Shown here piece after piece: positions 1 to 64,000 of a stretch of 64,000 nt of DNA (its first letter is position 1; every line of letters starts with the position of its first letter). The stretch lies in assembly GCF_000006405.1 (NCBI RefSeq), contig NW_003205427.1, positions 199,160 through 263,159 on the forward strand. The letters are read 5' to 3'. This DNA comes from Perkinsus marinus ATCC 50983. Its lineage: Eukaryota; Perkinsozoa; Perkinsida; Perkinsidae. A model generated the notes under the pieces. It had not been told where the DNA came from and did not search any database. It worked only from the letters and a program-made list of their open reading frames with translations. Both the position numbers and the translations under genes were made by a program.

Positions 1-1024
1 CCGGGATAGATCTACTGCAACGAGGCGACCATCGGTCTGAAAGCTCATAGTAGTAGGGCTCGAGAAGGAGGAGCTCACCTTCAGAGTGGCCAGCACGGCT
101 CGTGAGTCGCCAACCCATGCACAGTTGAGGGAGGCATTCCGCAGTAGAACGATGGTTGCGGTCGAGCCGGAGAAAGCGCAGTCAAATTGGTCTTGAGAGT
201 CCGAGGCGCGCTCGCACATGACTAAGGGAGCACGAATTGGTGAGAACAGTTCTTATTATTTTCATTACTACCATGGGCCCGGATAAAAGCCGTTTTAAAT
301 GCCTTGGGCAAGTCTTCCTGGAAGTTGGGATCATCACGGATGAACTGACAAAGACTAATAGCAAGGGAGGACTATATCAAGTCCAGAATCGTACTTCTGG
401 TAAGATCTTGTGACACAGTTTAGACACAACATGACCGTATGGGCCGTGACCATCAAAGACAGCATACCTAGATAGACGACCTCTCGAAAGAAGTAGATGA
501 GGAAAGCATTATATCACATCTCATAATCGTCCGTGACGAGGATCGCGAAATCGTCCTGGTTGGGCATGTCCGGTTTCAGTCCTTTTTTACACACATAGCC
601 CATCGTTCTAGGGACCGTCGCCCCTTGTTGCTTACAGGTCTTATCCTAACAGTGAAGAGGGTATACGGATCCTTAGGGCAGTGACCCTAGTACTTCAAAT
701 CCTTTCTGTTGGGTAGGCTGGTCCTCCACAGCTTGGCTAGTTATTGACAACCTTCTGGGTGATCCAGATCCTGTCACTATTCTCCCTGAGCAGCATCACT
801 AGCATGGGAAACCAGGTGAAGAGGCTACTACCCCGCTGACGAGTTTCATCAACCTCGGAACTTGCTGCCACTTCCAAGCCCACATCAGTGCTCTGGCTCA
901 TTGACAACCTACGTCTGCGTTTATCCCTACATATCAAGGATGAATTCTCCACAGGGGAAGTGGATGGATCGAAGGCCTCAGTGTTCACGGTGTTGGACTT
1001 TCCGCGGGAGCACCAAGAACCCAT
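1..1024 (-). CDS. PP2C-type Ser/Thr protein phosphatase, 5' part, multi-exon, cut by window start
   Basis: A metal-dependent PP2C phosphatase removes phosphate from Ser/Thr. Reading the minus strand, exons 518-645, 395-467, 272-344, 79-221 and <1-36 join with consistent phases. They give, in order, a PNQDDF motif, the metal-binding FDGHG motif, a helical stretch, FSGSTA, and WVGDSRAVL followed by DGRLVAVDLS; all are PP2C signatures in family order. The likely start at 1024 reads MGSWCS, a fit to an N-myristoylation signal, as in many protist PP2Cs, so membrane attachment is inferred. The first exon's donor (between 737 and about 900) and a possible small exon near 650-730 are not resolved. 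The catalytic domain continues beyond base 1. Family certain; exact N-terminus less so. Confidence 0.85.
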
Positions 1025-1076
1025 GTGCTGATATAAAATCTACAAAAACAGTTTTAGTTTTTTTCAAATGCTCGTA

Positions 1077-3360
1077 GACCGATTCTGACCACCCTAACTG
1101 ACGAAGCGAATCCAAGTTGCATTTTCACAGCCTCAATTTCGCCGATATAAACGGCAGAAACCTCTGATTGATCCCACTAAGGGCGCTCTAAGACCCTCAA
1201 ATGGGCCCCACTATGTCAACTCAACAAATTTATTTTTATCACCCGGAAACGTTCACCGCAATGATTTTCATAACTTATGACACACAAGTGTGAACGTTCA
1301 GTACACATCGTGTTAATTTCCAAGAGTATCGGAATACGACGAGTGGTTGGGGTCCAATAATGAATCTCTGCAGGGCGTTATGGTTCAGTGAGCGTATCAT
1401 CACGGTAAAGGTAGGCAATCTGAGTAAATCAGCAGTTCCTATCCAGGAAGCTATAATGTTCCCGGGGAGAACTCATTTTGAGCTTTCCACGTATGGCTAG
1501 GGATGCATTCTTCAATCAGTTTCCCATGTAAATGTCATCATCACATGAGGAACATTTCCCTCGTTATTATCAAACCCTGGGGAACGTTCTCTCCCAAAGC
1601 CAGATGGGCCCCTGGTTCATACTGGGTTAGAAAAGTGTACATCTTTTGAAGGCATATACTTAGGTCAATTCCTCTGTGGCTTCGAGTACATCCGCTGGCA
1701 CAATGAGTTCTTCACGAACAGGGGATGAGAAGCGACCAGTTCCTCTGTCCTTATCAAACGAGCAATACCTGGTACAAGGTGAACCACGTCTTCCTGATCG
1801 AAGTTCAACAGACTTTCGCAACTGAAGTCCATCATACTCACCCTTGAAACCATTGAGATCTAATGTGAGTTTTTAAGAACAGTATTACTTAGTTCGTTTC
1901 ACTGACTCACGTTCTTAAGGACCTATTTCAAAATTCTCTTTAAAGAAGCATTCACGAGCTCCTTACGCATGAGATTGCCAAATTTACTCTAAACCGTTTT
2001 CAAAATTATCCTCGAAGAACCTCATGAAAAGTTACTTGGAATCTTCCACCGCAATTAGTCTAGAAACTATAAATCTAAAAGAACTTACTTGGAAATCTCA
2101 AGCTGAGAATACGGTGAGGCCCAACTCATGGGCCTGTTCAACACAACATGATGAAGTATGTAGAGGATCTACGCCAGTACTTGGGTCTGCGTACGAAAAC
2201 AGCACGCAGACGCACAGGACCTTATCCTGCCGAGGTTAACTCGCTAAAATACAAGAAATTCATCGTAACCCTGTGTTGAAGTGAATAATTGCGTTTCCAA
2301 ACCACGTGAGCACGATTCCCGGTGGATGCAATTCTACAGTCTTTTTCTCGACTGATTTTCGTTCTAATTAAACTCTACATTCGTCCACCGGTCCATCTTA
2401 CTAGGGAGAGGGACGGGGAGACCTTTGGCACCCTTTGTCGAACGCTCGGGTACCCTATTGCGTTTTGCTCAGTGCAAAGCTAAGATCTCACTTGGCCTCG
2501 TTTTCAAGGTTAGGTCCCTCACACTGGATGCTGAAGTACTGTGTGTGTCGGCTCAAAGTCCAACGTCATCGCGGGTTGGTTAGACTGAGGGACTTTCTTG
2601 GAGTTTCTTAAGTTTGTGAGGTGATGATTCTAGCCTTAAGATTCGCCAAACTTAGGGGATAAGTGAACGAGGCTCTGAATTTGACAACGATAGTATAATC
2701 GATTCCACTATTAGAACGATCAAAATACAAAGAGATAAACGGCAACCGCTAGCTGACTAGTCTCATCAAGTTGAGCCAGGATCATTCACAATTCTATACC
2801 TGCCGTACGGTTCGATTCGGTGAGTCGAGTCCCAACGCCTATAGATGGGAATGTTCCTGGTGTGAAAAATTCTCGTTCCCTCAGCATGCTAGATCGAATG
2901 ACGACTAAAAGCGTGTCCTCAAAGTCTTCGCAGTTTGAAAGCGCTCTCCCTGGCTTACAACGAGATGTAATAGGATAACATTGATGATGATGACCTTGCA
3001 CATTGTGGAGTGCGTATTGGTCTTGTCAATTCGTGGCAATTTCTCATTCCTATTGCCGTTTGAAGAAGTCTTCCCGTTCCTACTAGCATTTAGACTCGAT
3101 GAAGTGACGGATTCTTGGTGCTGTCTTTTCAGACGTGTAGAGTCTAAGGTCAGGGAGAGAACTCGTGAGAGTATCGGCCAATGGCTTCAAGTCGTCGAAG
3201 CGGCTGGACTTGAGCGGGAACTAATTAAAGGATGTAGTAAAGCGGAGAATCGAACAGGTAGTCTTGGGAGTATTAGACCTGTAACCTACCCGAGCGGGAT
3301 GATTTTCTCGCAGTGCCGGAGATACTCTATCATGGAGCAGGGCCGACAAGGTCTACCCTC
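1077..3360. other. Intergenic stretch, no recognised gene
   Basis: No frame here resembles a family I know. A 62-codon minus-strand frame at 1665-1853 (FSCESLLNFDQEDVVHLV...) has coding-like composition and could be an exon of an unrecognised gene. Short plus-strand frames at 2024-2239 and 2981-3360 have no support. A promoter for the PP2C gene must lie just above 1024, but I see no clear core element. Confidence 0.4.
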
Positions 3361-3367
3361 GGGACTA

Positions 3368-3581
3368 TACACCTTTTCAATCTCAAATTCAGCAAGTGAA
3401 AGAACAAGTTAGATAAATGAAATTTGATTTTCGACGAGTGAAAGGAGTTTTTCACGAAATGAAAGTTCAAATTCGAAATGAAAGTTCGATTTTCGTAGAC
3501 CGGTCGAAAACGAAAGTTCAAATTCGTCGAACACAAGACTAATTTCGACCAATGAAAGCTCACTTTCATTGAAAAGGTGTA
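3368..3581. repeat. MITE-like inverted repeat, family 2
   Basis: A 214-bp AT-rich element is bounded by perfect 14-bp terminal inverted repeats: TACACCTTTTCAAT at 3368-3381 and its complement at 3568-3581. The interior is built from degenerate copies of a short unit around ATGAAAGTTCAAATTCG, so the complementary strand translates as a spurious FHxSxLxF repeat. Related sequence recurs near 51540-51600 and 55440-55610, both ending in TTTGAAAAGGTG or a close variant. No transposase is present; non-autonomous DNA transposon is an inference. Confidence 0.6.
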
Positions 3582-4594
3582 GAAGTATCCAAACCTTTGA
3601 GATTGATCCCGCTACTATGGAAGCGACAATTTGTTGTTCCCAAAACCAGCCTGTCTCAGGCAAGGGGGAATTATTACACCCGTGTCGGTGGATTTTTTGG
3701 ATATGCGATTGGTGCAGGGGGGGGGGGTTTGCTGCAGGGGGGGGGATTGCTGCAGCTTGGCTAATGCTAGGAAAGGGCAGATGGCCTCGATTACATCGTG
3801 GCTTGAATTCTACGGGGTGGGTAAGCATCGGAGAGCTTTTGGACTCGACGTAGGCTGATCAGCATCTGGATTTCGTGCTGAAAGGAGGACGGAGGAGGTT
3901 GTCAGGATAGGGAAATATGTGGTTATGCTGTAGTATTTGGGGAGCTCGAGCGGGATGGTGGCTATTGGTCTCCTCAACAACTGTGGTTATGAACGTCATG
4001 TGTTCATAGAAGGGTCCATGGGAGAAACCTTTCTGTGGAAGGGAGATCGCCGTCCCCTTTGCCTCGTCCGAGAGCATACAGCGTGTATTGAACGAGACGT
4101 TGTAGGCGAATTTTGATGTGCTCCTCGAACCTTGAGGTTTAGACAGCTTCTTGTATAGAAGTAGTAGCATGTCTGTAGTCAGAGGCGGCTCGACTAGCGC
4201 GAGTGAGTGTTGAAATTGGTTGTTCAAAGCAGTAGACTGTCCTCGGGTGAGAGAGCTAACGGCTTCGAGCGGAATCCATGTGAAGACTGAATCACTTGAT
4301 CCTTTCTAAGCTCCATGCTTAGCCTTGACTGCTCACGGAAGTGGATAGTGAGCTCGTCGGGAGGCCTCAGCTGACGCTCTCGAGCCCATTGGAGAGTATT
4401 CCAGAACTGAGTGCTATCTTGGTGATCACTTCGGCCGGCCTTCGCGTCGTACCGCAAGGAGACATGAATGAACGTTTTATACTTCATCAGGAGCTCAGAT
4501 GAAGTCATTTTCCTGTGTTCAATCTATGCCTTGACCTCGTTCCGTTATCGCATAAGGGCATTGGGAGCAACAGTAGTAGTATTGGTAATGGTAG

Positions 4595-5785
4595 TTGATT
4601 CTCTCTTGTTGCAGACATTGTATGATATCCCTTCCCCTCTTCTCAAGAGAGAGCTTTAAGACGTTATGGAAGCCTTTGGTCCCCCTTCTCGTTATTGCAT
4701 CGCTCCTGGTATTCCTACTGGTCGAATTGAAGCATAAGCATGCGTGGTCGGGACTACTCCCATCCTTTAGGGAAGTAAGAGGCATTGCTTAGCTCAGGTG
4801 TCTGGGTGGTGGTTATCAATGTGGGTAAATAATATGTGTCGGCGACAAAATAAAAAATTTGAGGAGATTTTTGGGAAATTCTTGTTGTTTTCTGTACACT
4901 TTTACATGGAGTCGTATACGAACTCTTATAATTAGTGAGGAAACTCCTGAGCTCAGCTGAGGAAAGCGAACAGACATTTCCAACACTGGTGGTTGTCACC
5001 TTAGGTGATAGAATATTTACAGTCCCTCTCGAGCCAGGACACCAGTTGTATAAAGGAATACAGTCTTATCGGAGGTGATTTTCGTCACTGCTGTGGTAGC
5101 GTAACAACTTTTTTGTTGTTGTTCAGTTATAGTTTTCCTATCGACTGTTTGTGGTATACCAATATCGGCCGTGGAAGTGACAGGAGGGATTCTCCTGAAA
5201 TGGTATACTCTGACTACTCGTCATGTGCGTCTCTATGATGGTGGTCGCGGTCCTCAGGCGTGCGCTCCTGGTGGCGTTCCCAGCTAAGACCATGGGCTGT
5301 GCAGTATCCTTCCTTATGGGAAGGTATTTCTGGTGAGTCTTGGCTGCTACTGATGGGAGACTCCGTGACGACAGTGACACTCTTAGGTTTGATTTCGTGC
5401 GTTCTGCGTTGGACAAGAGCGACTACTATCACGCGTTACAAATTCTCACGGAGAAATCGGAGTTGAAGTTCCTCTTCTTGTCCAGGTTTATGTATGTGAG
5501 TGGAGACTGCTGTTATCATACTGTTGTTATGATCCCCGATCTCAGGTGCCGATTTGGGTGAAGAATTATGGCGCTTCTGTAACGGCAGTATCCTTCCAAG
5601 GGTTCCTCATAGCCTCTACAACAGTCGGCTTCCTCTTCTCGGTACTCTTCGTATACGTCGGGGTCACAACGAGCAGCATACTAGGAGCGATGTCTACAGG
5701 GGTAAGCGTTGAGAAATCGCAAGATAGCAAGATTCATGTTTTTGCCAGTCTGAAAGTACGAACCCTGTTACACTGGCACTCATGA
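4595..5785 (+). CDS. Possible multi-pass membrane protein gene, exons unresolved
   Basis: Plus-strand frames give several hydrophobic segments: LWKPLVPLLVIASLLVFLLVEL (4664-4729), a segment around MMVVAVLRRALLVAF (about 5236-5280), and FLIASTTVGFLFSVLFVYVG (about 5600-5660). They lie in different frames, so introns would be needed, and a MITE (4820-4986) would fall in one of them. The duplicate at 17.7-24.7 kb keeps the same segments, apart from a 12-nt deletion that shortens the first. I do not recognise a family. The antisense frames are also open and conserved, so this call may be on the wrong strand. Confidence 0.3.
4820..4986 (-). repeat. MITE-like element, family 1 (copy 1)
   Basis: One of six related elements of about 165-190 bp in the window. 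All share ends close to GTGTGGGAATATATG and its complement, a subterminal TCCTCAGCTGAG block and an AT-rich centre. This copy runs antisense to those at 39.3 and 44.7 kb. It is also present in the duplicate (18556-18720), so it predates the segmental duplication. Confidence 0.6.
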
Positions 5786-5790
5786 TAGTT

Positions 5791-6748
5791 GGTATCATAT
5801 GCCTTACCGTTGGTATGACGTGGTTATGCATTGAAGTTAGGCGGAAAGTAAGGACTTTTCTGGCATTGCTGAGGCCACTGGTGTGTTCCCTAGATCCGCC
5901 AGTTGCACGAATTAGAAGTTGACGAGTCAGCCACTCGGCTGCTAGCCTCTTCACTGGATGAGGACTATGCACCACCGAGAGCTGCTGCTACTGCTGCAAT
6001 CATCGACGGGATAGTGCCTTCCGTTGCCTGTCCTCAATGCTTTATAAGCTGTAGTAGTAGAAGTGCAGCTACAACGGCTGCCACTATGACGACTTGCCGT
6101 TTATGACACTAACTGTTTGCATTTCTTGAGAGCAATAAATTGCTCGTTCGTTAAGTTAGTCGAACGGTTGTGTTATACAGTCGGGAGGGATCGGGACCGC
6201 TCCTGTCCATCATGCAGGGGCTATGTCATGTCACTTCTACCTATTTTCGACAAGAGTTTACACGAGTTTTGGACGAGCGATGGCAATTGATTAAGTTCTG
6301 GTTTTCTTGGGGCTTTAGGGCGAATCGTTGAGGTCCGAGGTTCGTGAGAAATGATCAGTGTGTTAGGTAGGAAAGGTGTGATCGTTGGAGAAGTCCGAGG
6401 TCACTATTCGAGGCGATTCAATGGAGATTAAAGTTCTGAGCTAGGCGGAACACGAGAGTCCCTCGAACATGAGGCGGGATGATTTTTTGGGCGCAAGGTG
6501 TGATGGAGTCTCTAGAGGAAGGCAACGTTGAAGTTGATGGAGAATGTTGGGGAACTCCACCCGACAGATGGAAGTGCTGAGATCAGTCAAGTGACTCTGC
6601 GAATACCGACCCTCTCGTGCTCGGAGGCAATGCATTTTATTCATCAGGTGAATTTCATCGAACGGGAAGATTTTCACATGGGATTGGTCGGGGCTCTCTT
6701 CCTGAGGGCATATAGTGGTGATCACCTCTAGTCACAGTTGTTGAGTCC
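5791..6748. other. Region upstream of ADAT3, missing from the duplicate copy
   Basis: Together with the ADAT3 gene this stretch (5790-8190) has no counterpart in the second duplication copy. Short frames (5903-6106 plus; 6441-6725 minus; 6528-6731 plus) have no family resemblance. An extra 5' exon of ADAT3 around 6501-6570 is possible but not supported. Confidence 0.4.
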
Positions 6749-7762
6749 ATGTCAGCTCCTATACAATACTGTCCTAATTGCACTAAGTTCACTCAGCTAC
6801 TACCACAAGAATTCACACGCCCTCTTGAGACGGTCCCGGCTACGGTGTTAGAGGTTCCGAAAACGAAGGCATCGGTTATCATGAAAACGCTGTCGCGGAG
6901 GAGTCCTTTGCCGTCTACCATGTCTCATCTCAAGCGGGTGCGGCGGCATGCAGATAAGGAAGGAATTTTGGAAGTGGTCGTTGGCCCACAGCACTGCGAA
7001 GTTCCCTTTGAAGATCTCGACGTGCGACTGGTTGACGTGCCCAAGTACCCAGCTTTTACACGGGAACAGTTTCAAGAGTGGAACCAAGTGTGGCCGATGG
7101 TCTGGCGGCGACCAGCTCTAGAGAGGAGCGACACGAAACTCAACAACCCGGGCAACAGCCGGCGGAAGGAAATCCTGCACATGATGGAAGCAGCTGGTGG
7201 GTCGCCTTGACTGATGAGGCTACTTGAGTGGTCACAGTGTTGGCAGGTCGGAAAAAAGTGATCATAGTGTCACCGAATGGCGACGTCATTTCCGAGGCTG
7301 AGGCTGATGATAGGCATCCATTGAGACATGCTTGTATGGAAGCTATTAATGAGGTAGGGACAACATGTGGGGCTCGGTGTGCCTTTCCTGGGATCATTGG
7401 TTGTTCAGGTGGCTGCAGCAGCGACTCCCCTCCCTGCAGTTCATAGTGGTAAACGACCGCGCTCGCCCGAGGGGTCTGCTGATGGAACTCTGTCGGACAT
7501 CGAGAGATCGAGCTATCTTTGCACTGGTTGCAGCGTCTTCCTTTTCACAGAGCCCTGCATTATGTGTGCTATGGCTCTATTGCATTCCCGAGTTGCGGAG
7601 GTATATTTCTCTAGCGGAGCGAAGTGTGCCGGCTTTGGTGGTTTTCTCGACCTCGACCCTCCATTGCATATCAATCATCGACTCAACCACACGTTTACTG
7701 TCATGCAGGTCACCAACAAGGGGTGCTGCGAACTGTGTGCCTCACTCCCCTCGAAAAATTGA
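6749..7762 (+). CDS. ADAT3: tRNA-specific adenosine deaminase subunit ADAT3/TAD3
   Basis: TAD3 is the structural partner of TAD2 in the enzyme that converts A34 to inosine in tRNA anticodons. Exons 6749-7196, 7247-7353 and 7409-7762 join in phase through introns of 50 and 55 nt, giving 302 residues. The N-terminal half contains the KYPAFTREQF..W..VWP stretch typical of ADAT3. The deaminase core has HPLRHACMEAI, followed by YLCTG and EPCIMCAMALLHSR, the PCxxC zinc ligands. As in other TAD3 proteins the catalytic HxE is not in its active form: the position after HA is Cys, not Glu, so the subunit should be pseudo-catalytic. LNHTFTV near the end matches the family. The start at 6749 is the first Met of an open exon; a longer N-terminus is possible. 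The gene is absent from the second duplication copy. Confidence 0.88.
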
Positions 7763-8160
7763 TTCCATTTCCAACTGCCATACGTTACTTCCCATTCTGC
7801 TGTTGCGTTCCCGAGTTCCATCGACGATGATCGTTCACAGTCGGGAAAAGCACGTGGGGTGAACCGCTTCGGTATGATCGTTCGCTGATCTCACGGCTGA
7901 GTTATTTTTATACCCAAGTCAGGATTATTCGAGTCTTTGGAAGCGCGGCTGAAATCAGACGAGCAATGTGTGGAAATTAGCTGTGACGAATTCGAAATGA
8001 CACCAACCCGTGACATAGTGTGAGGAGTCCTCAGTGAGGACAGTCCCCCTAGCTCAGCAATATCTTCCTAGCATCTTGATGCATTACATACCCTCTTAGT
8101 CGTGCTGAGATAGGCTTATCATATCGACGATACATTCACAGTCGAGCTCCTTGTGCCGGA
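7763..8160. other. Intergenic or 5' exons of the ERV-like gene; nothing certain
   Basis: There is no convincing feature. The frame leading into the ERV/ALR-like exon is open from about 8080, but no start codon or splice acceptor could be fixed. Confidence 0.3.
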
Positions 8161-8367
8161 GGCCATGGTGGCTCGTTTCTTCACACTATTCACCTCGCCA
8201 GGGCTTTCATAACAGCGTCCTGTCAGGCGGTATCCGGTGGTCATTCCGATCGGTCGCAGAAGTGTCGCCCTAACGAGATGGAGTGGCTGACCTCATTGAT
8301 CAAGGTGTACCCTTGTCGGCATTGTGCTGATAGTTTCGTCGGCAATTGCTGCGAGACGCCACCCGAA
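8161..8367 (+). CDS. ERV1/ALR-like FAD sulfhydryl oxidase exon
   Basis: ERV/ALR enzymes use FAD to make disulfides and pass electrons to oxygen or cytochrome c. The exon reads GGSFLHT (family W/S..LHT), then about 40 residues on VYPCRHCADSF with the proximal CxxC at 8314-8325, then CCETPPE, and a clean GTGAGT donor at 8368. The order and spacing fit the family core. Downstream, around 8540-8610, TDELQNFCVRRCDEW could be the next exon (family SR..L..C..HN), but it is degenerate. N-terminal exons were not found. The copy at 24.88-25.06 kb is damaged. The identification is plausible, not proven. Confidence 0.5.
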
Positions 8368-9027
8368 GTGAGTTGCTGCGCTCGTCTAGTTCCACCGTTC
8401 AACCTTTGTTACTGATGAACAATCGTTACTCTTCCCCGAGTATCATACTAGAGGAAGAATAATAGTTATTCTTTGGGGGAAGATTCGTGATTATTCGAGT
8501 CCTTGCCGTGTGCTGAAGCGCCACTCTCTGCAGCCTCACTGCTGACGGATGAACTCCAAAACTTTTGCGTTCGTAGATGTGATGAATGGGGATCGGCATG
8601 AGTTGGCTCTCCGACTCATACTACTCACCGGTTGGATTCCGATTCTGAGGCGGCTTGCGTACTCATCATCAGTGATGCATCATTATAGTAGCTAACTCCC
8701 TATTTCATACAACTCAAAGACCTCGCATCAGGCCGCCTGATTCAGGCGCTGTCCAGCTTCACCTCACAATGAGGGCCTTGACTCTCACCCTATTATATGG
8801 GAATATGGGGCGATGGGCAGAGGCAGAGGTGAAAGAATGGACATAAAAATGGAAAAATAGACAGACATGGACTCATTTGCTTTTCAGATAATGAAACCTC
8901 TAAAGACATACTCCAACCACCTTCTTATAACGAGGTAAACCATAGTTGGGAGCCGGATCACATTCCGATAACAGCAGAAAAGTGAATGATGCCTAGGTCG
9001 AGTCGACCTAATAGGTATCTCATACCT

Positions 9028-9441
9028 TCACGGCGACTTCACCAGGGTCACAAGTTGGCCACCCACTGATGTGCCAATAGTATTGGTTTTACCATGATAT
9101 ATAAAGCGCTCGAGGTCATGTATTTTCAATAAGCCCGGACACTTCTTGCGAGCAACTGACATGTAGAGTCGGTATCTCACCACGCTACGCTGAGATAACT
9201 TGAAGACAAAGTGAGTCGCATCAAGGGGCAGGGCCCCTGACTTAGCTCCGCCTGGAGTCCGCGCACAACTGACTCGCAGAGTGACCTTTTCTTGCGCGGG
9301 CGGATCTGTTTTAAAAGTTGCTGACACAGTTAGATCGCCAGACATTTGCTTGGAGTACTCGCCGCTCGGTGGAGGAAACTTAGCATCAGACTGGGTAGCC
9401 AGCAGAGCAATAATAACAATATGAGGCAGGACCAGGACCAT
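9028..9441 (-). CDS. Small secreted protein, paralogue 1
   Basis: A 137-residue single-exon frame begins with a clear signal peptide (LVLPHIVIIALLATQSDA, likely cleavage before KFPPPSG). The mature protein is small and basic with few cysteines (CARTPG, KKCPGLL), which may form one disulfide. No domain is recognised; the PPSGEY start resembles lineage-specific secreted families I associate with Perkinsus. A paralogue of 135 residues lies at 25736-26143. The two share the signal peptide and both ends almost exactly but differ over about 45 central residues. Secretion is well supported; function unknown. Confidence 0.75.
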   Translation of the reverse strand: MVLVLPHIVIIALLATQSDAKFPPPSGEYSKQMSGDLTVSATFKTDPPAQEKVTLRVSCARTPGGAKSGALPLDATHFVFKLSQRSVVRYRLYMSVARKKCPGLLKIHDLERFIYHGKTNTIGTSVGGQLVTLVKSP

Positions 9442-9549
9442 GAGGATCGTATTGGCTTTGTTGAGAGGGACGGACTTCGATGCTACACCAACACAGGCGA
9501 GAGAAGATAACTAACAGGGGAGAAAAGTCATCTCGGGATTGTAAAGTCC

Positions 9550-10600
9550 TCGCTATTCGTGGGGTTCGGCTCATCGTTGGTCATGCGGCCAATCATCCAA
9601 CTTGACCTCAGTAACGCGTCACCGAATATGTGGCGCTTCACGTGTCTTTTACCCGGTTATGCGTGTATCGTAACAGGTAGCGTGTTTCCACTCTGTTGCG
9701 TATGGAGGTACCGCTACGATGATATAAACAGCCGCCTCCAACCGTGATCGTGTCTGTCGGTGATCGCGTCTGTCTTGACTCCTGCATTTTCTAATATTTG
9801 GTTTATTCGTGTATGGCTGGGGCGCCACGGTGGCGCCCCAGGCGCTTCTGGCGCTGTTGGCGCCACCAACATCGCTGGCCATCTACTCCGTGATCGCCGC
9901 TAGGGCTGTAGCGAAGTCACGTAGCGATCTTGCTCACCTTCTAGCTACGTATCCTTACCTTGCCCAAAGTAACCCGAAGTATTTCGGGCAGTGCCCAGCC
10001 CTTTCCGAGGAACATCCTACTAAGGTTGCTATCAGATGTGGATCTAGCGGCTTGCTCGAATAGTCCGGAAACAGAAGCTGGCAACCTACTCCGTAGTGTC
10101 GCACTACTTATCCTCAACACTTTGGCGAGTTTCTCCGCAACACTCGCGAGCTTATATCTGCCTACTCGAGCCCCCTCGCTGGAGCCGGCCATAAACTCCG
10201 TAACCGCCACTAGAACTGCCATGTACTTCCCCCTGACTGGAGGTGAAGAGTCTAGTCTTTGGATCACAGACTTGATCATGTCTGACTTTATATAAGGGTG
10301 GCTCACACCCAATCATCACAACAGAGCAGGCCCCCTAAGCGAGGGGTGCGAGGCGACAGTCCCCAGCCTTGCCGTCCAAAGACACGGCAGTCGTCCCCCC
10401 TGCACTCATGGACTTGATCATCGATGAAGTGCTCCTCCATCCCAGACATGCTTTGACGCAACTTGATGGTCCTTCAGGAAGACTCCTCCTCGTCTGGCCT
10501 GCAGCAGAAGGCTTCTGCCGGAAACATGATGGTTCGATATGAGGAATCCAATCACACCAGAGCAGACATCTGCGAAAGTCACCCAAATTTTGCTAGGGCA
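9550..10600. other. Duplicated region with open frames of uncertain status
   Basis: The best plus-strand frame, 9809-10063 (VAPQALLALLAPPTSLAIYS...), is kept in copy 2 at 26500-26754 with an alternative start. The minus-strand frame 9941-10312 is open only in copy 1; an insertion near 26869 breaks it in copy 2. The frame ending HDGSI is open over 80 codons in copy 2 (27016-27255) but shifted by an indel in copy 1. TTTATATAAGGG at about 10287 (and 26993) looks like a TATA element. I cannot say which of these is translated. Confidence 0.35.
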
Positions 10601-10650
10601 ATATCGTCGTTGAAGTAGATGGTAATACCATCTACGTCAACGACGATATT
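10600..10650. repeat. Long hairpin at the end of the duplicated block
   Basis: Arms of 23 bp (10600-10622 and 10628-10650) pair with one mismatch around a 5-nt loop TAATA. The copy-2 equivalent is 27313-27335 with 27341-27363. The duplication ends about 20 bp beyond the hairpin in both copies. Confidence 0.8.
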
Positions 10651-10712
10651 AATACTGTCACGGCATTCAGAAGCCATTTAGTAGCCATCTGGCTCAAGTT
10701 ACCTGTTATAAT

Positions 10713-11345
10713 ATGACCGCGAATTCTTCGCACGGCGGAGGAAGCGGTAGGATTCACCTGTGTCAAGACCCCTGCAACAACGGATCATTGAAACGATCCG
10801 AGAAGAAGAACCAATGCGACGACATAGATCAGCCGATGCACGGGTCGTCCCCGAGCACCGGCCAGGTAGGGCTGGGGAAGGTAAATTGTACACATAGTAT
10901 AGGAGAGGCCCTACTAGGGCCGCCCTAGTGGCTGCCTGGGACTCGACGGAGGGACCTCCGCAAGAGTCTCCGCAAATCACTGTTGCAATGCCTGACGCCA
11001 TCATGCGGGCAATTGGAGACGGCGAACGTGCTGCCAGTGGCGATGAAGTGCCCCCTCCGCCCTTCGGCAGGAGGCCAAAGGACACCGCATTTCAAACAAC
11101 TCCCCCTCGTGTGGTTGGAGGGAAAACCCTGAGATCCCAACTCTCCCCGAGTTTAGAGTAGGCCCTACGCGACTCGAGAAAGCAAAAGAGCTATTGGGCG
11201 GATACGTCCCCAGATATCGAAAAGCTGGTGGAGTTACAAGATACACTGAAGAGACTAGATGAAGAAGATCCATCAGCTATGGATGTCGACGAACTTCTTG
11301 CAACTTTGAACTCAGCTGTAGGCCTCCTCACTGAGTCGTACATGG
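10713..11345 (+). CDS. Gene-like frame interrupted by the BEL/Pao-like element (upstream piece)
   Basis: Plus-strand frames here have coding composition: QQRIIETIREEEPMRRH (about 10770-10820), a Pro/Gly-rich segment (10931-11157), and DIEKLVELQDTLKRLDEEDPS... running to the insertion point (11215-11345). The last frame is open up to the target-site duplication and stays in frame with 17455-17522 on the other side of the element, where it ends at a TGA. Splice sites between the upstream pieces are unclear. No family is recognised. The antisense is also open and Ser-rich, as expected opposite an acidic frame. Confidence 0.4.
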
Positions 11346-11617
11346 TGTAGAGTAAAGGATGGTCGATCACAACAGACCACGCCAGCTCCATTATAGAGCG
11401 GCTCCCTTTTCGTCGCGCATGCGTGCTTGTGCACGCGTACTCATGCTCATCAGATCGATCTCGCTATGGCCGGATGGCCCCTTTTTACGACGATTCAAGT
11501 TCTTAGGATGAGGGTTAAGTTTATATAAGAGATCATGAGACTGAGTAGTTCTTCTTTTGAGTCCAAATGGCACTTCCGAGTAGTGTTAGTCAACGAGGGG
11601 CTCCCGCTAATCCCACA
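11346..11617 (+). repeat. 5' LTR of the BEL/Pao-like element
   Basis: A 272-bp LTR from TGTAGAG to CCCACA. Relative to the 3' LTR it carries 27 extra bases (11512-11538) holding a TATA-like TTTATATAAG, bounded by ATGA direct repeats. The gag ATG (11567) lies inside it. Confidence 0.92.
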
Positions 11618-13117
11618 TCTGGCTCCGATGCGGGGACGCCCCCAATGTTTTGCGACATCTTTGTTCTCGAGGAGAGTGCCCCCGACGAAGCTCAAGTCCT
11701 TGACGCCCTTGGGGCCTCCCCGGACACCGATAAGTTGTCTGACATCGTTCTTGACTGCCTAGAGAAGGCCATTGTATCTGGCCAGCCATCTGAACTACAA
11801 TCTGTCGTAGACCAGCTATCCCACCATGTTCTGGTCTCTCTGGTGGACTCCATCCCTGAAGCCGTCAAGCTTTATCTAGTTGACATAGCCCACGACGAGA
11901 TCACGGACTACGTTCAAAAGCGCATTGGGGACGCCTGCGAGATAGCCTCGGCTGGGCTGGTGCCCTCCGAGACCACCAAGAAGCTGGTGGAGCATCTCCC
12001 CCCTATGGTGTTGCATACTGTCCTCCAGTCTGAGGTCATCGCCGGATTCCCCTCGGCGAAGGCTTTGGCGACCCACTGCCGGCGCAAGAATCTTTCCTCT
12101 CTTTTGGAACTCAAGAGTTCCGAGAGTAGCCCCTTCAGTCCTGACTGGGGAGCCCGGCTGGTTCAGCAAAAGCGAATGTCCTCCACCAGCAGTAATGAAC
12201 AGCCAGTCTCCGGTTCGCCACGGTTCTCGGCGCCCCTTATGGGTGGGCTTCAACCCCTAGTCGCCTCGAGTCACGACGATATCTCAAGATCGCGTGGAAG
12301 ACACTCGATCTCCCCATCTCGCGCGGTCTTCAGTGGTCTATCCTCCCAAATGGGTCCCTCAGGGTCAGCTCGTGAAAGTCATGTGATCCTGAGACCGAAC
12401 CCAGGAGCATCAAGTCAAGACAGGCGCAGGGTTGCCTCGAAAGACGCTGACAAGGCTGCGGCCGCTTTCAAGGGAGGTCCCTTCAAAGGCGTGTCAGACG
12501 CACGAGGTCTCTCCGGCTTTTGGAGACAAGTGGACCGTATGGTCTTGCGACGAGGTTGGCTTACCCGAGGGGCTGAGCATTACTTCCTTCTGACTAACTT
12601 AGTCGACGAATCGGCCTTAGAACAGGCTATTGCCGACAGGGACCCTATTACGGCTGACGACTTCGCACTGGCCGTTGACGCGATCCACTCGACTTTGAAG
12701 GAGGAGTGTGGCGGTCACTTTGAGGCGGAGAAGCTCCTGACTGAGCCTACGGGGCGCGGCCCACAAGAACCTTTGACTGATTACATTGGAAGGCTCGATG
12801 ACTGGCTACGACGTTGCTCACTCGCAGGGACTCCGCTCACTGACGCCCTTATTATCCGCGCCTTTCGCCGTGGTGTAAATGATGAGAACTGCCAGGAGGC
12901 CTCCTATGAGTATCCCGGGACATGGTCACGCTTTCGAGTCAAGGCTCTCACTCGCGCCGCTAGAGCCGATGCTGACCGGGCGAGTAAGCCCCGCAACCCG
13001 CCGAAAGCAATCGCCCCGACTGCAGCCGGTGACAGGGGGGCACCCTACGCCAGACCTGCGTCATCAGCAACGCCAACTTCCTCCTATAAAAAGGCGAGCT
13101 TTGCCGGAACTCACTGA
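11567..13117 (+). CDS. gag: Gag-like protein of the BEL/Pao-like element
   Basis: A 516-residue frame whose first 17 codons lie in the 5' LTR and which then reads through the primer-binding site. The N-terminal third is helical and acidic, the middle is Ser-rich. Residues about 300-470 (SGFWRQVDRM...LTDYIGRLDDWLRRC...LIIRAFRRGV) look like a retrotransposon capsid domain. It ends at TGA 13115-13117 without a CCHC zinc knuckle. The next frame (13090-14166) overlaps in -1 and supplies the zinc fingers, so ribosomal frameshifting around AAAAAGG (13088-13094) is likely. Confidence 0.85.
   Translation: MALPSSVSQRGAPANPTSGSDAGTPPMFCDIFVLEESAPDEAQVLDALGASPDTDKLSDIVLDCLEKAIVSGQPSELQSVVDQLSHHVLVSLVDSIPEAVKLYLVDIAHDEITDYVQKRIGDACEIASAGLVPSETTKKLVEHLPPMVLHTVLQSEVIAGFPSAKALATHCRRKNLSSLLELKSSESSPFSPDWGARLVQQKRMSSTSSNEQPVSGSPRFSAPLMGGLQPLVASSHDDISRSRGRHSISPSRAVFSGLSSQMGPSGSARESHVILRPNPGASSQDRRRVASKDADKAAAAFKGGPFKGVSDARGLSGFWRQVDRMVLRRGWLTRGAEHYFLLTNLVDESALEQAIADRDPITADDFALAVDAIHSTLKEECGGHFEAEKLLTEPTGRGPQEPLTDYIGRLDDWLRRCSLAGTPLTDALIIRAFRRGVNDENCQEASYEYPGTWSRFRVKALTRAARADADRASKPRNPPKAIAPTAAGDRGAPYARPASSATPTSSYKKASFAGTH
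11620..11635 (+). promoter_or_regulatory. Primer-binding site, tRNA-Asp-like
   Basis: TGGCTCCGATGCGGGG starts two bases after the LTR. Its complement ends CGGAGCCA, close to the 3' end of eukaryotic tRNA-Asp. The site is at the canonical place for priming minus-strand synthesis. It also lies inside the gag reading frame. Confidence 0.6.
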
Positions 13118-14166
13118 GAGGCAAATGTACAAAGGGAGAGCGGTGCCCTTTCAGACACCTAGGCCCTACAGAGTGTCGCCGATGGGCGGCTGAAGGGCGT
13201 TGTCGGTTTGGTAGCGCATGTAAGTTTCGCCACGACCGTACGGATGACAAAGCCACCTCAAAGGGTGGTGGCCACGGACGTTCCCAAGCCTCTTCCTCAC
13301 AGTCTCTCCAAGCAATAGCACCCGATGGGGACCCGGAAGAGTCCGCTCTATCTCGATCCTCAGAGGTTGAGGAAGAGCAGTTACAGATGCTTTGGGTGGT
13401 CAAACAGTCGTCCGAGTCCTGTCAGCACAGGCAACTCGGGCCGATGCTGACCTTATATCCCAAGGGACAGGCACCTCTCAAAGCCCTACTAGACTCGGGC
13501 GCTGTGAGGAATTACGTTGGCCGTGACCTGGCCACGCTCAGGGGGTGGACCATCACGCCATGTTCGACTTCCGCGAAGCTCGCGAACGGGTCTGTGGTGA
13601 AGCTGGATGGCACGGTCCAGGTCAAGGTTACTCGGCACGGGAAGGAGCACTTATTGAACTTCTCTGTGCTTCCCGGACGGGGGTCTCCGAACGGAGTCGA
13701 TGGCTCAACTTGCATACTGGGAGTCCAGTCCATGTGCGCGCTTAAGATTTCTATGTACTTTGACGAGGTGGACGGAAGCCGCCAGGTGACGATTCGCAGC
13801 CCCGCCCAGCGCCAGGGGGAGCTTGCCCCGGCAAGGCTGGAGGAGGAGGGTCGTCTCCACTTCGTGGTTCTCGAGAACGAGGACCTATCAGTAATGGTCG
13901 TTGAGGATAGCGACAATTTGGTTCTGCGGTGCGAGGAGCTCTCCAATGAGACTTTGCTTGATGCCCCTTCGACCTATCGCACACGCTCTACGCTTCCGAA
14001 CAGTTCCGCTCGGCTCACCGAAAACTGGCGCCAGGTCAAGGCAGCACCGGACTATTCTATTAAGATTGCTTGCCGAGTCAGAGACGAAGGACTGCCCAGA
14101 GCACACACACGCGGTGGAGGTCCGCTGGACATCATCCCCACTCGTTCGGCAAGGACCGGTTTATGA
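13090..14166 (+). CDS. pro: CCCH zinc fingers plus retropepsin, -1 frame relative to gag
   Basis: The frame opens after a TAA at 13087-13089. It first encodes two tandem CCCH fingers: C-x7-C-x5-C-x3-H (13102-13158) and C-x8-C-x5-C-x3-H (13174-13233). A Ser/Glu-rich linker follows, then an aspartic protease: LLDSGAVRNYV (active-site DSG) and CILGVQSMCAL, the distal ILG motif. The first ATG is at 13387, downstream of the fingers, so expression most likely depends on frameshifting from gag. The frame closes at TGA 14164-14166, overlapping the pol frame by at least 266 bp. Confidence 0.85.
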   Translation, partial: KGELCRNSLRGKCTKGERCPFRHLGPTECRRWAAEGRCRFGSACKFRHDRTDDKATSKGGGHGRSQASSSQSLQAIAPDGDPEESALSRSSEVEEEQLQMLWVVKQSSESCQHRQLGPMLTLYPKGQAPLKALLDSGAVRNYVGRDLATLRGWTITPCSTSAKLANGSVVKLDGTVQVKVTRHGKEHLLNFSVLPGRGSPNGVDGSTCILGVQSMCALKISMYFDEVDGSRQVTIRSPAQRQGELAPARLEEEGRLHFVVLENEDLSVMVVEDSDNLVLRCEELSNETLLDAPSTYRTRSTLPNSSARLTENWRQVKAAPDYSIKIACRVRDEGLPRAHTRGGGPLDIIPTRSARTGL

Positions 14167-17100
14167 CTACTCGAAAAGCCTTTTCGCGGCACTCGACTCC
14201 CCCCAGCAGAAGTCGTACCATGAAGAGCTGGAGCGGTTTCAGTCCCGGGGATGGTGGGAACCTCTGCACGAAGACGGGGTTGACGGCAAGGGTGGGGTCG
14301 CCCTACCCGAGGCCATTGCCTTTCCAGTGGTACAAGGTGTGAAAGTCAGGCCATGCATTGATTTGCGCCGGGGAAATGCTATCTCGCCGCCAAGTTCTTA
14401 TCCAGGCGACTCTTGCGCGGTCATCCTTGCCCAAGTCCGTGTTGCCATTGCGGCGATCGCCCGAGCGGCGAGACAGAGGCAAAAGGAAGGGGCCAAGCCA
14501 GAGCGCTTATCCTTTTGTACCCTGGACGCGGCGACCGCCTTCTATAGAATCACGCTCCATGACCGCACCGCTGTGATCAGGTCGCTCGGTCGCCGGTTTG
14601 TGGCACGTCGACTGGTATTTGGGCTTCGCTGTGGTCCAGCAGTGCTACGCGAAGCACTCACATGTTTGATCGATGACGCCATGCTGCGCGTGAGTTCCGA
14701 AATCAACGATCCTCTGCTACTCCACTGGGAGTATGTGGATGATATCTGCCTACTTGGCGGACACCAGGCCGTCCAGCGCCTCAAGTCGGAGATCATCTGC
14801 TTGGGTGGCTCATGGGGGTTTGAGTTCACCCCTGCGAAGTGTCATTTACTGACGTTCTCTTCGGAAGGGCAGGTTGAGAGATTCGACTCCTTCCGCCACC
14901 TTGGCGTCGACTTTACGTATCGTGAAGACCACCCAACCGGTCAAGGGACCCTAGTTCTTCGGTGCGTTACCGCCTCCGAGCCGCACTCTCAGACCTTCAG
15001 AGAGGGCCAAAGAGTTTGCAAGCGTTCCCTGTTCCGAGCGGCTGGTGCCGCCTTTGATCCTCTCGGTCTTCACGGCGACAGGGGCCTGGCAGCCGACTAT
15101 ATACGGAGAGTATCTGGTAAGTGGAAAGCAGGCTGGGACCAAGATGTTCCTCTGGGGAAGGACGAGGCTAAGACGCTAACAATCGCTATCGGCATCCTCA
15201 GCGCTCGTTCGAGAGATTGTGACCATGAGGTCAGCTTTGTGGCGGACACCCTGGAGGTCGCCTGTGATGCCAGTCCCTTTGGCATTGGATTTATCGCCAC
15301 GCTGTCTAGCGGAAGTTCGTCTCGTGTGGCGCTCTCCAGCAGAGCCAGAGCCCTGCGCGGACCGATGCTCAACTGGCACCAAAACCGTAAAGAGGCTTAC
15401 GGACTGGCAGCAGCGCACGTGTTCGCCGACGCGTTGGTTCCTCATCTTAATGGCCTGGGTCTGAAGTTTCTCTCCGACTCACGAACCGCGCTTTCATGGT
15501 TACGAGGTGGCTCGAAGCTCACATGCAAGTCGGTCGAGCGTCTCGCAATATCTCGGCTCTGCGAAGCTATCGCCGATGTGCGCGAGGCCTGGCAACGGAA
15601 GTACATGTTGACCCCCGAGCTGTTGCATATCCCTGCGGAGCAGAACTCCGAGTCGGACAGCCTCAGCAGGCTCGCTTTTTCCTGGGGTATCCCCGACAGT
15701 ATCATCTTCGAAGGTCGCGGTGTGATGCACACCAAAGCGGTCGCGGTTTTTGATGAAGACGGCGGCTCAGGCTCCTCTGAAGATTATCCTACCGTATGTG
15801 AAGTTGAGAATCAGCTAAGGGTCATTGCAACAGTCCATCCAGCATCGCAAGGCGTCCTGGAGTTCGGTATGGAGCATGGAAGACCATCCAGGCAGCGGCT
15901 CCTCGCTCTCCAGTGGGCTTCCCCGACGGCCAACTTTATACTCAGATCCCTCGGTTCATCCCCACCACCGGACGTTGCCCCGGTAGGGCCCGCTACAGCC
16001 CCGATACCGGGAGTGGCGGCAGAACTTCCTGATTTCTCTTTGGCTGACGATGGTATTCTAATGAAGAGGTCCCAAACCCCGAAGGTGAACGGAGTCTCCG
16101 CGACTCGTACATGTTATTATGTTCCCACGGATACTTCCGAGGGAAAGCAGCACGCACATTCGATCGTCGATGCATACCATCGTGAAACTGGCTGCCTTAA
16201 TCGTCGTTACATACGATGGTTGGTGTCCAGATGCTTTCATATACCTCGGCTCCGTTCCTTCATTGAGGTTGTGTGCGGCACCTGTGAAGGGTGTCGTTTG
16301 TCATTTAACAGGCGCTTTTATTCCACAACTGACTCAGCTCGCTCTCTTCGCACTGGCGTGCAGGAGTGTTGGTCTACGGTTTCAGCTGACCTTGCCGAGA
16401 TGGGCTGGGATCGCAAGCGCAGACTTTGCGCGGTATTGGTGCTGACGTGCCATTTTAGCGGATTCACTGTGGTATCCCCTTTGAAGGATCAGAAAAGTGC
16501 CACAGTGGCGACCGAGATGGCTAGCCTCTTCGATTTATTGGGTGCTCCGGCCTTGCTTCGCACTGATGGAGGCCCGTGTTTCCGTGGACGTCCACTAGCT
16601 GAAATGCTCTCGCTAAGAGCAGTGGAGCATCGGGTGGTGTCGCCATATGCTCCTTTTTCAAACGGCTTAGCAGAGCGCGCTGTCGCCAGTGTCAAGTTCC
16701 TGGCGAGGCAGCTCGGTGATAAGAAGACCTGGCCAACAACGTTAGGGAAGGTTATCCGTCGGCTCAATTGTAAGCCTTTTTTGGACACTGACTTTTCACC
16801 TTTTGAGATATTCTACGGTCGTGTATCCCGGTTGAGCCCTGAGAATTCGCTTGCACAAGGGGCTGTTGACGGTGGTGCCCCCGTTGCTAGAGCAGAGGTC
16901 CGCGATGAAATTACCAAGCTCGTCAAAGCTGCTATCGCAGCTCGCGAGCAGGTCTTGAGCGATGTCCGTGGTCTCCGCAGGAAGGGACCGCCACCGGTCG
17001 GCTCAACTGTTGTTCTTTTCAACCCTGACACACTGGGACGCGGCGGTAGGTACGCTCCTGATGTGTACCGCGTGCATGAGATTGTACGCGGGGTTGTTCT

Positions 17101-17209
17101 AAGATTAGTTAATGCCTCGATCCCACCGGACGAGGTCACATCCCAATTGATTAAGGAAACTCATTATGCCAACGTTCGTCCTTGTAATCTTCCATCCGGG
17201 GGCATGTAG
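13901..17209 (+). CDS. pol: Reverse transcriptase-RNase H-integrase of the BEL/Pao-like element
   Basis: The open frame is 1,102 codons, in the gag frame, that is +1 relative to the protease frame. RT spans about residues 110-360 with YVDD at about 278. The Pao-type FDPLGL stretch is at about 385. RNase H has Asp at about 456 (ACDAS), EAYGL, SDSRTAL and SDSLSRL. Integrase has an HHCC zinc finger (H..H at about 753-760, C..C at about 792-798) and a D,D,E core at about residues 830 (SADLAEM), 889 (RTDGG) and 925 (GLAERAV). The frame stops five bases into the 3' LTR. The first 60-70 codons overlap the protease frame and may not be translated. Whether the +1 step is programmed or a mutation cannot be told from one copy. 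Confidence 0.92.
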   Translation: MRIATIWFCGARSSPMRLCLMPLRPIAHALRFRTVPLGSPKTGARSRQHRTILLRLLAESETKDCPEHTHAVEVRWTSSPLVRQGPVYDYSKSLFAALDSPQQKSYHEELERFQSRGWWEPLHEDGVDGKGGVALPEAIAFPVVQGVKVRPCIDLRRGNAISPPSSYPGDSCAVILAQVRVAIAAIARAARQRQKEGAKPERLSFCTLDAATAFYRITLHDRTAVIRSLGRRFVARRLVFGLRCGPAVLREALTCLIDDAMLRVSSEINDPLLLHWEYVDDICLLGGHQAVQRLKSEIICLGGSWGFEFTPAKCHLLTFSSEGQVERFDSFRHLGVDFTYREDHPTGQGTLVLRCVTASEPHSQTFREGQRVCKRSLFRAAGAAFDPLGLHGDRGLAADYIRRVSGKWKAGWDQDVPLGKDEAKTLTIAIGILSARSRDCDHEVSFVADTLEVACDASPFGIGFIATLSSGSSSRVALSSRARALRGPMLNWHQNRKEAYGLAAAHVFADALVPHLNGLGLKFLSDSRTALSWLRGGSKLTCKSVERLAISRLCEAIADVREAWQRKYMLTPELLHIPAEQNSESDSLSRLAFSWGIPDSIIFEGRGVMHTKAVAVFDEDGGSGSSEDYPTVCEVENQLRVIATVHPASQGVLEFGMEHGRPSRQRLLALQWASPTANFILRSLGSSPPPDVAPVGPATAPIPGVAAELPDFSLADDGILMKRSQTPKVNGVSATRTCYYVPTDTSEGKQHAHSIVDAYHRETGCLNRRYIRWLVSRCFHIPRLRSFIEVVCGTCEGCRLSFNRRFYSTTDSARSLRTGVQECWSTVSADLAEMGWDRKRRLCAVLVLTCHFSGFTVVSPLKDQKSATVATEMASLFDLLGAPALLRTDGGPCFRGRPLAEMLSLRAVEHRVVSPYAPFSNGLAERAVASVKFLARQLGDKKTWPTTLGKVIRRLNCKPFLDTDFSPFEIFYGRVSRLSPENSLAQGAVDGGAPVARAEVRDEITKLVKAAIAAREQVLSDVRGLRRKGPPPVGSTVVLFNPDTLGRGGRYAPDVYRVHEIVRGVVLRLVNASIPPDEVTSQLIKETHYANVRPCNLPSGGM

Positions 17210-17449
17210 AGTAAAGGATGGTCGATCACAACAGACCACGCCAGCTCCATTATAGAGCGGCTCCCTTTTCGTCGCGCATGCGTGCTTGTGCACGCGTACT
17301 CATGCTCATCAGATCGATCTCGCTATGGCCGGATGGCCCCTTTTTACGACGATTCAAGTTCTTAGGATGAGACTGAGTAGTTCTTCTTCTGAGTCCAAAT
17401 GGCACTTCCGAGTAGTGTTAGTCAACGAGGGGCTCCCGCTAATCCCACA
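17205..17449 (+). repeat. 3' LTR of the BEL/Pao-like element
   Basis: A 245-bp LTR, identical to the 5' LTR except for the missing 27-bp TATA-containing segment and a T/C difference in the CTTCTG stretch. It is followed directly by the CATGG target duplicate. Confidence 0.92.
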
Positions 17450-17454
17450 CATGG

Positions 17455-17522
17455 GTATCGGGGAGTCGACTTTCGGTGTGGTGGAGACAAAACTCAGGTG
17501 GCTTTCTACTGTGGCACAGTGA
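17455..17522 (+). CDS. Gene-like frame interrupted by the BEL/Pao-like element (downstream piece)
   Basis: A short open stretch (GIGESTFGVVETKLRW...) ending in TGA at 17520-17522 is in frame with 11215-11345 once the element and one target duplicate are set aside. The codon spanning the junction is intact. It supports insertion into a reading frame, but the host protein is unknown. Confidence 0.4.
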
Positions 17523-17680
17523 AGGGACGGACACAGTCGTTGGTCTGTGAAGGTGGGGCCTCCTAATGACAATGATACAGAGTCACCAACCGCTTCAGCG
17601 GCACCCATCCCAGCTAGGGACGAAGCCACCAATCCGCAATCTAGGATCTGGAAATCCTGGATGGATTTCATGGTAAAGGA

Positions 17681-18963
17681 ACGGAGGAGGGTATCAGTGC
17701 TGTAGTAGGTGTGTGTCTTGGTCTCCTCAGCAACTGTGGTTGGCCACGTCATGGGTTCATAGAGGAGTCTATGGGAGGAACCTTTCTGTGGAAGGAGATC
17801 GCCACCCCCTTTCCCTTGCCCCAGGGCATACAGCGTATATTGAACGAGACGCTGTAGGTGGAAGTTGGTGTGCCCATCGAACATTGAGGTTTAGATGGTT
17901 TCTTGCTGTCGAAGGAGTAGCATGTCTGTAATCAGAGGCGGCTAGACTAGTGCGAGTGAGTTTTGAAATTGATTGTTCGGAGTAGCAGACTGTCCTCGGG
18001 CAAGAGAGCTGACGGCTCCGAGTGGAATCCATGTGAAGACTGAATCACTTGATCCTTTCTAAGCTCCATGCTTAGCCTTGACTGCTCACGGAAGTGGATA
18101 GTGAGCTCGTCGGGAGGCCTCAATTGACGCTCCCGAGTATTCCAGAACTGAGTGCTATCTTGGTGATCACTTCGGACGACCTTTGCGTCGTAGTGCAAGC
18201 AGACATGACTGAACGTTTTATACTTCATCAGGAGCTCAGATTGAGTCTTGCTAGGGGCCTCATTTCCATGTGATCAATCCATGCCTTCACCTTGTTTCGT
18301 TATCGCATGGAAGTAACAGTAGTAGTATTGGTGATGGTAATTGATTTTCTCGATTTTGTCGAAGATATTGTATGATATCCCTCCCCCTCCTCTCAAGAGA
18401 GAGCTTTAAGACGTTATGGAAGCCTTTGGTCCCATTTCTCGTTATTGCATCGCTGCTGGTCGAATTGAAGCACAAGCATGCGTGGTCGGGACTGCTCCCC
18501 TCCTTTAGGGAAGTAAGAGGCATTGTTTAGCTCAGGTGTCTGGGCGGTGGTTATCAATTTGGGAAAATAATATGCACATGTGTCGGCGACAATGTGAAAA
18601 TTTTGAGGAAATTACTGTTGGTTTCTGTACACTTTTACATTGAGTCGTATATGAACTCTTATGATTAGTGAGGAAACTCCTGAGCCCAGCTGAGGAAAGC
18701 GAACATACATTTCCAACACTGGTGGTTGTCACCTTAGGTGATAGAATATTTACAGTCCCTCTCGAGCCAGGACACCAGTTGTATAAAAGAATACAGTCTT
18801 ATCGGAGGTGACTGTCGTCACTGCTGTGGTAGCGTAACAACTTTTTTGTTGTTGTTCAGTTATAGTTTTCCTATCGACCGTTTGTGGTATACCAATATCG
18901 GCCGTGGAGGTGACAGGAGGGATTCTCCTGAAGTGGTATGCTCTGACTACTCGTCATGTGCGT
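17681..18963. repeat. Segmental duplication, copy 2, part A (left of gypsy element)
   Basis: Counterpart of 3890-5229, with several short deletions. It contains a MITE at 18556-18720, the equivalent of the copy at 4820-4986. Its right end is the GCGT target site of the gypsy-like element. Confidence 0.85.
18556..18720 (-). repeat. MITE-like element, family 1 (copy 2)
   Basis: Duplicate of the element at 4820-4986, including the CCCAGCTGAGG block and the TTCCAACACTGG end. Confidence 0.6.
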
Positions 18964-19254
18964 TGTGACGACCGCAAGCTCTTCCTCAATCATAGCTCAA
19001 AGGTTGGTCCTTCACTGAGACGCAATTCGGTAACGGGTAGAGAGAGAGATGATACCAGGTGCCGAATCTCTGCTGATGCAGATGACAGACGTTCAGAAAA
19101 AGGTTGAGATAACCCTGAATTGAATGCAATAGTGAAGAATGACGTACTTGCCGGAACGACGAACGATCAACAATCGATATCGTACTAGAGGCAACTATGG
19201 CCGTTACACTATTGCATGAAAGTATCTTCGTGCATATCTACGATAACCGTCACA
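18964..19254 (-). repeat. 3' LTR of the gypsy-like element (minus-strand sense)
   Basis: 291 bp, 37 nt beyond the polyprotein stop. A short TAGGGGGCCC run directly precedes it and could serve as polypurine tract, though it is short and interrupted. Confidence 0.92.
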
Positions 19255-19291
19255 GGGCCCCCTAGACTGAGGCGAGCATGTGAGGATCAGT

Positions 19292-22200
19292 CTAATCTTG
19301 AGTGAAGGTTAACGCCGCTCCCGGATCAATCCAATCACCGATAGCAACAGCGTTCATCCTTGTTCTTGAATTCGACGTTACAGAATAATCTGCTCGTAGT
19401 TGGACCTTAAAGAGGACCGCCGCCGGAGGAACCAATCTCAAGACAGGTCTTGTGTTCGGGGGGGCGGTTTTAGATCTAGTGATCTTAGCCGAGTCGTCAC
19501 ACCATAGAGGGAGAAAGGCCTTAGACTTCTCCCCGCCGTCATGAACATGAACTCGTACGGCTTCGGCGTCACAGTCGATCACACGACCGATCATAAAGGC
19601 TTTATTGACGTCGTCCGAGACCGATACATCTTGAGTAGGGATCTCGTACAGGACGCATTCACCGGTCTTGAAAAGAGCTCCGTTGCCGGCTTCTCCGGAT
19701 GCAAGTTTCTGAGCGTTGAGAGCAGGTTGCATTATTGGCCTCGCATCTCCTGCTGATGTGAGCTCTGTAGGGTGTACCCTCACGCCGGAGTCTAGCCTCA
19801 CCGAAAGTATCCTGCCAGAGTACATATCATAGGTTAAGCTCTTAACGGAGTCCTCAACACCTTGGTATAGGACGATATCACCAACCTTGCAGCTCAGGAA
19901 GCTACCCGATTTCTTGTCGGATTCTGCGACCCGGTTGAACAGGTTGTAATGACCCTTGATGGCTGACTCAGCAGAATGCTCCTTGACGAAATCATCGGCA
20001 AAGTCGGTAACCATCTTCACCAGTTTGGTTTCATCGGCATCGGATAGTTCGATGCTCTCGCTCTGTGCATGAGGAGGCCCAGCTCGGTTCGACGTCAATG
20101 GGGTAGGCACGTCTTCGCCAAAGAGTCTCCGGAACACCCCAGAATTATAGTTGTAGGCGAATTCAGCAGATGCGAGGTGCATTTCAAGGTCACCGATGTC
20201 CTCACAATCCCCAGACTCATTAATGAAGGTCAGGGCTGTTGTTATCGCAGAATTTGCCCTCTCAACATTTGCGGACCCTTGGGGATGACGAACGCATGAG
20301 AATTTCAGTCGATAGCCGAGAACCGACCCGAGAAGCTTGCTCAGATCTGCGATGAAACCAGGACCGTTGTCGGATGACAGCTTTCTACATACCCCTCTCT
20401 TGCAGAACCACCTTCTGACAACCGTTTGCGCCGTCACAAGAGCCGACTTGTTCTTGACGTACTCCAGAGCCAACTCTCCGGTCAGCCGGTCCACCATGGA
20501 AAGGACCGCACCGGTCTCATGGATTCCGGTCAGCCTCTCTTTCAGAGGGGGTGGCAACTCTTTATGGTCTATTTGAAGCTCTTCGAATCGACCATATGGA
20601 AGTGGTGGTCGGGCCGGGACTTGTTTCCTCAAACGACGAGTCGACGTAGAGCATACAGGGCACTGAGAAACGTGCCTCTTCATATCGCTCATCATGCCAG
20701 GCCACCAGGCGGTCTCGCAGAGAACGTTCATGCTGGCCCCCACGCTCATGTGAGTCGCCCCACTAAGGAGCTCGTCATGGGAGAGGTAGAGCAACTGTTC
20801 CCTGAGATACCGGAGACCATCATACACCTCAATGACCTCATCGTTCAGCAAGTTTGCCTCGCAGTCGACTGGGACGACCAACACAAATCCCGACCGGGTG
20901 CCAGCGTAGACTGCGGCTGTGAAGAGTAACATCTGGTCAGAGAGAACGAACAGACCTGCATCAGTCCACGATTTGATGGTACCGGTTCGGTCTTGTAGGG
21001 AATCCTTCTGGTGAGTGAGGAAGTTGTAGATTTCAGCGACAGTAACCCCTTGCCAAAGTGTCTCATCCTCGGCGTAGGCATCAACGATCTTTTCGCAAAG
21101 AGCCTCGTCCACGTCGAAAGCCGGGCGAAGATCAGGGCGTCCTCCGGGAAGGGCCGCGCAAGCAGGGGCGCCAAACCTCTCAGGAAGGGACTGAGACGCA
21201 TACTCGTCCCCAAGACGGCTCAACATGTCGGCAATGGTATTTCGGGCACCGGGAACATGCTCCAAGGTGTGATCCAGGAAGGTCAATGCGGCGATGTTCT
21301 CCGACCATGAGATGAACCGCTTCGCCTTCAAAGAAGCTGCCGGGTCGTGAGGGACCTTCAATGTCTGCCATTGTCGAATGGCAGTGGTACTATCAGCCCA
21401 TATGACAATGCTAGGACCGAGCTTGCCCTTCATGGCGTGATCGACCAACCGTGTCGTGGAGATCCAGAGCCTTATCCATCTCTTTGCACTACTATATATG
21501 GCATAGGCCTCCTTCTCCACTGTGTGCCATCGTTGTTGGGCTCCAGTTAGCGCCTTCGACCATATTGAGACCAAAGCGGCACCTTCAAGGCGGGCTTCAG
21601 GGTTCCCAGCATTAGATGGGTCAAAGAGGACGTCAGCTTTAGCTCGGTACAATGCCCCACCGGCGGCATAACCACTTGCATCCGTTTGTACGACCCACGA
21701 GTAGCCACCAGTGCAACCATTCACCTCGTCAAGGTCGCCGTGCAAGGCTAGGTTCTCCGTCGTCATCATATTGCAGAGTCTCGAGACTGCGTCCGGGCCT
21801 TGGGTATCGTTCCACGAGAACTTCTTCATGGTCGAGATGTCATGCAGGATACGTAGTTCATCGCCCAAAGCAGAGAACGTACCACCTCTAAACGCCGTTG
21901 ACGCCCAGTTTATAGAGCCAATGAGCCTTTTCACTTCCGTGGAGTTCTTAGGCTGATGGCGGAAAAGGGTCTTGAGCTTCTCCAAGTTGGCGTCAGATAC
22001 CCGATAGAAGGGACCCTCGAAGAACAAACCGATGGCCGTCACGCTAGGACTGATACATGACGGGACCTTATCGCTTACCTCCTTACGCATGCATTTCAAG
22101 GCAATCTCCACAAGGCGACGGCGGAGACGGCAGCGGTCTTCTGTTTCGGCATGCACAAGAAAATCGTCGACAAAAAGGGCCATCCAGTTCTTCCAATAAC

Positions 22201-23890
22201 CGCCGTAGACGTAGGAGAGGGAGGTGTCGAGATGTCGCCCCCAGAAGAGAGCGCTCAAACCCAGACCTTGAGAGCAAGTGCGAGACCGTATCAGTCGTCC
22301 ATTCAGTCGAAACGTGAGCCATTTCTGACAAGGACTAGCAACCCGGCATCCGTGGAAAGCCGACGATACATCAATGATGGAGTATTGGCCGGTACACTGT
22401 GGTATCGAACGGATGAACCGATCTTGGTTCGGTATGAGTTGGCCTTCTCGTAAGTGTTGATCAATCTGGATGGCCGCATTCAAGAGCCGCAGGTCGACCA
22501 GTACTCGGACCACTGGCAGGTCATCCTCCATGCGATCCTTCTTCTTCACGAAAGCCGGAGATACCCAAGCGTCGGGCTCGAGGTCGTTCTCGTCCAACTC
22601 ATACCAGTGACCCTTAGCGATCTCGTTGTCGATGGCTCGATTGGTCGCCTCCCTCAGCCCGGATGGGACAGTATATGAGCGGTCCGCTTGGTAGGGGTGT
22701 GTGCCGGGTTTCAACTCGAAGCTGAGTGATGGGAGATCTCGCCCTTCTAGCTGCTTTAAGCAGAAAGTTTCAATCTCGTGGTCAGTGCCTTTCAGGAACC
22801 GGGCCTCAATCTCATCGAAAGGGTGACACTGCGGGCCTCGATCCAGACCATTGACGACGCTGCAAACTGGACTGGCTCGCCCACGGCATAGGGGTCTCAA
22901 AGGTACCTTCAAACCACAGTCTGTAATGTCAAGGCGAGGCACAGACCAACTAATGTTTGCCCCCATCTTTTGCATGCTGTTACTGCCAAGGATCATCCTT
23001 GCGTCAAAACAGAGGTGATCCATGTCGACAGCATAGGCTGAGACCACAACGCCTATGTCGAAATCGTCCGGCTCGAAGTACAGACCAATTTTGTAGAGGC
23101 CGAAAGTGTTGAGAGAATGGCCCGATGAGGACACGAAGCGATCAGCACCGGGCTGTTCTACTCGTTCCCACTCGGGGTGCAGGGCCACCAACCGCTTGTC
23201 AACAAGATTTGGTACAGACAGAGTGTCAACAGCAACCACAAATCTCGCTGACGCGGAGAAGAACCGTGGAGCTGTGATATACAACAACTCATATGACCTC
23301 GACTCGGGTGACCTAAACAACCTCACCCGGTTCTCGCTGATGTCCTCGGAGACACGTCTGGTGCTCGTTATGAAGGTCTTGAAGGCCGCTTCCGTGCGTG
23401 CCTTGAGTATAGGGGTAGAGTGGTTCATATGGAACATTATAAGGACACTGATGACCATGGGGTTATCGAGCTCATAGGCCACTTCCATGTGTGAGCTAGT
23501 TTCCTCCAGTGTAGACACAGTGGTCCCCTTCTTGGATAGGGTATCAAACACTCCGTCCTTGTTCAACTTGTTCATAAGTTGTGGAAGAGTAGCACACCAG
23601 AAATAGTTATACAACCACCTATAGTGGGCTTTCATGTTTATGCATAAGGCCAGAAGGTGGGAAACATCTCTCCTTGTAGTAAATGTTGGGAATCTTCTCG
23701 ATGAGATTGCGGAGACAGTAGTAGCCTCATTAGTAAGAGTCGCGTTGGACTTCTTCGTAATGGAGTCGGAGTTACCGGTAGTCTTGAGAGTTTTACTATC
23801 GGTCTCTGATGTCGGTAGGATGACTGCCGTAGGAACCGTAGCATCAACTTTTTCTGAAGTTGTGACGACCGCAAGCTCTTCCTCAATCAT
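19292..23890 (-). CDS. Gag-Pol polyprotein of the gypsy-like element
   Basis: A single 1,532-residue frame. Residues 1-200 are gag-like with no zinc knuckle. A retropepsin-like region follows, with VDTLS at about 222 and ILGSNSMQKMGANISW at about 300; the usual Gly of the D-T/S-G triad is Leu here. RT spans about 430-690 with FVDD at about 573. RNase H has TDAS at about 736, EKEAY, WADSTTA and IADMLSR. Integrase has an HHCC finger (SHDELLSGATH...CPVC, about 1037-1080) and a D,D,E core at about 1108, 1174 and 1210. The C-terminal 250 residues hold two similar beta-rich segments (VGDIVLYQG... and TGECVLYEI...), possibly chromo- or Tudor-like targeting modules. Confidence 0.93.
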   Translation of the reverse strand: MIEEELAVVTTSEKVDATVPTAVILPTSETDSKTLKTTGNSDSITKKSNATLTNEATTVSAISSRRFPTFTTRRDVSHLLALCINMKAHYRWLYNYFWCATLPQLMNKLNKDGVFDTLSKKGTTVSTLEETSSHMEVAYELDNPMVISVLIMFHMNHSTPILKARTEAAFKTFITSTRRVSEDISENRVRLFRSPESRSYELLYITAPRFFSASARFVVAVDTLSVPNLVDKRLVALHPEWERVEQPGADRFVSSSGHSLNTFGLYKIGLYFEPDDFDIGVVVSAYAVDMDHLCFDARMILGSNSMQKMGANISWSVPRLDITDCGLKVPLRPLCRGRASPVCSVVNGLDRGPQCHPFDEIEARFLKGTDHEIETFCLKQLEGRDLPSLSFELKPGTHPYQADRSYTVPSGLREATNRAIDNEIAKGHWYELDENDLEPDAWVSPAFVKKKDRMEDDLPVVRVLVDLRLLNAAIQIDQHLREGQLIPNQDRFIRSIPQCTGQYSIIDVSSAFHGCRVASPCQKWLTFRLNGRLIRSRTCSQGLGLSALFWGRHLDTSLSYVYGGYWKNWMALFVDDFLVHAETEDRCRLRRRLVEIALKCMRKEVSDKVPSCISPSVTAIGLFFEGPFYRVSDANLEKLKTLFRHQPKNSTEVKRLIGSINWASTAFRGGTFSALGDELRILHDISTMKKFSWNDTQGPDAVSRLCNMMTTENLALHGDLDEVNGCTGGYSWVVQTDASGYAAGGALYRAKADVLFDPSNAGNPEARLEGAALVSIWSKALTGAQQRWHTVEKEAYAIYSSAKRWIRLWISTTRLVDHAMKGKLGPSIVIWADSTTAIRQWQTLKVPHDPAASLKAKRFISWSENIAALTFLDHTLEHVPGARNTIADMLSRLGDEYASQSLPERFGAPACAALPGGRPDLRPAFDVDEALCEKIVDAYAEDETLWQGVTVAEIYNFLTHQKDSLQDRTGTIKSWTDAGLFVLSDQMLLFTAAVYAGTRSGFVLVVPVDCEANLLNDEVIEVYDGLRYLREQLLYLSHDELLSGATHMSVGASMNVLCETAWWPGMMSDMKRHVSQCPVCSTSTRRLRKQVPARPPLPYGRFEELQIDHKELPPPLKERLTGIHETGAVLSMVDRLTGELALEYVKNKSALVTAQTVVRRWFCKRGVCRKLSSDNGPGFIADLSKLLGSVLGYRLKFSCVRHPQGSANVERANSAITTALTFINESGDCEDIGDLEMHLASAEFAYNYNSGVFRRLFGEDVPTPLTSNRAGPPHAQSESIELSDADETKLVKMVTDFADDFVKEHSAESAIKGHYNLFNRVAESDKKSGSFLSCKVGDIVLYQGVEDSVKSLTYDMYSGRILSVRLDSGVRVHPTELTSAGDARPIMQPALNAQKLASGEAGNGALFKTGECVLYEIPTQDVSVSDDVNKAFMIGRVIDCDAEAVRVHVHDGGEKSKAFLPLWCDDSAKITRSKTAPPNTRPVLRLVPPAAVLFKVQLRADYSVTSNSRTRMNAVAIGDWIDPGAALTFTQD

Positions 23891-24151
23891 AGCTCAAAGG
23901 TTGGTCCTTCACTGAGACGCAATTCGGTAACGGGTAGAGAGAGAGATGATACCAGGTGCCGAATCTCTGCTGATGCAGATGACAGACGTTCAGAAAAAGG
24001 TTGAGATAACCCTGAATTGAATGCAATAGTGAAGAATGACGTACTTGCCGGAACGACGAACGATCAACAATCGATATCGTACTAGAGGCAACTATGGCCG
24101 TTACACTATTGCATGAAAGTATCTTCGTGCATATCTACGATAACCGTCACA
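23861..24151 (-). repeat. 5' LTR of the gypsy-like element (minus-strand sense)
   Basis: 291 bp, identical to the 3' LTR. The polyprotein ATG (23890-23888) lies 30 nt inside its downstream end, so the first ten codons are LTR. No TGG-type primer-binding site follows the LTR edge; the next bases read ACTTCAGAAAAAG, so priming may be unconventional. Confidence 0.92.
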
Positions 24152-24704
24152 GCGTCTCTATGATGGTGGTCGCGGTCCTCAGGCGTGCGCTCCTGGTGGC
24201 GTTCCCAGCTAAGACCATGGGTTGTGCAGTATCCTTCCTTATGGGAAGGTATTTCTGGTGAGTCTTGGCTGCTACTGATGGGAGGCTTCGTGACGACAGT
24301 GACACTCTTAGGTTTGATTTCGTGCGTTCTGCGTTGGACAAGAGCGACTACTATAATGCGTTACAAATTCTCACGGAAAAATCGGAGTTGAAGTTCCTCT
24401 TCTTGTCCAGGTTTATGTATGTGAGTGGAGACTGCTGTTATCATACTGGTGTTATGATCCCCGATCTCAGGTGCCGATTTGGGTGAAGAATTATGGCGCT
24501 TCTGTAACGGCAGTATCCTTCCGAGGATTCCTCATAGCCTCTACAACAGTCGGCTTTCTCTTCTCGGTACTCTTCGTATACGTCGGGGTCACAACGAGCA
24601 GCATACTAGGAGCGATGTCTACAGGGGTAAGCGTTGATGAGTCGCAAGATAGCAAGATTCATGTTATTGCCAGTCTGAAAGCACCAACCCGGTTACACTA
24701 GTCC
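24152..24704. repeat. Segmental duplication, copy 2, part A (right of gypsy element)
   Basis: Counterpart of 5226-5780, including the hydrophobic frame at 24471-24701. Identity ends abruptly at about 24704, where copy 1 continues into the ADAT3 region. Confidence 0.85.
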
Positions 24705-24882
24705 ATCAGTTGCCTATAGAAACCCGAGTACAACCTCTCGGGAGTCCCGAGAGCCTCTCGGCGAGAGGTCTGAAATCGGAGTCGGGACCCATCCCGACCC
24801 GAGTCGGAGTAGCACCCATCCCGAGTCGGGACCCCTAGTCAGCACCAGTCCAGTATCACCCGGGGCACCTAGCACCCCGCCT
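24705..24882. other. GC-rich palindromic filler at the duplication breakpoint
   Basis: About 180 bp replace the 2.4-kb ADAT3 segment of copy 1. The sequence is made of short direct and inverted repeats of GAGTCGGGACCC-like units, with a perfect 19-bp palindrome CTCTCGGGAGTCCCGAGAG near 24736. No coding frame is supported. Confidence 0.6.
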
Positions 24883-25058
24883 ACCTCGCCAGGGCTTTCA
24901 TAACAGCGTCCTGTCAGGCGGTGTCCGGTGGTCATTCCGATCAGTCGCAGAAGTTTCGCCCTAACGAGATGAAGTGGCTGACCTCTTTGATCGATGTGTA
25001 CCCTTCTCGGCATTGTGCTGATAGTTTCGTCGGCATTTGCTGCGAGACGCCACCCGAA
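24883..25058 (+). pseudogene. Damaged ERV/ALR-like copy
   Basis: Paralogue of 8192-8367. The duplication breakpoint removes the upstream LHT part of the domain, and the first cysteine of the CxxC pair is Ser (TCT at 25005-25007 against TGT at 8314-8316). Both changes would abolish the proximal redox centre. The donor GTGAGT is still present. If the family call is right, this copy cannot be an active oxidase. Confidence 0.5.
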
Positions 25059-25735
25059 GTGAGTTGCTGCGTTCGTCTAGTTCCACCGTTCAACCTTTGT
25101 TACTGATAAACAATCGTTACTCTTCCCCGAGTATCATACCAGAGAAAGAATAATAGTTATTCTTTGGGGGAAGATTCGTGATTATTTGAGTCCTTGCCGT
25201 GTGCTGAAGCGCCACTCTCTGTAGCCTCACTGCCGAAGGATGAACTCCAAAACTTTTGCGTTCGTAGATGTGATGAATGGGGATCGGCATGAGTTGGGTC
25301 TCTGACTCATACTACTCACCGGTTGAATTCCGATTCTGAGGCGGCTTGCGTACTCATCATCAGTGATGCATCATTATAGTAGCTAACTCCCTATTTCATA
25401 CAACTCAAAGACCTCGCATCAGGCGCTGTCCAGCTTCACCTCACAATGAGGGCCTTGACTCTCACCCTATTATATGGGAATATGGGGCGATGGGCAGAGG
25501 CAGAGGCAGAGGTGAAAAAATGGACATAAAAAATGGAAAAATAGACATAGACATGGACTCATTCGCTTTTCAGATAATGAAACCTCTAAAAACATACTCC
25601 AACCACCTTCTTATAACGAGGTAAACCATAGCTGGGAGCCGGATTACATTCCGATGACAGCAGAAAAGTGAATGATGCCTAGGTCGAGTCGACCTAATAG
25701 GGATCTCATACCTTCACCGTGAAGGCTTAAAGGCT

Positions 25736-26143
25736 TCACGGTGACTTCACCAGGGTCACAAGTTGGCCCCCCACTGATGTGTCAATAGTATTGGCTTTAC
25801 CATGATATATAAAGCGCTTGAGGTCACCGCTCTTTAATAAGCCCGGACACTTCTTGCTAGCAGTTTGTATGAAGGTTTGGTAGTGCAACCCGTTGAATAT
25901 CTTGAAGACATAGCGATCCTCATCAAGTTTCAGGGCCCATGACTTAACTCCGTCTGGAGCCAACCTACAACTGACTCGCAGAGTGACCTTTTCTTGCGCG
26001 GGCGGATCTGTTTCAAAAGTTGCTGACACAGTTACATCGCCAGGCATTTGCTTGGAGTACTCGCCGCTCGGTGGAGGAAACTTAGCATCAGACTGGGTAG
26101 CCAGCAGAGCAATAATAACAATATGAGGCAGGACCAGGACCAT
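25736..26143 (-). CDS. Small secreted protein, paralogue 2
   Basis: 135 residues, with the same signal peptide as the 9028-9441 protein. Residues about 1-58 and 106-135 are almost the same in the two paralogues, while about 59-105 are rebuilt with many non-conservative changes and a two-residue length difference. The KKCPGLL motif is kept. Flanking DNA remains nearly identical, so the change is focused on this segment. The intact frame suggests a working gene; role unknown. Confidence 0.75.
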   Translation of the reverse strand: MVLVLPHIVIIALLATQSDAKFPPPSGEYSKQMPGDVTVSATFETDPPAQEKVTLRVSCRLAPDGVKSWALKLDEDRYVFKIFNGLHYQTFIQTASKKCPGLLKSGDLKRFIYHGKANTIDTSVGGQLVTLVKSP

Positions 26144-27639
26144 GAGGATCGTATTGGCTTTGTTGAGAGGGACGGACTTCGATGCTACACCAACACAGGC
26201 GAGAGAAGATAACTAACAGGGGAGAAAAGTCATCTCGGGATTGTAAAGTCCTCGCTATTCGTGGGGTTCGGCTCATCGTTGGTCATGCGGCCAATCATCC
26301 AACTTGACCTCAGTAACGCGTCACCGAATATGTGGCGCTTCACGTGTCTTTTACCCGGTTATGCGTATATCGTAACAGGTAGCGTGTTTCCACTCTGTTG
26401 CGTATGGAGGTACCGCTACGATGATATAAACAGCCGCCTCCGACCGTGATCGTGTCTGTCGGTGATCGCGTCTGTCTTGACTCCTGCATTTTCTAATATT
26501 TGGTTTATTCGTGTATGGCTGTGGCGCCCCAGGCGCTCCTGGCGCTGTTGGCGCCACCAACATCGCTGGCCATCTACTCCGTGATCGCCGCTAGGGCTGT
26601 AGCGAAGTCACGTAGCGATCTTGCTCACCTTCTAGCTACGTATCCTTACCTTGCCCAAAGTAACCCGGAGTACTTCGGGCAGTGCCCAGCCCTTTCCGAG
26701 GAACATCCTACTAAGGTTGCTATCAGATGTGGGTCTAGCGGCTTGCTCGAATAGTCCGGAAACAGAAGCTGACAACCTACTCCGTAGTGTCGCACTACTT
26801 ATCCTCAACACGTGGGCGAGTTTCTCCGCAATACTCGCGAGCTTATATCTGCCTACTCGAGCCCCCTCACAGTGAGGGCCTCACTGGAGCCGGCCATAAA
26901 CTCCGTAACAGCCACTAGAACTGCCATGTACTTCCCCCTGACTGGAGGTGAAGAGTCTAGTCTTTGGATCACAGACTTGACCATGTCTGACTTTATATAA
27001 GGGTGGCTCACCCTTATGATCAATCATCACAACAGAGCAGGCCCCCTAAGCGAAGAGTGCGAGGCGACAGTCCCCAGCCTTGCCGTCCAAAGACACGGCA
27101 GTCGTCCCCTCCCTGCACTCATGGACTTGATCATCGATGAAGAACTCCTTCTTCCCAGACATGCTTTGACGCAACTCGATGGTCCTTCAGGAAGACTCCT
27201 CCTCGGCTGGCCTGCAGCAGAAGGCTTCTGCCGGAAACATGATGGCTCGATATGAGGAATCCAATCACACCAGAGCAGACATCTGCGAAAGTCACCCAAA
27301 TTTTGCTAGGGCAATATCGTCGTTGAAGTAGATGGTAATACCATCTACGTCAACGATGATATTAATACTGTCACGACATTCAGAAGGCGAATCTTGCGCA
27401 CTCGAGGATCCTCAATCTCAAATCAGCGTGCTGTATATTGTCCTGACAATCCTTTATCTCTTTTTTCTTGGGTTAGAGTGCGTACGATCGCACTCCGAGG
27501 GCACCAAGTTTTGGTGACCTCGGAGTGGGGCCGTACCCTTGATGATGAAGGATCCCTCGGCGATGATTTGGCGCATCTCTCCCTCTCCCATTAGATGGGA
27601 CTCTAAGTCTCAGTGAAGCTCTACTGATAGCAGAGTTTG

Positions 27640-29110
27640 ATGTGGATCGCATGTCCTGGTCATCGAGCAAGCACTTGCGTACACCCGACAAGTCTATCGA
27701 TGAGCGGATAAGAATAGGGTCTAAGAAACCGAGTCCCCAGAAGTACGGAGATGTTGGGAAACACATAGGGGATATTGCCGGTGGCAAGATAAGTAGGCGA
27801 GTCAACCATGAGGTCACCACCACTACCTTCACCGCCTTTGTTTCTCGTACGGCTTCCTCATCGTTGAGTAGAGCCCTGGGTTCCCTGTCACACATCTACG
27901 TGTTGCTTCTGTAACGTCAACGCCATTCTCTTCGCTGTATGTGTACCCGCTCCGTGAGTCTGCTGGTGTACAGGTGTAAGCCGTCTGGAGAGGTGTTCTA
28001 CAGCCCCCGAGGCACATACAGGTGGTCGTGGCCCAGGTAGCGGTACACACCTGTCCTGCTGGGCTTCCTACAGCATACCAACAGGTCATTATCAGAGCTA
28101 CATAGTATCCCCCATGTCTCTACCGAACGGAGGAAGATTCGCCCCGCCACGTTGCAGGTCAATGTTGGGTACTCTGAAATTGGTGAGGGTCCTTCCTACT
28201 CGTCAGGGGCCCGATCCGTTCGTTAGCTGCGTGAACTCGATGGTGCTGAGGCTATGGGGCCTGGGTCGACCCTGAGGGAACGAGCTGCATCCTTCTCACA
28301 GTGAGGGTTGATACTGACCGATGTGCCCGATGAATAAGGGAGGGTTATTCAGTAGCAGTCGCGTGCCTGAGTTCATCGATGGCCCTGTGAAAGTGGCCGC
28401 ACAGATGCCCGCGCCAAATGAATACGATGTTGGTAAGGTTGTCGGACTGATTTCGGGCGTCACGAGGAGAAATATCTTCAGCGACTGCCCATTCCAAGCT
28501 GAATGAGAGAGGGCGGTATCCCACCCAGAAGCGAGGACCGGGAAGATCTTTACGGGGGAGAGGCACCAGCGTAGTAGATGAGATAGCAGCAGCTAAGAGG
28601 TCGGTGACCGAAGCCGCGTTGACTGCTTGCGAGTGTGATAATGGTGGTCATCTGGAAGTGGTGTCCACCTCAGGTTTCTGCCGGGGCCTGGGACGTACAA
28701 CCCTGGCCGTCTTCCTCAGCGACAGAGTCAAGCTGAACCCGTCCCCGAATTGGGAAGGAATACTTCTGTCGAGTCTCGGCGGCTTTGTGAGGCACTTACT
28801 GTGAGGATTCAATCTTGGTATAGATGCGCCTTATCAGTTCTAGCGAGGGAAGTGCCGGGGCCTGGGACGTATGATGTTCCTGCAACACCAGGAGGTCCGG
28901 TGCTGGCCGTTATGAAGTCGGGCGAGGCTCGATTGCCTTATCCGATGCCTGTGCCGTACGGCCAGTCTAGCTCCTTTGTCATCTGTTGGTTTAGTCATCA
29001 GGTTCGACTACAACTGTCAAGCAGATGTAGGTCGGGAGTCTCGAAGAAAAGATTCGAGCGATGTTAGCAAGTCGCTGATGAGGATGTCCACAGCTTCGTC
29101 TAAGCTCATA
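27640..29110 (+). CDS. SHIPPO/PG-rich-repeat (STPG-like) flagellar protein, multi-exon
   Basis: SHIPPO repeats occur in proteins that bind axonemal microtubules. Four such repeats are readable in order: KPSPQKYGDVGKHIG (about 27730), MPAPNEYDVGKVVG (about 28405), LPGPGTYNPG (about 28680) and VPGPGTYDVPATPGG (about 28852). The first two share a following IxGG/ISG segment. They lie in different frames, so several introns separate them; I could not fix all splice sites. A basic Ser-rich exon (about 28995-29110) may follow. The gene begins just beyond the duplicated block. Flagellar location is inferred from the family. Confidence 0.6.
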
Positions 29111-29123
29111 GGTTGGGAATGTT

Positions 29124-29540
29124 TTGGTTGTTGCCCATTTATGGTATTCAGATATGCTCACAACTACTCCTATAGCCGCCCGAGTCGGAACTGCTGATCA
29201 GATCTACGGCAGGTCCCGTCGACGGAGGAGACCGACTGCTAAAGGCCTCATTGATCGAAAGGACCATGATCCCAATTTCGTGGCGCGCGACGTTTCGTCG
29301 CCGCATGTTATTCAAGCCAATGTCGAGAGTGATATCATCTCTGAACTTGGTGTGGCGACATTTGAAGCCTCGGGAGGGAGCCCACATACAGTGGTGCGGT
29401 CTGTGGAGCAGACAGGGCGAGCAAGGCCGGTTGATGTGGACGTGGATGGTCAGTCGAAAGCCGCCGTCCCTGAATGGCACTCCGAGGAGGACTTCGGCGC
29501 CACTCAGGAAAAGCAAACTCACAAGTCAGCAGTGGTGAGC
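29124..29540 (+). CDS. Exon of unknown protein, possibly continuing the SHIPPO gene
   Basis: The open frame from about 29150 (AARVGTADQIYGRSRRRRRP...) is hydrophilic with an Arg-rich patch and acidic downstream part, and has coding-like composition. At 29274-29290 it contains the AATTTCGTGGCGCG word that recurs in introns of the DOA10 gene, so part of it may be intronic. No family recognised. Confidence 0.35.
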
Positions 29541-29804
29541 ATGAGTTTGCTGCTGAGTTGCTGCTTACGGGGAGTGCTATTCAGGCCGATGAGCCCGGGA
29601 AGGGTATCTCATCTATCGAGAAGAGGCTGGAGGACTGTGAGTCCCCATGGGGTCATTGTAGTCTTAGCCTTCCCGTTACTCTCGTGGCGTATAAGAACCG
29701 CTACTGTCTGCGTAAGTCACTCAGTTCGTAGGTGAGACTCTCTACTCTACCGAGCTGGCCGGTCATCTTCGTCGGCCCAAGCCGAAAGGTAATTCGAAGC
29801 CGTC

Positions 29805-30770
29805 GTGTTCGCCTCGGTAGTTCTCGTGTCATCAGGGCTGTTCTTACCGGAGTCGTCTGTGGACAGGAGAATCGTGAGGAATGACTGCCAGACGGTCGAT
29901 GATGACGATTGGCTCGATTTCCGACACAAGAGGGTGAGTAGTGCACGGCTGTTCCTGGACATTGAGAGTACGCTTGAGAGGCGGCGGCGGTTGGGATGGA
30001 GTCATCGTTATAACTATTATCGTGAAACCTATGTACAGGGTGATGCAAAAAACCGGGCCTATGTATTGGATTCCAATGGCATATGAGAATTATAAGAAAC
30101 ACAGGGCACCGTTTTGAGATTCTCGATGCGCTCTCTCAGAAGCTGTATGAATCATCGTCATATTAGATTTGTACTATGAGAATTTTCCTTCGGGAGAGAT
30201 ACTATATATAGAGAAACCAGCTGGCAGAATCATATGGGGTGCTCGTAACGCCTGCCGTCAATTTTCCGGGGCAGCTTGGGCCCTATTGTGGATGAGTATC
30301 ACGATGATTCATACATCGTTTGGGATAGCTCAATGAGAGCTTAAAAATGGTACGCAATCTCTCATGATTTGCACACGCCACGAAAATCCATTATGTGGGC
30401 CCGTTTCTGCATCATCCTGTAGTTGTTCGAGGGCCACGCTGGTGTGGAGAGCCGGCGCGTGATCAGTATACACTGTAATCATGTTTATCAGGCATGGATC
30501 GCAGTCAAGGCCCTTAGTGAGGCTATGCAGACGTTACTTGACCCCTTGGACACGCCTGTGTTGCTGGACCGGGCTGAGGTGGATACTCGACGGTCGTGCT
30601 TGAGGCCTCTATGGGGAGCGTTTGCTCATCATCAGGCTCTATTGATGCGCAAGTTGGTGTCGAAGGCGAAGCTATTAGGGATGACTCCAGACCAATGCCA
30701 AGCCCTTGTTCGGGAGTTGCCAAATGCTATTGCAAAGTGGAAGTCGGAGTTGACCAAGAGCTCCACGTAG
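29805..30770 (+). CDS. Unknown protein, at least two exons
   Basis: Frame 29805-30086 ends RRRLGWSHRYNYYRETYVQG...LDSNGI, charged and probably helical. Frame 30423-30770 reads IAVKALSEAMQTLLDPLDTPVLLDRAEV... and ends KWKSELTKSST, a helical segment with coding-like pattern. They may be one gene or two; the 330 bases between show no frame. Not recognised. Confidence 0.4.
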
Positions 30771-31045
30771 TTATCATGTACCCTTGGCTCGAGCATAGTC
30801 CTTATGTTGTTCTCTGTACAATTAAGTGTTGTGTATTGTCAACGATTGGCTGTCCGAGGGTGTACGTTGTTGTAGTGTGAGTGAGACAGACAGAGAGATG
30901 TTCGAGAAGGGCTTTTTACTGGTATATGGGAGGCCTCATTAGCTATAAGAAGCTATGGGGGCATGGCCCTTTGAAAGTCGGCCCCTTATAGTAGCTCCGA
31001 GTCATAGTGACTGAAACACTAGATTCATCACTGTTGTAGTTTGTA

Positions 31046-32200
31046 ATGACCCGTCGTTCGCCGGGTGAGATCCTCACCTCGTTCTCGGAGCTAGGCTCCT
31101 CTCCAGCGTCACACTCGGCGTCCCCTTCCCGCAGGGCAGCTCAAGCCATCAGGAGCCGATTCCTCAGCAGTCCGGCGACGGCTGCAGCGGCACGGGGCCT
31201 GCATGAGGTAACGACACCCCATACCACCGTTTAGCTATTCTGGAAGTTTTCGAAAGCTCGATAGGTTGTAGTTGATGTTCTTTTTTTCTAGATAGGCGAC
31301 CGTTGTCGATGGTCCCTCTCATCTGCCAAGCCTGGGTATGGGGTACTTCAATTGAAGGACAATTCCGAAGAGACGTTCTGGCAGAGTGATGCGATGTCAG
31401 CGATTACCTATTCCATGGACGAGCAAAGGGCTCAGCAGCCGGGTGTTGTCAACCATAGCATTGATTTGGAGTTCACCAGAGGTCTGGAGAAAGTCACGGT
31501 AGGCTCAAGGCTTCTTCCTGCTGTCAGTGATGATGCTGATGATGTTCAGGAGGTTCATATGTTCGTCTCGTACAAGGCCGATGAGTCGTACACTCCCTCA
31601 ACCATTTCCGTTCGGATAGGAAATACCCTTTTTGATCTCAACGTGGGGAAGATATCGTTGCCAGGCTACGAACAACAGGCTTTCGTTTGTAGGAAATCCA
31701 GAGATTGGCTTTATATCAGCCAGAAGGGTGGATAGTCATACCGCTAGCTCTTACACGGACGAATGACAATCCTGAGTAAGTAGTTCGAGCGCTCACGGGA
31801 CTCTCCGGTTACACGAATGCGACTTCACTTACGATTCACATTGAATCAACCATTACGATCCGAGTCGCTGTTGTGTGGAAGACAGTGGTAACTACCATTA
31901 GTTACCATCTCCAACGAGGAGTTACTTTCCGGGATGATATTGTTGCACAATCGTTCGTGAGGACCTTCTACCTCCAGCTCGCTATCCTGAACAACCATCA
32001 GGTAGCATCACTGACAGCTCCTCTACGATACTATGCTGTGTCCTCAGAACGGCCGAGATACTCACATACGACAAGTCCGTGTATATGGTCCCCGACCACC
32101 TGAGCCGTCAATAGCTGTCACCAACGGCGGAGACGAGGAGAACTGGGGTCTATCGGTTTTCAACACGACCAGTATGCGCTCTGGTGCAGCACTTCGTTGA
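31046..32200 (+). CDS. APC10: Anaphase-promoting complex subunit APC10/DOC1
   Basis: APC10 helps the APC/C ubiquitin ligase hold D-box substrates. Five exons (31046-31207, 31292-31684, 31720-31775, 31962-32001, 32048-32200) join in phase to 267 residues; introns are 84, 35, 186 and 46 nt. The DOC domain is unmistakable: WSLSSAKPGYGVLQLKDNSEETFWQSD is split only by small changes from the family, then YKADESYTPSTISVRIGN, GWIVIPL, LAILNNHQ and NGRDTHIRQVRVYGP. The protein ends in Leu-Arg, matching the Ile-Arg tail that docks into a TPR subunit. An extra Ser-rich insert and a longer N-terminus explain the length above the animal protein. Confidence 0.93.
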
Positions 32201-32482
32201 GATGAACAGCTTGCATGGCCATTTCAGTCAGCGTTTATTGTTTGGTTTATTGTTGAGTGGAAATACGTTGAACTGTAGCGATGCTGCCACCATCGACACT
32301 TAGCGAACCGCAGACGACTAAAGTGGCGCACAGTGAATCGCACACGAGGTAACGAGCTGAAGCTCATGTGTGTCCAAGTTTAATACTGAGTTAGGGATAC
32401 TCGTGGGACCGCCTCGGCTAAGAAGTGGCTTCGAATGATACTCGAGGAAACTAGAAAAACAGCTGTACGTTCTAGTGTGAAG

Positions 32483-32932
32483 ACGTAGGAGTCATTGGTG
32501 GCGGTTCAGATCGAACGGCTCCTGGTGGTAGAGCAAAGTTTGGGGAATCTCGAAAACGTCGCGATTCTGCGACGATCGCTGGACGAGTTGAAATGGCGAC
32601 AGTGGGATCGGAATGGGAGAATGACCAGGAACGATGGCTGCAGGCTAAATCGCCGTGAACGTCGCTCCCGCTCGGTTGGCAGCTACTCGAAGATTGGTGA
32701 TGAACTCGGGGAGAGACCATCTAAACTCGTCACGGATGTTCCCGCAGGTCTTTTCCTATTTCGCTCAGAATCCTCTGGAATTCGTTCAACCCTTAACTAG
32801 CTTCTGTTGCAGACACAGTGGAGTCCCCCGAGATTGGCGGCATCACGGAGAAGGTTGGGAAGAAGGACCAGTTGTTCAAATCAGCGGTCCTCAATCGGTT
32901 ACAGGAGTTACGATCGGACGAGTGACCAGCGG
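32483..32932 (+). CDS. Small gene of unknown function
   Basis: Coding-like pieces: VGVIGGGSDRTAPGG (about 32487), FPQVFSYFAQNPLEF (about 32738) and, after an acceptor at about 32813, ESPEIGGITEKVGKKDQLFKS...LQELRSDE ending in TGA at about 32923. Splice joins between the first pieces are not fixed. No family recognised. The stretch 32933-33410 shows nothing further and must hold the bromodomain gene's promoter. Confidence 0.35.
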
Positions 32933-33410
32933 GACAGTCTGTCCCCATAATATTGATTTTCTCATGAAGAACTGAAAGGCCGTATACAGGAAAGCGTTTG
33001 CGTTGAGTAAATGGTATCGATTCTCGAGGATGTATTCGCTGCCAGAGCTCGAATTGGACAATTGCCGTTCTGATGAACCGTTCTAACTACGTCGTTTTGT
33101 GTTGAGCTGTGTGTCGCTACAGGTTTCCTAGGAGGGCGCATTAGAGATCTCTGGCCGTCTCGTCGGAGTCAACAGCATGTGAAGGGCACTGCGGTTGAAC
33201 CTCGGGCGAAGCCATCTACGTTCAAGCCTCAGACGTGGAAATTACGACGATTGAAACTTTTCCACTGATGAGGACGTTTTTGGATGAGCGAAAAATTCCG
33301 GCACGATGCAATTTCGCGCACATGTGTAAACTTTACCCAACCGTTGGTTAGTGCGTATTTATCACACCTTGGGCTGTGTTAGGTTTCGCGCTCGCCCATA
33401 AATTACTTGA

Positions 33411-35477
33411 ATGGTCCTCAGTCCGGCCCAAAAACGTCAGAGCACCGACTCAGCAGCAGCCGAGGCCTCTGCGGGTGTTGAGGATGGCAGTCAGACGAAA
33501 CGACGGCGAACTGGTGGGTATCACAACCCTCAAGTCTTCGGCATAAGTCAACGACAGTGGCGACAGAAGTCCTATCGAGATCTATGCTCTGTTGTACTGC
33601 GGTGGATGCGGTCGAAAGATCGGAATCAATTCTTCTATTTCCCGGTGGATGTCAATGAGGTGCCGACGTATAGGGATATCATAAAGAACCCTATGAGTTT
33701 CGACCTGATGGAGGCGCGTGCGTCTAAGAAGGCCTATAAGACGCTTGACGATGTTCAGAAGGACTTCAAGCTTATATGCGAAAATGCTATGAAATTCAAC
33801 CCCGAAGGTTCGATATGGTATAGAGCGGCTGAGGTGGGCTGGCTCGTTTCGGGCGAATTTTGGTATGGGGATGTTTTCAGAAACTGCAAGGTGATGGGGA
33901 GAAGCAATTCGATCTGGCCCAACTGCATGGTCTGAGGCTCCCTGACGCTGAATCGGCGATAGGGCCGACAACAACGAGTCGAACTGGCTCGAGGAGATCG
34001 TATACTAGGAAGGATCATGGTATTACGGGTGGCTTGGTTATGGACTTCAGTGAGGTTGGCGATTTGTTAACGTGTGTCAGGTATGGCAAGCCAAATGCAT
34101 CGTAATACTGCAGACATAGATAGGATACCGCCTGGTATTAGAAATGCTATGTCTGGCATTGAGTATAGTGGTAGCCCACTGAACATGACCAAGGACCTCC
34201 TAGAGGCGTATGCTAACGTAGTCGAGGAGAATAGGTTCTCCAACAGAGGTGCTCCCAATATGCTTCTCCGTGTTGGACCTGATACCAACTTTTCCGCAAA
34301 TCATGCCAAGACGGCAGGGTCGGTACTTCCGGGCGAGCTTGAACCAGAGAAGGCAGAGAAGAGCATAAGGCGTTTCCTTGATGGTATCGAGGGGTTGCCT
34401 GAGGGCTTAGTCGAACGGCATGTGCGTAACCGTCTGGATGGGTGTAGGAGTGTTGTGGCGCCCTTGAACGATTGTCGAGTGTTTGGCTTGGACACGGATG
34501 ACTTTGTAGCGTTTAATGGTACGCTGAGGGTCGAAAGAGAGTTCACTGGCTATATATTGGGCGTTGGGTATGAGAATGCTATGCAAGCTGCTGGTCTGAG
34601 CGATGTTGGTAATAGGAGGGTAGTAGTGGGGGCGTTGAGATGGATGAGGATCTTGGCAGGTGTTGATACTGCACCGTTGAAGGAGATGGCTCAACGACAC
34701 AGGGCTGCGAGGGAGAAGCAACTGCAGGGTATCAGAGGACATGAATCTGCTACTGGGGCGGCGAGGTAATCGTGAAACAGGGATGCTCGAGTGGTGGCTA
34801 TCAATCGGATCTGTACTAGGGCTGTCCTACTGCCTCGTTGTAGGGTAGCGGTATATGTGTGGGGAAATTATGCGCCATCAATTCTCATCAGTGCCCTGTG
34901 GGGCTGATCTCGGATCGAACGACCATCGGGTTTTTAGGTCGGCATCTATCGGGGGATCAAGACAACCGTATCTTACTCCTGCTACCACATCTTGGTCAAC
35001 ACGGTATAATCAGAATATAGGGAGACCGGCAGTAGCTACTACACCGTACAACCAGGCGGCTCAGTGGGCGGCTCTGAATCAGGCCAACAGGACGGCTCAT
35101 CTTAGGGCTCAGCAGCAGCAGGTAGGCAGCTCTATGGTGATGATGAGTATCCATGGATTCTTCGCTGTGCGCAGGCATCTGTACTAACACGGTCTGGGGT
35201 TCCCGGTTCTGGACAGGGTGCTTTTCCTTACCGAACGGGCATGCAGTCGATGTAACAGAGGATGTCTGCTGTGATGTTGGTGCTGATGTAACTGGTTGGT
35301 AGGTTCAATACCACTCCTTCTCTAACTCCTGGTTTGGTAGCACCCCCTCCAGGTAGTGCATTGGCAGAGTTCCAACAGCGGTTAGCTAGTGCTAGCCCAG
35401 AGCAACGACAGATGCTCCTCCGCAGTTTGGGCGAGGCGGCACAACGTCACCAAGCTGCAGGTGGTAAGACTAGTTGA
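33411..35477 (+). CDS. Bromodomain protein (BRD7/BRD9-like bromodomain)
   Basis: Bromodomains read acetyl-lysine on histones. Six exons (33411-33833, 33881-34073, 34114-34765, 34938-35121, 35175-35251, 35303-35477) join in phase to 567 residues; introns are 47, 40, 172, 53 and 51 nt. A basic KRRRTGG stretch at about residue 35 may be a nuclear signal. The bromodomain spans about 55-150: NQFFYFPVDVNEVPTYRDII, KNPMSFDLM, Tyr in KKAYKTLDDV, and the acetyl-lysine Asn in NAMKFN. The middle (about 200-400) is a conserved-looking helical region without a known name; the C-terminus is Gln/Asn/Ala-rich (YNQAAQWAALNQANRTAHL). The position suggests a chromatin-remodeller subunit of the BRD7/9 type; that is inference. 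Confidence 0.88.
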
Positions 35478-35644
35478 ATACGTACTGCGAGAGTGTGCTT
35501 CGCTCCGCTGATAGTTACCGATTATTTGTAGTATTCGTTGTAGGATTGTAGTTGCATATGAGCGACCCTTTGCGTTGATAATAATGGGGAGGGGGGCATA
35601 CCTATAAGTATGGCCCTTGGGGATCTCAGGGATAGTCGTTTGCT

Positions 35645-36835
35645 TTGGGGGAGGGCCTAAAGGTTATTGACAAGTTTGTATTGTCTATGTCTCATTCACC
35701 ATCATTATCATCATCTTTGGAGAGCTTGAGCAGTTTGCTTGAGGCCTCTCTTGCGGGTCAACCGTTGGGGAGCATGATCCTATTATGGATGTCCACTGCT
35801 TGCGTGAGTCGAGCGTGTCTACTGTGAATCTACGTCTGGCCCTTTGCGATCCTCGTGAGGTCATGGAGTGCCTTGATCAGCGTTACTGCAGGGGGTCTAT
35901 GGGGAATATGTGTAGATCAGGCATTGCTGTTGTTCTTATCGAGAGGTTCCCTTAGGTGCTTGCTTTATCACTCACATACATCTACTTGTACTACCACACC
36001 CTAGGACCGAGACCACAACGGGGATCGATCGAGAATGCACAGGATGCTGAGGTTGAAGAGGTAGTCGCATACGAGTGGCTATGGCAGACCACGTGGCTGC
36101 TGTCTACTAGGGAGGAATGGGTGACCAACTTCACTGCAGATAGAATAAGTCTGATCAGATTCAACCTAATGTGGAGAACACTACGACGGTACCGGCTGGA
36201 GGGGCGGCACCGATAGATCAGGATGACGAGAAGCACTCGTCTGCTAGGAAGGTACTGGTAACATATCCTCTGCACTGTATATAGTATGTTTGGTTTTAGG
36301 GGCGAGGGGCCATGGGTTGCCTCGCTGATAGAGCATCACAGTGCTTTGAGCAACTAAAAAATTCGACCACTCCCGAGGAGGAGATCAATTCTTTGAATAA
36401 AATTAAAGATCTTTTCGCGGAGGTAGTTTCTGAGGTGAGCTCAAGTAGAGCACTACTACCCCTCCCCCTTAGATCGAGCGAGGCAATGCTCCGCGGGCTA
36501 GGGTGGTCTCGGCCGAAACCATTATCTGCAGTCAGCTCGTGCAAAGTGATGTAAGTCTTCTCAGAGTGGAGAACCGACTTGACCCTTCTGTGTTAATGGT
36601 GGTTTGCTACTTGTAGAAAAGGGCAGATCATTCGTGCTCCCCGTAGTACGATGCTGAGTTCTCTGTTAGAGGGTCTGCGATGTCGCCGTAGTCGTTGTTT
36701 CTTTTTTCCAGTTCCTATCGATTCTGAATCGAGCAAAGTCGAATGAAGAGTCTCCGGAAGGGTCAATACCACCGGAGCTCCGTGAACTATCAACTTGGCT
36801 CATCGAGAAGACAGTCCCGATCATATGGTCGACCT
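35645..36835 (+). CDS. Unknown gene(s), several exon-like frames
   Basis: Coding-like segments follow each other: MSHSPSLSSSLESLSSLLEASLAG (35688-35759, interrupted near 35760), LRLALCDPREVMECLDQRYC... (about 35831-35955), QPNVENTTTVPAGGAAPIDQ (about 36165-36235), ADRASQCFEQLKNSTTPEEE (36321-36430) and PPELRELSTWLIEKTVPII (about 36768-36835, ending at TAA). Frames differ, so introns are needed; joins are not fixed. The last two could be a separate small gene. No family recognised. Confidence 0.35.
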
Positions 36836-37170
36836 AATGTGCCTTAGTACCCTATGGGAGAGGTATAGTACCCCTGCGGCCTGATGCCGCTGTTCGCAAG
36901 ATATTTCTCAAAGTCGTCTGTGGTCTATAAACTGAATCAGTGAGGTCATCACTTATGTTGTGTTTAACGGTAGAAGCGGCGGCGGCGGGGGCGGGAGCCT
37001 TTTTGAAGTGAGGGTTAGGGCGTACGAGTTGGGGTCCTCAACAGTGATTGTCCTACACAGTCTTCAAATGGGACACTTCAGGGCAACACCACTGTGTCCG
37101 ACCTCTGTTGAGGATCACTTGTTCTTTTCTAGGTTGATTGTGTTAGGAAAACTACAGTTGTGGCTCCACC

Positions 37171-37342
37171 AGTGTCGGAATATATGTTTGCTACGTTTCA
37201 GCTGGAGTTTCCTCACTTAGAAAGTTCACATACGAGTTCGGGCAGAAGTGTACACACACCAGTGAGAATTCCCAAAAATTTTCTCGAAATTTTCATTTTG
37301 TCACCACCAGCACATGTAGTTGGCAATGTGCATATTTCCCTG
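37171..37342 (+). repeat. MITE-like element, family 1 (copy 3)
   Basis: Starts AGTGTCGGAATATATG, ends CATATTTCCCTG, with the TTTCAGCTGGAG block and AT-rich centre of the family. It lies just before the exon at 37401. Confidence 0.5.
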
Positions 37343-37400
37343 CTATCGGTTTCCACGCTTAGTTGTTCTTTTTTGAGATCGTCGAGATAAAGGTAAATAA

Positions 37401-37957
37401 ATGACTACCGCGTACCCTGCGTACGGTGAGCGTAAAACGGTAACGACTATGCATTCACAGCTGTCTACTACTGTGCCTAGCATTGATTCGGTTGATTACG
37501 ACAACCGAATGAATGCTCAGCTTACAGGGATACCTGATGAAGGGGAAGCTCAAGTAAGCCTTCGTATCAGCTGTTGTTTGCAGCGTAAACTCACCTTTCT
37601 AGGACTTAGGGTCTTATACGCGTATTCAGTGGTAGATTATTGTTATCAAAAAAATCATGATCGGAAATATAGTGACAGGAAAAATTCTGGCCGTTCGCTT
37701 CGATGGTGATGAGTGTTTATGAAGAATTGATATTCGGACATGAAGTACTTCATTTTCAGTGGGACCTCGAGGACGACTCCGAGTTCCTCAGCGGTCCTGA
37801 TGGGAAGGCCAACAAGGTGAGGAAGTCGATCCTCACGCCGTGGTGGTTGGATGATAAACGAGGCAGCAAGACCTTTGGCGTTATTGCGGATGTCGATGTT
37901 GATAGCGATTCTGAGCCGGCAACTACTTTGCCTCCAATACAGAAGCGGTACAGGTAG
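37401..37957 (+). CDS. Unknown acidic protein, two exons
   Basis: Exon 37401-37553 (MTTAYPAYGERKTVTTM... to DEGEAQ) ends at a GTAAGC donor. A second coding-like frame (37718-37957) reads HEVLHFQWDLEDDSEFLSG...VIADVDVDSDSEP and ends near a GTAGGT donor, so more exons probably follow; about 38141-38270 (GLIAPPRRKTWNRSFSAS...) may be one. They could belong to the hydrolase gene downstream. No family recognised. Confidence 0.4.
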
Positions 37958-38793
37958 GTGGAAGAGAACGCATGAGCTGACTCGAAGTCCCTGTGGTCAG
38001 GTCCCGTACAGAACTTCAATATCACGTAGTCCCCTCCAGCTCATTTCGGCAGACCTGGCGAGCTATCAAGTGCCCATTCGGTGTTATAGGTGAGCTCCTC
38101 CTCTCGTAAATGGGGTTGTCGGAAAGGCAAGTTGTAGTGTAGGTGCTGGCTTTGCTGGCCTTATCGCACCTCCGAGACGGAAGACGTGGAATAGATCGTT
38201 CTCGGCTAGTGTGAGAATCATTCGCAGTGCGGGCAAGAACATCCCGCGGAATCCTTTATTGATGCAGTGAGTGTCTCGATGGGTCTTTGGTGTTGGCGGC
38301 AGGGGTAGCTTTTTCAGGAGCATATGCGATGTGAGCCTACCTGGTACGGGTAAATCTGGGGTAACTCGATGGAGGACGGCAGTAGGGCGATGCAAAATTG
38401 AGTGGTAAGTAGCAGCTCTTTGCATCGATCCTTGTCCGATATTCTTTTCAAATATCAAGTCCATGGCGAGCCAAGAATATAGTCATCCTCGCAGCGTTCA
38501 TATGCAATATTTATGTGCCCAAGGAAAGCACCTTCTATGTTTATATTTTTTATGCCAAAAAAATCAGGTTGATATTAGCAGAAGTTGAGGTTGATACGAA
38601 ATTGGATATCCCAAGCAAAGTTGGGCCTTTAGATCTTGAGTAACGTAGGTATTGGCCATCGAAACGAACAGCGACGTTAAAGCGGCAAGTGTCATTCAAG
38701 GGTCCTGGGAATCTGCACGATAACTCCGACTGGCGAGATGCCCTGGGAGTAGCATAACCTCCCTGTCCTAGCGTCCATCATGATCATATTCAG

Positions 38794-40160
38794 GATCCAT
38801 CGTATCCGGTCATTCTCTACTTTCACGGTGGTGCCTTCGTCCTGTGTACTCCCGGCAGCGTTGCTTACAGACCCTTCATCACCAAATGCGCATACGACTC
38901 TCAAAGTTTCATATGTGCACTCAACTACTCCCGCCCCCCAGAGATTGGGCTCAAAGATGTATGTTGGCTCGTTCGACGGAGTTTCACCCGCGATATGAAA
39001 AACACTAGTCCACGACCACTGCATAGCGCGAATACCGTGTTTTTCACCGAGTTTTACGCGGGTGAAACTCCATTGTTGTTTGTACTAACAGCGCTCGTTC
39101 AGATCATCGAAGAGGGCATCATATCGTATAGCTATCTTATCAACTCCCTCGAGATCCCACCCGAACGCATTGTTGTCATGGGTGACTCTGCTGGAGCGAA
39201 TCTGGCCATGAGCGTCCTATTGCAAATAAAAGATAGAGGGCGATACCCACTACCGGCTGGCCTGGCCCTCCTGTCGCCCTGGGCAGACATGAGTGAGAAT
39301 TGACCGCCTAAGTCAGTGTGGGAGTATATGTTTAGTTTCCTCAACTGAGCTCGTAAATTTCCTCGCTATTTTATGAAAAAATTCACACGATTTTGGGTAG
39401 AAGTGTGAAAAAATCAACCATAATTTCTTAAAAAATTTCCTCAAAATTTCGATATCCCTAGCAATACATGTAACTGATCATGTGCATATATTCCCACACT
39501 CGTCTAAGTTGAGGTGAGTGCTGATGGTATCTTTTGGCAGGCTTAACGGAAGATCAGCTATGGTGTGAGAATGCTTATTATGACTACTTACCGGTGGAAC
39601 TGATAGTAAAATTCGCCAAGATATGCGCTGATTCTTCTGAGGTGAGCATGTGGGCGACTATTCATCTTAGTTGAGTTGGCCTTTCCCTGATCAGTTACCA
39701 GTGGACGACCCATTGGTGTCACCGGGCCTGTCACCATCATTGGACTTGCAAGTGCCTATCTATTGTACCTATGGCGAAGTAGAAATTCTGCGGGCATCAA
39801 CGGAGCGGCTCTGCAGGAGGTGAGAATTCAAGCTAACGTGTGGTCCTCTGGGAGGTGTTTGGTGCTCCAGATTGAAGCTCGAAAATAGCAAAANNNNNNN
39901 NNNNNNNNNNNNNNNNNNNNNNNNNNNNNNNNNNNNNNNNNNNNNNNNNNNNNNNNNNNNNNNNNNNNNNNNNNNNNNNNNNNNNNNNNNNNNTCTGCGA
40001 TTCCAAGCAAGCGACCACTCTCGAGGCATGCGATATATTGGTGGAGAAGATGTTGGCGATGAACAAGGCAAATGGTGCACGTCGAAAAGGATCGTCGATG
40101 CATCATCACCATCACCACCACCATCATTCCGATCATCGCGACTCGGCTCATACACTTTGA
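38794..40160 (+). CDS. Alpha/beta hydrolase, hormone-sensitive-lipase-like, natural C-terminal His tract
   Basis: A serine esterase or lipase of the HSL/arylacetamide-deacetylase class. Exons 38794-38958, 39103-39292, 39541-39641 and 39695-39819 join in phase; the last exon (about 39994-40160) lies beyond the assembly gap. The oxyanion motif HGGAF, the nucleophile motif GDSAGANLA and the LSPWADMS..T motif are present in order. The likely acid residue is in LQVPIYCTYGEVE, where the family usually has GExE. The catalytic His would fall in or near the gap. After it the protein ends with nine consecutive His residues and SDHRDSAHTL. The third intron (39293-39540) contains a MITE. The 5' exons above 38794 are not resolved. 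Confidence 0.82.
39315..39500 (+). repeat. MITE-like element, family 1 (copy 4), inside an intron
   Basis: 186 bp with the best-preserved ends of the family: AGTGTGGGAGTATATG and CATATATTCCCACACT, one mismatch over 16 bp. CTAAGT occurs just outside both ends, a possible target duplication trace. It sits inside the 248-nt third intron of the hydrolase gene. Confidence 0.7.
39894..39993. other. Assembly gap of 100 N
   Basis: Exactly 100 Ns, the conventional placeholder for a scaffold gap of unknown size. It interrupts the hydrolase gene between its fourth resolved exon and the C-terminal exon. Confidence 0.98.
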
Positions 40161-40662
40161 GGTCTATTGAGACTCTCTTTGTTTTATATCATACCCAATG
40201 GTCCCTCGTATTATACCGTCGATTTTGTAGTTGTCTCTGCCAAGTTGCATACTTTAGTCGGCGTACAATTGCTTTAGTTTAGTTCTTGTCGGGCGGTGAT
40301 CTACGGCAGGCATCCCTTGCAGGGTTTTCTTCATTCTGCTGCCATGTGAAGGGTATAGTCCTTCACCTCTCCTCATCACCTATGGACGATCTTCACTCGA
40401 TAAACTGCGTGACGGAGTTCCTATGAGTAGCTTAGTAATGAGTGCCATGACGCTCATGAAGCCGTAGCACTGTGATGCATATATAGCGAGTCGCTATCAA
40501 CCTTATTGATCTCAATGTAGACGAGGAGATCGTGGAGCTATTGATACAGCCAGTTAACTGACGAGAACTCAAAAGGTCTAATCTACAATCAAAGTATATT
40601 TTTGTTAGTAGAAGTATGGTTAGAACTGTCGTCTCGGTTCGAAATCAATGCTAACTGCTATC
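40161..40662. other. Intergenic, nothing seen
   Basis: No open frame with coding character. It separates the convergent hydrolase (+) and the 379-codon frame (-), so it should hold both 3' ends; no polyadenylation signal is obvious. Confidence 0.4.
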
Positions 40663-41802
40663 CTAGCAGGTCTCGAGTCCTAGTACGACTAGATGATGAC
40701 GTATAAGTAGATATATTCTATCATGGACTACTGCTACAGATCTCCAGTCCTCATCACGCATCAAACGCGGGTTGATCCCTAAGGAGCATAAGAATAACGA
40801 ATTGTCGTTGAGTAAAGCAATCTGGTCGCAACCACGACCAAAGCGAAGAGAGCAGAGATAGACACGCGGCGCTATCGGATACATACATGCAACAGTATAT
40901 CCATTTGGTATCCTGGCCGTACAGATATGAAGGATCTCAGAATAACTTGGTCCCATAAGCTCCCTTATTATCAGAGAATGGTTCTCCCGGTGCACCGTTT
41001 CCACTCTAGGTTGATCCACCACCTGTGGCGCCTTCAGGAAGCGATTTAATATTAGCGAGGCTGGTAGATATTGCCTTATGGCGAAAGCCAGACAAGAAGT
41101 AGCATCGTAGTGAGGACCCAAATCCATTCGAAATATCGTACAAGTTGGGACTGTGAACGGACCATCCAACCGCCACGCGACGAATAACTCTCCTTGGCTG
41201 TTGGTGGTCATCGTGGGTCTCGATGAGTTCAACTGGTAACGGTGACTCGGGAGTTGTCCCCTGATAATACAATTCCTGGCCACTCTTCTTTTTGGCAAAT
41301 CAACAATCACAAGTTGTGGAGCTCCTTCGTACAAGATGAAGAGTCTATCACGAACTTCGTCGTAGTGGCAGGATGTTCTTAACGGGAACCCCCATGCTTT
41401 CGTGAATGTCGGGCGCATTGTAATCGCACCAGACCTGCCATGAACTACTGTTTCCAGAGAGATGAGGTGCCTCATCGAAGCACGACCTTGCATTCTCATC
41501 TTTGAGCGCAGTCCAATCAGGGAGGTGCCGCGACAGAAGATGTCGTCCGCTGGAGGTAAAGTCACCGGAGGCTCGACCACTCGGATGGAAACATCTCTAC
41601 GTCCCACGAACTGTTTCAGGATGGTGCCCAGCTCCTCCTTGCCCAAATCATCCTTATCCCATAGGAAGTCCACCAGCATGAGATGTAGAGCGAACATATG
41701 GCGGGGATCAAAGACCAGAGAAGAGATCATCGTTGGAGATGGAAAGCGAGAAGGGTGTGAGACACATATCGGGTATGCGTGCACCCACAAGATTGTGGTC
41801 AA
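40663..41802 (-). CDS. Unknown protein, 379 residues, single exon
   Basis: A long uninterrupted frame, unusual here where most genes are split. The sequence alternates short beta-like stretches (RLFILYEGAPQLVIVDLPKR, GELFVAWRLDG, RVYLCSLRFGRG, HDRIYLLIRHH), which would suit a propeller or F-box-associated fold. The N-terminus (MISSLVFDPRHMFALHLMLVDFLWD) is helical. An alternative start is the internal Met at residue 25. No signal peptide or catalytic motif is recognised. Coding status is good because of its length; identity unknown. Confidence 0.65.
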   Translation of the reverse strand: MTTILWVHAYPICVSHPSRFPSPTMISSLVFDPRHMFALHLMLVDFLWDKDDLGKEELGTILKQFVGRRDVSIRVVEPPVTLPPADDIFCRGTSLIGLRSKMRMQGRASMRHLISLETVVHGRSGAITMRPTFTKAWGFPLRTSCHYDEVRDRLFILYEGAPQLVIVDLPKRRVARNCIIRGQLPSHRYQLNSSRPTMTTNSQGELFVAWRLDGPFTVPTCTIFRMDLGPHYDATSCLAFAIRQYLPASLILNRFLKAPQVVDQPRVETVHRENHSLIIRELMGPSYSEILHICTARIPNGYTVACMYPIAPRVYLCSLRFGRGCDQIALLNDNSLFLCSLGINPRLMRDEDWRSVAVVHDRIYLLIRHHLVVLGLETC

Positions 41803-42370
41803 AAAAGCAGCAGCGCATTATCGTCACCATCAATGACGGAATTCAACAACGCCATTGCTACAATGATGGGGGTGACCTCATCCCAGCGCCTCCGTCGAAC
41901 TCCTTCTGTTGGCCGATCGGCGCCCTTTATCGCTTCCCGGATATGCACTTTCGATCGATTCCTTTGAGTGTTGCCCGATGCGCATTGATAACCAACGGGC
42001 ACTCCATCTCCCTCGTCATTCTAATATGGGAACAAATTAAAAATAGGAGTCGAATATCCGATGGATGAGACAGGTATGTGGTAGCGAGCGAATAGATGCC
42101 ATCGCTAGTTGCCTCTGAGAACAGCAAGGGACTAATGGAAGGAACCCACATCCCCTCCTAGGCGCAAGTGGAGGAAAGTCCTTTCAGAAAAGGTTCGGAC
42201 GTGTCGAAGATCCGAATCACTTTCGTTCGTCTCATCTATCTCGTCGAAATATCCATACTCGAACAACACGACACCCGACTAATTGAATACAACCCTATCA
42301 TGTGGAAGGCATATGTTTCCTCAGCGTCCTCACGAGCTTGCAGGCCGAGACCGGTGACTCAACACTTCCA
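41803..42370. other. Intergenic, nothing certain
   Basis: Short overlapping frames on both strands (41733-42068, 41927-42151) without family resemblance. Confidence 0.35.
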
Positions 42371-43000
42371 CTATCTGTCGAAAGAAGTGTGGTATTGTTT
42401 CGGAATAGCCTCACTTCCTTCCTTCATATAGGGGGTCAGCACATGATGGATCCCATCGGCCAGGATTGAGTTCGTGGCCTTGGAGACCTCCAACGCCTTC
42501 CGTTGAGCATCAAGGAGGCCTCGAATCCACACCAAATCTGAGACCTTCACCAGTACCTCAGCATCGATATCCTCCGGCATCTGATGCATATATTATTTCG
42601 CAAGAGAAGGCTACCACTACAGCCTGTTCCTTGGGCATTTGATCCTCTCTCCTATGCGAAGGTGACAGTCTCCGCTCCTTTTCTTCCACAACCAAGTTAA
42701 CCGATGCATTCTCGTCGTTCTCACACTGCGTCTGCTTGCTACGGTGACTACTACTCTCCGTCAGCTCCTCTTCCGTGTCGAACGCCAACCACTTATCGAC
42801 CTTCACAGGAAGGTAGTCTTTGAGTATTCATGGCGGCCCCCGGCGACCTGATCAGCTGCCCGCTTCCGAGTCGATTGTGACTTCTTCTCTATCCTCTTCG
42901 ATCGACCCTGTTCCTCCTCGCTGGACGAGGCCGATGAATACCTGCACGCGTCCTCCCATAGGCCACCCGAGAAGGCCCAGGTCACCCCCATGCCCGTCCA
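42371..43000 (-). CDS. Unknown acidic/charged protein, last two or three exons
   Basis: Exon 42371-42580 (MPEDIDAEVLVKVSDLVWIRGLLDAQRKALEV... to HTSFDR, stop) joins in phase to 42621-about 42800 through a 40-nt intron (42581-42620, GTAGTG...CATCAG). The upstream exon, VDKWLAFDTEEELTESSSHRS..., is acidic and Ser-rich. A further Ser/Lys/Arg-rich frame (about 42830-43000) is probably an earlier exon. The C-terminal part looks helical. No family recognised. Confidence 0.55.
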
Positions 43001-43059
43001 CGATGACCACCACCATCAGAGATGATACGTTGAATTCTATGGCGTGCTGCTAACAGACG

Positions 43060-43970
43060 AGAAGTGGTCGGCCCCGGTGGGGACGAAGGCGGGGAGGACT
43101 TCTCCATCACTGACCAAAGGACGATAGCATGGGAATTGACCAAACACTCCACACAAGCAACGGTTAAGTTATGAACATCTTCAGTGCTCCACTTCGCCTC
43201 TGACCAATCCTAGAAGTGGCTGAGGAAACAGTGGCGAACACCGAGTCCCCCATTTCGTCGAACTGTCATTCATCAACTCTAGAATGGAGGACCGTTGAAT
43301 TAGCGTTATCGTGGTATTGTGTTCTCGAAAGGATCGAACCATATGAAGAACAACCAACGATGAGAACCTTGGCAGTTGGTATCGATCGGTCTAGCGGAGC
43401 GATGCACTCATAATGAAGATATCGCGATTCACACCTTCCTCAAGGAGGCTCTGACGTACAGCAAAGGAGGACAGAACGTGTGGATGCAATAGGAAAATGT
43501 GATGAGAGTCGTCGTGGAGGCGGCCAGCGCCGCAGGAAAGGCGCCGGGCTCGCTTATATTTTACCTGAGCTGTCGGGGGAAGTCCTTTTCTACGGCTACA
43601 CATGTTGACGTCTCAAATTGTGATGATAGACAAAACGTGCATAGCTCTTCCTTGAAAGCCTTCTCGACACTCAGTGAACTCTAGTATATATTTGCAAATA
43701 CGGAAGCGCAAGGAAGAGATGCCTTCCACGCGATGAGAAAGTCAGCGACCAGTAGCGAAGAAATGCCAGTACATGACCAGTGCCACAATCTAACATCACG
43801 ACGAATGTCCATTCATACCATCTAAGACTGAAATCGGGTCTGGTCAGGATCTATCTAAACTGAAACCGAGCCGGCTGGTGACTATAAAACCCAACAGACG
43901 ATTCAGTCAAGAATGACTCAGGGCCATCACTCACATGCTCAACGATTCAATAAACCTCACACTTCAACCC
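43060..43970. other. Intergenic, nothing certain
   Basis: Scattered frames (43216-43413 plus, 43391-43603 minus, 43499-43684 plus) show no consistent coding pattern. Confidence 0.35.
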
Positions 43971-43972
43971 AT

Positions 43973-44580
43973 TCACTCCGTACTGCCATAGCCATCGGAA
44001 GCACTCACGGGAGTACTAGAGCCAGATTTGATCACAGTAGTAGAAGTGTCCACTGCGGTATGCCCTAACCCTGCAACAACTCTAGCTGGAGAAGTCGTGC
44101 TCACTCTAGGACCTGCCAAGCACTGCCCTACGCCCAAGTAAGGGAGAGCTACCTTGGGAGGTATAGGGGACGATATTAGAACATGTGAGGACTCTGGTTG
44201 TCCTAGTGCTCTGCCCTGGACTAGGGACGTAGCTAGATCGACCCGCAGGGGTAGAAACTGAGCAAGGCCGTCAAAATAAGACTCATACCGAGTTCCTTCA
44301 TACTGTATCTCGCCGTGGTAGGCCCTTGGGAAGCTGAGGGGTAACCAGCATAATACGAAGTCGACATGGACTGGCCGGGAACGCCACTGCTTGGAGCACT
44401 GATGACCCTGGGTGTGGGCAGAGTAAGAGGACCCATGGTGGGCGAAGAACGAGGCATGTAAGGCGCGATGAGAGATGCACAGTCCTGAGTAGTGTATGCT
44501 GATGCGGAGAGAGCCGAAAAGGAGGAGCTCACATGCCTATATTGCCGTACTCTATCTTCAATGTTACTGAACAACTGAAC
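43973..44580 (-). CDS. Ser/Thr/Pro-rich protein, 3' exons
   Basis: Minus strand. The exon ending at about 44290 reads NIEDRVRQYRHVSSSFSALSAS...TARYSMKELG and stops at a GTATGAG donor. Following exons read STPAGRSSYVPSPGQSTRTT... and, after an acceptor near 44085, LGHTAVDTSTTVIKSGSSTP...GYGSTE, with a TGA at 43973-43975. The composition is low-complexity and probably disordered. Start not found. No family recognised. Confidence 0.5.
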
Positions 44581-44695
44581 GAGACGAACCTACGAGGGAA
44601 AAGCGGGAGCGACCAAAGAACAGTAAATCTCAACTTCGACGTACGTAAACTACATACTCGAACTCGCGACCGCTACAAACAATGCACTTCGTCCA

Positions 44696-44883
44696 GCGTT
44701 GGAGGAATATATGTTCACTTTCCTCAGCTGAGCTCGAGAGTTTGCTCACTGATTATAGAAGTTTACATATAAGATCGGGTAAAGGTGTAGAAAAAAAAGA
44801 TAAAAAATTCCTGCAATTTTCCTCGTAATTTTCATACCGTTACCAACAAATCTAGTTGACCGTGTGTACATTTTCCCACACAC
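44696..44883 (+). repeat. MITE-like element, family 1 (copy 5)
   Basis: Begins GTTGGAGGAATATATG, carries TTTCCTCAGCTGAGCTC, ends CATTTTCCCACACACG. Same orientation as the copy at 39.3 kb. Confidence 0.65.
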
Positions 44884-44954
44884 GTTGCTTCGTCATCCCG
44901 AAGGTCTAATATAAGTATGAAACCCATTGAAATTTCACATAGTCACCACATATT

Positions 44955-45423
44955 CTAGAGAGGCGAAATCCGGAGTTTGATCGTCACCTTATGGCCTGGA
45001 AGCCACTTGGCTTTACTGAAGGCCTCAATGTCCTGCAAGTCATCTGGTGTAAGACTCTCTAACGTCTCAACCTAATAGAAATAAAAACACCACGTGCCGG
45101 AATCGAACCCGGGACCTTTCGCCGTACTGTGTCGTAGCCGGCGCTGATGAAATGCGCAGCTATTTCCGCCGACATCTTGTTCACGCGGAAGAAGTTGGCA
45201 ACATCAATCTTCTCCCTCTGCACGTCTGGGTCCATGCTCCAAATGGCAGCAAACCCACGCAGATGCTCCGGGCTGATGATCACCAATCTCATACCACTCC
45301 TCGGCGAACGTGTCCCTACTAATAATGGCATAGCATGTCTACTATATAATGAATAGTATTGGCCGGCTTGGTCATCTCTATCTGCCGCTCAAGGCGGTCG
45401 AAAAGCTTATGAACAGCCTCCAT
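44955..45423 (-). CDS. EFCAB10-like protein with RIIa (dimerisation/docking) fold
   Basis: RIIa-fold proteins dock onto amphipathic helices of axonemal and PKA-anchoring proteins. Exons 45320-45423, 45128-45272 and 44955-45071 join in phase through introns of 47 and 56 nt to 121 residues. The start gives a docking-domain pattern: LFDRLERQIEMTKPANTIHY, then IVDMLCHYYPEHLRGF. The middle (FAAIWSMDPDVQREKIDVANFF) is at the place of the single EF-hand of EFCAB10, but the calcium-binding residues are not conserved. Length fits that family. An upstream exon is possible. The second intron carries a tRNA T-arm-like module. Flagellar role is inferred. Confidence 0.55.
45072..45127 (-). repeat. Intron with tRNA T-arm/B-box-like module
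   Basis: The 56-nt GT-AG intron of the EFCAB10-like gene reads, in sense, GTACGGCGAAAGGTCCCGG, then GTTCGATTCCGGCACGTGG and an AT-rich end. GGTTCGATTCC matches the Pol III B-box exactly and CCGG/CCGG can form the T stem. Closely similar modules lie in other introns of the window. Confidence 0.7.
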
Positions 45424-45734
45424 CACATCACCTCTAACGAAAAACACTAACCCACGATAAACCGACAACACTTACGTTTTCCTCTCATTCCTGCTGTTGT
45501 CTTCCACTGACGTGTTGGCCACTTCTACAGCGCTTCTCGGCGAGTTCGTGAAGGAAGACATATTTCCAATAGTGTACACTATGAAACTCCCCATGGTCAT
45601 CGTCAACTCTACACTGTCTGTGGCTAACATAATTGCTATTATTAATATTCCCACAACAACAAACGATGAACTTTGGAAGAACATATGCCACTGAAGTCGT
45701 TCGCCCTATACAAATCCTTAAGGGTTGCGTTCGA

Positions 45735-48188
45735 CTAGAGTATTATGAGTTCGGCATTAGGCTGTAAGCGAACCTTCCACTTGTCAAAGAGAGCTCGTAA
45801 TGCCGCGATATACTTCTCCTTCAGAGCTTCAATGTCATCGCTTGTGGGATGGTCTTTCTGGGTCACTTCTATAGGCTGAAAAAGAACAACACCAACTAGG
45901 GGCTAAAACCGTTCGAGGGGAGCTGATTCAAGAAGAGTCCCCGATACCATTCCAGTGTTCAATCTAAACAATACCAAATCTTCATATAATATAAAGTTAT
46001 ATACAAAAAGGACCATTAGCGAAGCGAAAGGAAAAACTTGACGGACGACTTTCCCGATTATTACCTCTCCTACTACTGTATATACCGGCCTTCTAAACGG
46101 TAGCATACCAAAGTTATATGTGAACACACCTGAGAGGAAACAGTCAAGAAAAGGACATAATACATCACTAAAAGGAGTAGTACCTCTGCCTGAGAAAATG
46201 GGGGTAGAGAAAGTCAACTTCTTATACGACCAAGTTTGGAGCCTCCTTATCCAACTAGTGCCGCTCACTGGCTGCAAGGACGTATCCTGAGGGAAAGCAA
46301 TGTGAGGAAAATATGTAAACGCGCAATAGTACTACCCATAGATCGTTCTCGCCGAAACCGAAACTAGGCACCAAGGAAGCTCCCTTTTGTATAGCAATAC
46401 GGAAAAAGCCTTTACGACGACGTATTGTGAGGACGTATCTGCACTCAAAGTCGACCCTAGTTCACAATATGCTCCAACTCGCTACCGGCCAGCTTTAGTG
46501 TCTAATGCCTCAGCTGCTCCTCCTAGCACTAATACAACTGCCTGACCTGTGCAACATCGTCTATTTTAATAAGATGAATTGTGGCTACTATCCTACCTGG
46601 CACGGATAAGTACTGTTTGATCGTTTCAGCGGAGCAATCTATTATACCTTGACGCAAAATCATTCTGACCAAAGACAAGGAATGAGTAAAGTCAACGAAT
46701 TTGTTCCAGGATTACTCTCGCATAAATGGCATGTTCGTATTCACCGAGAGAGTGCAAAGCCTAGGGGTGATGCCAGGGAACTTCTGATCGAAACCTGCAG
46801 AGGGAAAAATAAATCCTTTCTCAACGTAAACGGTTGAAAGGCTCCTACCACTCGCGTCAGTGCCATAAGCTGTCGAGGCTCCAATTGAGAGAATACCATG
46901 CGGGTGATAGCCGATCATGTAACTCTTCTTTGGGGAGAAACCTAAGAATAAGCATGATACTAGGACCAGGCGGAGGCGAGGGCGTTACTAGAGGACGCGG
47001 GTTCGTCTCGGATAAGGTGAACTGGAAAGTATTTGGCGAAGTTCCTCATAAGGGGAGAGTTGCGGAAGAACTTCCCCACAGGCCGAATATGTCGAGTATA
47101 GTATCTATGGGGCAAAACTGATACCACTCCTTCTGGAACTGCCTTACTTTGTGTCAATATACACGTATGTTGCATAAGCTACTATGAAGGGCCAGGTGAC
47201 TCTCCAATAATAGATGGCCAGGCAGGCCAGCAGCAGCGACTGAACCAATAACGAGAGCAGTTATCAACAACAGGAACTTCACAATAGACCTTTACCACTA
47301 GCTGCATTGAAAATATAAAGAGACATGCCATCATCTCCCTTCTCCTATGAGGTGGCACTTTAGTCGGGGCGAAATCCAATCCAAACACCTACAACCAGTT
47401 ACCAAGTATGATATACACTAAAGCACATACCTGTTTCGCTTCGTCATCGGCTCCTCCTCTTTTCGCATGGCAAGCAGCTACTGGCTCCGTCAAGGTTTCA
47501 ATGGATGACGAACCTCCCTTACTATCCCCTTCTTCAGCTAGCCTAGTGCCTTGTTTTGGCAAGAGTAATGAGACTATATCATCACGAGTGTTGATAACCT
47601 GTACATGTTCTTTGCTATACCCCATATATTCTACTTACCTGATCTGTGAGAGCCTGGCCAGCCTTCTTGTCTTTTGTAAGGTTTTCTAGTGCATGTGAGA
47701 GCACTTGTGTGACCAGGTCGAAATGCTTGTCAGTCAACGCCGTATACACCTACACGACGGTAAAACGCCGGGCAAGGCGAAAGACTCCCTTACTGGTAAA
47801 CTCAGAGGAGCAATGAGAACATCATCAGCATCAGTATCAGCGGAACTGTCCTCTTCTATGGGGGAAGTTTGCCCGTTGAGATCTCGGAACTTTTGAAGGA
47901 GCTGAAGAGAAGAATGGACAGTAAACTGTCATACCACAAATCTGTCAACTCTACCATTTCCAATAGCATTCTTTCAACGGCTTTAGCATCATAAGGATCG
48001 TATAGTTCCCTTACTGAGCTGTAGTCATCTGAACACAATGCAATGGAGTAAGCAAGGGTCCTGAAATTACGCGTTAGCTTGAGGTACTCCTCTACAAGGG
48101 CCTTGCAGCCTGTAACCGAAGCGAAGTAGTCGAGCCAGGCTGGCGTCCCCTGTCCAAAAGGGAGCTTTTCCTCAGACCCCCCGGGCAT
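45735..48188 (-). CDS. DGAT2: Diacylglycerol O-acyltransferase DGAT2 with N-terminal extension
   Basis: DGAT2 makes triacylglycerol at the ER and lipid droplet. Resolved minus-strand exons: 45735-45875, 46065-46130, 46184-46286, 46336-46438, 46486-46541, 46597-46664, 46716-46941 and from 46989 upward. In order they give KYFPVHLI, the catalytic GYHPHGILSIGA, FMREMILRQG, VVLVLGGAAEAL, RRRKGFFRIAIQKGASLVPSFGFGEND, FSTPIFSGRG, YNFGMLPFRRPVYTVVG and the C-terminal EALKEKYIAALRALF. Hydrophobic helices occur at about 47190-47250 and 47300-47340. Further 5', exons at about 47430-47600, 47640-47752, 47780-47905 and 47930-48188 add about 220 mostly hydrophilic residues not found in usual DGAT2. A TTTTTAG acceptor abuts the ATG at 48188, so an earlier exon or a trans-spliced leader is possible. 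Confidence 0.88.
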
Positions 48189-48279
48189 CTAAAAAGCAAT
48201 GTATTCAGATTTATCGTAAGCATTGGTAGTACATCGAAAGATGATACCTTCCTGGGCTGACGCGAAGGCTTCGTTTGTA

Positions 48280-48537
48280 TCATGTAATACGACGGGGAAA
48301 TACAAAAACAAATCTAAGTGTCGCTACTAGCGACTCGCTAGGGTAGTGGCGGTGGCCAGATGATGAAACGGATGCCCGTGAAACCAGCACTAACTGAGAA
48401 CTACATGCAGCTGCACAAAAGTAAATGCAAAAAATGACGACACGCAGGTTCGAACCGGGTACCACACGGATGAAAGGCAGCGACTCTACCACCGCACCAA
48501 ATTTTCCGAGCGCGTTGCGCTGGGATAACTCAGACAA
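48280..48537 (-). CDS. Possible upstream exon followed by a T-arm-containing intron
   Basis: The minus-strand frame SQRNALGKFGAVVESLPFIRV ends at a GTACCCGGTTCGAACC donor region at about 48465. An AG with a pyrimidine-rich lead lies about 52 nt on. It could be a first exon of the DGAT2 gene or of another gene. The tRNA-like D-arm resemblance (GGTGGTAGAG) is probably just coding sequence. Confidence 0.3.
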   Translation of the reverse strand: MSELSQRNALGKFGAVVESLPFIRVVPGSNLRVVIFCIYFCAAACSSQLVLVSRASVSSSGHRHYPSESLVATLRFVFVFPRRIT

Positions 48538-48599
48538 TGAGATCCAAGAAAGTAAGGGTCATAAACAAATGTTGAAGTGAGGAGTAGGAGTATCATCAC

Positions 48600-49120
48600 C
48601 ATTATCATGTGATTCCAACATTGTCGATAGGCTCGGTTACCAACGCTCTATGGAGGCTCAGGTAGTAGCATGTTGATAGTGGTCGTTGATAGAGGGCGTC
48701 AAGGCCGATCCCAGGAGGCAGGCAAGGTCGTTGCGGCTCGCAACTTGCGGGCATTGAAGCCTCTAAGCAATGGGTTGTAGAGCACTTCGAGTAGGGCATA
48801 GATGTCGTGTGTGTATCGTCGGCATTCGCCGTTATGATCAGTGTAGGAAAATATGCACATGTGTGGCCGACGGTATGAATTCATTGAGGTAAATTCGGGA
48901 AATTCTCGTTGGTTTCTGTACATTTCTACTCTAATTCGTATATAAACGCCTATAGTAAGTGAGGAAACTCCTGACTCAGTCCTGAGATCAGCTGAGGAAA
49001 GCAAACATATATTCCAACACCGGTCATGATGGTGTCACCAAAGTCTGTAATGGGAATGTAGTCGCTGGGCATACACGACCTTTCAATGCGAATCTGGGCC
49101 TCGAGTTCAGTAGAAGGATG
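48600..49120 (-). CDS. Unknown gene with a MITE in an intron
   Basis: The minus-strand exon at about 49025-49115 reads ELEAQIRIERSCMPSDYIPITDFGDTIMT. After the MITE (48841-49020) a second frame, NGECRRYTHDIYALLEVLYNPLLRGFNARKL (about 48735-48835), follows. Both look coding. Joins not fixed, family not recognised. Confidence 0.4.
48841..49020 (-). repeat. MITE-like element, family 1 (copy 6)
   Basis: GTGTAGGAAAATATGCAC at one end, CATATATTCCAACACC at the other, with the CTGAGATCAGCTGAGG block. Orientation as in the copies at 4.8 and 18.6 kb. Confidence 0.65.
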
Positions 49121-49657
49121 CTCGTCTGGGAGGGTCGTTGGGTTTTACACGGGTAAAAACAGTGAAGTACCGGAGTTTTTTCCCCCTTCGGTGGCCATTA
49201 TACTGATCGAGGTGCCCAGGTTGAAGGAGTACAGGAACGTAAGGCAACATGTTAGAGGGGGGAGTTTCCAAAAGACCTATCCTGAATCTCAGTAGCGCTC
49301 CCAGAATTGAATTTAACGAGTTCGATACGATCCTGAGAGCGCTCTTGAAACTCAGGAGGGATCTATCGAACAGGCGGAGGGTGCAGTAGATGAGGTGTAT
49401 GATGCACTTGAGCTTTTACTGTGTTGAAGAGCAACTCGATTTCATCTCGTATGCCTCAGTCGTCGACTTCTGCTCGAATATAGTACACTCTCTGTACACT
49501 ATAGTAGACCACTATTACGCTTTTTGATATTGGTGACCCCAAGAGCAACGAGGACTCGGGGCACATTATCGCAACATATCTCCAATCATTTCTACAGGCC
49601 GTAATAGTAGTAGTGTCGTGTTGGTAACCATATGATAGACAGCTTTCATCGCTGAGT

Positions 49658-51103
49658 ATGACTACTACGGTGGCTACAGGGACCAGCCAGGGTCAGCCTG
49701 TAGTGCTACCGGGCCAGAAGAGGTAGAAGTGGGGGGGGAGGATAGTAGCTGGGTTTTACCTAGATGAGGACATGGCCCTTGTAGAGATAGGACTCCCTAG
49801 GTGTGACTTTTTACACGCTGGAGAACCAGACCTCGTTACGGTTTCTGAGGAGAGGCCTCTGGCAGTAGCAGAATACTTAAAAGGACGAATACGAGCTTTC
49901 CGTAGTGTGGGTGGCGAGCCCCTTAGGGAAGTGATGTGTGAAGGTCTCCTCTTAGTTCGAGACCCGACTCTGCCGGCCCTTACTGACCTCTGTCGTGTCC
50001 CTTCTGGAGTTAGTCTATCGCTTTGGTGTATCGAGAATATAAGGTAATACGCAGAGTGATGGTGTGGGCAGGAAGGTATCAGTACTGGTAGTAGTCTGTA
50101 GGCCCACAGGGGTTGAGAAAAGATTGTTGCTCACTATACGTTGCTCTGCTGAGATCTCGTGCTGTCTTGAATGTGTTGAGCTCAATGGTGATGTGCGTGA
50201 CTTAGTTTCTACTCGAGAAACGTTCGATGGTTGTCCTTCAGGGAGTTTATGGTAGAGTTCAATAGAGTCATCGCTGAGGTCCAGTATGAATGCAACGAGG
50301 ACACTTGCCCGAGGATGAGCGCAACTGACGAGTGGCACTTCCTCTGTGCCGCCCATAGAAAGCCCATGGACGTAATACAGCTATCCCTCATCATAAAAGG
50401 ACCTCTTCCTAAGAGGGCCATGTTGGACATCATGATGGTGATGATATTTCTCCTCAGTGCTGTGCTATCGATTATATGGTGCATACTGTGGACGGCTCTA
50501 CCAATCTTATACTCAGTTCGAAGAATTTCCCGGAGAGAACGAAAGTCCCACAGAGTAGTTTAAAGGTGATTGTGGTAGAGGTAGGGGTAGGTGGTAGAAT
50601 GATATATTATTGCTCAGTTCATTCCAACACTGTACCGCCGTCTATATCGTATTTTTGGTCATCTATTTCATCACCATAGAGCCTTTTTCTTCAAGGTTGA
50701 GGGCCAGAGCAGGATGTGCGCCAGGTTCACCCAGTTCGTAGGTCTACTGCTGGGGTGAAGTCCCGAACTCAGTAGCTCTCACTAGGTGAGGCTCCATGGC
50801 TTGCTTGGGCCCTCAAGTTCTGGTGGAGAATCCTCCAGGACCGGCTCGCCAGTAGAGTCGAACCTCTACCTTGTTCCTGATGCAGCCATTGGACTCTCCC
50901 CTGCCTCGCCACCATCGAGCCCATCATCTGAGGTGAGTCAACGATCTCTCCACCACTGCGGGTTGACGCCTTTTTTATATCAGGGTGAATCGAGGGCTGA
51001 CCCCATTGGGCCGATCGATCGAGAAGAGGAGGCCACTGGAGGGGAGGAGGAGGAGGCATCTGATGCCGAGACGGTGATCCGAGATGACGATCCTGCCAAG
51101 TGA
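49658..51103 (+). CDS. MOB4: MOB4/phocein-like protein with acidic C-terminal tail
   Basis: Phocein is the MOB subunit of the STRIPAK phosphatase-kinase complex. Well-fixed exons: about 49764-50043, 50242-50371, 50458-50565, 50618-50737, 50786-50932 and 50984-51103, all in phase. Diagnostic stretches: WCIENIREF, YECNEDTCPRMSATDEWHFLCAAH, AIDYMVHTVDGS, YRRLYRIFGHLFHHHRAFF and MCARFTQFV; zinc ligands (two Cys, two His) are present. MTTTVATGTSQGQPVVLPG at 49658 is a likely start, but joining it needs either a very short intron over the G8 tract (49722-49739) or another arrangement. The last two exons add a Ser/Pro then Glu/Asp tail (EEEATGGEEEEASDAET) not seen in animal MOB4. Confidence 0.88.
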
Positions 51104-51703
51104 TAGCATATAGAAATCATTGCTTGTTTGCGAGGCCTTGCGTTGGTATGCCATAAAGGAACTCTCTGGAGGAGGAGGAGTTGACGGATGACCTTTCATA
51201 TGTTGCTGCTCAACCTTGGTACTCTACCATATGAGCCCACACTGTGCCTCTACAATAGTCTCTAATGATCCAGCAAAAAAAGCATGCCGCGATATGGGGT
51301 CTCGCAACTACTGGTCAAAGCCCGCGGTGAGCGGTGCATTAATGGCGCCCTGCATTAATTTTAAATTCAACGTTTTTTTAACATGGATTTCAAAAAGGTT
51401 TGAAATTTGGCTCCGGGTTTTTCAAATTCTAAAGGCAACTTTCGATCAATTTATTTCCAAGTTGGGTATTCCTGATTATCTCGAAATCGGATGTTTTTGA
51501 ATAGAACTTACTAAACTTCATATTAGAAAGTTCGTTCGAGTTGAAGTTGACTGCGAATTTAGCTGCCTGACAACAGATTCAAATTGAGGTTGAAAAGGTG
51601 GAGTAGAGTGAGACTAGAAGATCAATATGCGTCAATTCAACTTGCCTATGGTGATCTCTGTGTTTTACCTTGATTGTATTATTGTTTTTTCAACATCGCC
51701 ATC
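51104..51703. other. Intergenic; partial family-2 MITE
   Basis: AT-rich, with degenerate ATTTCAAAAAGGTTTGAAATT units (51385-51500) and a TTGAAAAGGTGGAG end at about 51588, resembling the element at 3368-3581. No left terminal repeat was found, so it is a decayed copy at best. Confidence 0.4.
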
Positions 51704-53170
51704 ATGACAGTCCCCTCGACTGCGTTGCCTTCGTCTCGAGAGGTGGCCATAGCGATGTGCTCAGAGGACGATTCAGCATTGAATAAAATACATGCTGAAT
51801 TCAGAGCAGTTCAAGAGGCCACAGCATCATCTGTCGCCTCATCCGTATCATGGATGGAGACACTCACTGAGGCGCTCGTACAGAACGCTATAAGTGGCAT
51901 GCGAGGCGGTGGGCTGCTGCCAGAAAGGGTCGGCCCTGGGGAAGTGGCACGTGTGCTCTGCCCTGGCATTGTACCCAGTGGGGCTCTCGATGACGCCGCG
52001 GTCGAATCGAACTTGATATTGACCATTCGTCTTCTGGCACGAACGAAGGGCGCTGGTGAAACTGCAACGCAGACTATTATTCCTCTCGCGAGGGTATGTT
52101 CGGAGCCTCTTAGCAGTCGCCCTTTGGAGCTGTCGAGCCGAGTTAAACGTCTGTTGCCTCCTGTGCATAGGAGGGACCTTGCTGGAGCAATATCGGCTTT
52201 GCAGATTGGTGTCTATATGCAAGATACAGATATAATAGAGACTCTGATGAAGACTGTTCATGGTAGCGTACGGCTCACTGAAAGGGACTTGGCTGTTGCA
52301 CACTTCTGCGTGCTCAAGTTCGCCACGACCAAGTCCCGTGAGATTCTCAATACACTCCGAGGCCTGTGTTCCGTAGAGGTTGATCGCACGGGAGAGTTCA
52401 TTGCAGAATTCCTCATCGCCTTGGACCTAACCCACAGCTTGGCCGTTACGAAGCTGCTGAGCATGTTAGATGAGGAAGTTGTGAATTTGAAAGGCCGAGC
52501 CCCGATGCTGGAGTACGCCGACTACTTACCCGCTGGGGCTAGCGTGGCCCATCTGCTGCTTGTTTGTTTTGATAGAGGAATAGGAGGAGTGTGTGAGGTG
52601 CTGCCTCATGTCATGGCACGTTGGCAAGCTCAGCTTGCCTTACAGCAACTTGACCTCGGCCCGGTAGACGTTCAGTGTCTCGACTTGGTGGGCACTGCCC
52701 CTCTGTTACGATGCTTGCAGCCATTGAGATTAACAGTGGGGGTGGGAGAGGGAACAAGCTGTCTTGTAGATGAGATGATGAAGTATGGCGCACGACGGTC
52801 ATTCGCCATCATGGCGATGTATCGGCATCTTGGTAGGAGAGTTCGTGCTCAGCCACGAGCTGGGTGTAGATGCAAAGTTTGCACGCGGTGGTTGGCACTT
52901 CCTCTGGATATAGAACCTCTCATTTGGGCGAATCTAGCTCGGATAGCGCAAGGCGATGATGACGAAGTGAACAGAGCAGAGTGGATCAAATACGACAGAT
53001 CACAGCAGCTTAACGAATTGTTGGTATATCGAGATGAAGGTGTCGATGATGACCAGACAGTCCTTATGAAAATGGAGATGCTCATCGATGAGGGCGCCGA
53101 TCCTAATATTCCCTTGGAAGGAAGTAGGAAAGTTGACGTGGCTCGACATGCGATTGGATACTTCTTGTGA
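51704..53170 (+). CDS. Large helical protein with C-terminal ankyrin-like repeat
   Basis: A long open exon of 488 residues from ATG 51704. The first 430 residues are mostly helical with no family I recognise; a CRCKVC cluster sits at about 400. The end reads MLIDEGADPNIPLEG...VARHAIG, an ankyrin-type half repeat. A further ankyrin-like piece, LLHRKGADMNALCQGQTAADIAV (53238-53306), follows in another frame, so an intron starts near 53169 (GTGATAGG). A coiled-coil exon at 53690-53896 (RELDSNIQRLENVVEVKREQL...) may belong to the same gene. Function unknown. Confidence 0.6.
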   Translation: MTVPSTALPSSREVAIAMCSEDDSALNKIHAEFRAVQEATASSVASSVSWMETLTEALVQNAISGMRGGGLLPERVGPGEVARVLCPGIVPSGALDDAAVESNLILTIRLLARTKGAGETATQTIIPLARVCSEPLSSRPLELSSRVKRLLPPVHRRDLAGAISALQIGVYMQDTDIIETLMKTVHGSVRLTERDLAVAHFCVLKFATTKSREILNTLRGLCSVEVDRTGEFIAEFLIALDLTHSLAVTKLLSMLDEEVVNLKGRAPMLEYADYLPAGASVAHLLLVCFDRGIGGVCEVLPHVMARWQAQLALQQLDLGPVDVQCLDLVGTAPLLRCLQPLRLTVGVGEGTSCLVDEMMKYGARRSFAIMAMYRHLGRRVRAQPRAGCRCKVCTRWLALPLDIEPLIWANLARIAQGDDDEVNRAEWIKYDRSQQLNELLVYRDEGVDDDQTVLMKMEMLIDEGADPNIPLEGSRKVDVARHAIGYFL

Positions 53171-53689
53171 TAGGATGGGCGAGCGTTGAAAGCCTCTTTC
53201 CCATTCACTCCTGTACAAGTCCAGCACAAGTGGGATTACTCCATCGAAAAGGCGCTGATATGAATGCCCTGTGTCAAGGGCAGACAGCGGCCGATATCGC
53301 TGTACGCCTCGACTCGTGGTGTTGTCGTATCACCACTTTGCTCAGCTTATCCGAGGCGACCAGGAAACCTGCAGATGCCTTCTACTGCTTGGCACTTCCC
53401 TCACTTCGAAAGGCATCCGACGGCTTCTGTCCCTGCCGAGAGAACGTGCCCTAGCGACGTACCCTTCGGGACGCCTGCTCTCGACTGGATGGGCGAGGAA
53501 AGTCGAGGTAGGCGACCTGCAATCGAACTCCATCATAGCTCTGCCAGGTTCTGAGCCAGCGAGCTCATGCAGCAGAGACCGCTCTCTATAAACTAGGCGG
53601 GCTCTTCGCCAATCTCGATAATAGACGAGTGAGTGTGATCTCTGGGAACCTGAGTGGCTCTGTATGAAATATTGCGATTTTTCCTCTAG

Positions 53690-53896
53690 GATGTGGAGAC
53701 TCGCGAGCTTGACTCAAATATTCAGCGGCTGGAAAATGTGGTCGAGGTGAAGAGAGAGCAGTTGAGCGTGCTGGAAAGGGACGTGGATGAGGAGGTCAGC
53801 CATTACATCGATGAGATCGCGATGAAGCCCGATACGATTTTCAGAATAATGCTGCTCGCCAGGGCCGAGCACTTGCACGTTGTAGGCGTAAATTAG
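53690..53896 (+). CDS. Coiled-coil exon, probably of the ankyrin-like gene
   Basis: After an AG acceptor near 53690 the frame DVETRELDSNIQRLENVVEV... has a strong heptad pattern and ends at TAG 53894-53896. Frames at about 53900-54060 are not clearly coding. Confidence 0.4.
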   Translation, partial: DVETRELDSNIQRLENVVEVKREQLSVLERDVDEEVSHYIDEIAMKPDTIFRIMLLARAEHLHVVGVN

Positions 53897-54334
53897 CATG
53901 CAAATGTGGAGCAAAAGTTCGATACGCCACTGTTGATTGCGGTCACGGCCTATGTGAAGATTGCAGATGCAAAGCGGGAGCGCGATGTCCAGATTGTGGA
54001 CAGGCGATTCCGAAAGGATTTGTTCAGCTCCGTTTCCTATGTACCAATACGTATTCCCAGTTTGTTGAGTTACGTGGGATAGCTAGGTATCGAATTGTTT
54101 GATCGTCTGAAGCACCCCATATCCTTCTGCCATATTTCTATGCATAGCTAGGAAACACTAGATGATAGAGCAATTCACAGGGGTGGACAATGATCACCCG
54201 CTGGAAGATTCACCTGGGAAGCCGTATGGTTGCACTTCGCACTTACGTGCTATCGGGGATAGAACGCTCCACCCCTATACGCGTAAAAAGGCATACCATA
54301 GTAAGCTCCTTCACTATCCCCGTTTGCATCACGT

Positions 54335-54470
54335 GTGAGATTCGAACCGCCGAGCTCCCACTTGGTGAATGAATGTTCTACCAACTAAGCTAAGGAATGA
54401 CACATCGATACGCAGGCACAAGATGATGATTTTGGTACACAACTCTTGCCGAAGTTGAACCGAGGACTTT
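54335..54470 (-). repeat. Two T-arm-like modules in tandem, possibly intronic
   Basis: Minus strand: GTAGGCGGAAAGTCC...TTCAACTTCGGCAAGAG (about 54450-54470) and GTGGGAGCTCGGCGG, TTCGAATCTCACACGTG (about 54335-54365). Each is bounded by GT and AG and aligns with the module in the EFCAB10-like intron. The first has a decayed B-box (GGTTCAACTTC). The host reading frame (54329-54529) is only suggestive. Confidence 0.4.
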
Positions 54471-54629
54471 CCGCCTACTAGACGAGTGCTGCTTATTTCG
54501 AGTTCACTACTGACAAATACCTTAAACACGACAAATGCAGAGTGATGGATAATGATACAATGGTTCGAGTGCTTCTAGTGTATATGCTTCTGATAAAGAT
54601 GGTAAAAACACTGCAGAAGGATGCCTTCA

Positions 54630-57600
54630 CCTAGTCGATTCCTCGTCATTATTCTCAATGGTAGTAGTTATTGAATCGTCGAAATTCTCCAACTCAGTCG
54701 AAACAAGATACCTCTTATCAAACATTCGTCTATGGTAATCAGTGACTCTCTTTACTAACGTTGGCATAATACTCCTGATACATACATCAACAATGACACT
54801 GAGTAATACCGAATACCGAGACATGAATACACAAATATACTCTACAGAATCAAAACTTGATAGTAAATACACTGTCGCGAGCTTAGCCACTGTCGACGGC
54901 ACTGTCGTGTGAAACAACCAAATTCTAACAGAAGGCCAGAGAAGGTTCACACAGACCTCCCGGTGGAGGGGCGGGTAGAAAACACCATGGCTGTCATACA
55001 TGGTCCAGGCGACATCAGCTCGAGTGGCGATCATCAGTATCCAGACCTGAGAAAGCACTCCCTAGGAGCGGTCTCACAGCAAGCTGCCGACTCACTTTCA
55101 TGGCAACTAGTCCTGCTACCCAGCATGGGAAAATGAACAACTTCGTTGGAGCACTGGCGGTATTAACAACATCCGATGTCGAGTTAGGCAGTACGAGTAC
55201 ACAGTAGAGCAAGAGACCAAGTGAGAGAGGTGCCACGACGAAGATGAAAACTGTAGCTGCTAGTAAGGACACGAGGTTGAGCAGAAACTTTCGGGTATTC
55301 CGGACAAAAGAGCGTATTAAATGTTGGTTATTCGAGATTCGTCCAAAGAAGGAGCGCACAGCTGTTGGAACTCTCGACATCGCTGTCATGAGCCGAAGGA
55401 TCACCTAAGAATACCAAAAATGGTTACGGATTTTAGGTTCAAATTCGGCGAGGGAAGGAACAAATGGAAAAAAAATGAAATTTGATTTCATATACGATTT
55501 TGAACTTTCATTTCAAGTTTGAACTCTCATTTCGCGGAAACTCCTTCCATCTTGCGGAAATCAAATTTCATGTACTTAAACCACCCATTAATTTGCGTTT
55601 GAAAAGGTGTAGGATGAACCCACCTGGCCTCCCAGCAAGGTCAAGACGACCCCCATAGGAACCGCTTGAAGGTCGTCGACATATTGCAACACCGATGCAG
55701 GGAGTAGTAGCCGACACGCTCTTCTTCCGACAATCAACTGCAAAGGAGGACAAAGTCAGTGAAAGTCAATTGCCGACATTCTTACTGGCATCGTAGTGAT
55801 GGTCAACATGGTGATAGCAGCTGCTAGAGATAACAGAGAGAGGAGTCGGAGGACGAGTGGTAGGGTCCATTCTACTATAACGGGGGCTGCCGAGTCTAGA
55901 AATGGCGAACTGAGTCCGAGGCACCTAGGACGTCGAAATCGATGATAGTAGTAGAAGCACCAACACCTACTTGACAACTGTTCGGCCGAAGGAGGCGAGC
56001 AGTGGTGGCATTGGAGGCTTCCGAACGACCAATGGGAAGAGGACGTGACCACATAGGAACTCCACTGGTACGAAAAGGTAGTCCAAAGAGCCTGAGATAG
56101 GAGTGCCAAGATTCTTCCCTGTGCGCAAACGTATCTTTGCCTGCATACCAGAAGTCGCCATTGTGGATATCGCTGCCTCAGCGTGCGCTTGAGAATTCTC
56201 CGTCACGACTAAGCGAGTTTGCAGTGGTAGATACCGATGCTGTAGAGCTAAGGCCGGCAGTACACAGACGAAAACCTAGTAGAGGATGATCATAGCGATA
56301 GACCACAGCGATTTTACACTAGACTCACCAGTGCTAGTTTATAGACGATATAAAGCAGGGAATAGTACAAGGCTGGCACTATCCCCTTATTCCGAACAAG
56401 CCTCTGGTCGCCGCCTTGTGCTTCTCCCTCTGGTCGGCCAATGATATGGCCAAAACACGCAATCATCGCCGGAGACTCTCTCATCGCCTCCTTAGCCTGC
56501 TCACGAGGATAAACGCAGGGTAGTTTAATACTACCCAATTTACCTGGGGTTTGAGACACGACAAGACCCCTTGTTCGGCCGCCTGAGTGATCGATATCAC
56601 CAGATGGCCGATGAGCATAACTAATATGGTGCCAACAGCTACTGGGAGCTGGCTTAGAGCTAGGGACATCAGACTACGTTCATTGGTCGGTTGGAAGGGG
56701 TGCGTACCTAGAAGATATTTCGCGCGCCACGAAACTCCACGGGCCTACCCGCCGACTCAAGAGCGAGGAGTACTACGCAGCCGATCATCAACGATGGGAG
56801 GAAACCACCGGTGATAATCACAACACAATACTTTAACGCAGTCGCCAGTACCGACAGAACCTGACCGCGCGCCACGAAATTAGACTCAGAGCGCATCTAA
56901 AGAGATCCTACTTTCCCGAACAAGCTCATGCCACCCCGCGTCGACCAGAGATGATATATAGCCGCTACTTGGGTGCAGAGGAGACCACCGAGAGAAAGGC
57001 AGATGAGGTCCCATGGGAACTACAAGGCAAACACAATAATACTCCATTACTTTCTACCATAGCAGCTTACGTCGTCAACTAACGGGCGGGGATACATTTG
57101 CTGGCTAGCCGTCTCCACATGTTGCTGCATACGCTGTATGAATACTAGATAGGGGTCCTCCTGAAATGAACGAGGTAACGGGAAGAGGAGGACGGCCGCC
57201 GAAACAATCACCGGTATAGTTGGTTGCAGCAGTGTAGGGGCCAGAGGGCACTGTGCCAAGTTCTCGATGTTGTCCATGCCTGCAATCACTGTGGTGGTGT
57301 GGGAGAGTGTCGTCGCCAATAGAGCTGTTGTCACGCTTGATGAAGTAGGGGACAAGGAACTACGAGGAGGTGACAGTGGAAAGAACTACGCAGTGGAATA
57401 GTACTGATTCGGTATGGAAGGGATGTAGGCCAAGGAAGAGGGGAAGGAATGTACGTATATAAAACGACCTGCGGGAGGATAGATCTCAGGACCACTCGAA
57501 TGACGGCAGCAAGCTCCACCAACTGGCCAATCGTCCTCCGATGATTACCTATATAGTACGGTAAGACTACCAGAGCGAGCATGGCTATAGTATTGGCGTA

Positions 57601-59122
57601 GAGCATCACAAACCACGTTGAAATCGATGGTCCCAAGCTGCCTTCCAAACCGATTAGGTCTAAGAAGTGGAAGAATGGTCCACACTACTCTACTACCAAC
57701 CTCCCCCCCTCCTAGTCCCTACTCTCAAGCCTGACTTCAATCTCCGCTTCCTCAGCAGTGCCGCTGCCATCTACTGTCGTAGTAGCCGTACCAACGTCAT
57801 GATGATCTTCATCATCGTTGTTATCCACCTCAACCTCGTGAGCATTCTCTCCTGCTCCTCCTGTCGGTGTTGCTGGTCTCCTCCTCCTCCTCTCTATGAC
57901 CCTAGGACGCTCATCGCCGGGTTCCGTAGGCACCACCATTGGGACGGCTGCTATCCGCGTATGCAGCCACAATTGCAGCAGTCCAAAACCGCATATAGAA
58001 ACGACTATCCCTCCGCACAACACCCCCAACATCGGCCGTCTGAACACCAAGGCTAACCATGGTACCCGACTGTCGCTGGAGGAGCTCGGGCCAAGGACGA
58101 AGCCATATCTGATGATATGGTAGAGGCTCAATCACAAGCCGGGCCACGAAGTCCGTCACGCGCCACGAAATTACATTTGAAGACGATCCGGAAAGCCATC
58201 GATAACACCAAAAACGTCTACCAGTACGGTCATCGACACCAACGGCAGTAGTACCTGAAATGCGTCACTGCGCCATGAAATTACATCCGATGACGGAGTA
58301 CGTAATGATGCGAGAGACGAGTCGGCCAGCCCGATATTACCAGCCATATTGTAAACGCATAGAGAGGACGAAGGCACTTCTTGACAATAGAAAATATCAA
58401 CTTCCAAGTCTCGGTGAAGAGATACTTCATAGGCAGACGATGTGGCGCATTGGGAGCGTACCTGCACATAACCAGCGTAATCTAAAGGTCGCAAGATCGA
58501 TCCCGCCTCATTACACCACTCGGAAGGAGAACTTATGTCCGCATAGCTCGCAACGCTGATCCTCCAAAATGAAAGTACCGTCATTATCATCATCAGTCCG
58601 TCCCGTACCTGCCAGAGAGGTCAAGTACAATCGCAGATAGGGCGTCTCTAGATGACCACAACGACTACAATCCACGTAGAAAAAGAGCCTAAATATATAC
58701 CCCATAGTACGTCGCATTGCTAGCCATCGCCTAAGACACTGTTCATGTACGTAGGCTATGCTACCCGAGCACCGACATGGATGGTAGAGAGGGCCCTCCT
58801 CGGCCCCTTGTCCACATATGCGGCACATTGCCACATCCGAGGATTCACTCCGGTTACGCTCGCTGCTTTCTTCTTCAAGAGGTTTATCCAGTTCGCCGCT
58901 CTCCGTCGGTTTCGCGGTCGAATCGAGAGACGATACTCCGTCAACTCCCAGATGGTCCGCATCATGCTCCTCCGTCTCGGATGATACACTACTGTCCCTT
59001 ACACTGGCTATACTGTCGGTCTCCACGGCTGCATTGGTGACGACGCTGGCCGTGTCTTCAACTGTAGGGATGTCTGATGCATCCGATACAGACCTTGCTT
59101 GAGTCAATGGTAATGCATCCAT
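54630..59122 (-). CDS. DOA10/MARCH6-type membrane E3 ubiquitin ligase, many exons
   Basis: DOA10/MARCH6 is the polytopic ER ligase for ERAD. Phase-checked N-terminal exons: 58711-59122, 58515-58608, 58302-58461, 58175-58254 and a further one starting at 58108. The RINGv domain reads CRICGQGAEEGPLYHPCRC, H-EQ-C and, in the next exon, CELCGHKFSFRVVYAPNAPHRLP, which is diagnostic. Later pieces fit the family: a TM exon (VLCGGIVVSICGFGLLQLW), LEGSLGPSISTWFVMLYANTIAML..LPYYIGNH (about 57530-57650), several hydrophobic exons between 55.0 and 57.4 kb, and the C-terminus RRMFDKRYLVSTELENFDD. Exons 3' of 57.7 kb are only partly placed. The gene ends at a TAG at about 54630. Four introns share a short sequence core. 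Confidence 0.85.
55440..55611. repeat. Partial family-2 MITE inside the DOA10 gene
   Basis: ATGAAATTTGATTTC, GAACTTTCATTTC and a GAAAAGGTGTAGGA right end match the 3368-3581 element. The left inverted repeat is not recognisable. It probably lies in an intron. Confidence 0.45.
58609..58710 (-). other. Stop-free 102-nt intron inside the RING domain
   Basis: GTACTATGGG...CTCTCTGGCAG interrupts the RINGv domain between the H-x2-C and the last C-x2-C. It is 34 codons long, has no stop in frame, and would itself encode a CSRCGH motif if retained. Splicing restores near-normal spacing (27 residues) between metal ligands; retention would leave about 61. Confidence 0.6.
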
Positions 59123-59314
59123 AGTGAAAAAGTATCCCTGCTATTCCCACGATTAGACCGATCATTCAACGCGATACAGTGATAGTGACAACAGGGTAAG
59201 GACTTCAACGTGGTGATATGATACTACACATCCTCATGCCTCACCTCATCCTCAGCGAATCTCACCCTGAGGAGTTAACCAATCCATGCAGAGTTTGAAA
59301 CACGCCCATCACCA

Positions 59315-60144
59315 TTACATGGCATTTTCCGTAATCCATTTTATCTCCTCCTCCCCAGGTGTCCCAATGACCTTCGTTCCATCATAGCTCAAAGTCACAG
59401 CCCTCACCGGGTCTAAATAGCCATCGCCAACATCGTAGCACCCTAGGGAAGGGGAGATGCGAACAGACCAGCAACACTCCCATTACCTTCTGGCATATCA
59501 GGTGGCCCTTTGGGATCGTTGGTTATCAATGATGCCCCCGCAGGTCGCAAGCCATTGACTATCTCGTTATAAAATCTTCGATCTCCGCTGCAAAGATAAC
59601 CCCAGTCCTCATCCTTGAATACAAGTCCATCTTTAAAAACGTATCTAAGGTCGAATCGTACAAGATACAAAACAGGACGGAATTAGAGCAGTGTATCAAC
59701 TACAGTGCGGAATTTAAAACCATCGTGTGAAATTCGCTGCGAAAACCGAAGACGTTCCTCCGAGCTAAAACTTTGTTGATGAAAAAGCCAATTTTCATCA
59801 AAAACCTCAACAGGGACGGTAGCTATCCTATTCTCTACCGCTCTAGCATTTTCTACTACTACTCTACTCTATATACAGCGCAGCATGGCATCTCTAAGGT
59901 GAACCTCTACGCCTTACTCGCCATCTACAGCAATGCCCTTCTGCCACTGTCCAATGAAGGCACCACCGTGAGGAAAGGTAAGACTTCCCTCCCCATGGAA
60001 TTCACCATTGAGGAAGGTGCCAGAATATCTAATATCGACCCTGGCATACCGCGCAGAGTAGGTGCAGTATTACACTGTGCCGTCTGGGAAGGTGTACTTC
60101 CCTTGGCCTTCCATCCATCCGTTCTTGACTGAGCCTTCGGTCAT
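59315..60144 (-). CDS. MORN5: MORN repeat-containing protein 5
   Basis: A ciliary MORN protein. Exons 60074-60144, 59918-60040, 59487-59644 and 59315-59442 join in phase to 159 residues, almost the length of the animal protein; introns are 33, 273 and 44 nt. MORN repeats: NGWMEGQGKYTFPDGT, YSGTFLNGEFHGEGSLTFPHG and GQWQKGIAVDGEYVFKDGL. The family-specific part follows: WGYLCSGDRRFYNEI, NGLRPAG, and GCYDVGDGYLDPV...EIKWITENAM. The start MTEGS at 60144 directly abuts a tandem duplication (60149-60482), so its promoter region is duplicated. Flagellar function inferred from family. Confidence 0.93.
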
Positions 60145-60148
60145 GTCT

Positions 60149-60482
60149 GGTGGTCACTAAACTGATACCAACTCTGAAGCGAAATTGGCATGGTCGCCGC
60201 AGTTTAGCGAATCACAACCAATGCGACATTATCGCGCTCGCCCAGAAATGTGACAGATGTCCTTCAACCAATCTCGGGTGCTAATAGCATCACGCTCAGC
60301 AATGGACTGACGAGTCGGTGGTCACTAAACTGATACCAACTCTGAAGCGAAATTGGCATGGTCGCCGCAGTTTAGCGAATCACACCAATGCGACATTATC
60401 GCGCTCGCCCAGAAATGTGACAGATGTCCTTCAACCAATCTCGGGTGCTAATAGCATCACGCTCAGCAATGGACTGACGAGT
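60149..60482. repeat. Tandem duplication of a 168-bp unit upstream of MORN5
   Basis: 60149-60316 and 60317-60483 are identical apart from one AA/A indel (CACAACC against CACACC). The unit starts GGTGGTCACTAAACTG and ends GACTGACGAGTC. It begins five bases above the MORN5 start codon, so it covers its 5' UTR and proximal promoter. Near identity means the event is recent, or an assembly artefact. Confidence 0.9.
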
Positions 60483-60690
60483 CGCTGCAACATGTACAGT
60501 GGGATTGCTACTCTGAAGTAAACTAAAAATTCTGAGCTCACAGGAGTGTCCCTGCAGTGATCACCCTAAAAAGCCCGTTGGAATATCGACTCATCCCACA
60601 TCTCGCCTCGCATTAATATAGACCGTGGATAATATATAAGGCTCACAGCGGCACTGTATTATGACAGATCTTTCTAGCTGACTTTTTTAC

Positions 60691-61110
60691 ATGCTTAGTA
60701 ATGCAATTACTATCGTAATTGCCCCCGTCGACGTCGCGGCGATGATCTCTCACGCCTTGCGTAGCCCTTGGGCAGTTTTCGCTCTTCCTATTACCATATT
60801 TCTATCATTTTCGATAAAGCCGACTAGGAATCTCCTGTCCTCAGGTGTTAGCACTGGCAGCACTCAATTGGTATATTACGTGGATGCTAGTGCTACGTCA
60901 TGTACTTGTGATGGGAGACTCTGGTGACCAGAGTCTGGTCCTTCCACCCCAGTATTGCTTCTTATAGATGGGGCCCTTCGAAGAGTTTCTGTAGGCGAGG
61001 ACCAAGCGATTGGCAGCGGAGGGAGCTGATGCGGCGGAAGAAAAGAAAAGGAAGGAGGAAGCTGCGAAAAGTATACCGATATGGAGACGAGTAATGTGGT
61101 GTAGTGGTGA
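60691..61110 (+). CDS. Possible small membrane protein gene
   Basis: Frame from 60691 reads ISHALRSPWAVFALPITIFLSF (hydrophobic). After a possible junction near 60842 another frame reads LALAALNWYITWMLVLRHVLVMGDSGDQSL, with a spacing a little like MAPEG proteins. A helical charged frame (RLAAEGADAAEEKKRKEEAAK) follows at about 60995-61075. The joins are not established and the family is not assigned. Confidence 0.3.
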
Positions 61111-61128
61111 AAGCTGACGATTGTCTAG

Positions 61129-61161
61129 GGAGAGGTATCTGGTTCGATTCCGGTTAGGTGC
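61129..61161 (+). repeat. Candidate 33-nt intron with T-arm-like module
   Basis: GTATCTGGTTCGATTCCGG...GTATAG is bounded by GT and AG and holds an exact B-box-like GGTTCGATTCC with a CYGG/CCGG stem. The host gene is not established. The sequence just upstream (GTGGTGTAGTGGTG) resembles a tRNA D-arm, so a degenerate tRNA relic is the alternative. Confidence 0.4.
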
Positions 61162-61249
61162 GTATAGGTCTCTTCGGCCTATATATTTCGAAACGTCATC
61201 TCTCTGAATTGACCACCCGCCATGGGCCGGCGTTCCTTCCACCACTGAT

Positions 61250-62000
61250 GAGCGTCGGTTATTGAGGTTGGCGTTTGTTGACTTCTATGAGGAACTTTCG
61301 GTGATGCATTACGAGACTTCTGATTCAACACCAATTCTGGATCATCGACACTGTCACATCGAAATTTAAGTTCATTCCCACCAATTCGCGATGCTGGTCA
61401 TTCCAACCGGCACATGCGTTGCTCGACCTCTCTTGAGAATTAATCTTGAGTAGTATGCCAGTCAGCAGCCTTTCTTGTCACAACGAGATGTCGTGTGGAG
61501 AGGTTCTCATTGGGGGATATCTTTCATTCGACGATCGAAATCAAGATGTTTTTAATATTTCTATCCCGACGACCTCAGAGGTCAGACCTGCAGAATGGTG
61601 GGGTCGGTCGAGCTCAGAAAGCGTCCAAGGTTGAGCATGGAAATTTTAGGTATGATAGCGTGTGAGCAGAGCATTCAGTTGAACGGCGGAATGGTGATCT
61701 TGTTATGGAGTGGCGTGGAAGGAGAATGTCAGATGATTAGAAGTGCGTCGCGGGCTGTGATGGAGATAGAAGGTAATCGATCTAAACAGGGAATAACGGA
61801 AGGTAGGCCATAAGGGGGTCATGGTAATGGTATGAGTAGGGGAGTAGCATAGTCCTTGCATAAATGCTGAGGGAGCAATGTGTGATACAGGGGTTCACCT
61901 ATTGTGGTTGGTGTCGTGATTGTATCGTAGTTTCATTGTAGATGGTCAAAGATGGTGGTTCCTTGAAGAGTATGAAGACACCTTAAAATGAAGAGTTGAT
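61250..62000. other. No supported gene
   Basis: Short plus-strand frames (61446-61634, 61595-61813) lack family resemblance. Coding status open. Confidence 0.3.
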
Positions 62001-62022
62001 CAGCGGTTAATATTGAGGACAG

Positions 62023-62476
62023 CTAGCTTAGCAAGGTCGGGCGTGGAGAGGGAGCGAGATAATGGTAGTGGGGACCTGTTCTGTATCTTACCGAGCTGGG
62101 CCTAAGATATTTCGCAACTGCAGCTCTGCACTCGCTGAGTTCTCTCGTAGGATAGTCAGGGGCTTTTTGTATGGGAAAGTAAAAGAAACGATGAGGACAG
62201 CGAAGCGACACTTGAAAAAATCATAGTTTACCTTGTTTTCGTCGACCAGGAATTTAGATGTTTATAGGGGAAATTTCGGGAATAATTTCGTGGCGTAGTG
62301 ACGGAACCCTCTGATACGCAGGCTCGAGCAAGGTCTACCTGACGCGTTTCGTTCCTCTTTGTTTGGGAAGTGGGCGGTGTTTGCGGTCGTAGAGGAGGAA
62401 CGGAAGGTGGAATCTTGAGGTTGAGTAGGCAAGATACAGTTGAGGCCCAATTTTGACGGAACTCACCATGATCCAT
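62023..62476 (-). CDS. Possible unknown gene, two exons
   Basis: The minus-strand frame from 62476 (MDHGEFRQNWASTVSCLLN... to WSTKTR) ends at a GTAAAC donor at about 62235, and a downstream frame (PDYPTRELSECRAAVAKYLR, about 62090-62160) could follow. Ser/Thr/Pro-rich start, no family recognised. It would diverge from TCF25, with 62480-62980 as the shared upstream region. Confidence 0.3.
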
Positions 62477-62983
62477 TCATGAGATGATTACTAATGATCA
62501 TTGCATTTCCGGATGTTGTTGATGTTGTATTCAAGTTGGTGATGAGGATGCGAGTACTCGACTCGAGGCTTTGAGATGCTTTGTATTCGGCCTCTTTCCA
62601 GTTTTCGTGTGTCTCTTCCTTTTCCTTCTACTCTTTCGAGAGGAAGGGACCCAGTAGCATCGCCGTGGATAGCAGTTGATCTTGAAGGCGAAGTCGGTTC
62701 GTTGTCATATTAATTTTACTAGTTCAAGTAGTGAAGGAGCTCTTTGCCGCCTGGGTAGCCCCTTTTCATTCGGCAAGCAGCAGCAGTAGTCGATAGCATA
62801 TTGGAGATAGCGAGCTGCCATTTTTGTTTGAAGGCAGTCCGAGAAGCTCTACTAGCGGCCTTTAGGACGATATAGTGATAACCTCACGCTTTAGTGATAA
62901 CCGAGGACCGCTTTCTTCTATTCATGATTATCTTCACAATTGATTTGAAATTGCACGATCGTTGCGTTGTGGTGGTCGGGACC

Positions 62984-64000
62984 ATGGAAAAGATTAGCAA
63001 TTGTGTTATGAGTAGACGACAGATTAACAAGCAGCTCCGTCTAGCGGAGGAAGGAGACCTCGAAGGATCAGTCCCTGCTCTCGGGGAGGGGGAAGAAGAG
63101 CTGACGGTCGAGGAATCTCCCAAGCGGTGTAACTATGATGACGACGATCGAGTCGGTTCATCAGAACACCTTGAATGGTTTCAGATAAGAACGTCTTCGC
63201 AGCAGCACTAGATAGTGACGATGATGATGAGTATACCTCTTCGAGTGACGAAGAGGAGGAGACGATTCCGGCAGCGCCGGCGGTGGTGACAGAGAAGAGC
63301 AAGACGCCGCAGAAGCATACCCAGAAGAAGAAGAGCACTCCTCCACAGCAGCGAGGCAAAAGCAGTAAAGCTTCGAAGGCTGACGAGAAGAAGAGTAACC
63401 CGGGTTCGATTCCCAGCACGTGCACTTTATTCCAACTGTTATTCGCCACCGAGATCAGTCTATATTTCAGATTCGCCTGCATCGACGACAACAGCTTCAT
63501 CCGAGCCATTGCTGAGGATTGCTCGTGGCAATCTAAATCCACAGACTGAGATCAAGCGTGAGTCGAGATGCCGCTTGTGGGGTTCGAACCCGGGACCTCT
63601 TCAGGCATCTTCGGTTCTGAGGCTTATAACTTGGGAGTTCGAGCTGAGAACACTGCTACTCACTCGCACAATCGAATCATGAACCCCCGGGGGATGGGGG
63701 TGGCGACAGCTGCTCAATCCAGTGCGAACTTAAAGAAGAAGTCGTGGCTGTTGCATGGTTGGCCTATGAACCAGGAGGAGGAGATGTGGCCGAGCCCAGC
63801 TGCAGTGAAGGATGCGACGCTGATGATGAAAGTGTACCATGCTAGGATCGAACCGGGGACCTTTCGAATGATCACTGTAGATACTCTCCGTCAGGGAGCA
63901 GTACATCCAGTGGAGAGGATAGAGCTCAGTTCTATCTAGAGCCGAGCAACTCTTATTTGAAGTCTATGGACACCTACTGCGAAATTGTGAGTTCCCTGGT
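62984..64000 (+). CDS. TCF25: TCF25/Rqc1-like protein, 5' part
   Basis: TCF25/Rqc1 belongs to the ribosome quality control complex. Exons 62984-63128 (alternative start MSRRQ at 63008), 63185-63394, 63471-63557, 63605-63831 and 63932->64000 join in phase; introns are 56, 76, 47 and 100 nt. Features in family order: MSRRQINKQL start, NVFAAALDSDDDDEY acidic stretch, a Lys/Ser-rich linker, LLRIARGNLNPQTEIKRIFGSEA (the LNP..E..R.FG motif split by intron 3), KKKSWLLHGWP and FYLEPSNSYLKSMDTYCEIV (family F...S..Y). The large helical C-terminal domain lies beyond the window. Introns 2, 3 and 4 each carry a T-arm-like module near the donor. Confidence 0.85.
63395..63470 (+). repeat. TCF25 intron 2 with T-arm-like module, sense orientation
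   Basis: Starts GTAACCCGGGTTCGATTCC and continues CAGCACGTGC, the same order as the EFCAB10-like intron, then an unrelated pyrimidine-rich 3' part ending TATATTTCAG. Exact B-box match. Confidence 0.7.
63558..63604 (+). repeat. TCF25 intron 3 with T-arm-like module, reverse orientation
   Basis: A 47-nt intron, GTGAGTCGAG to CTCTTCAG. Its reverse complement reads AGAGGTCCCGGGTTCGAACC, aligning with GGTCCCGGGTTCGATTCC of the sense-oriented modules. Coding phase (Lys-Arg | Ile-Phe-Gly) fixes the splice sites. Confidence 0.75.
63832..63931 (+). repeat. TCF25 intron 4 with T-arm-like module, reverse orientation
   Basis: Starts GTGTACCATGCTAGGATCGA; the reverse complement of the first 36 nt reads CGAAAGGTCCCCGGTTCGAT, matching the CGAAAGGTCCCGGGTTCGAT of the EFCAB10-like intron at 19 of 20 positions. 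The acceptor used is GAGCTCAG at 63931. Confidence 0.65.

Follow-up and report, generated by a model that had tools for sequence, protein, structure and literature searches.

The window (the whole 64-kb stretch of P. marinus DNA that was analysed) ends within a TCF25-like gene in which we found copies of a short module resembling the B box of tRNA genes, and a further copy lies in a predicted intron of a different gene. The window also holds two long retroelement open frames. The features are listed by position and strand:

63008..63986, plus strand: TCF25-like gene, 5' part with introns 1-4 and five exons that code over 753 nt (open spliced frame; Pfam Tcf25)
63129..63184, plus strand: intron 1, 56 nt, without the module (spliced frame)
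63395..63470, plus strand: intron 2, 76 nt, module in sense, core 63403-63413 (pattern scan and spliced frame)
63558..63604, plus strand: intron 3, 47 nt, module in antisense, core 63580-63590 on the minus strand (pattern scan, intron prediction and spliced frame)
63834..63880, plus strand: intron 4, 47 nt, module in antisense, core 63844-63854 on the minus strand (pattern scan and spliced frame)
63987..64000, plus strand: donor end of intron 5, cut by the end of the window (spliced frame; second copy)
45072..45127, minus strand: predicted module-bearing intron of a different gene, 56 nt, module in sense (both genomic copies, L028 and L049)
13895-17209, plus strand: long retroelement open frame with an integrase core domain
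19292-23893, minus strand: long retroelement open frame with reverse-transcriptase, RNase H and integrase domains

Hand-splicing of the TCF25-like gene gives a 753-nt open frame that runs from an ATG at 63008 to the donor of intron 5 at 63987, and an in-frame stop arises if any one of introns 1-4 is retained. The preliminary description had taken introns 2-4 to be fixed by reading phase and family motifs, and the spliced frame agrees with the reading phase; it had also placed the module in these three introns, once in sense and twice in antisense, and we found exactly this arrangement (sense in intron 2, antisense in introns 3 and 4). In the hand-spliced product, where exons from the second copy continue those of the window, Pfam Tcf25 matches residues 233-329 (E 5.2e-9). 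This match spans the intron 5 junction only, not introns 1-4, and a search with the spliced protein returned no homologues at E ≤ 0.001; introns 2-4 rest on the reading frame because that part of the protein matched no homologue. Intron 2 holds the least typical module copy, with its AGGTC part altered. For intron 4, the automatic predictor favoured a later acceptor, which would break the hand-chosen downstream frame. For intron 5, it is the gene's second copy (L010, contig C284) that shows a module, in sense.

This second copy is part of a larger correspondence: window positions 36134-46003 and 57573-64000 have a second genomic copy on contig C284 at approximately 89-97% identity, and the pairing seems to reflect diverged haplotypes or homeologues in the assembly. 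The spliced-leader pattern CGTAGCCATNTTGGCTCAAG (at most 1 mismatch) has 79 matches in the genome and 0 in reversed form, and among the matches listed the leader reads ATCTTGG in all exact ones, a form reported for P. marinus, as compared to ATTTTGG in dinoflagellates (PMC9399869, available excerpt). The leader thus points to Perkinsus or a close perkinsozoan as the host.

In the window, the 11-mer GGTTCGANNCC (at most 1 mismatch) has 23 matches as compared to a mean of 14.1 in shuffled sequence, and 2 of 100 shuffles reach 23, which by itself is weak evidence. Across the genome (54.46 Mb, 347 contigs), where each pattern was paired with a reversed-pattern control, the enrichment is decisive: the exact 11-mer has 2596 matches versus 314 reversed, the 19-mer AGGTCCCGGGTTCGATTCC (at most 2 mismatches) has 585 versus 0 and a variant 22-mer has 221 versus 0. 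These counts take in many places twice, once per genomic copy, along with a few genuine tRNA genes. The module is repeated well beyond the TCF25-like gene. We ruled out tRNA genes as the source of the matches: ARAGORN found 0 tRNA genes in the 64-kb window and 3 in the 58 loci scanned, and Rfam reported nothing at gathering score in the window.

To describe the module, we took 3-kb loci, some of them overlapping, around 8, 30 and 30 pattern matches (the first among the matches listed). A logo was built from 51 copies after 6 of 57 rows were dropped (two tRNA genes, two window rows and two L047 rows). Collapsing copies more than 80% alike left 84, and removal of two tRNA genes left 82. One intron occurs as two entries (L028/L049), the second of which is included in the 82-copy set and in the intron score with the pyrimidine term, and is excluded from the orientation test, the block-position measures and the pyrimidine-free score, which therefore has 81 copies.

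In the logo, the conserved span is about 35-40 nt and ends in GGCA-TTTTT; its edges lie near –6 and +33 relative to GGTC and there is no conservation outside them. The block reads AGGTC(C/G)CGGGTTCGAT(T/C)CC(TG/CA)G-NNNN-GGCA-TTTTT. Because the loci were chosen by pattern, conservation within the pattern (to position 17, or to position 20 for the variant 22-mer) is overstated, and positions from 21 onward, which are outside all search patterns, are the fair test. At these positions, identity between copies is 27% at positions 21-24 and 53% at positions 25-32, as compared to 25-26% in the flanks, which are unrelated between copies. Over the 34-nt block, mean pairwise identity is 67% when the pattern-fixed positions are included. 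No A tail is present in the 51-copy logo, and no terminal inverted repeats were seen in it by eye.

Read as a tRNA, the block covers the variable loop, the T-loop with its imperfect T-stem and the 3' acceptor strand up to the discriminator base; no CCA is present, and the block closes with a Pol III-like T-run. The inner two T-stem pairs fall within both the B box and the search patterns; of the 53 copies from loci taken before the variant 22-mer was used, 51 and 53 have them in standard form, as do 27 and 30 of the 30 copies other than the fetched match. The outer three are standard in 26, 30 and 28 of the 53 and in 13, 20 and 15 of the 30. The stem test was repeated without the variant-22-mer loci because that pattern demands the letters concerned and so inflates both the count of outer G-G pairs and the count of TG at positions 18-19. 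CpG decay is not a strong explanation for the TG/CA alternation at positions 18-19, with a CpG observed/expected ratio of 0.88 in the window. An A box lies upstream in 7 of 82 copies versus 3.6% of random places, which is near background. The module had been described as a tRNA T-arm-like unit. It is B-box-like by sequence; however, the T-arm is not kept, and because there is no A box and the outer stem pairs form in about half of the copies, we refer to a B-box-like core.

To score copies as introns, we combined splice consensus, open frames on both sides and a length near 52 nt, with GT-AG borders and a length of 40-85 nt assumed. A score of at least 13 is reached by 27 of 82 copies versus 5.2% of 2460 shifted places (Mann-Whitney p 2e-10). 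At a threshold of 11, 49 of 82 copies pass versus 22.7% of shifted places, which suggests that roughly half of the copies or more are within tight introns; at a threshold of 10, 36% of shifted places pass too. As the T-run of the module could lift the score, we also dropped the pyrimidine term, and 40 of 81 copies then score at least 10 versus 16.0% of 2430 shifted places (p 7e-9). Predicted introns hold the module 36 times in sense and 34 times in antisense, the antisense count wrongly including the second copy of L028/L049, and 12 of 82 copies have no candidate intron of 40-85 nt with GT-AG borders. The 37 introns that score at least 12 have a median length of 53 nt. Introns of P. marinus are reported to have GT/AG borders and to range over 39-1622 bp, most being below 100 bp (PMC3101222), and the predicted module introns agree with these published sizes.

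At three copies, conserved proteins fix the borders, and elsewhere GT-AG is the assumption of the predictor. Ungapped alignments run over the splice junction (slash) in a PPWD1-type cyclophilin with an antisense module (FHR/VI, to 2a2n), in MCM4 with a sense module (DDHA/RAI, to 6u0m) and in a DIMT1-type methylase with an antisense module (DFA/EWD, to 2h1r). These alignments support, at the protein level, removal of the module introns by splicing, and since no residue is missing or extra at the three junctions, what was inserted at them should be the entire intron, not the block alone. Weaker junction support comes from an adenylate-kinase-like signature (VLD/GFP), an alpha/beta hydrolase (E 0.007) and a methyltransferase Pfam match to residues 15-102, with the junction after residue 68. 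Other products are uninformative at the junction: a TBC alignment stops there; cytochrome b5, fn3 and MFS matches stay entirely, or nearly so, to one side of it; a fatty-acid hydroxylase match is below the cut-off and ends 2 residues beyond the junction; no Pfam family was found for 3 of 10 spliced products (numbers 3, 8 and 9) or, in a second set, for 2 of 5 (numbers 1 and 5); and one further homology check of a spliced protein gave no match.

The module recurs with sharp edges between unrelated flanks, in both orientations, and its excision fits three conserved proteins. We consider it probable that these introns form an introner-like family, copied into coding exons either way round and spliced out normally. 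A unit of approximately 45-55 nt, recognisable over its middle 35-40 nt, would have been copied into exons of many genes in either orientation and excised by the normal spliceosome. Its recognisable part would resemble the 3' end of a Pol III (tRNA-like) gene, with B box, 3' acceptor strand, discriminator base and terminator-like T-run. In sense copies, the T-run could act as the pyrimidine tract; in antisense copies, the complement of AGGTC and beyond would precede the acceptor. We infer from the unrelated flanks that each copy arose by insertion; a Pol III-related ancestor and the manner in which it moved are presumed.

A wider version of this reading, less likely than not, is that Perkinsus has several micro-introner families with cores of 13-40 nt, the present one deriving from the 3' end of Pol III or pre-tRNA-like transcripts (variable loop to U-run, no CCA) and inserted either way without clear target-site duplications; tRNA 3'-end fragments would then be raw material for new introns. 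A count of 12-mers in 245 kb of loci revealed two more short repeats, GCGGAGCGAAGC and AATTTCGTGGCG. Genome-wide, RGCGGAGCGAAGCG has 343 matches versus 0 reversed and TAATTTCGTGGCGC has 351 versus 0. For 15 copies of the GCGGAGCGAAGC/RGCGGAGCGAAGCG repeat, the intron score is above control (p 0.0014); for 15 copies of the AATTTCGTGGCG/TAATTTCGTGGCGC repeat, it is not clearly above control (p 0.09). These two repeats may be further families, and tRNA likeness may then be one case among several short cores. Their cores were located at the following places:

L074 ~2520 (minus), L019 ~2180 (plus), L035 ~1706 (plus): GCGGAGCGAAGC core, with GATTTTT next in some copies
Close to window 7613 (plus): near match to the GCGGAGCGAAGC core
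L063 ~2727 (minus), L027 ~1355 (minus), L033 ~1388 (minus), window ~29273 (plus): TAATTTCGTGGCGC core

Several copies of the GCGGAGCGAAGC core lie inside predicted short introns, and at L070 ~2652 the TAATTTCGTGGCGC core adjoins a GCGGAGCGAAGC core on the opposite strand.

The module could instead be a small mobile repeat that landed in pre-existing introns and did not create them, and the 12 copies without a candidate tight intron are consistent with such secondary insertion. The dimensions of the introns argue against it. In the 37 introns scoring at least 12, the 34-nt block fills approximately 64% of the median length and lies close to both ends (median distances of 5-10 nt to the donor and 9-10.5 nt to the acceptor), although the predictor covers 40-85 nt, so that longer introns are invisible to this measure; with P. 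marinus introns starting at 39 bp (PMC3101222, available part), a module-free host intron would have been extremely short. We searched for empty sites with 36 of 42 joined flanks within the same genome. All 11 second copies that matched both flanks are filled, with every gap 31-55 nt and thus intron-sized, so no gain event is seen, as secondary insertion would also allow; at least 2 of the 11 (L026 and L080) are already pattern matches and so are not free tests. Two more second copies matched one flank only. At these places the module predates the split between the genomic copies. No gain or loss of a module was found over about 16 kb aligned between the window and C284. Target-site duplications of at least 7 bp are not above expectation (shared k-mers versus permuted pairs), and there is a small excess of 5-6 bp flank matches without a fixed place (p 0.01-0.02 in one of four window sizes). 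Given the intron dimensions, we think secondary insertion unlikely. The first proposal, independent insertion of a mobile module, is partly supported: a single module recurs far above chance within introns of unrelated genes, either way round, and three junctions are ungapped. The filled second copies and the lack of an established target-site duplication count against the introner-like reading, and mobility itself is what we infer from the unrelated flanks.

Selection on the core as a functional intronic signal, for splicing or as a TFIIIC/B-box site, would account for the repetition without any spread of an element. Beyond the search patterns, conservation varies along the block, with positions 21-24 random and 25-32 not, as such a signal might produce. 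In introns of clear orientation, the T-run is T in 84 of 96 cells in 24 sense introns and in 51 of 72 cells in 18 antisense introns, so it is better kept in sense (Fisher p 0.010). If the T-run were needed only as a sense pyrimidine tract, antisense copies should have lost it. However, it is kept there too, as are C27 (19 of 24 sense, 17 of 18 antisense) and A28 (17 of 24 sense, 17 of 18 antisense), and therefore the GGCA-TTTTT end belongs to the element. The occurrence of both orientations, with this far end kept in each, and the lack of a module in intron 1 of the TCF25-like gene make a purely functional signal quite improbable. Extra TFIIIC sites have a B box without an A box; the present block differs in that it continues to GGCA-TTTTT and recurs in introns between unrelated flanks.

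We regard it as very improbable that the copies are ordinary tRNA genes, tRNA pseudogenes or a tRNA-derived SINE: the core does fit the tRNA variable loop, T-loop and 3' end with T-run, and the genome does contain a few real tRNA genes, as well as tRNA-like repeats that have A-box-like stretches, but ARAGORN called few of the loci, A-box matches are near background, the outer stem pairs are kept in about half of the copies, and neither an A tail nor an established target-site duplication accompanies the module. The module forms no cloverleaf with A and B boxes, as a tRNA gene would, and has no A box plus B box head, as a tRNA-derived SINE would. Such SINEs share with it a B box and a terminator-like T-run; in contrast, the module has no A box, body or A tail, is far shorter and lies in predicted introns.

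Under the preferred introner-like reading, the closest parallels are introners. As described in the accessible sections of Gozashti et al. (2022; PMC9860276), these are similar introns in unrelated genes, considered in either orientation, in families with or without target-site duplications or terminal inverted repeats and with median family lengths from 30 nt. Introns of unrelated genes likewise share the module sequence here. In contrast to those introners, only the middle ~34 nt are recognisable, and the core resembles the 3' end of a tRNA gene; no words starting with Perkins, tRNA or SINE occur in the main text of that paper. Its rule, in the same sections, is that similarity starts within 10 intronic or 5 exonic bases of the ends. 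In our 37 introns, both ends lie within 10 nt of the block in 12 and within 15 nt in 25. From this rule and the block positions, a survey by all-against-all BLAST that also requires similarity close to the two intron ends would probably overlook most of the family, and intron gain through very short elements may therefore be undercounted. The introners of Amoebophrya (Farhat et al., 2021; PMC7789003, available portion) are likewise repeated introns and belong to a neighbouring alveolate lineage; they carry inverted repeats of 8-20 nt and direct repeats of 3-5 nt, and many of their splice sites are non-canonical, whereas the present introns have GT-AG borders (assumed, and fitting the three homology-fixed cases), no established direct repeat and a B-box-like core. 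The same paper is the one that a literature search for introner and Perkinsus returned, and in its available portion Perkinsus serves for comparison. Among the matches listed, open-access titles and abstract starts report neither a tRNA-like introner nor introners in Perkinsus.

The origin of new introns is a long-standing question, and a tRNA-like core found in both orientations in short introns of unrelated genes may be an undescribed source of them. If our reading is right, this would be a diverged introner family with a tRNA-gene-like core and a recognisable part of less than 40 nt, spliced in both orientations. Several Perkinsus genomes are public, so gain and loss of the module are directly testable.

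Some further repeats were seen near the module or in the window. The module copies in L001, L008 and L040 share an upstream CGAAGGGACGGAGCT-like, arm-like segment, perhaps part of a longer tRNA-like relative. At window ~61140 (plus), 54348 (minus) and 48456 (minus), tRNA-like sequences have, by eye, A-box-like stretches upstream of the B box, and these were called neither by ARAGORN nor by Rfam at gathering score. A repeat matching L040 was considered as a larger parent of the module and rejected, as it is a separate MITE family. A MITE-like family with ends like CAGTGTTGGAATATATG and ...CCCACACTG is present at window 39308 and in many loci; the copy at 39308, absent from the C284 copy, is 196 bp long and has CTAAGT at both ends.
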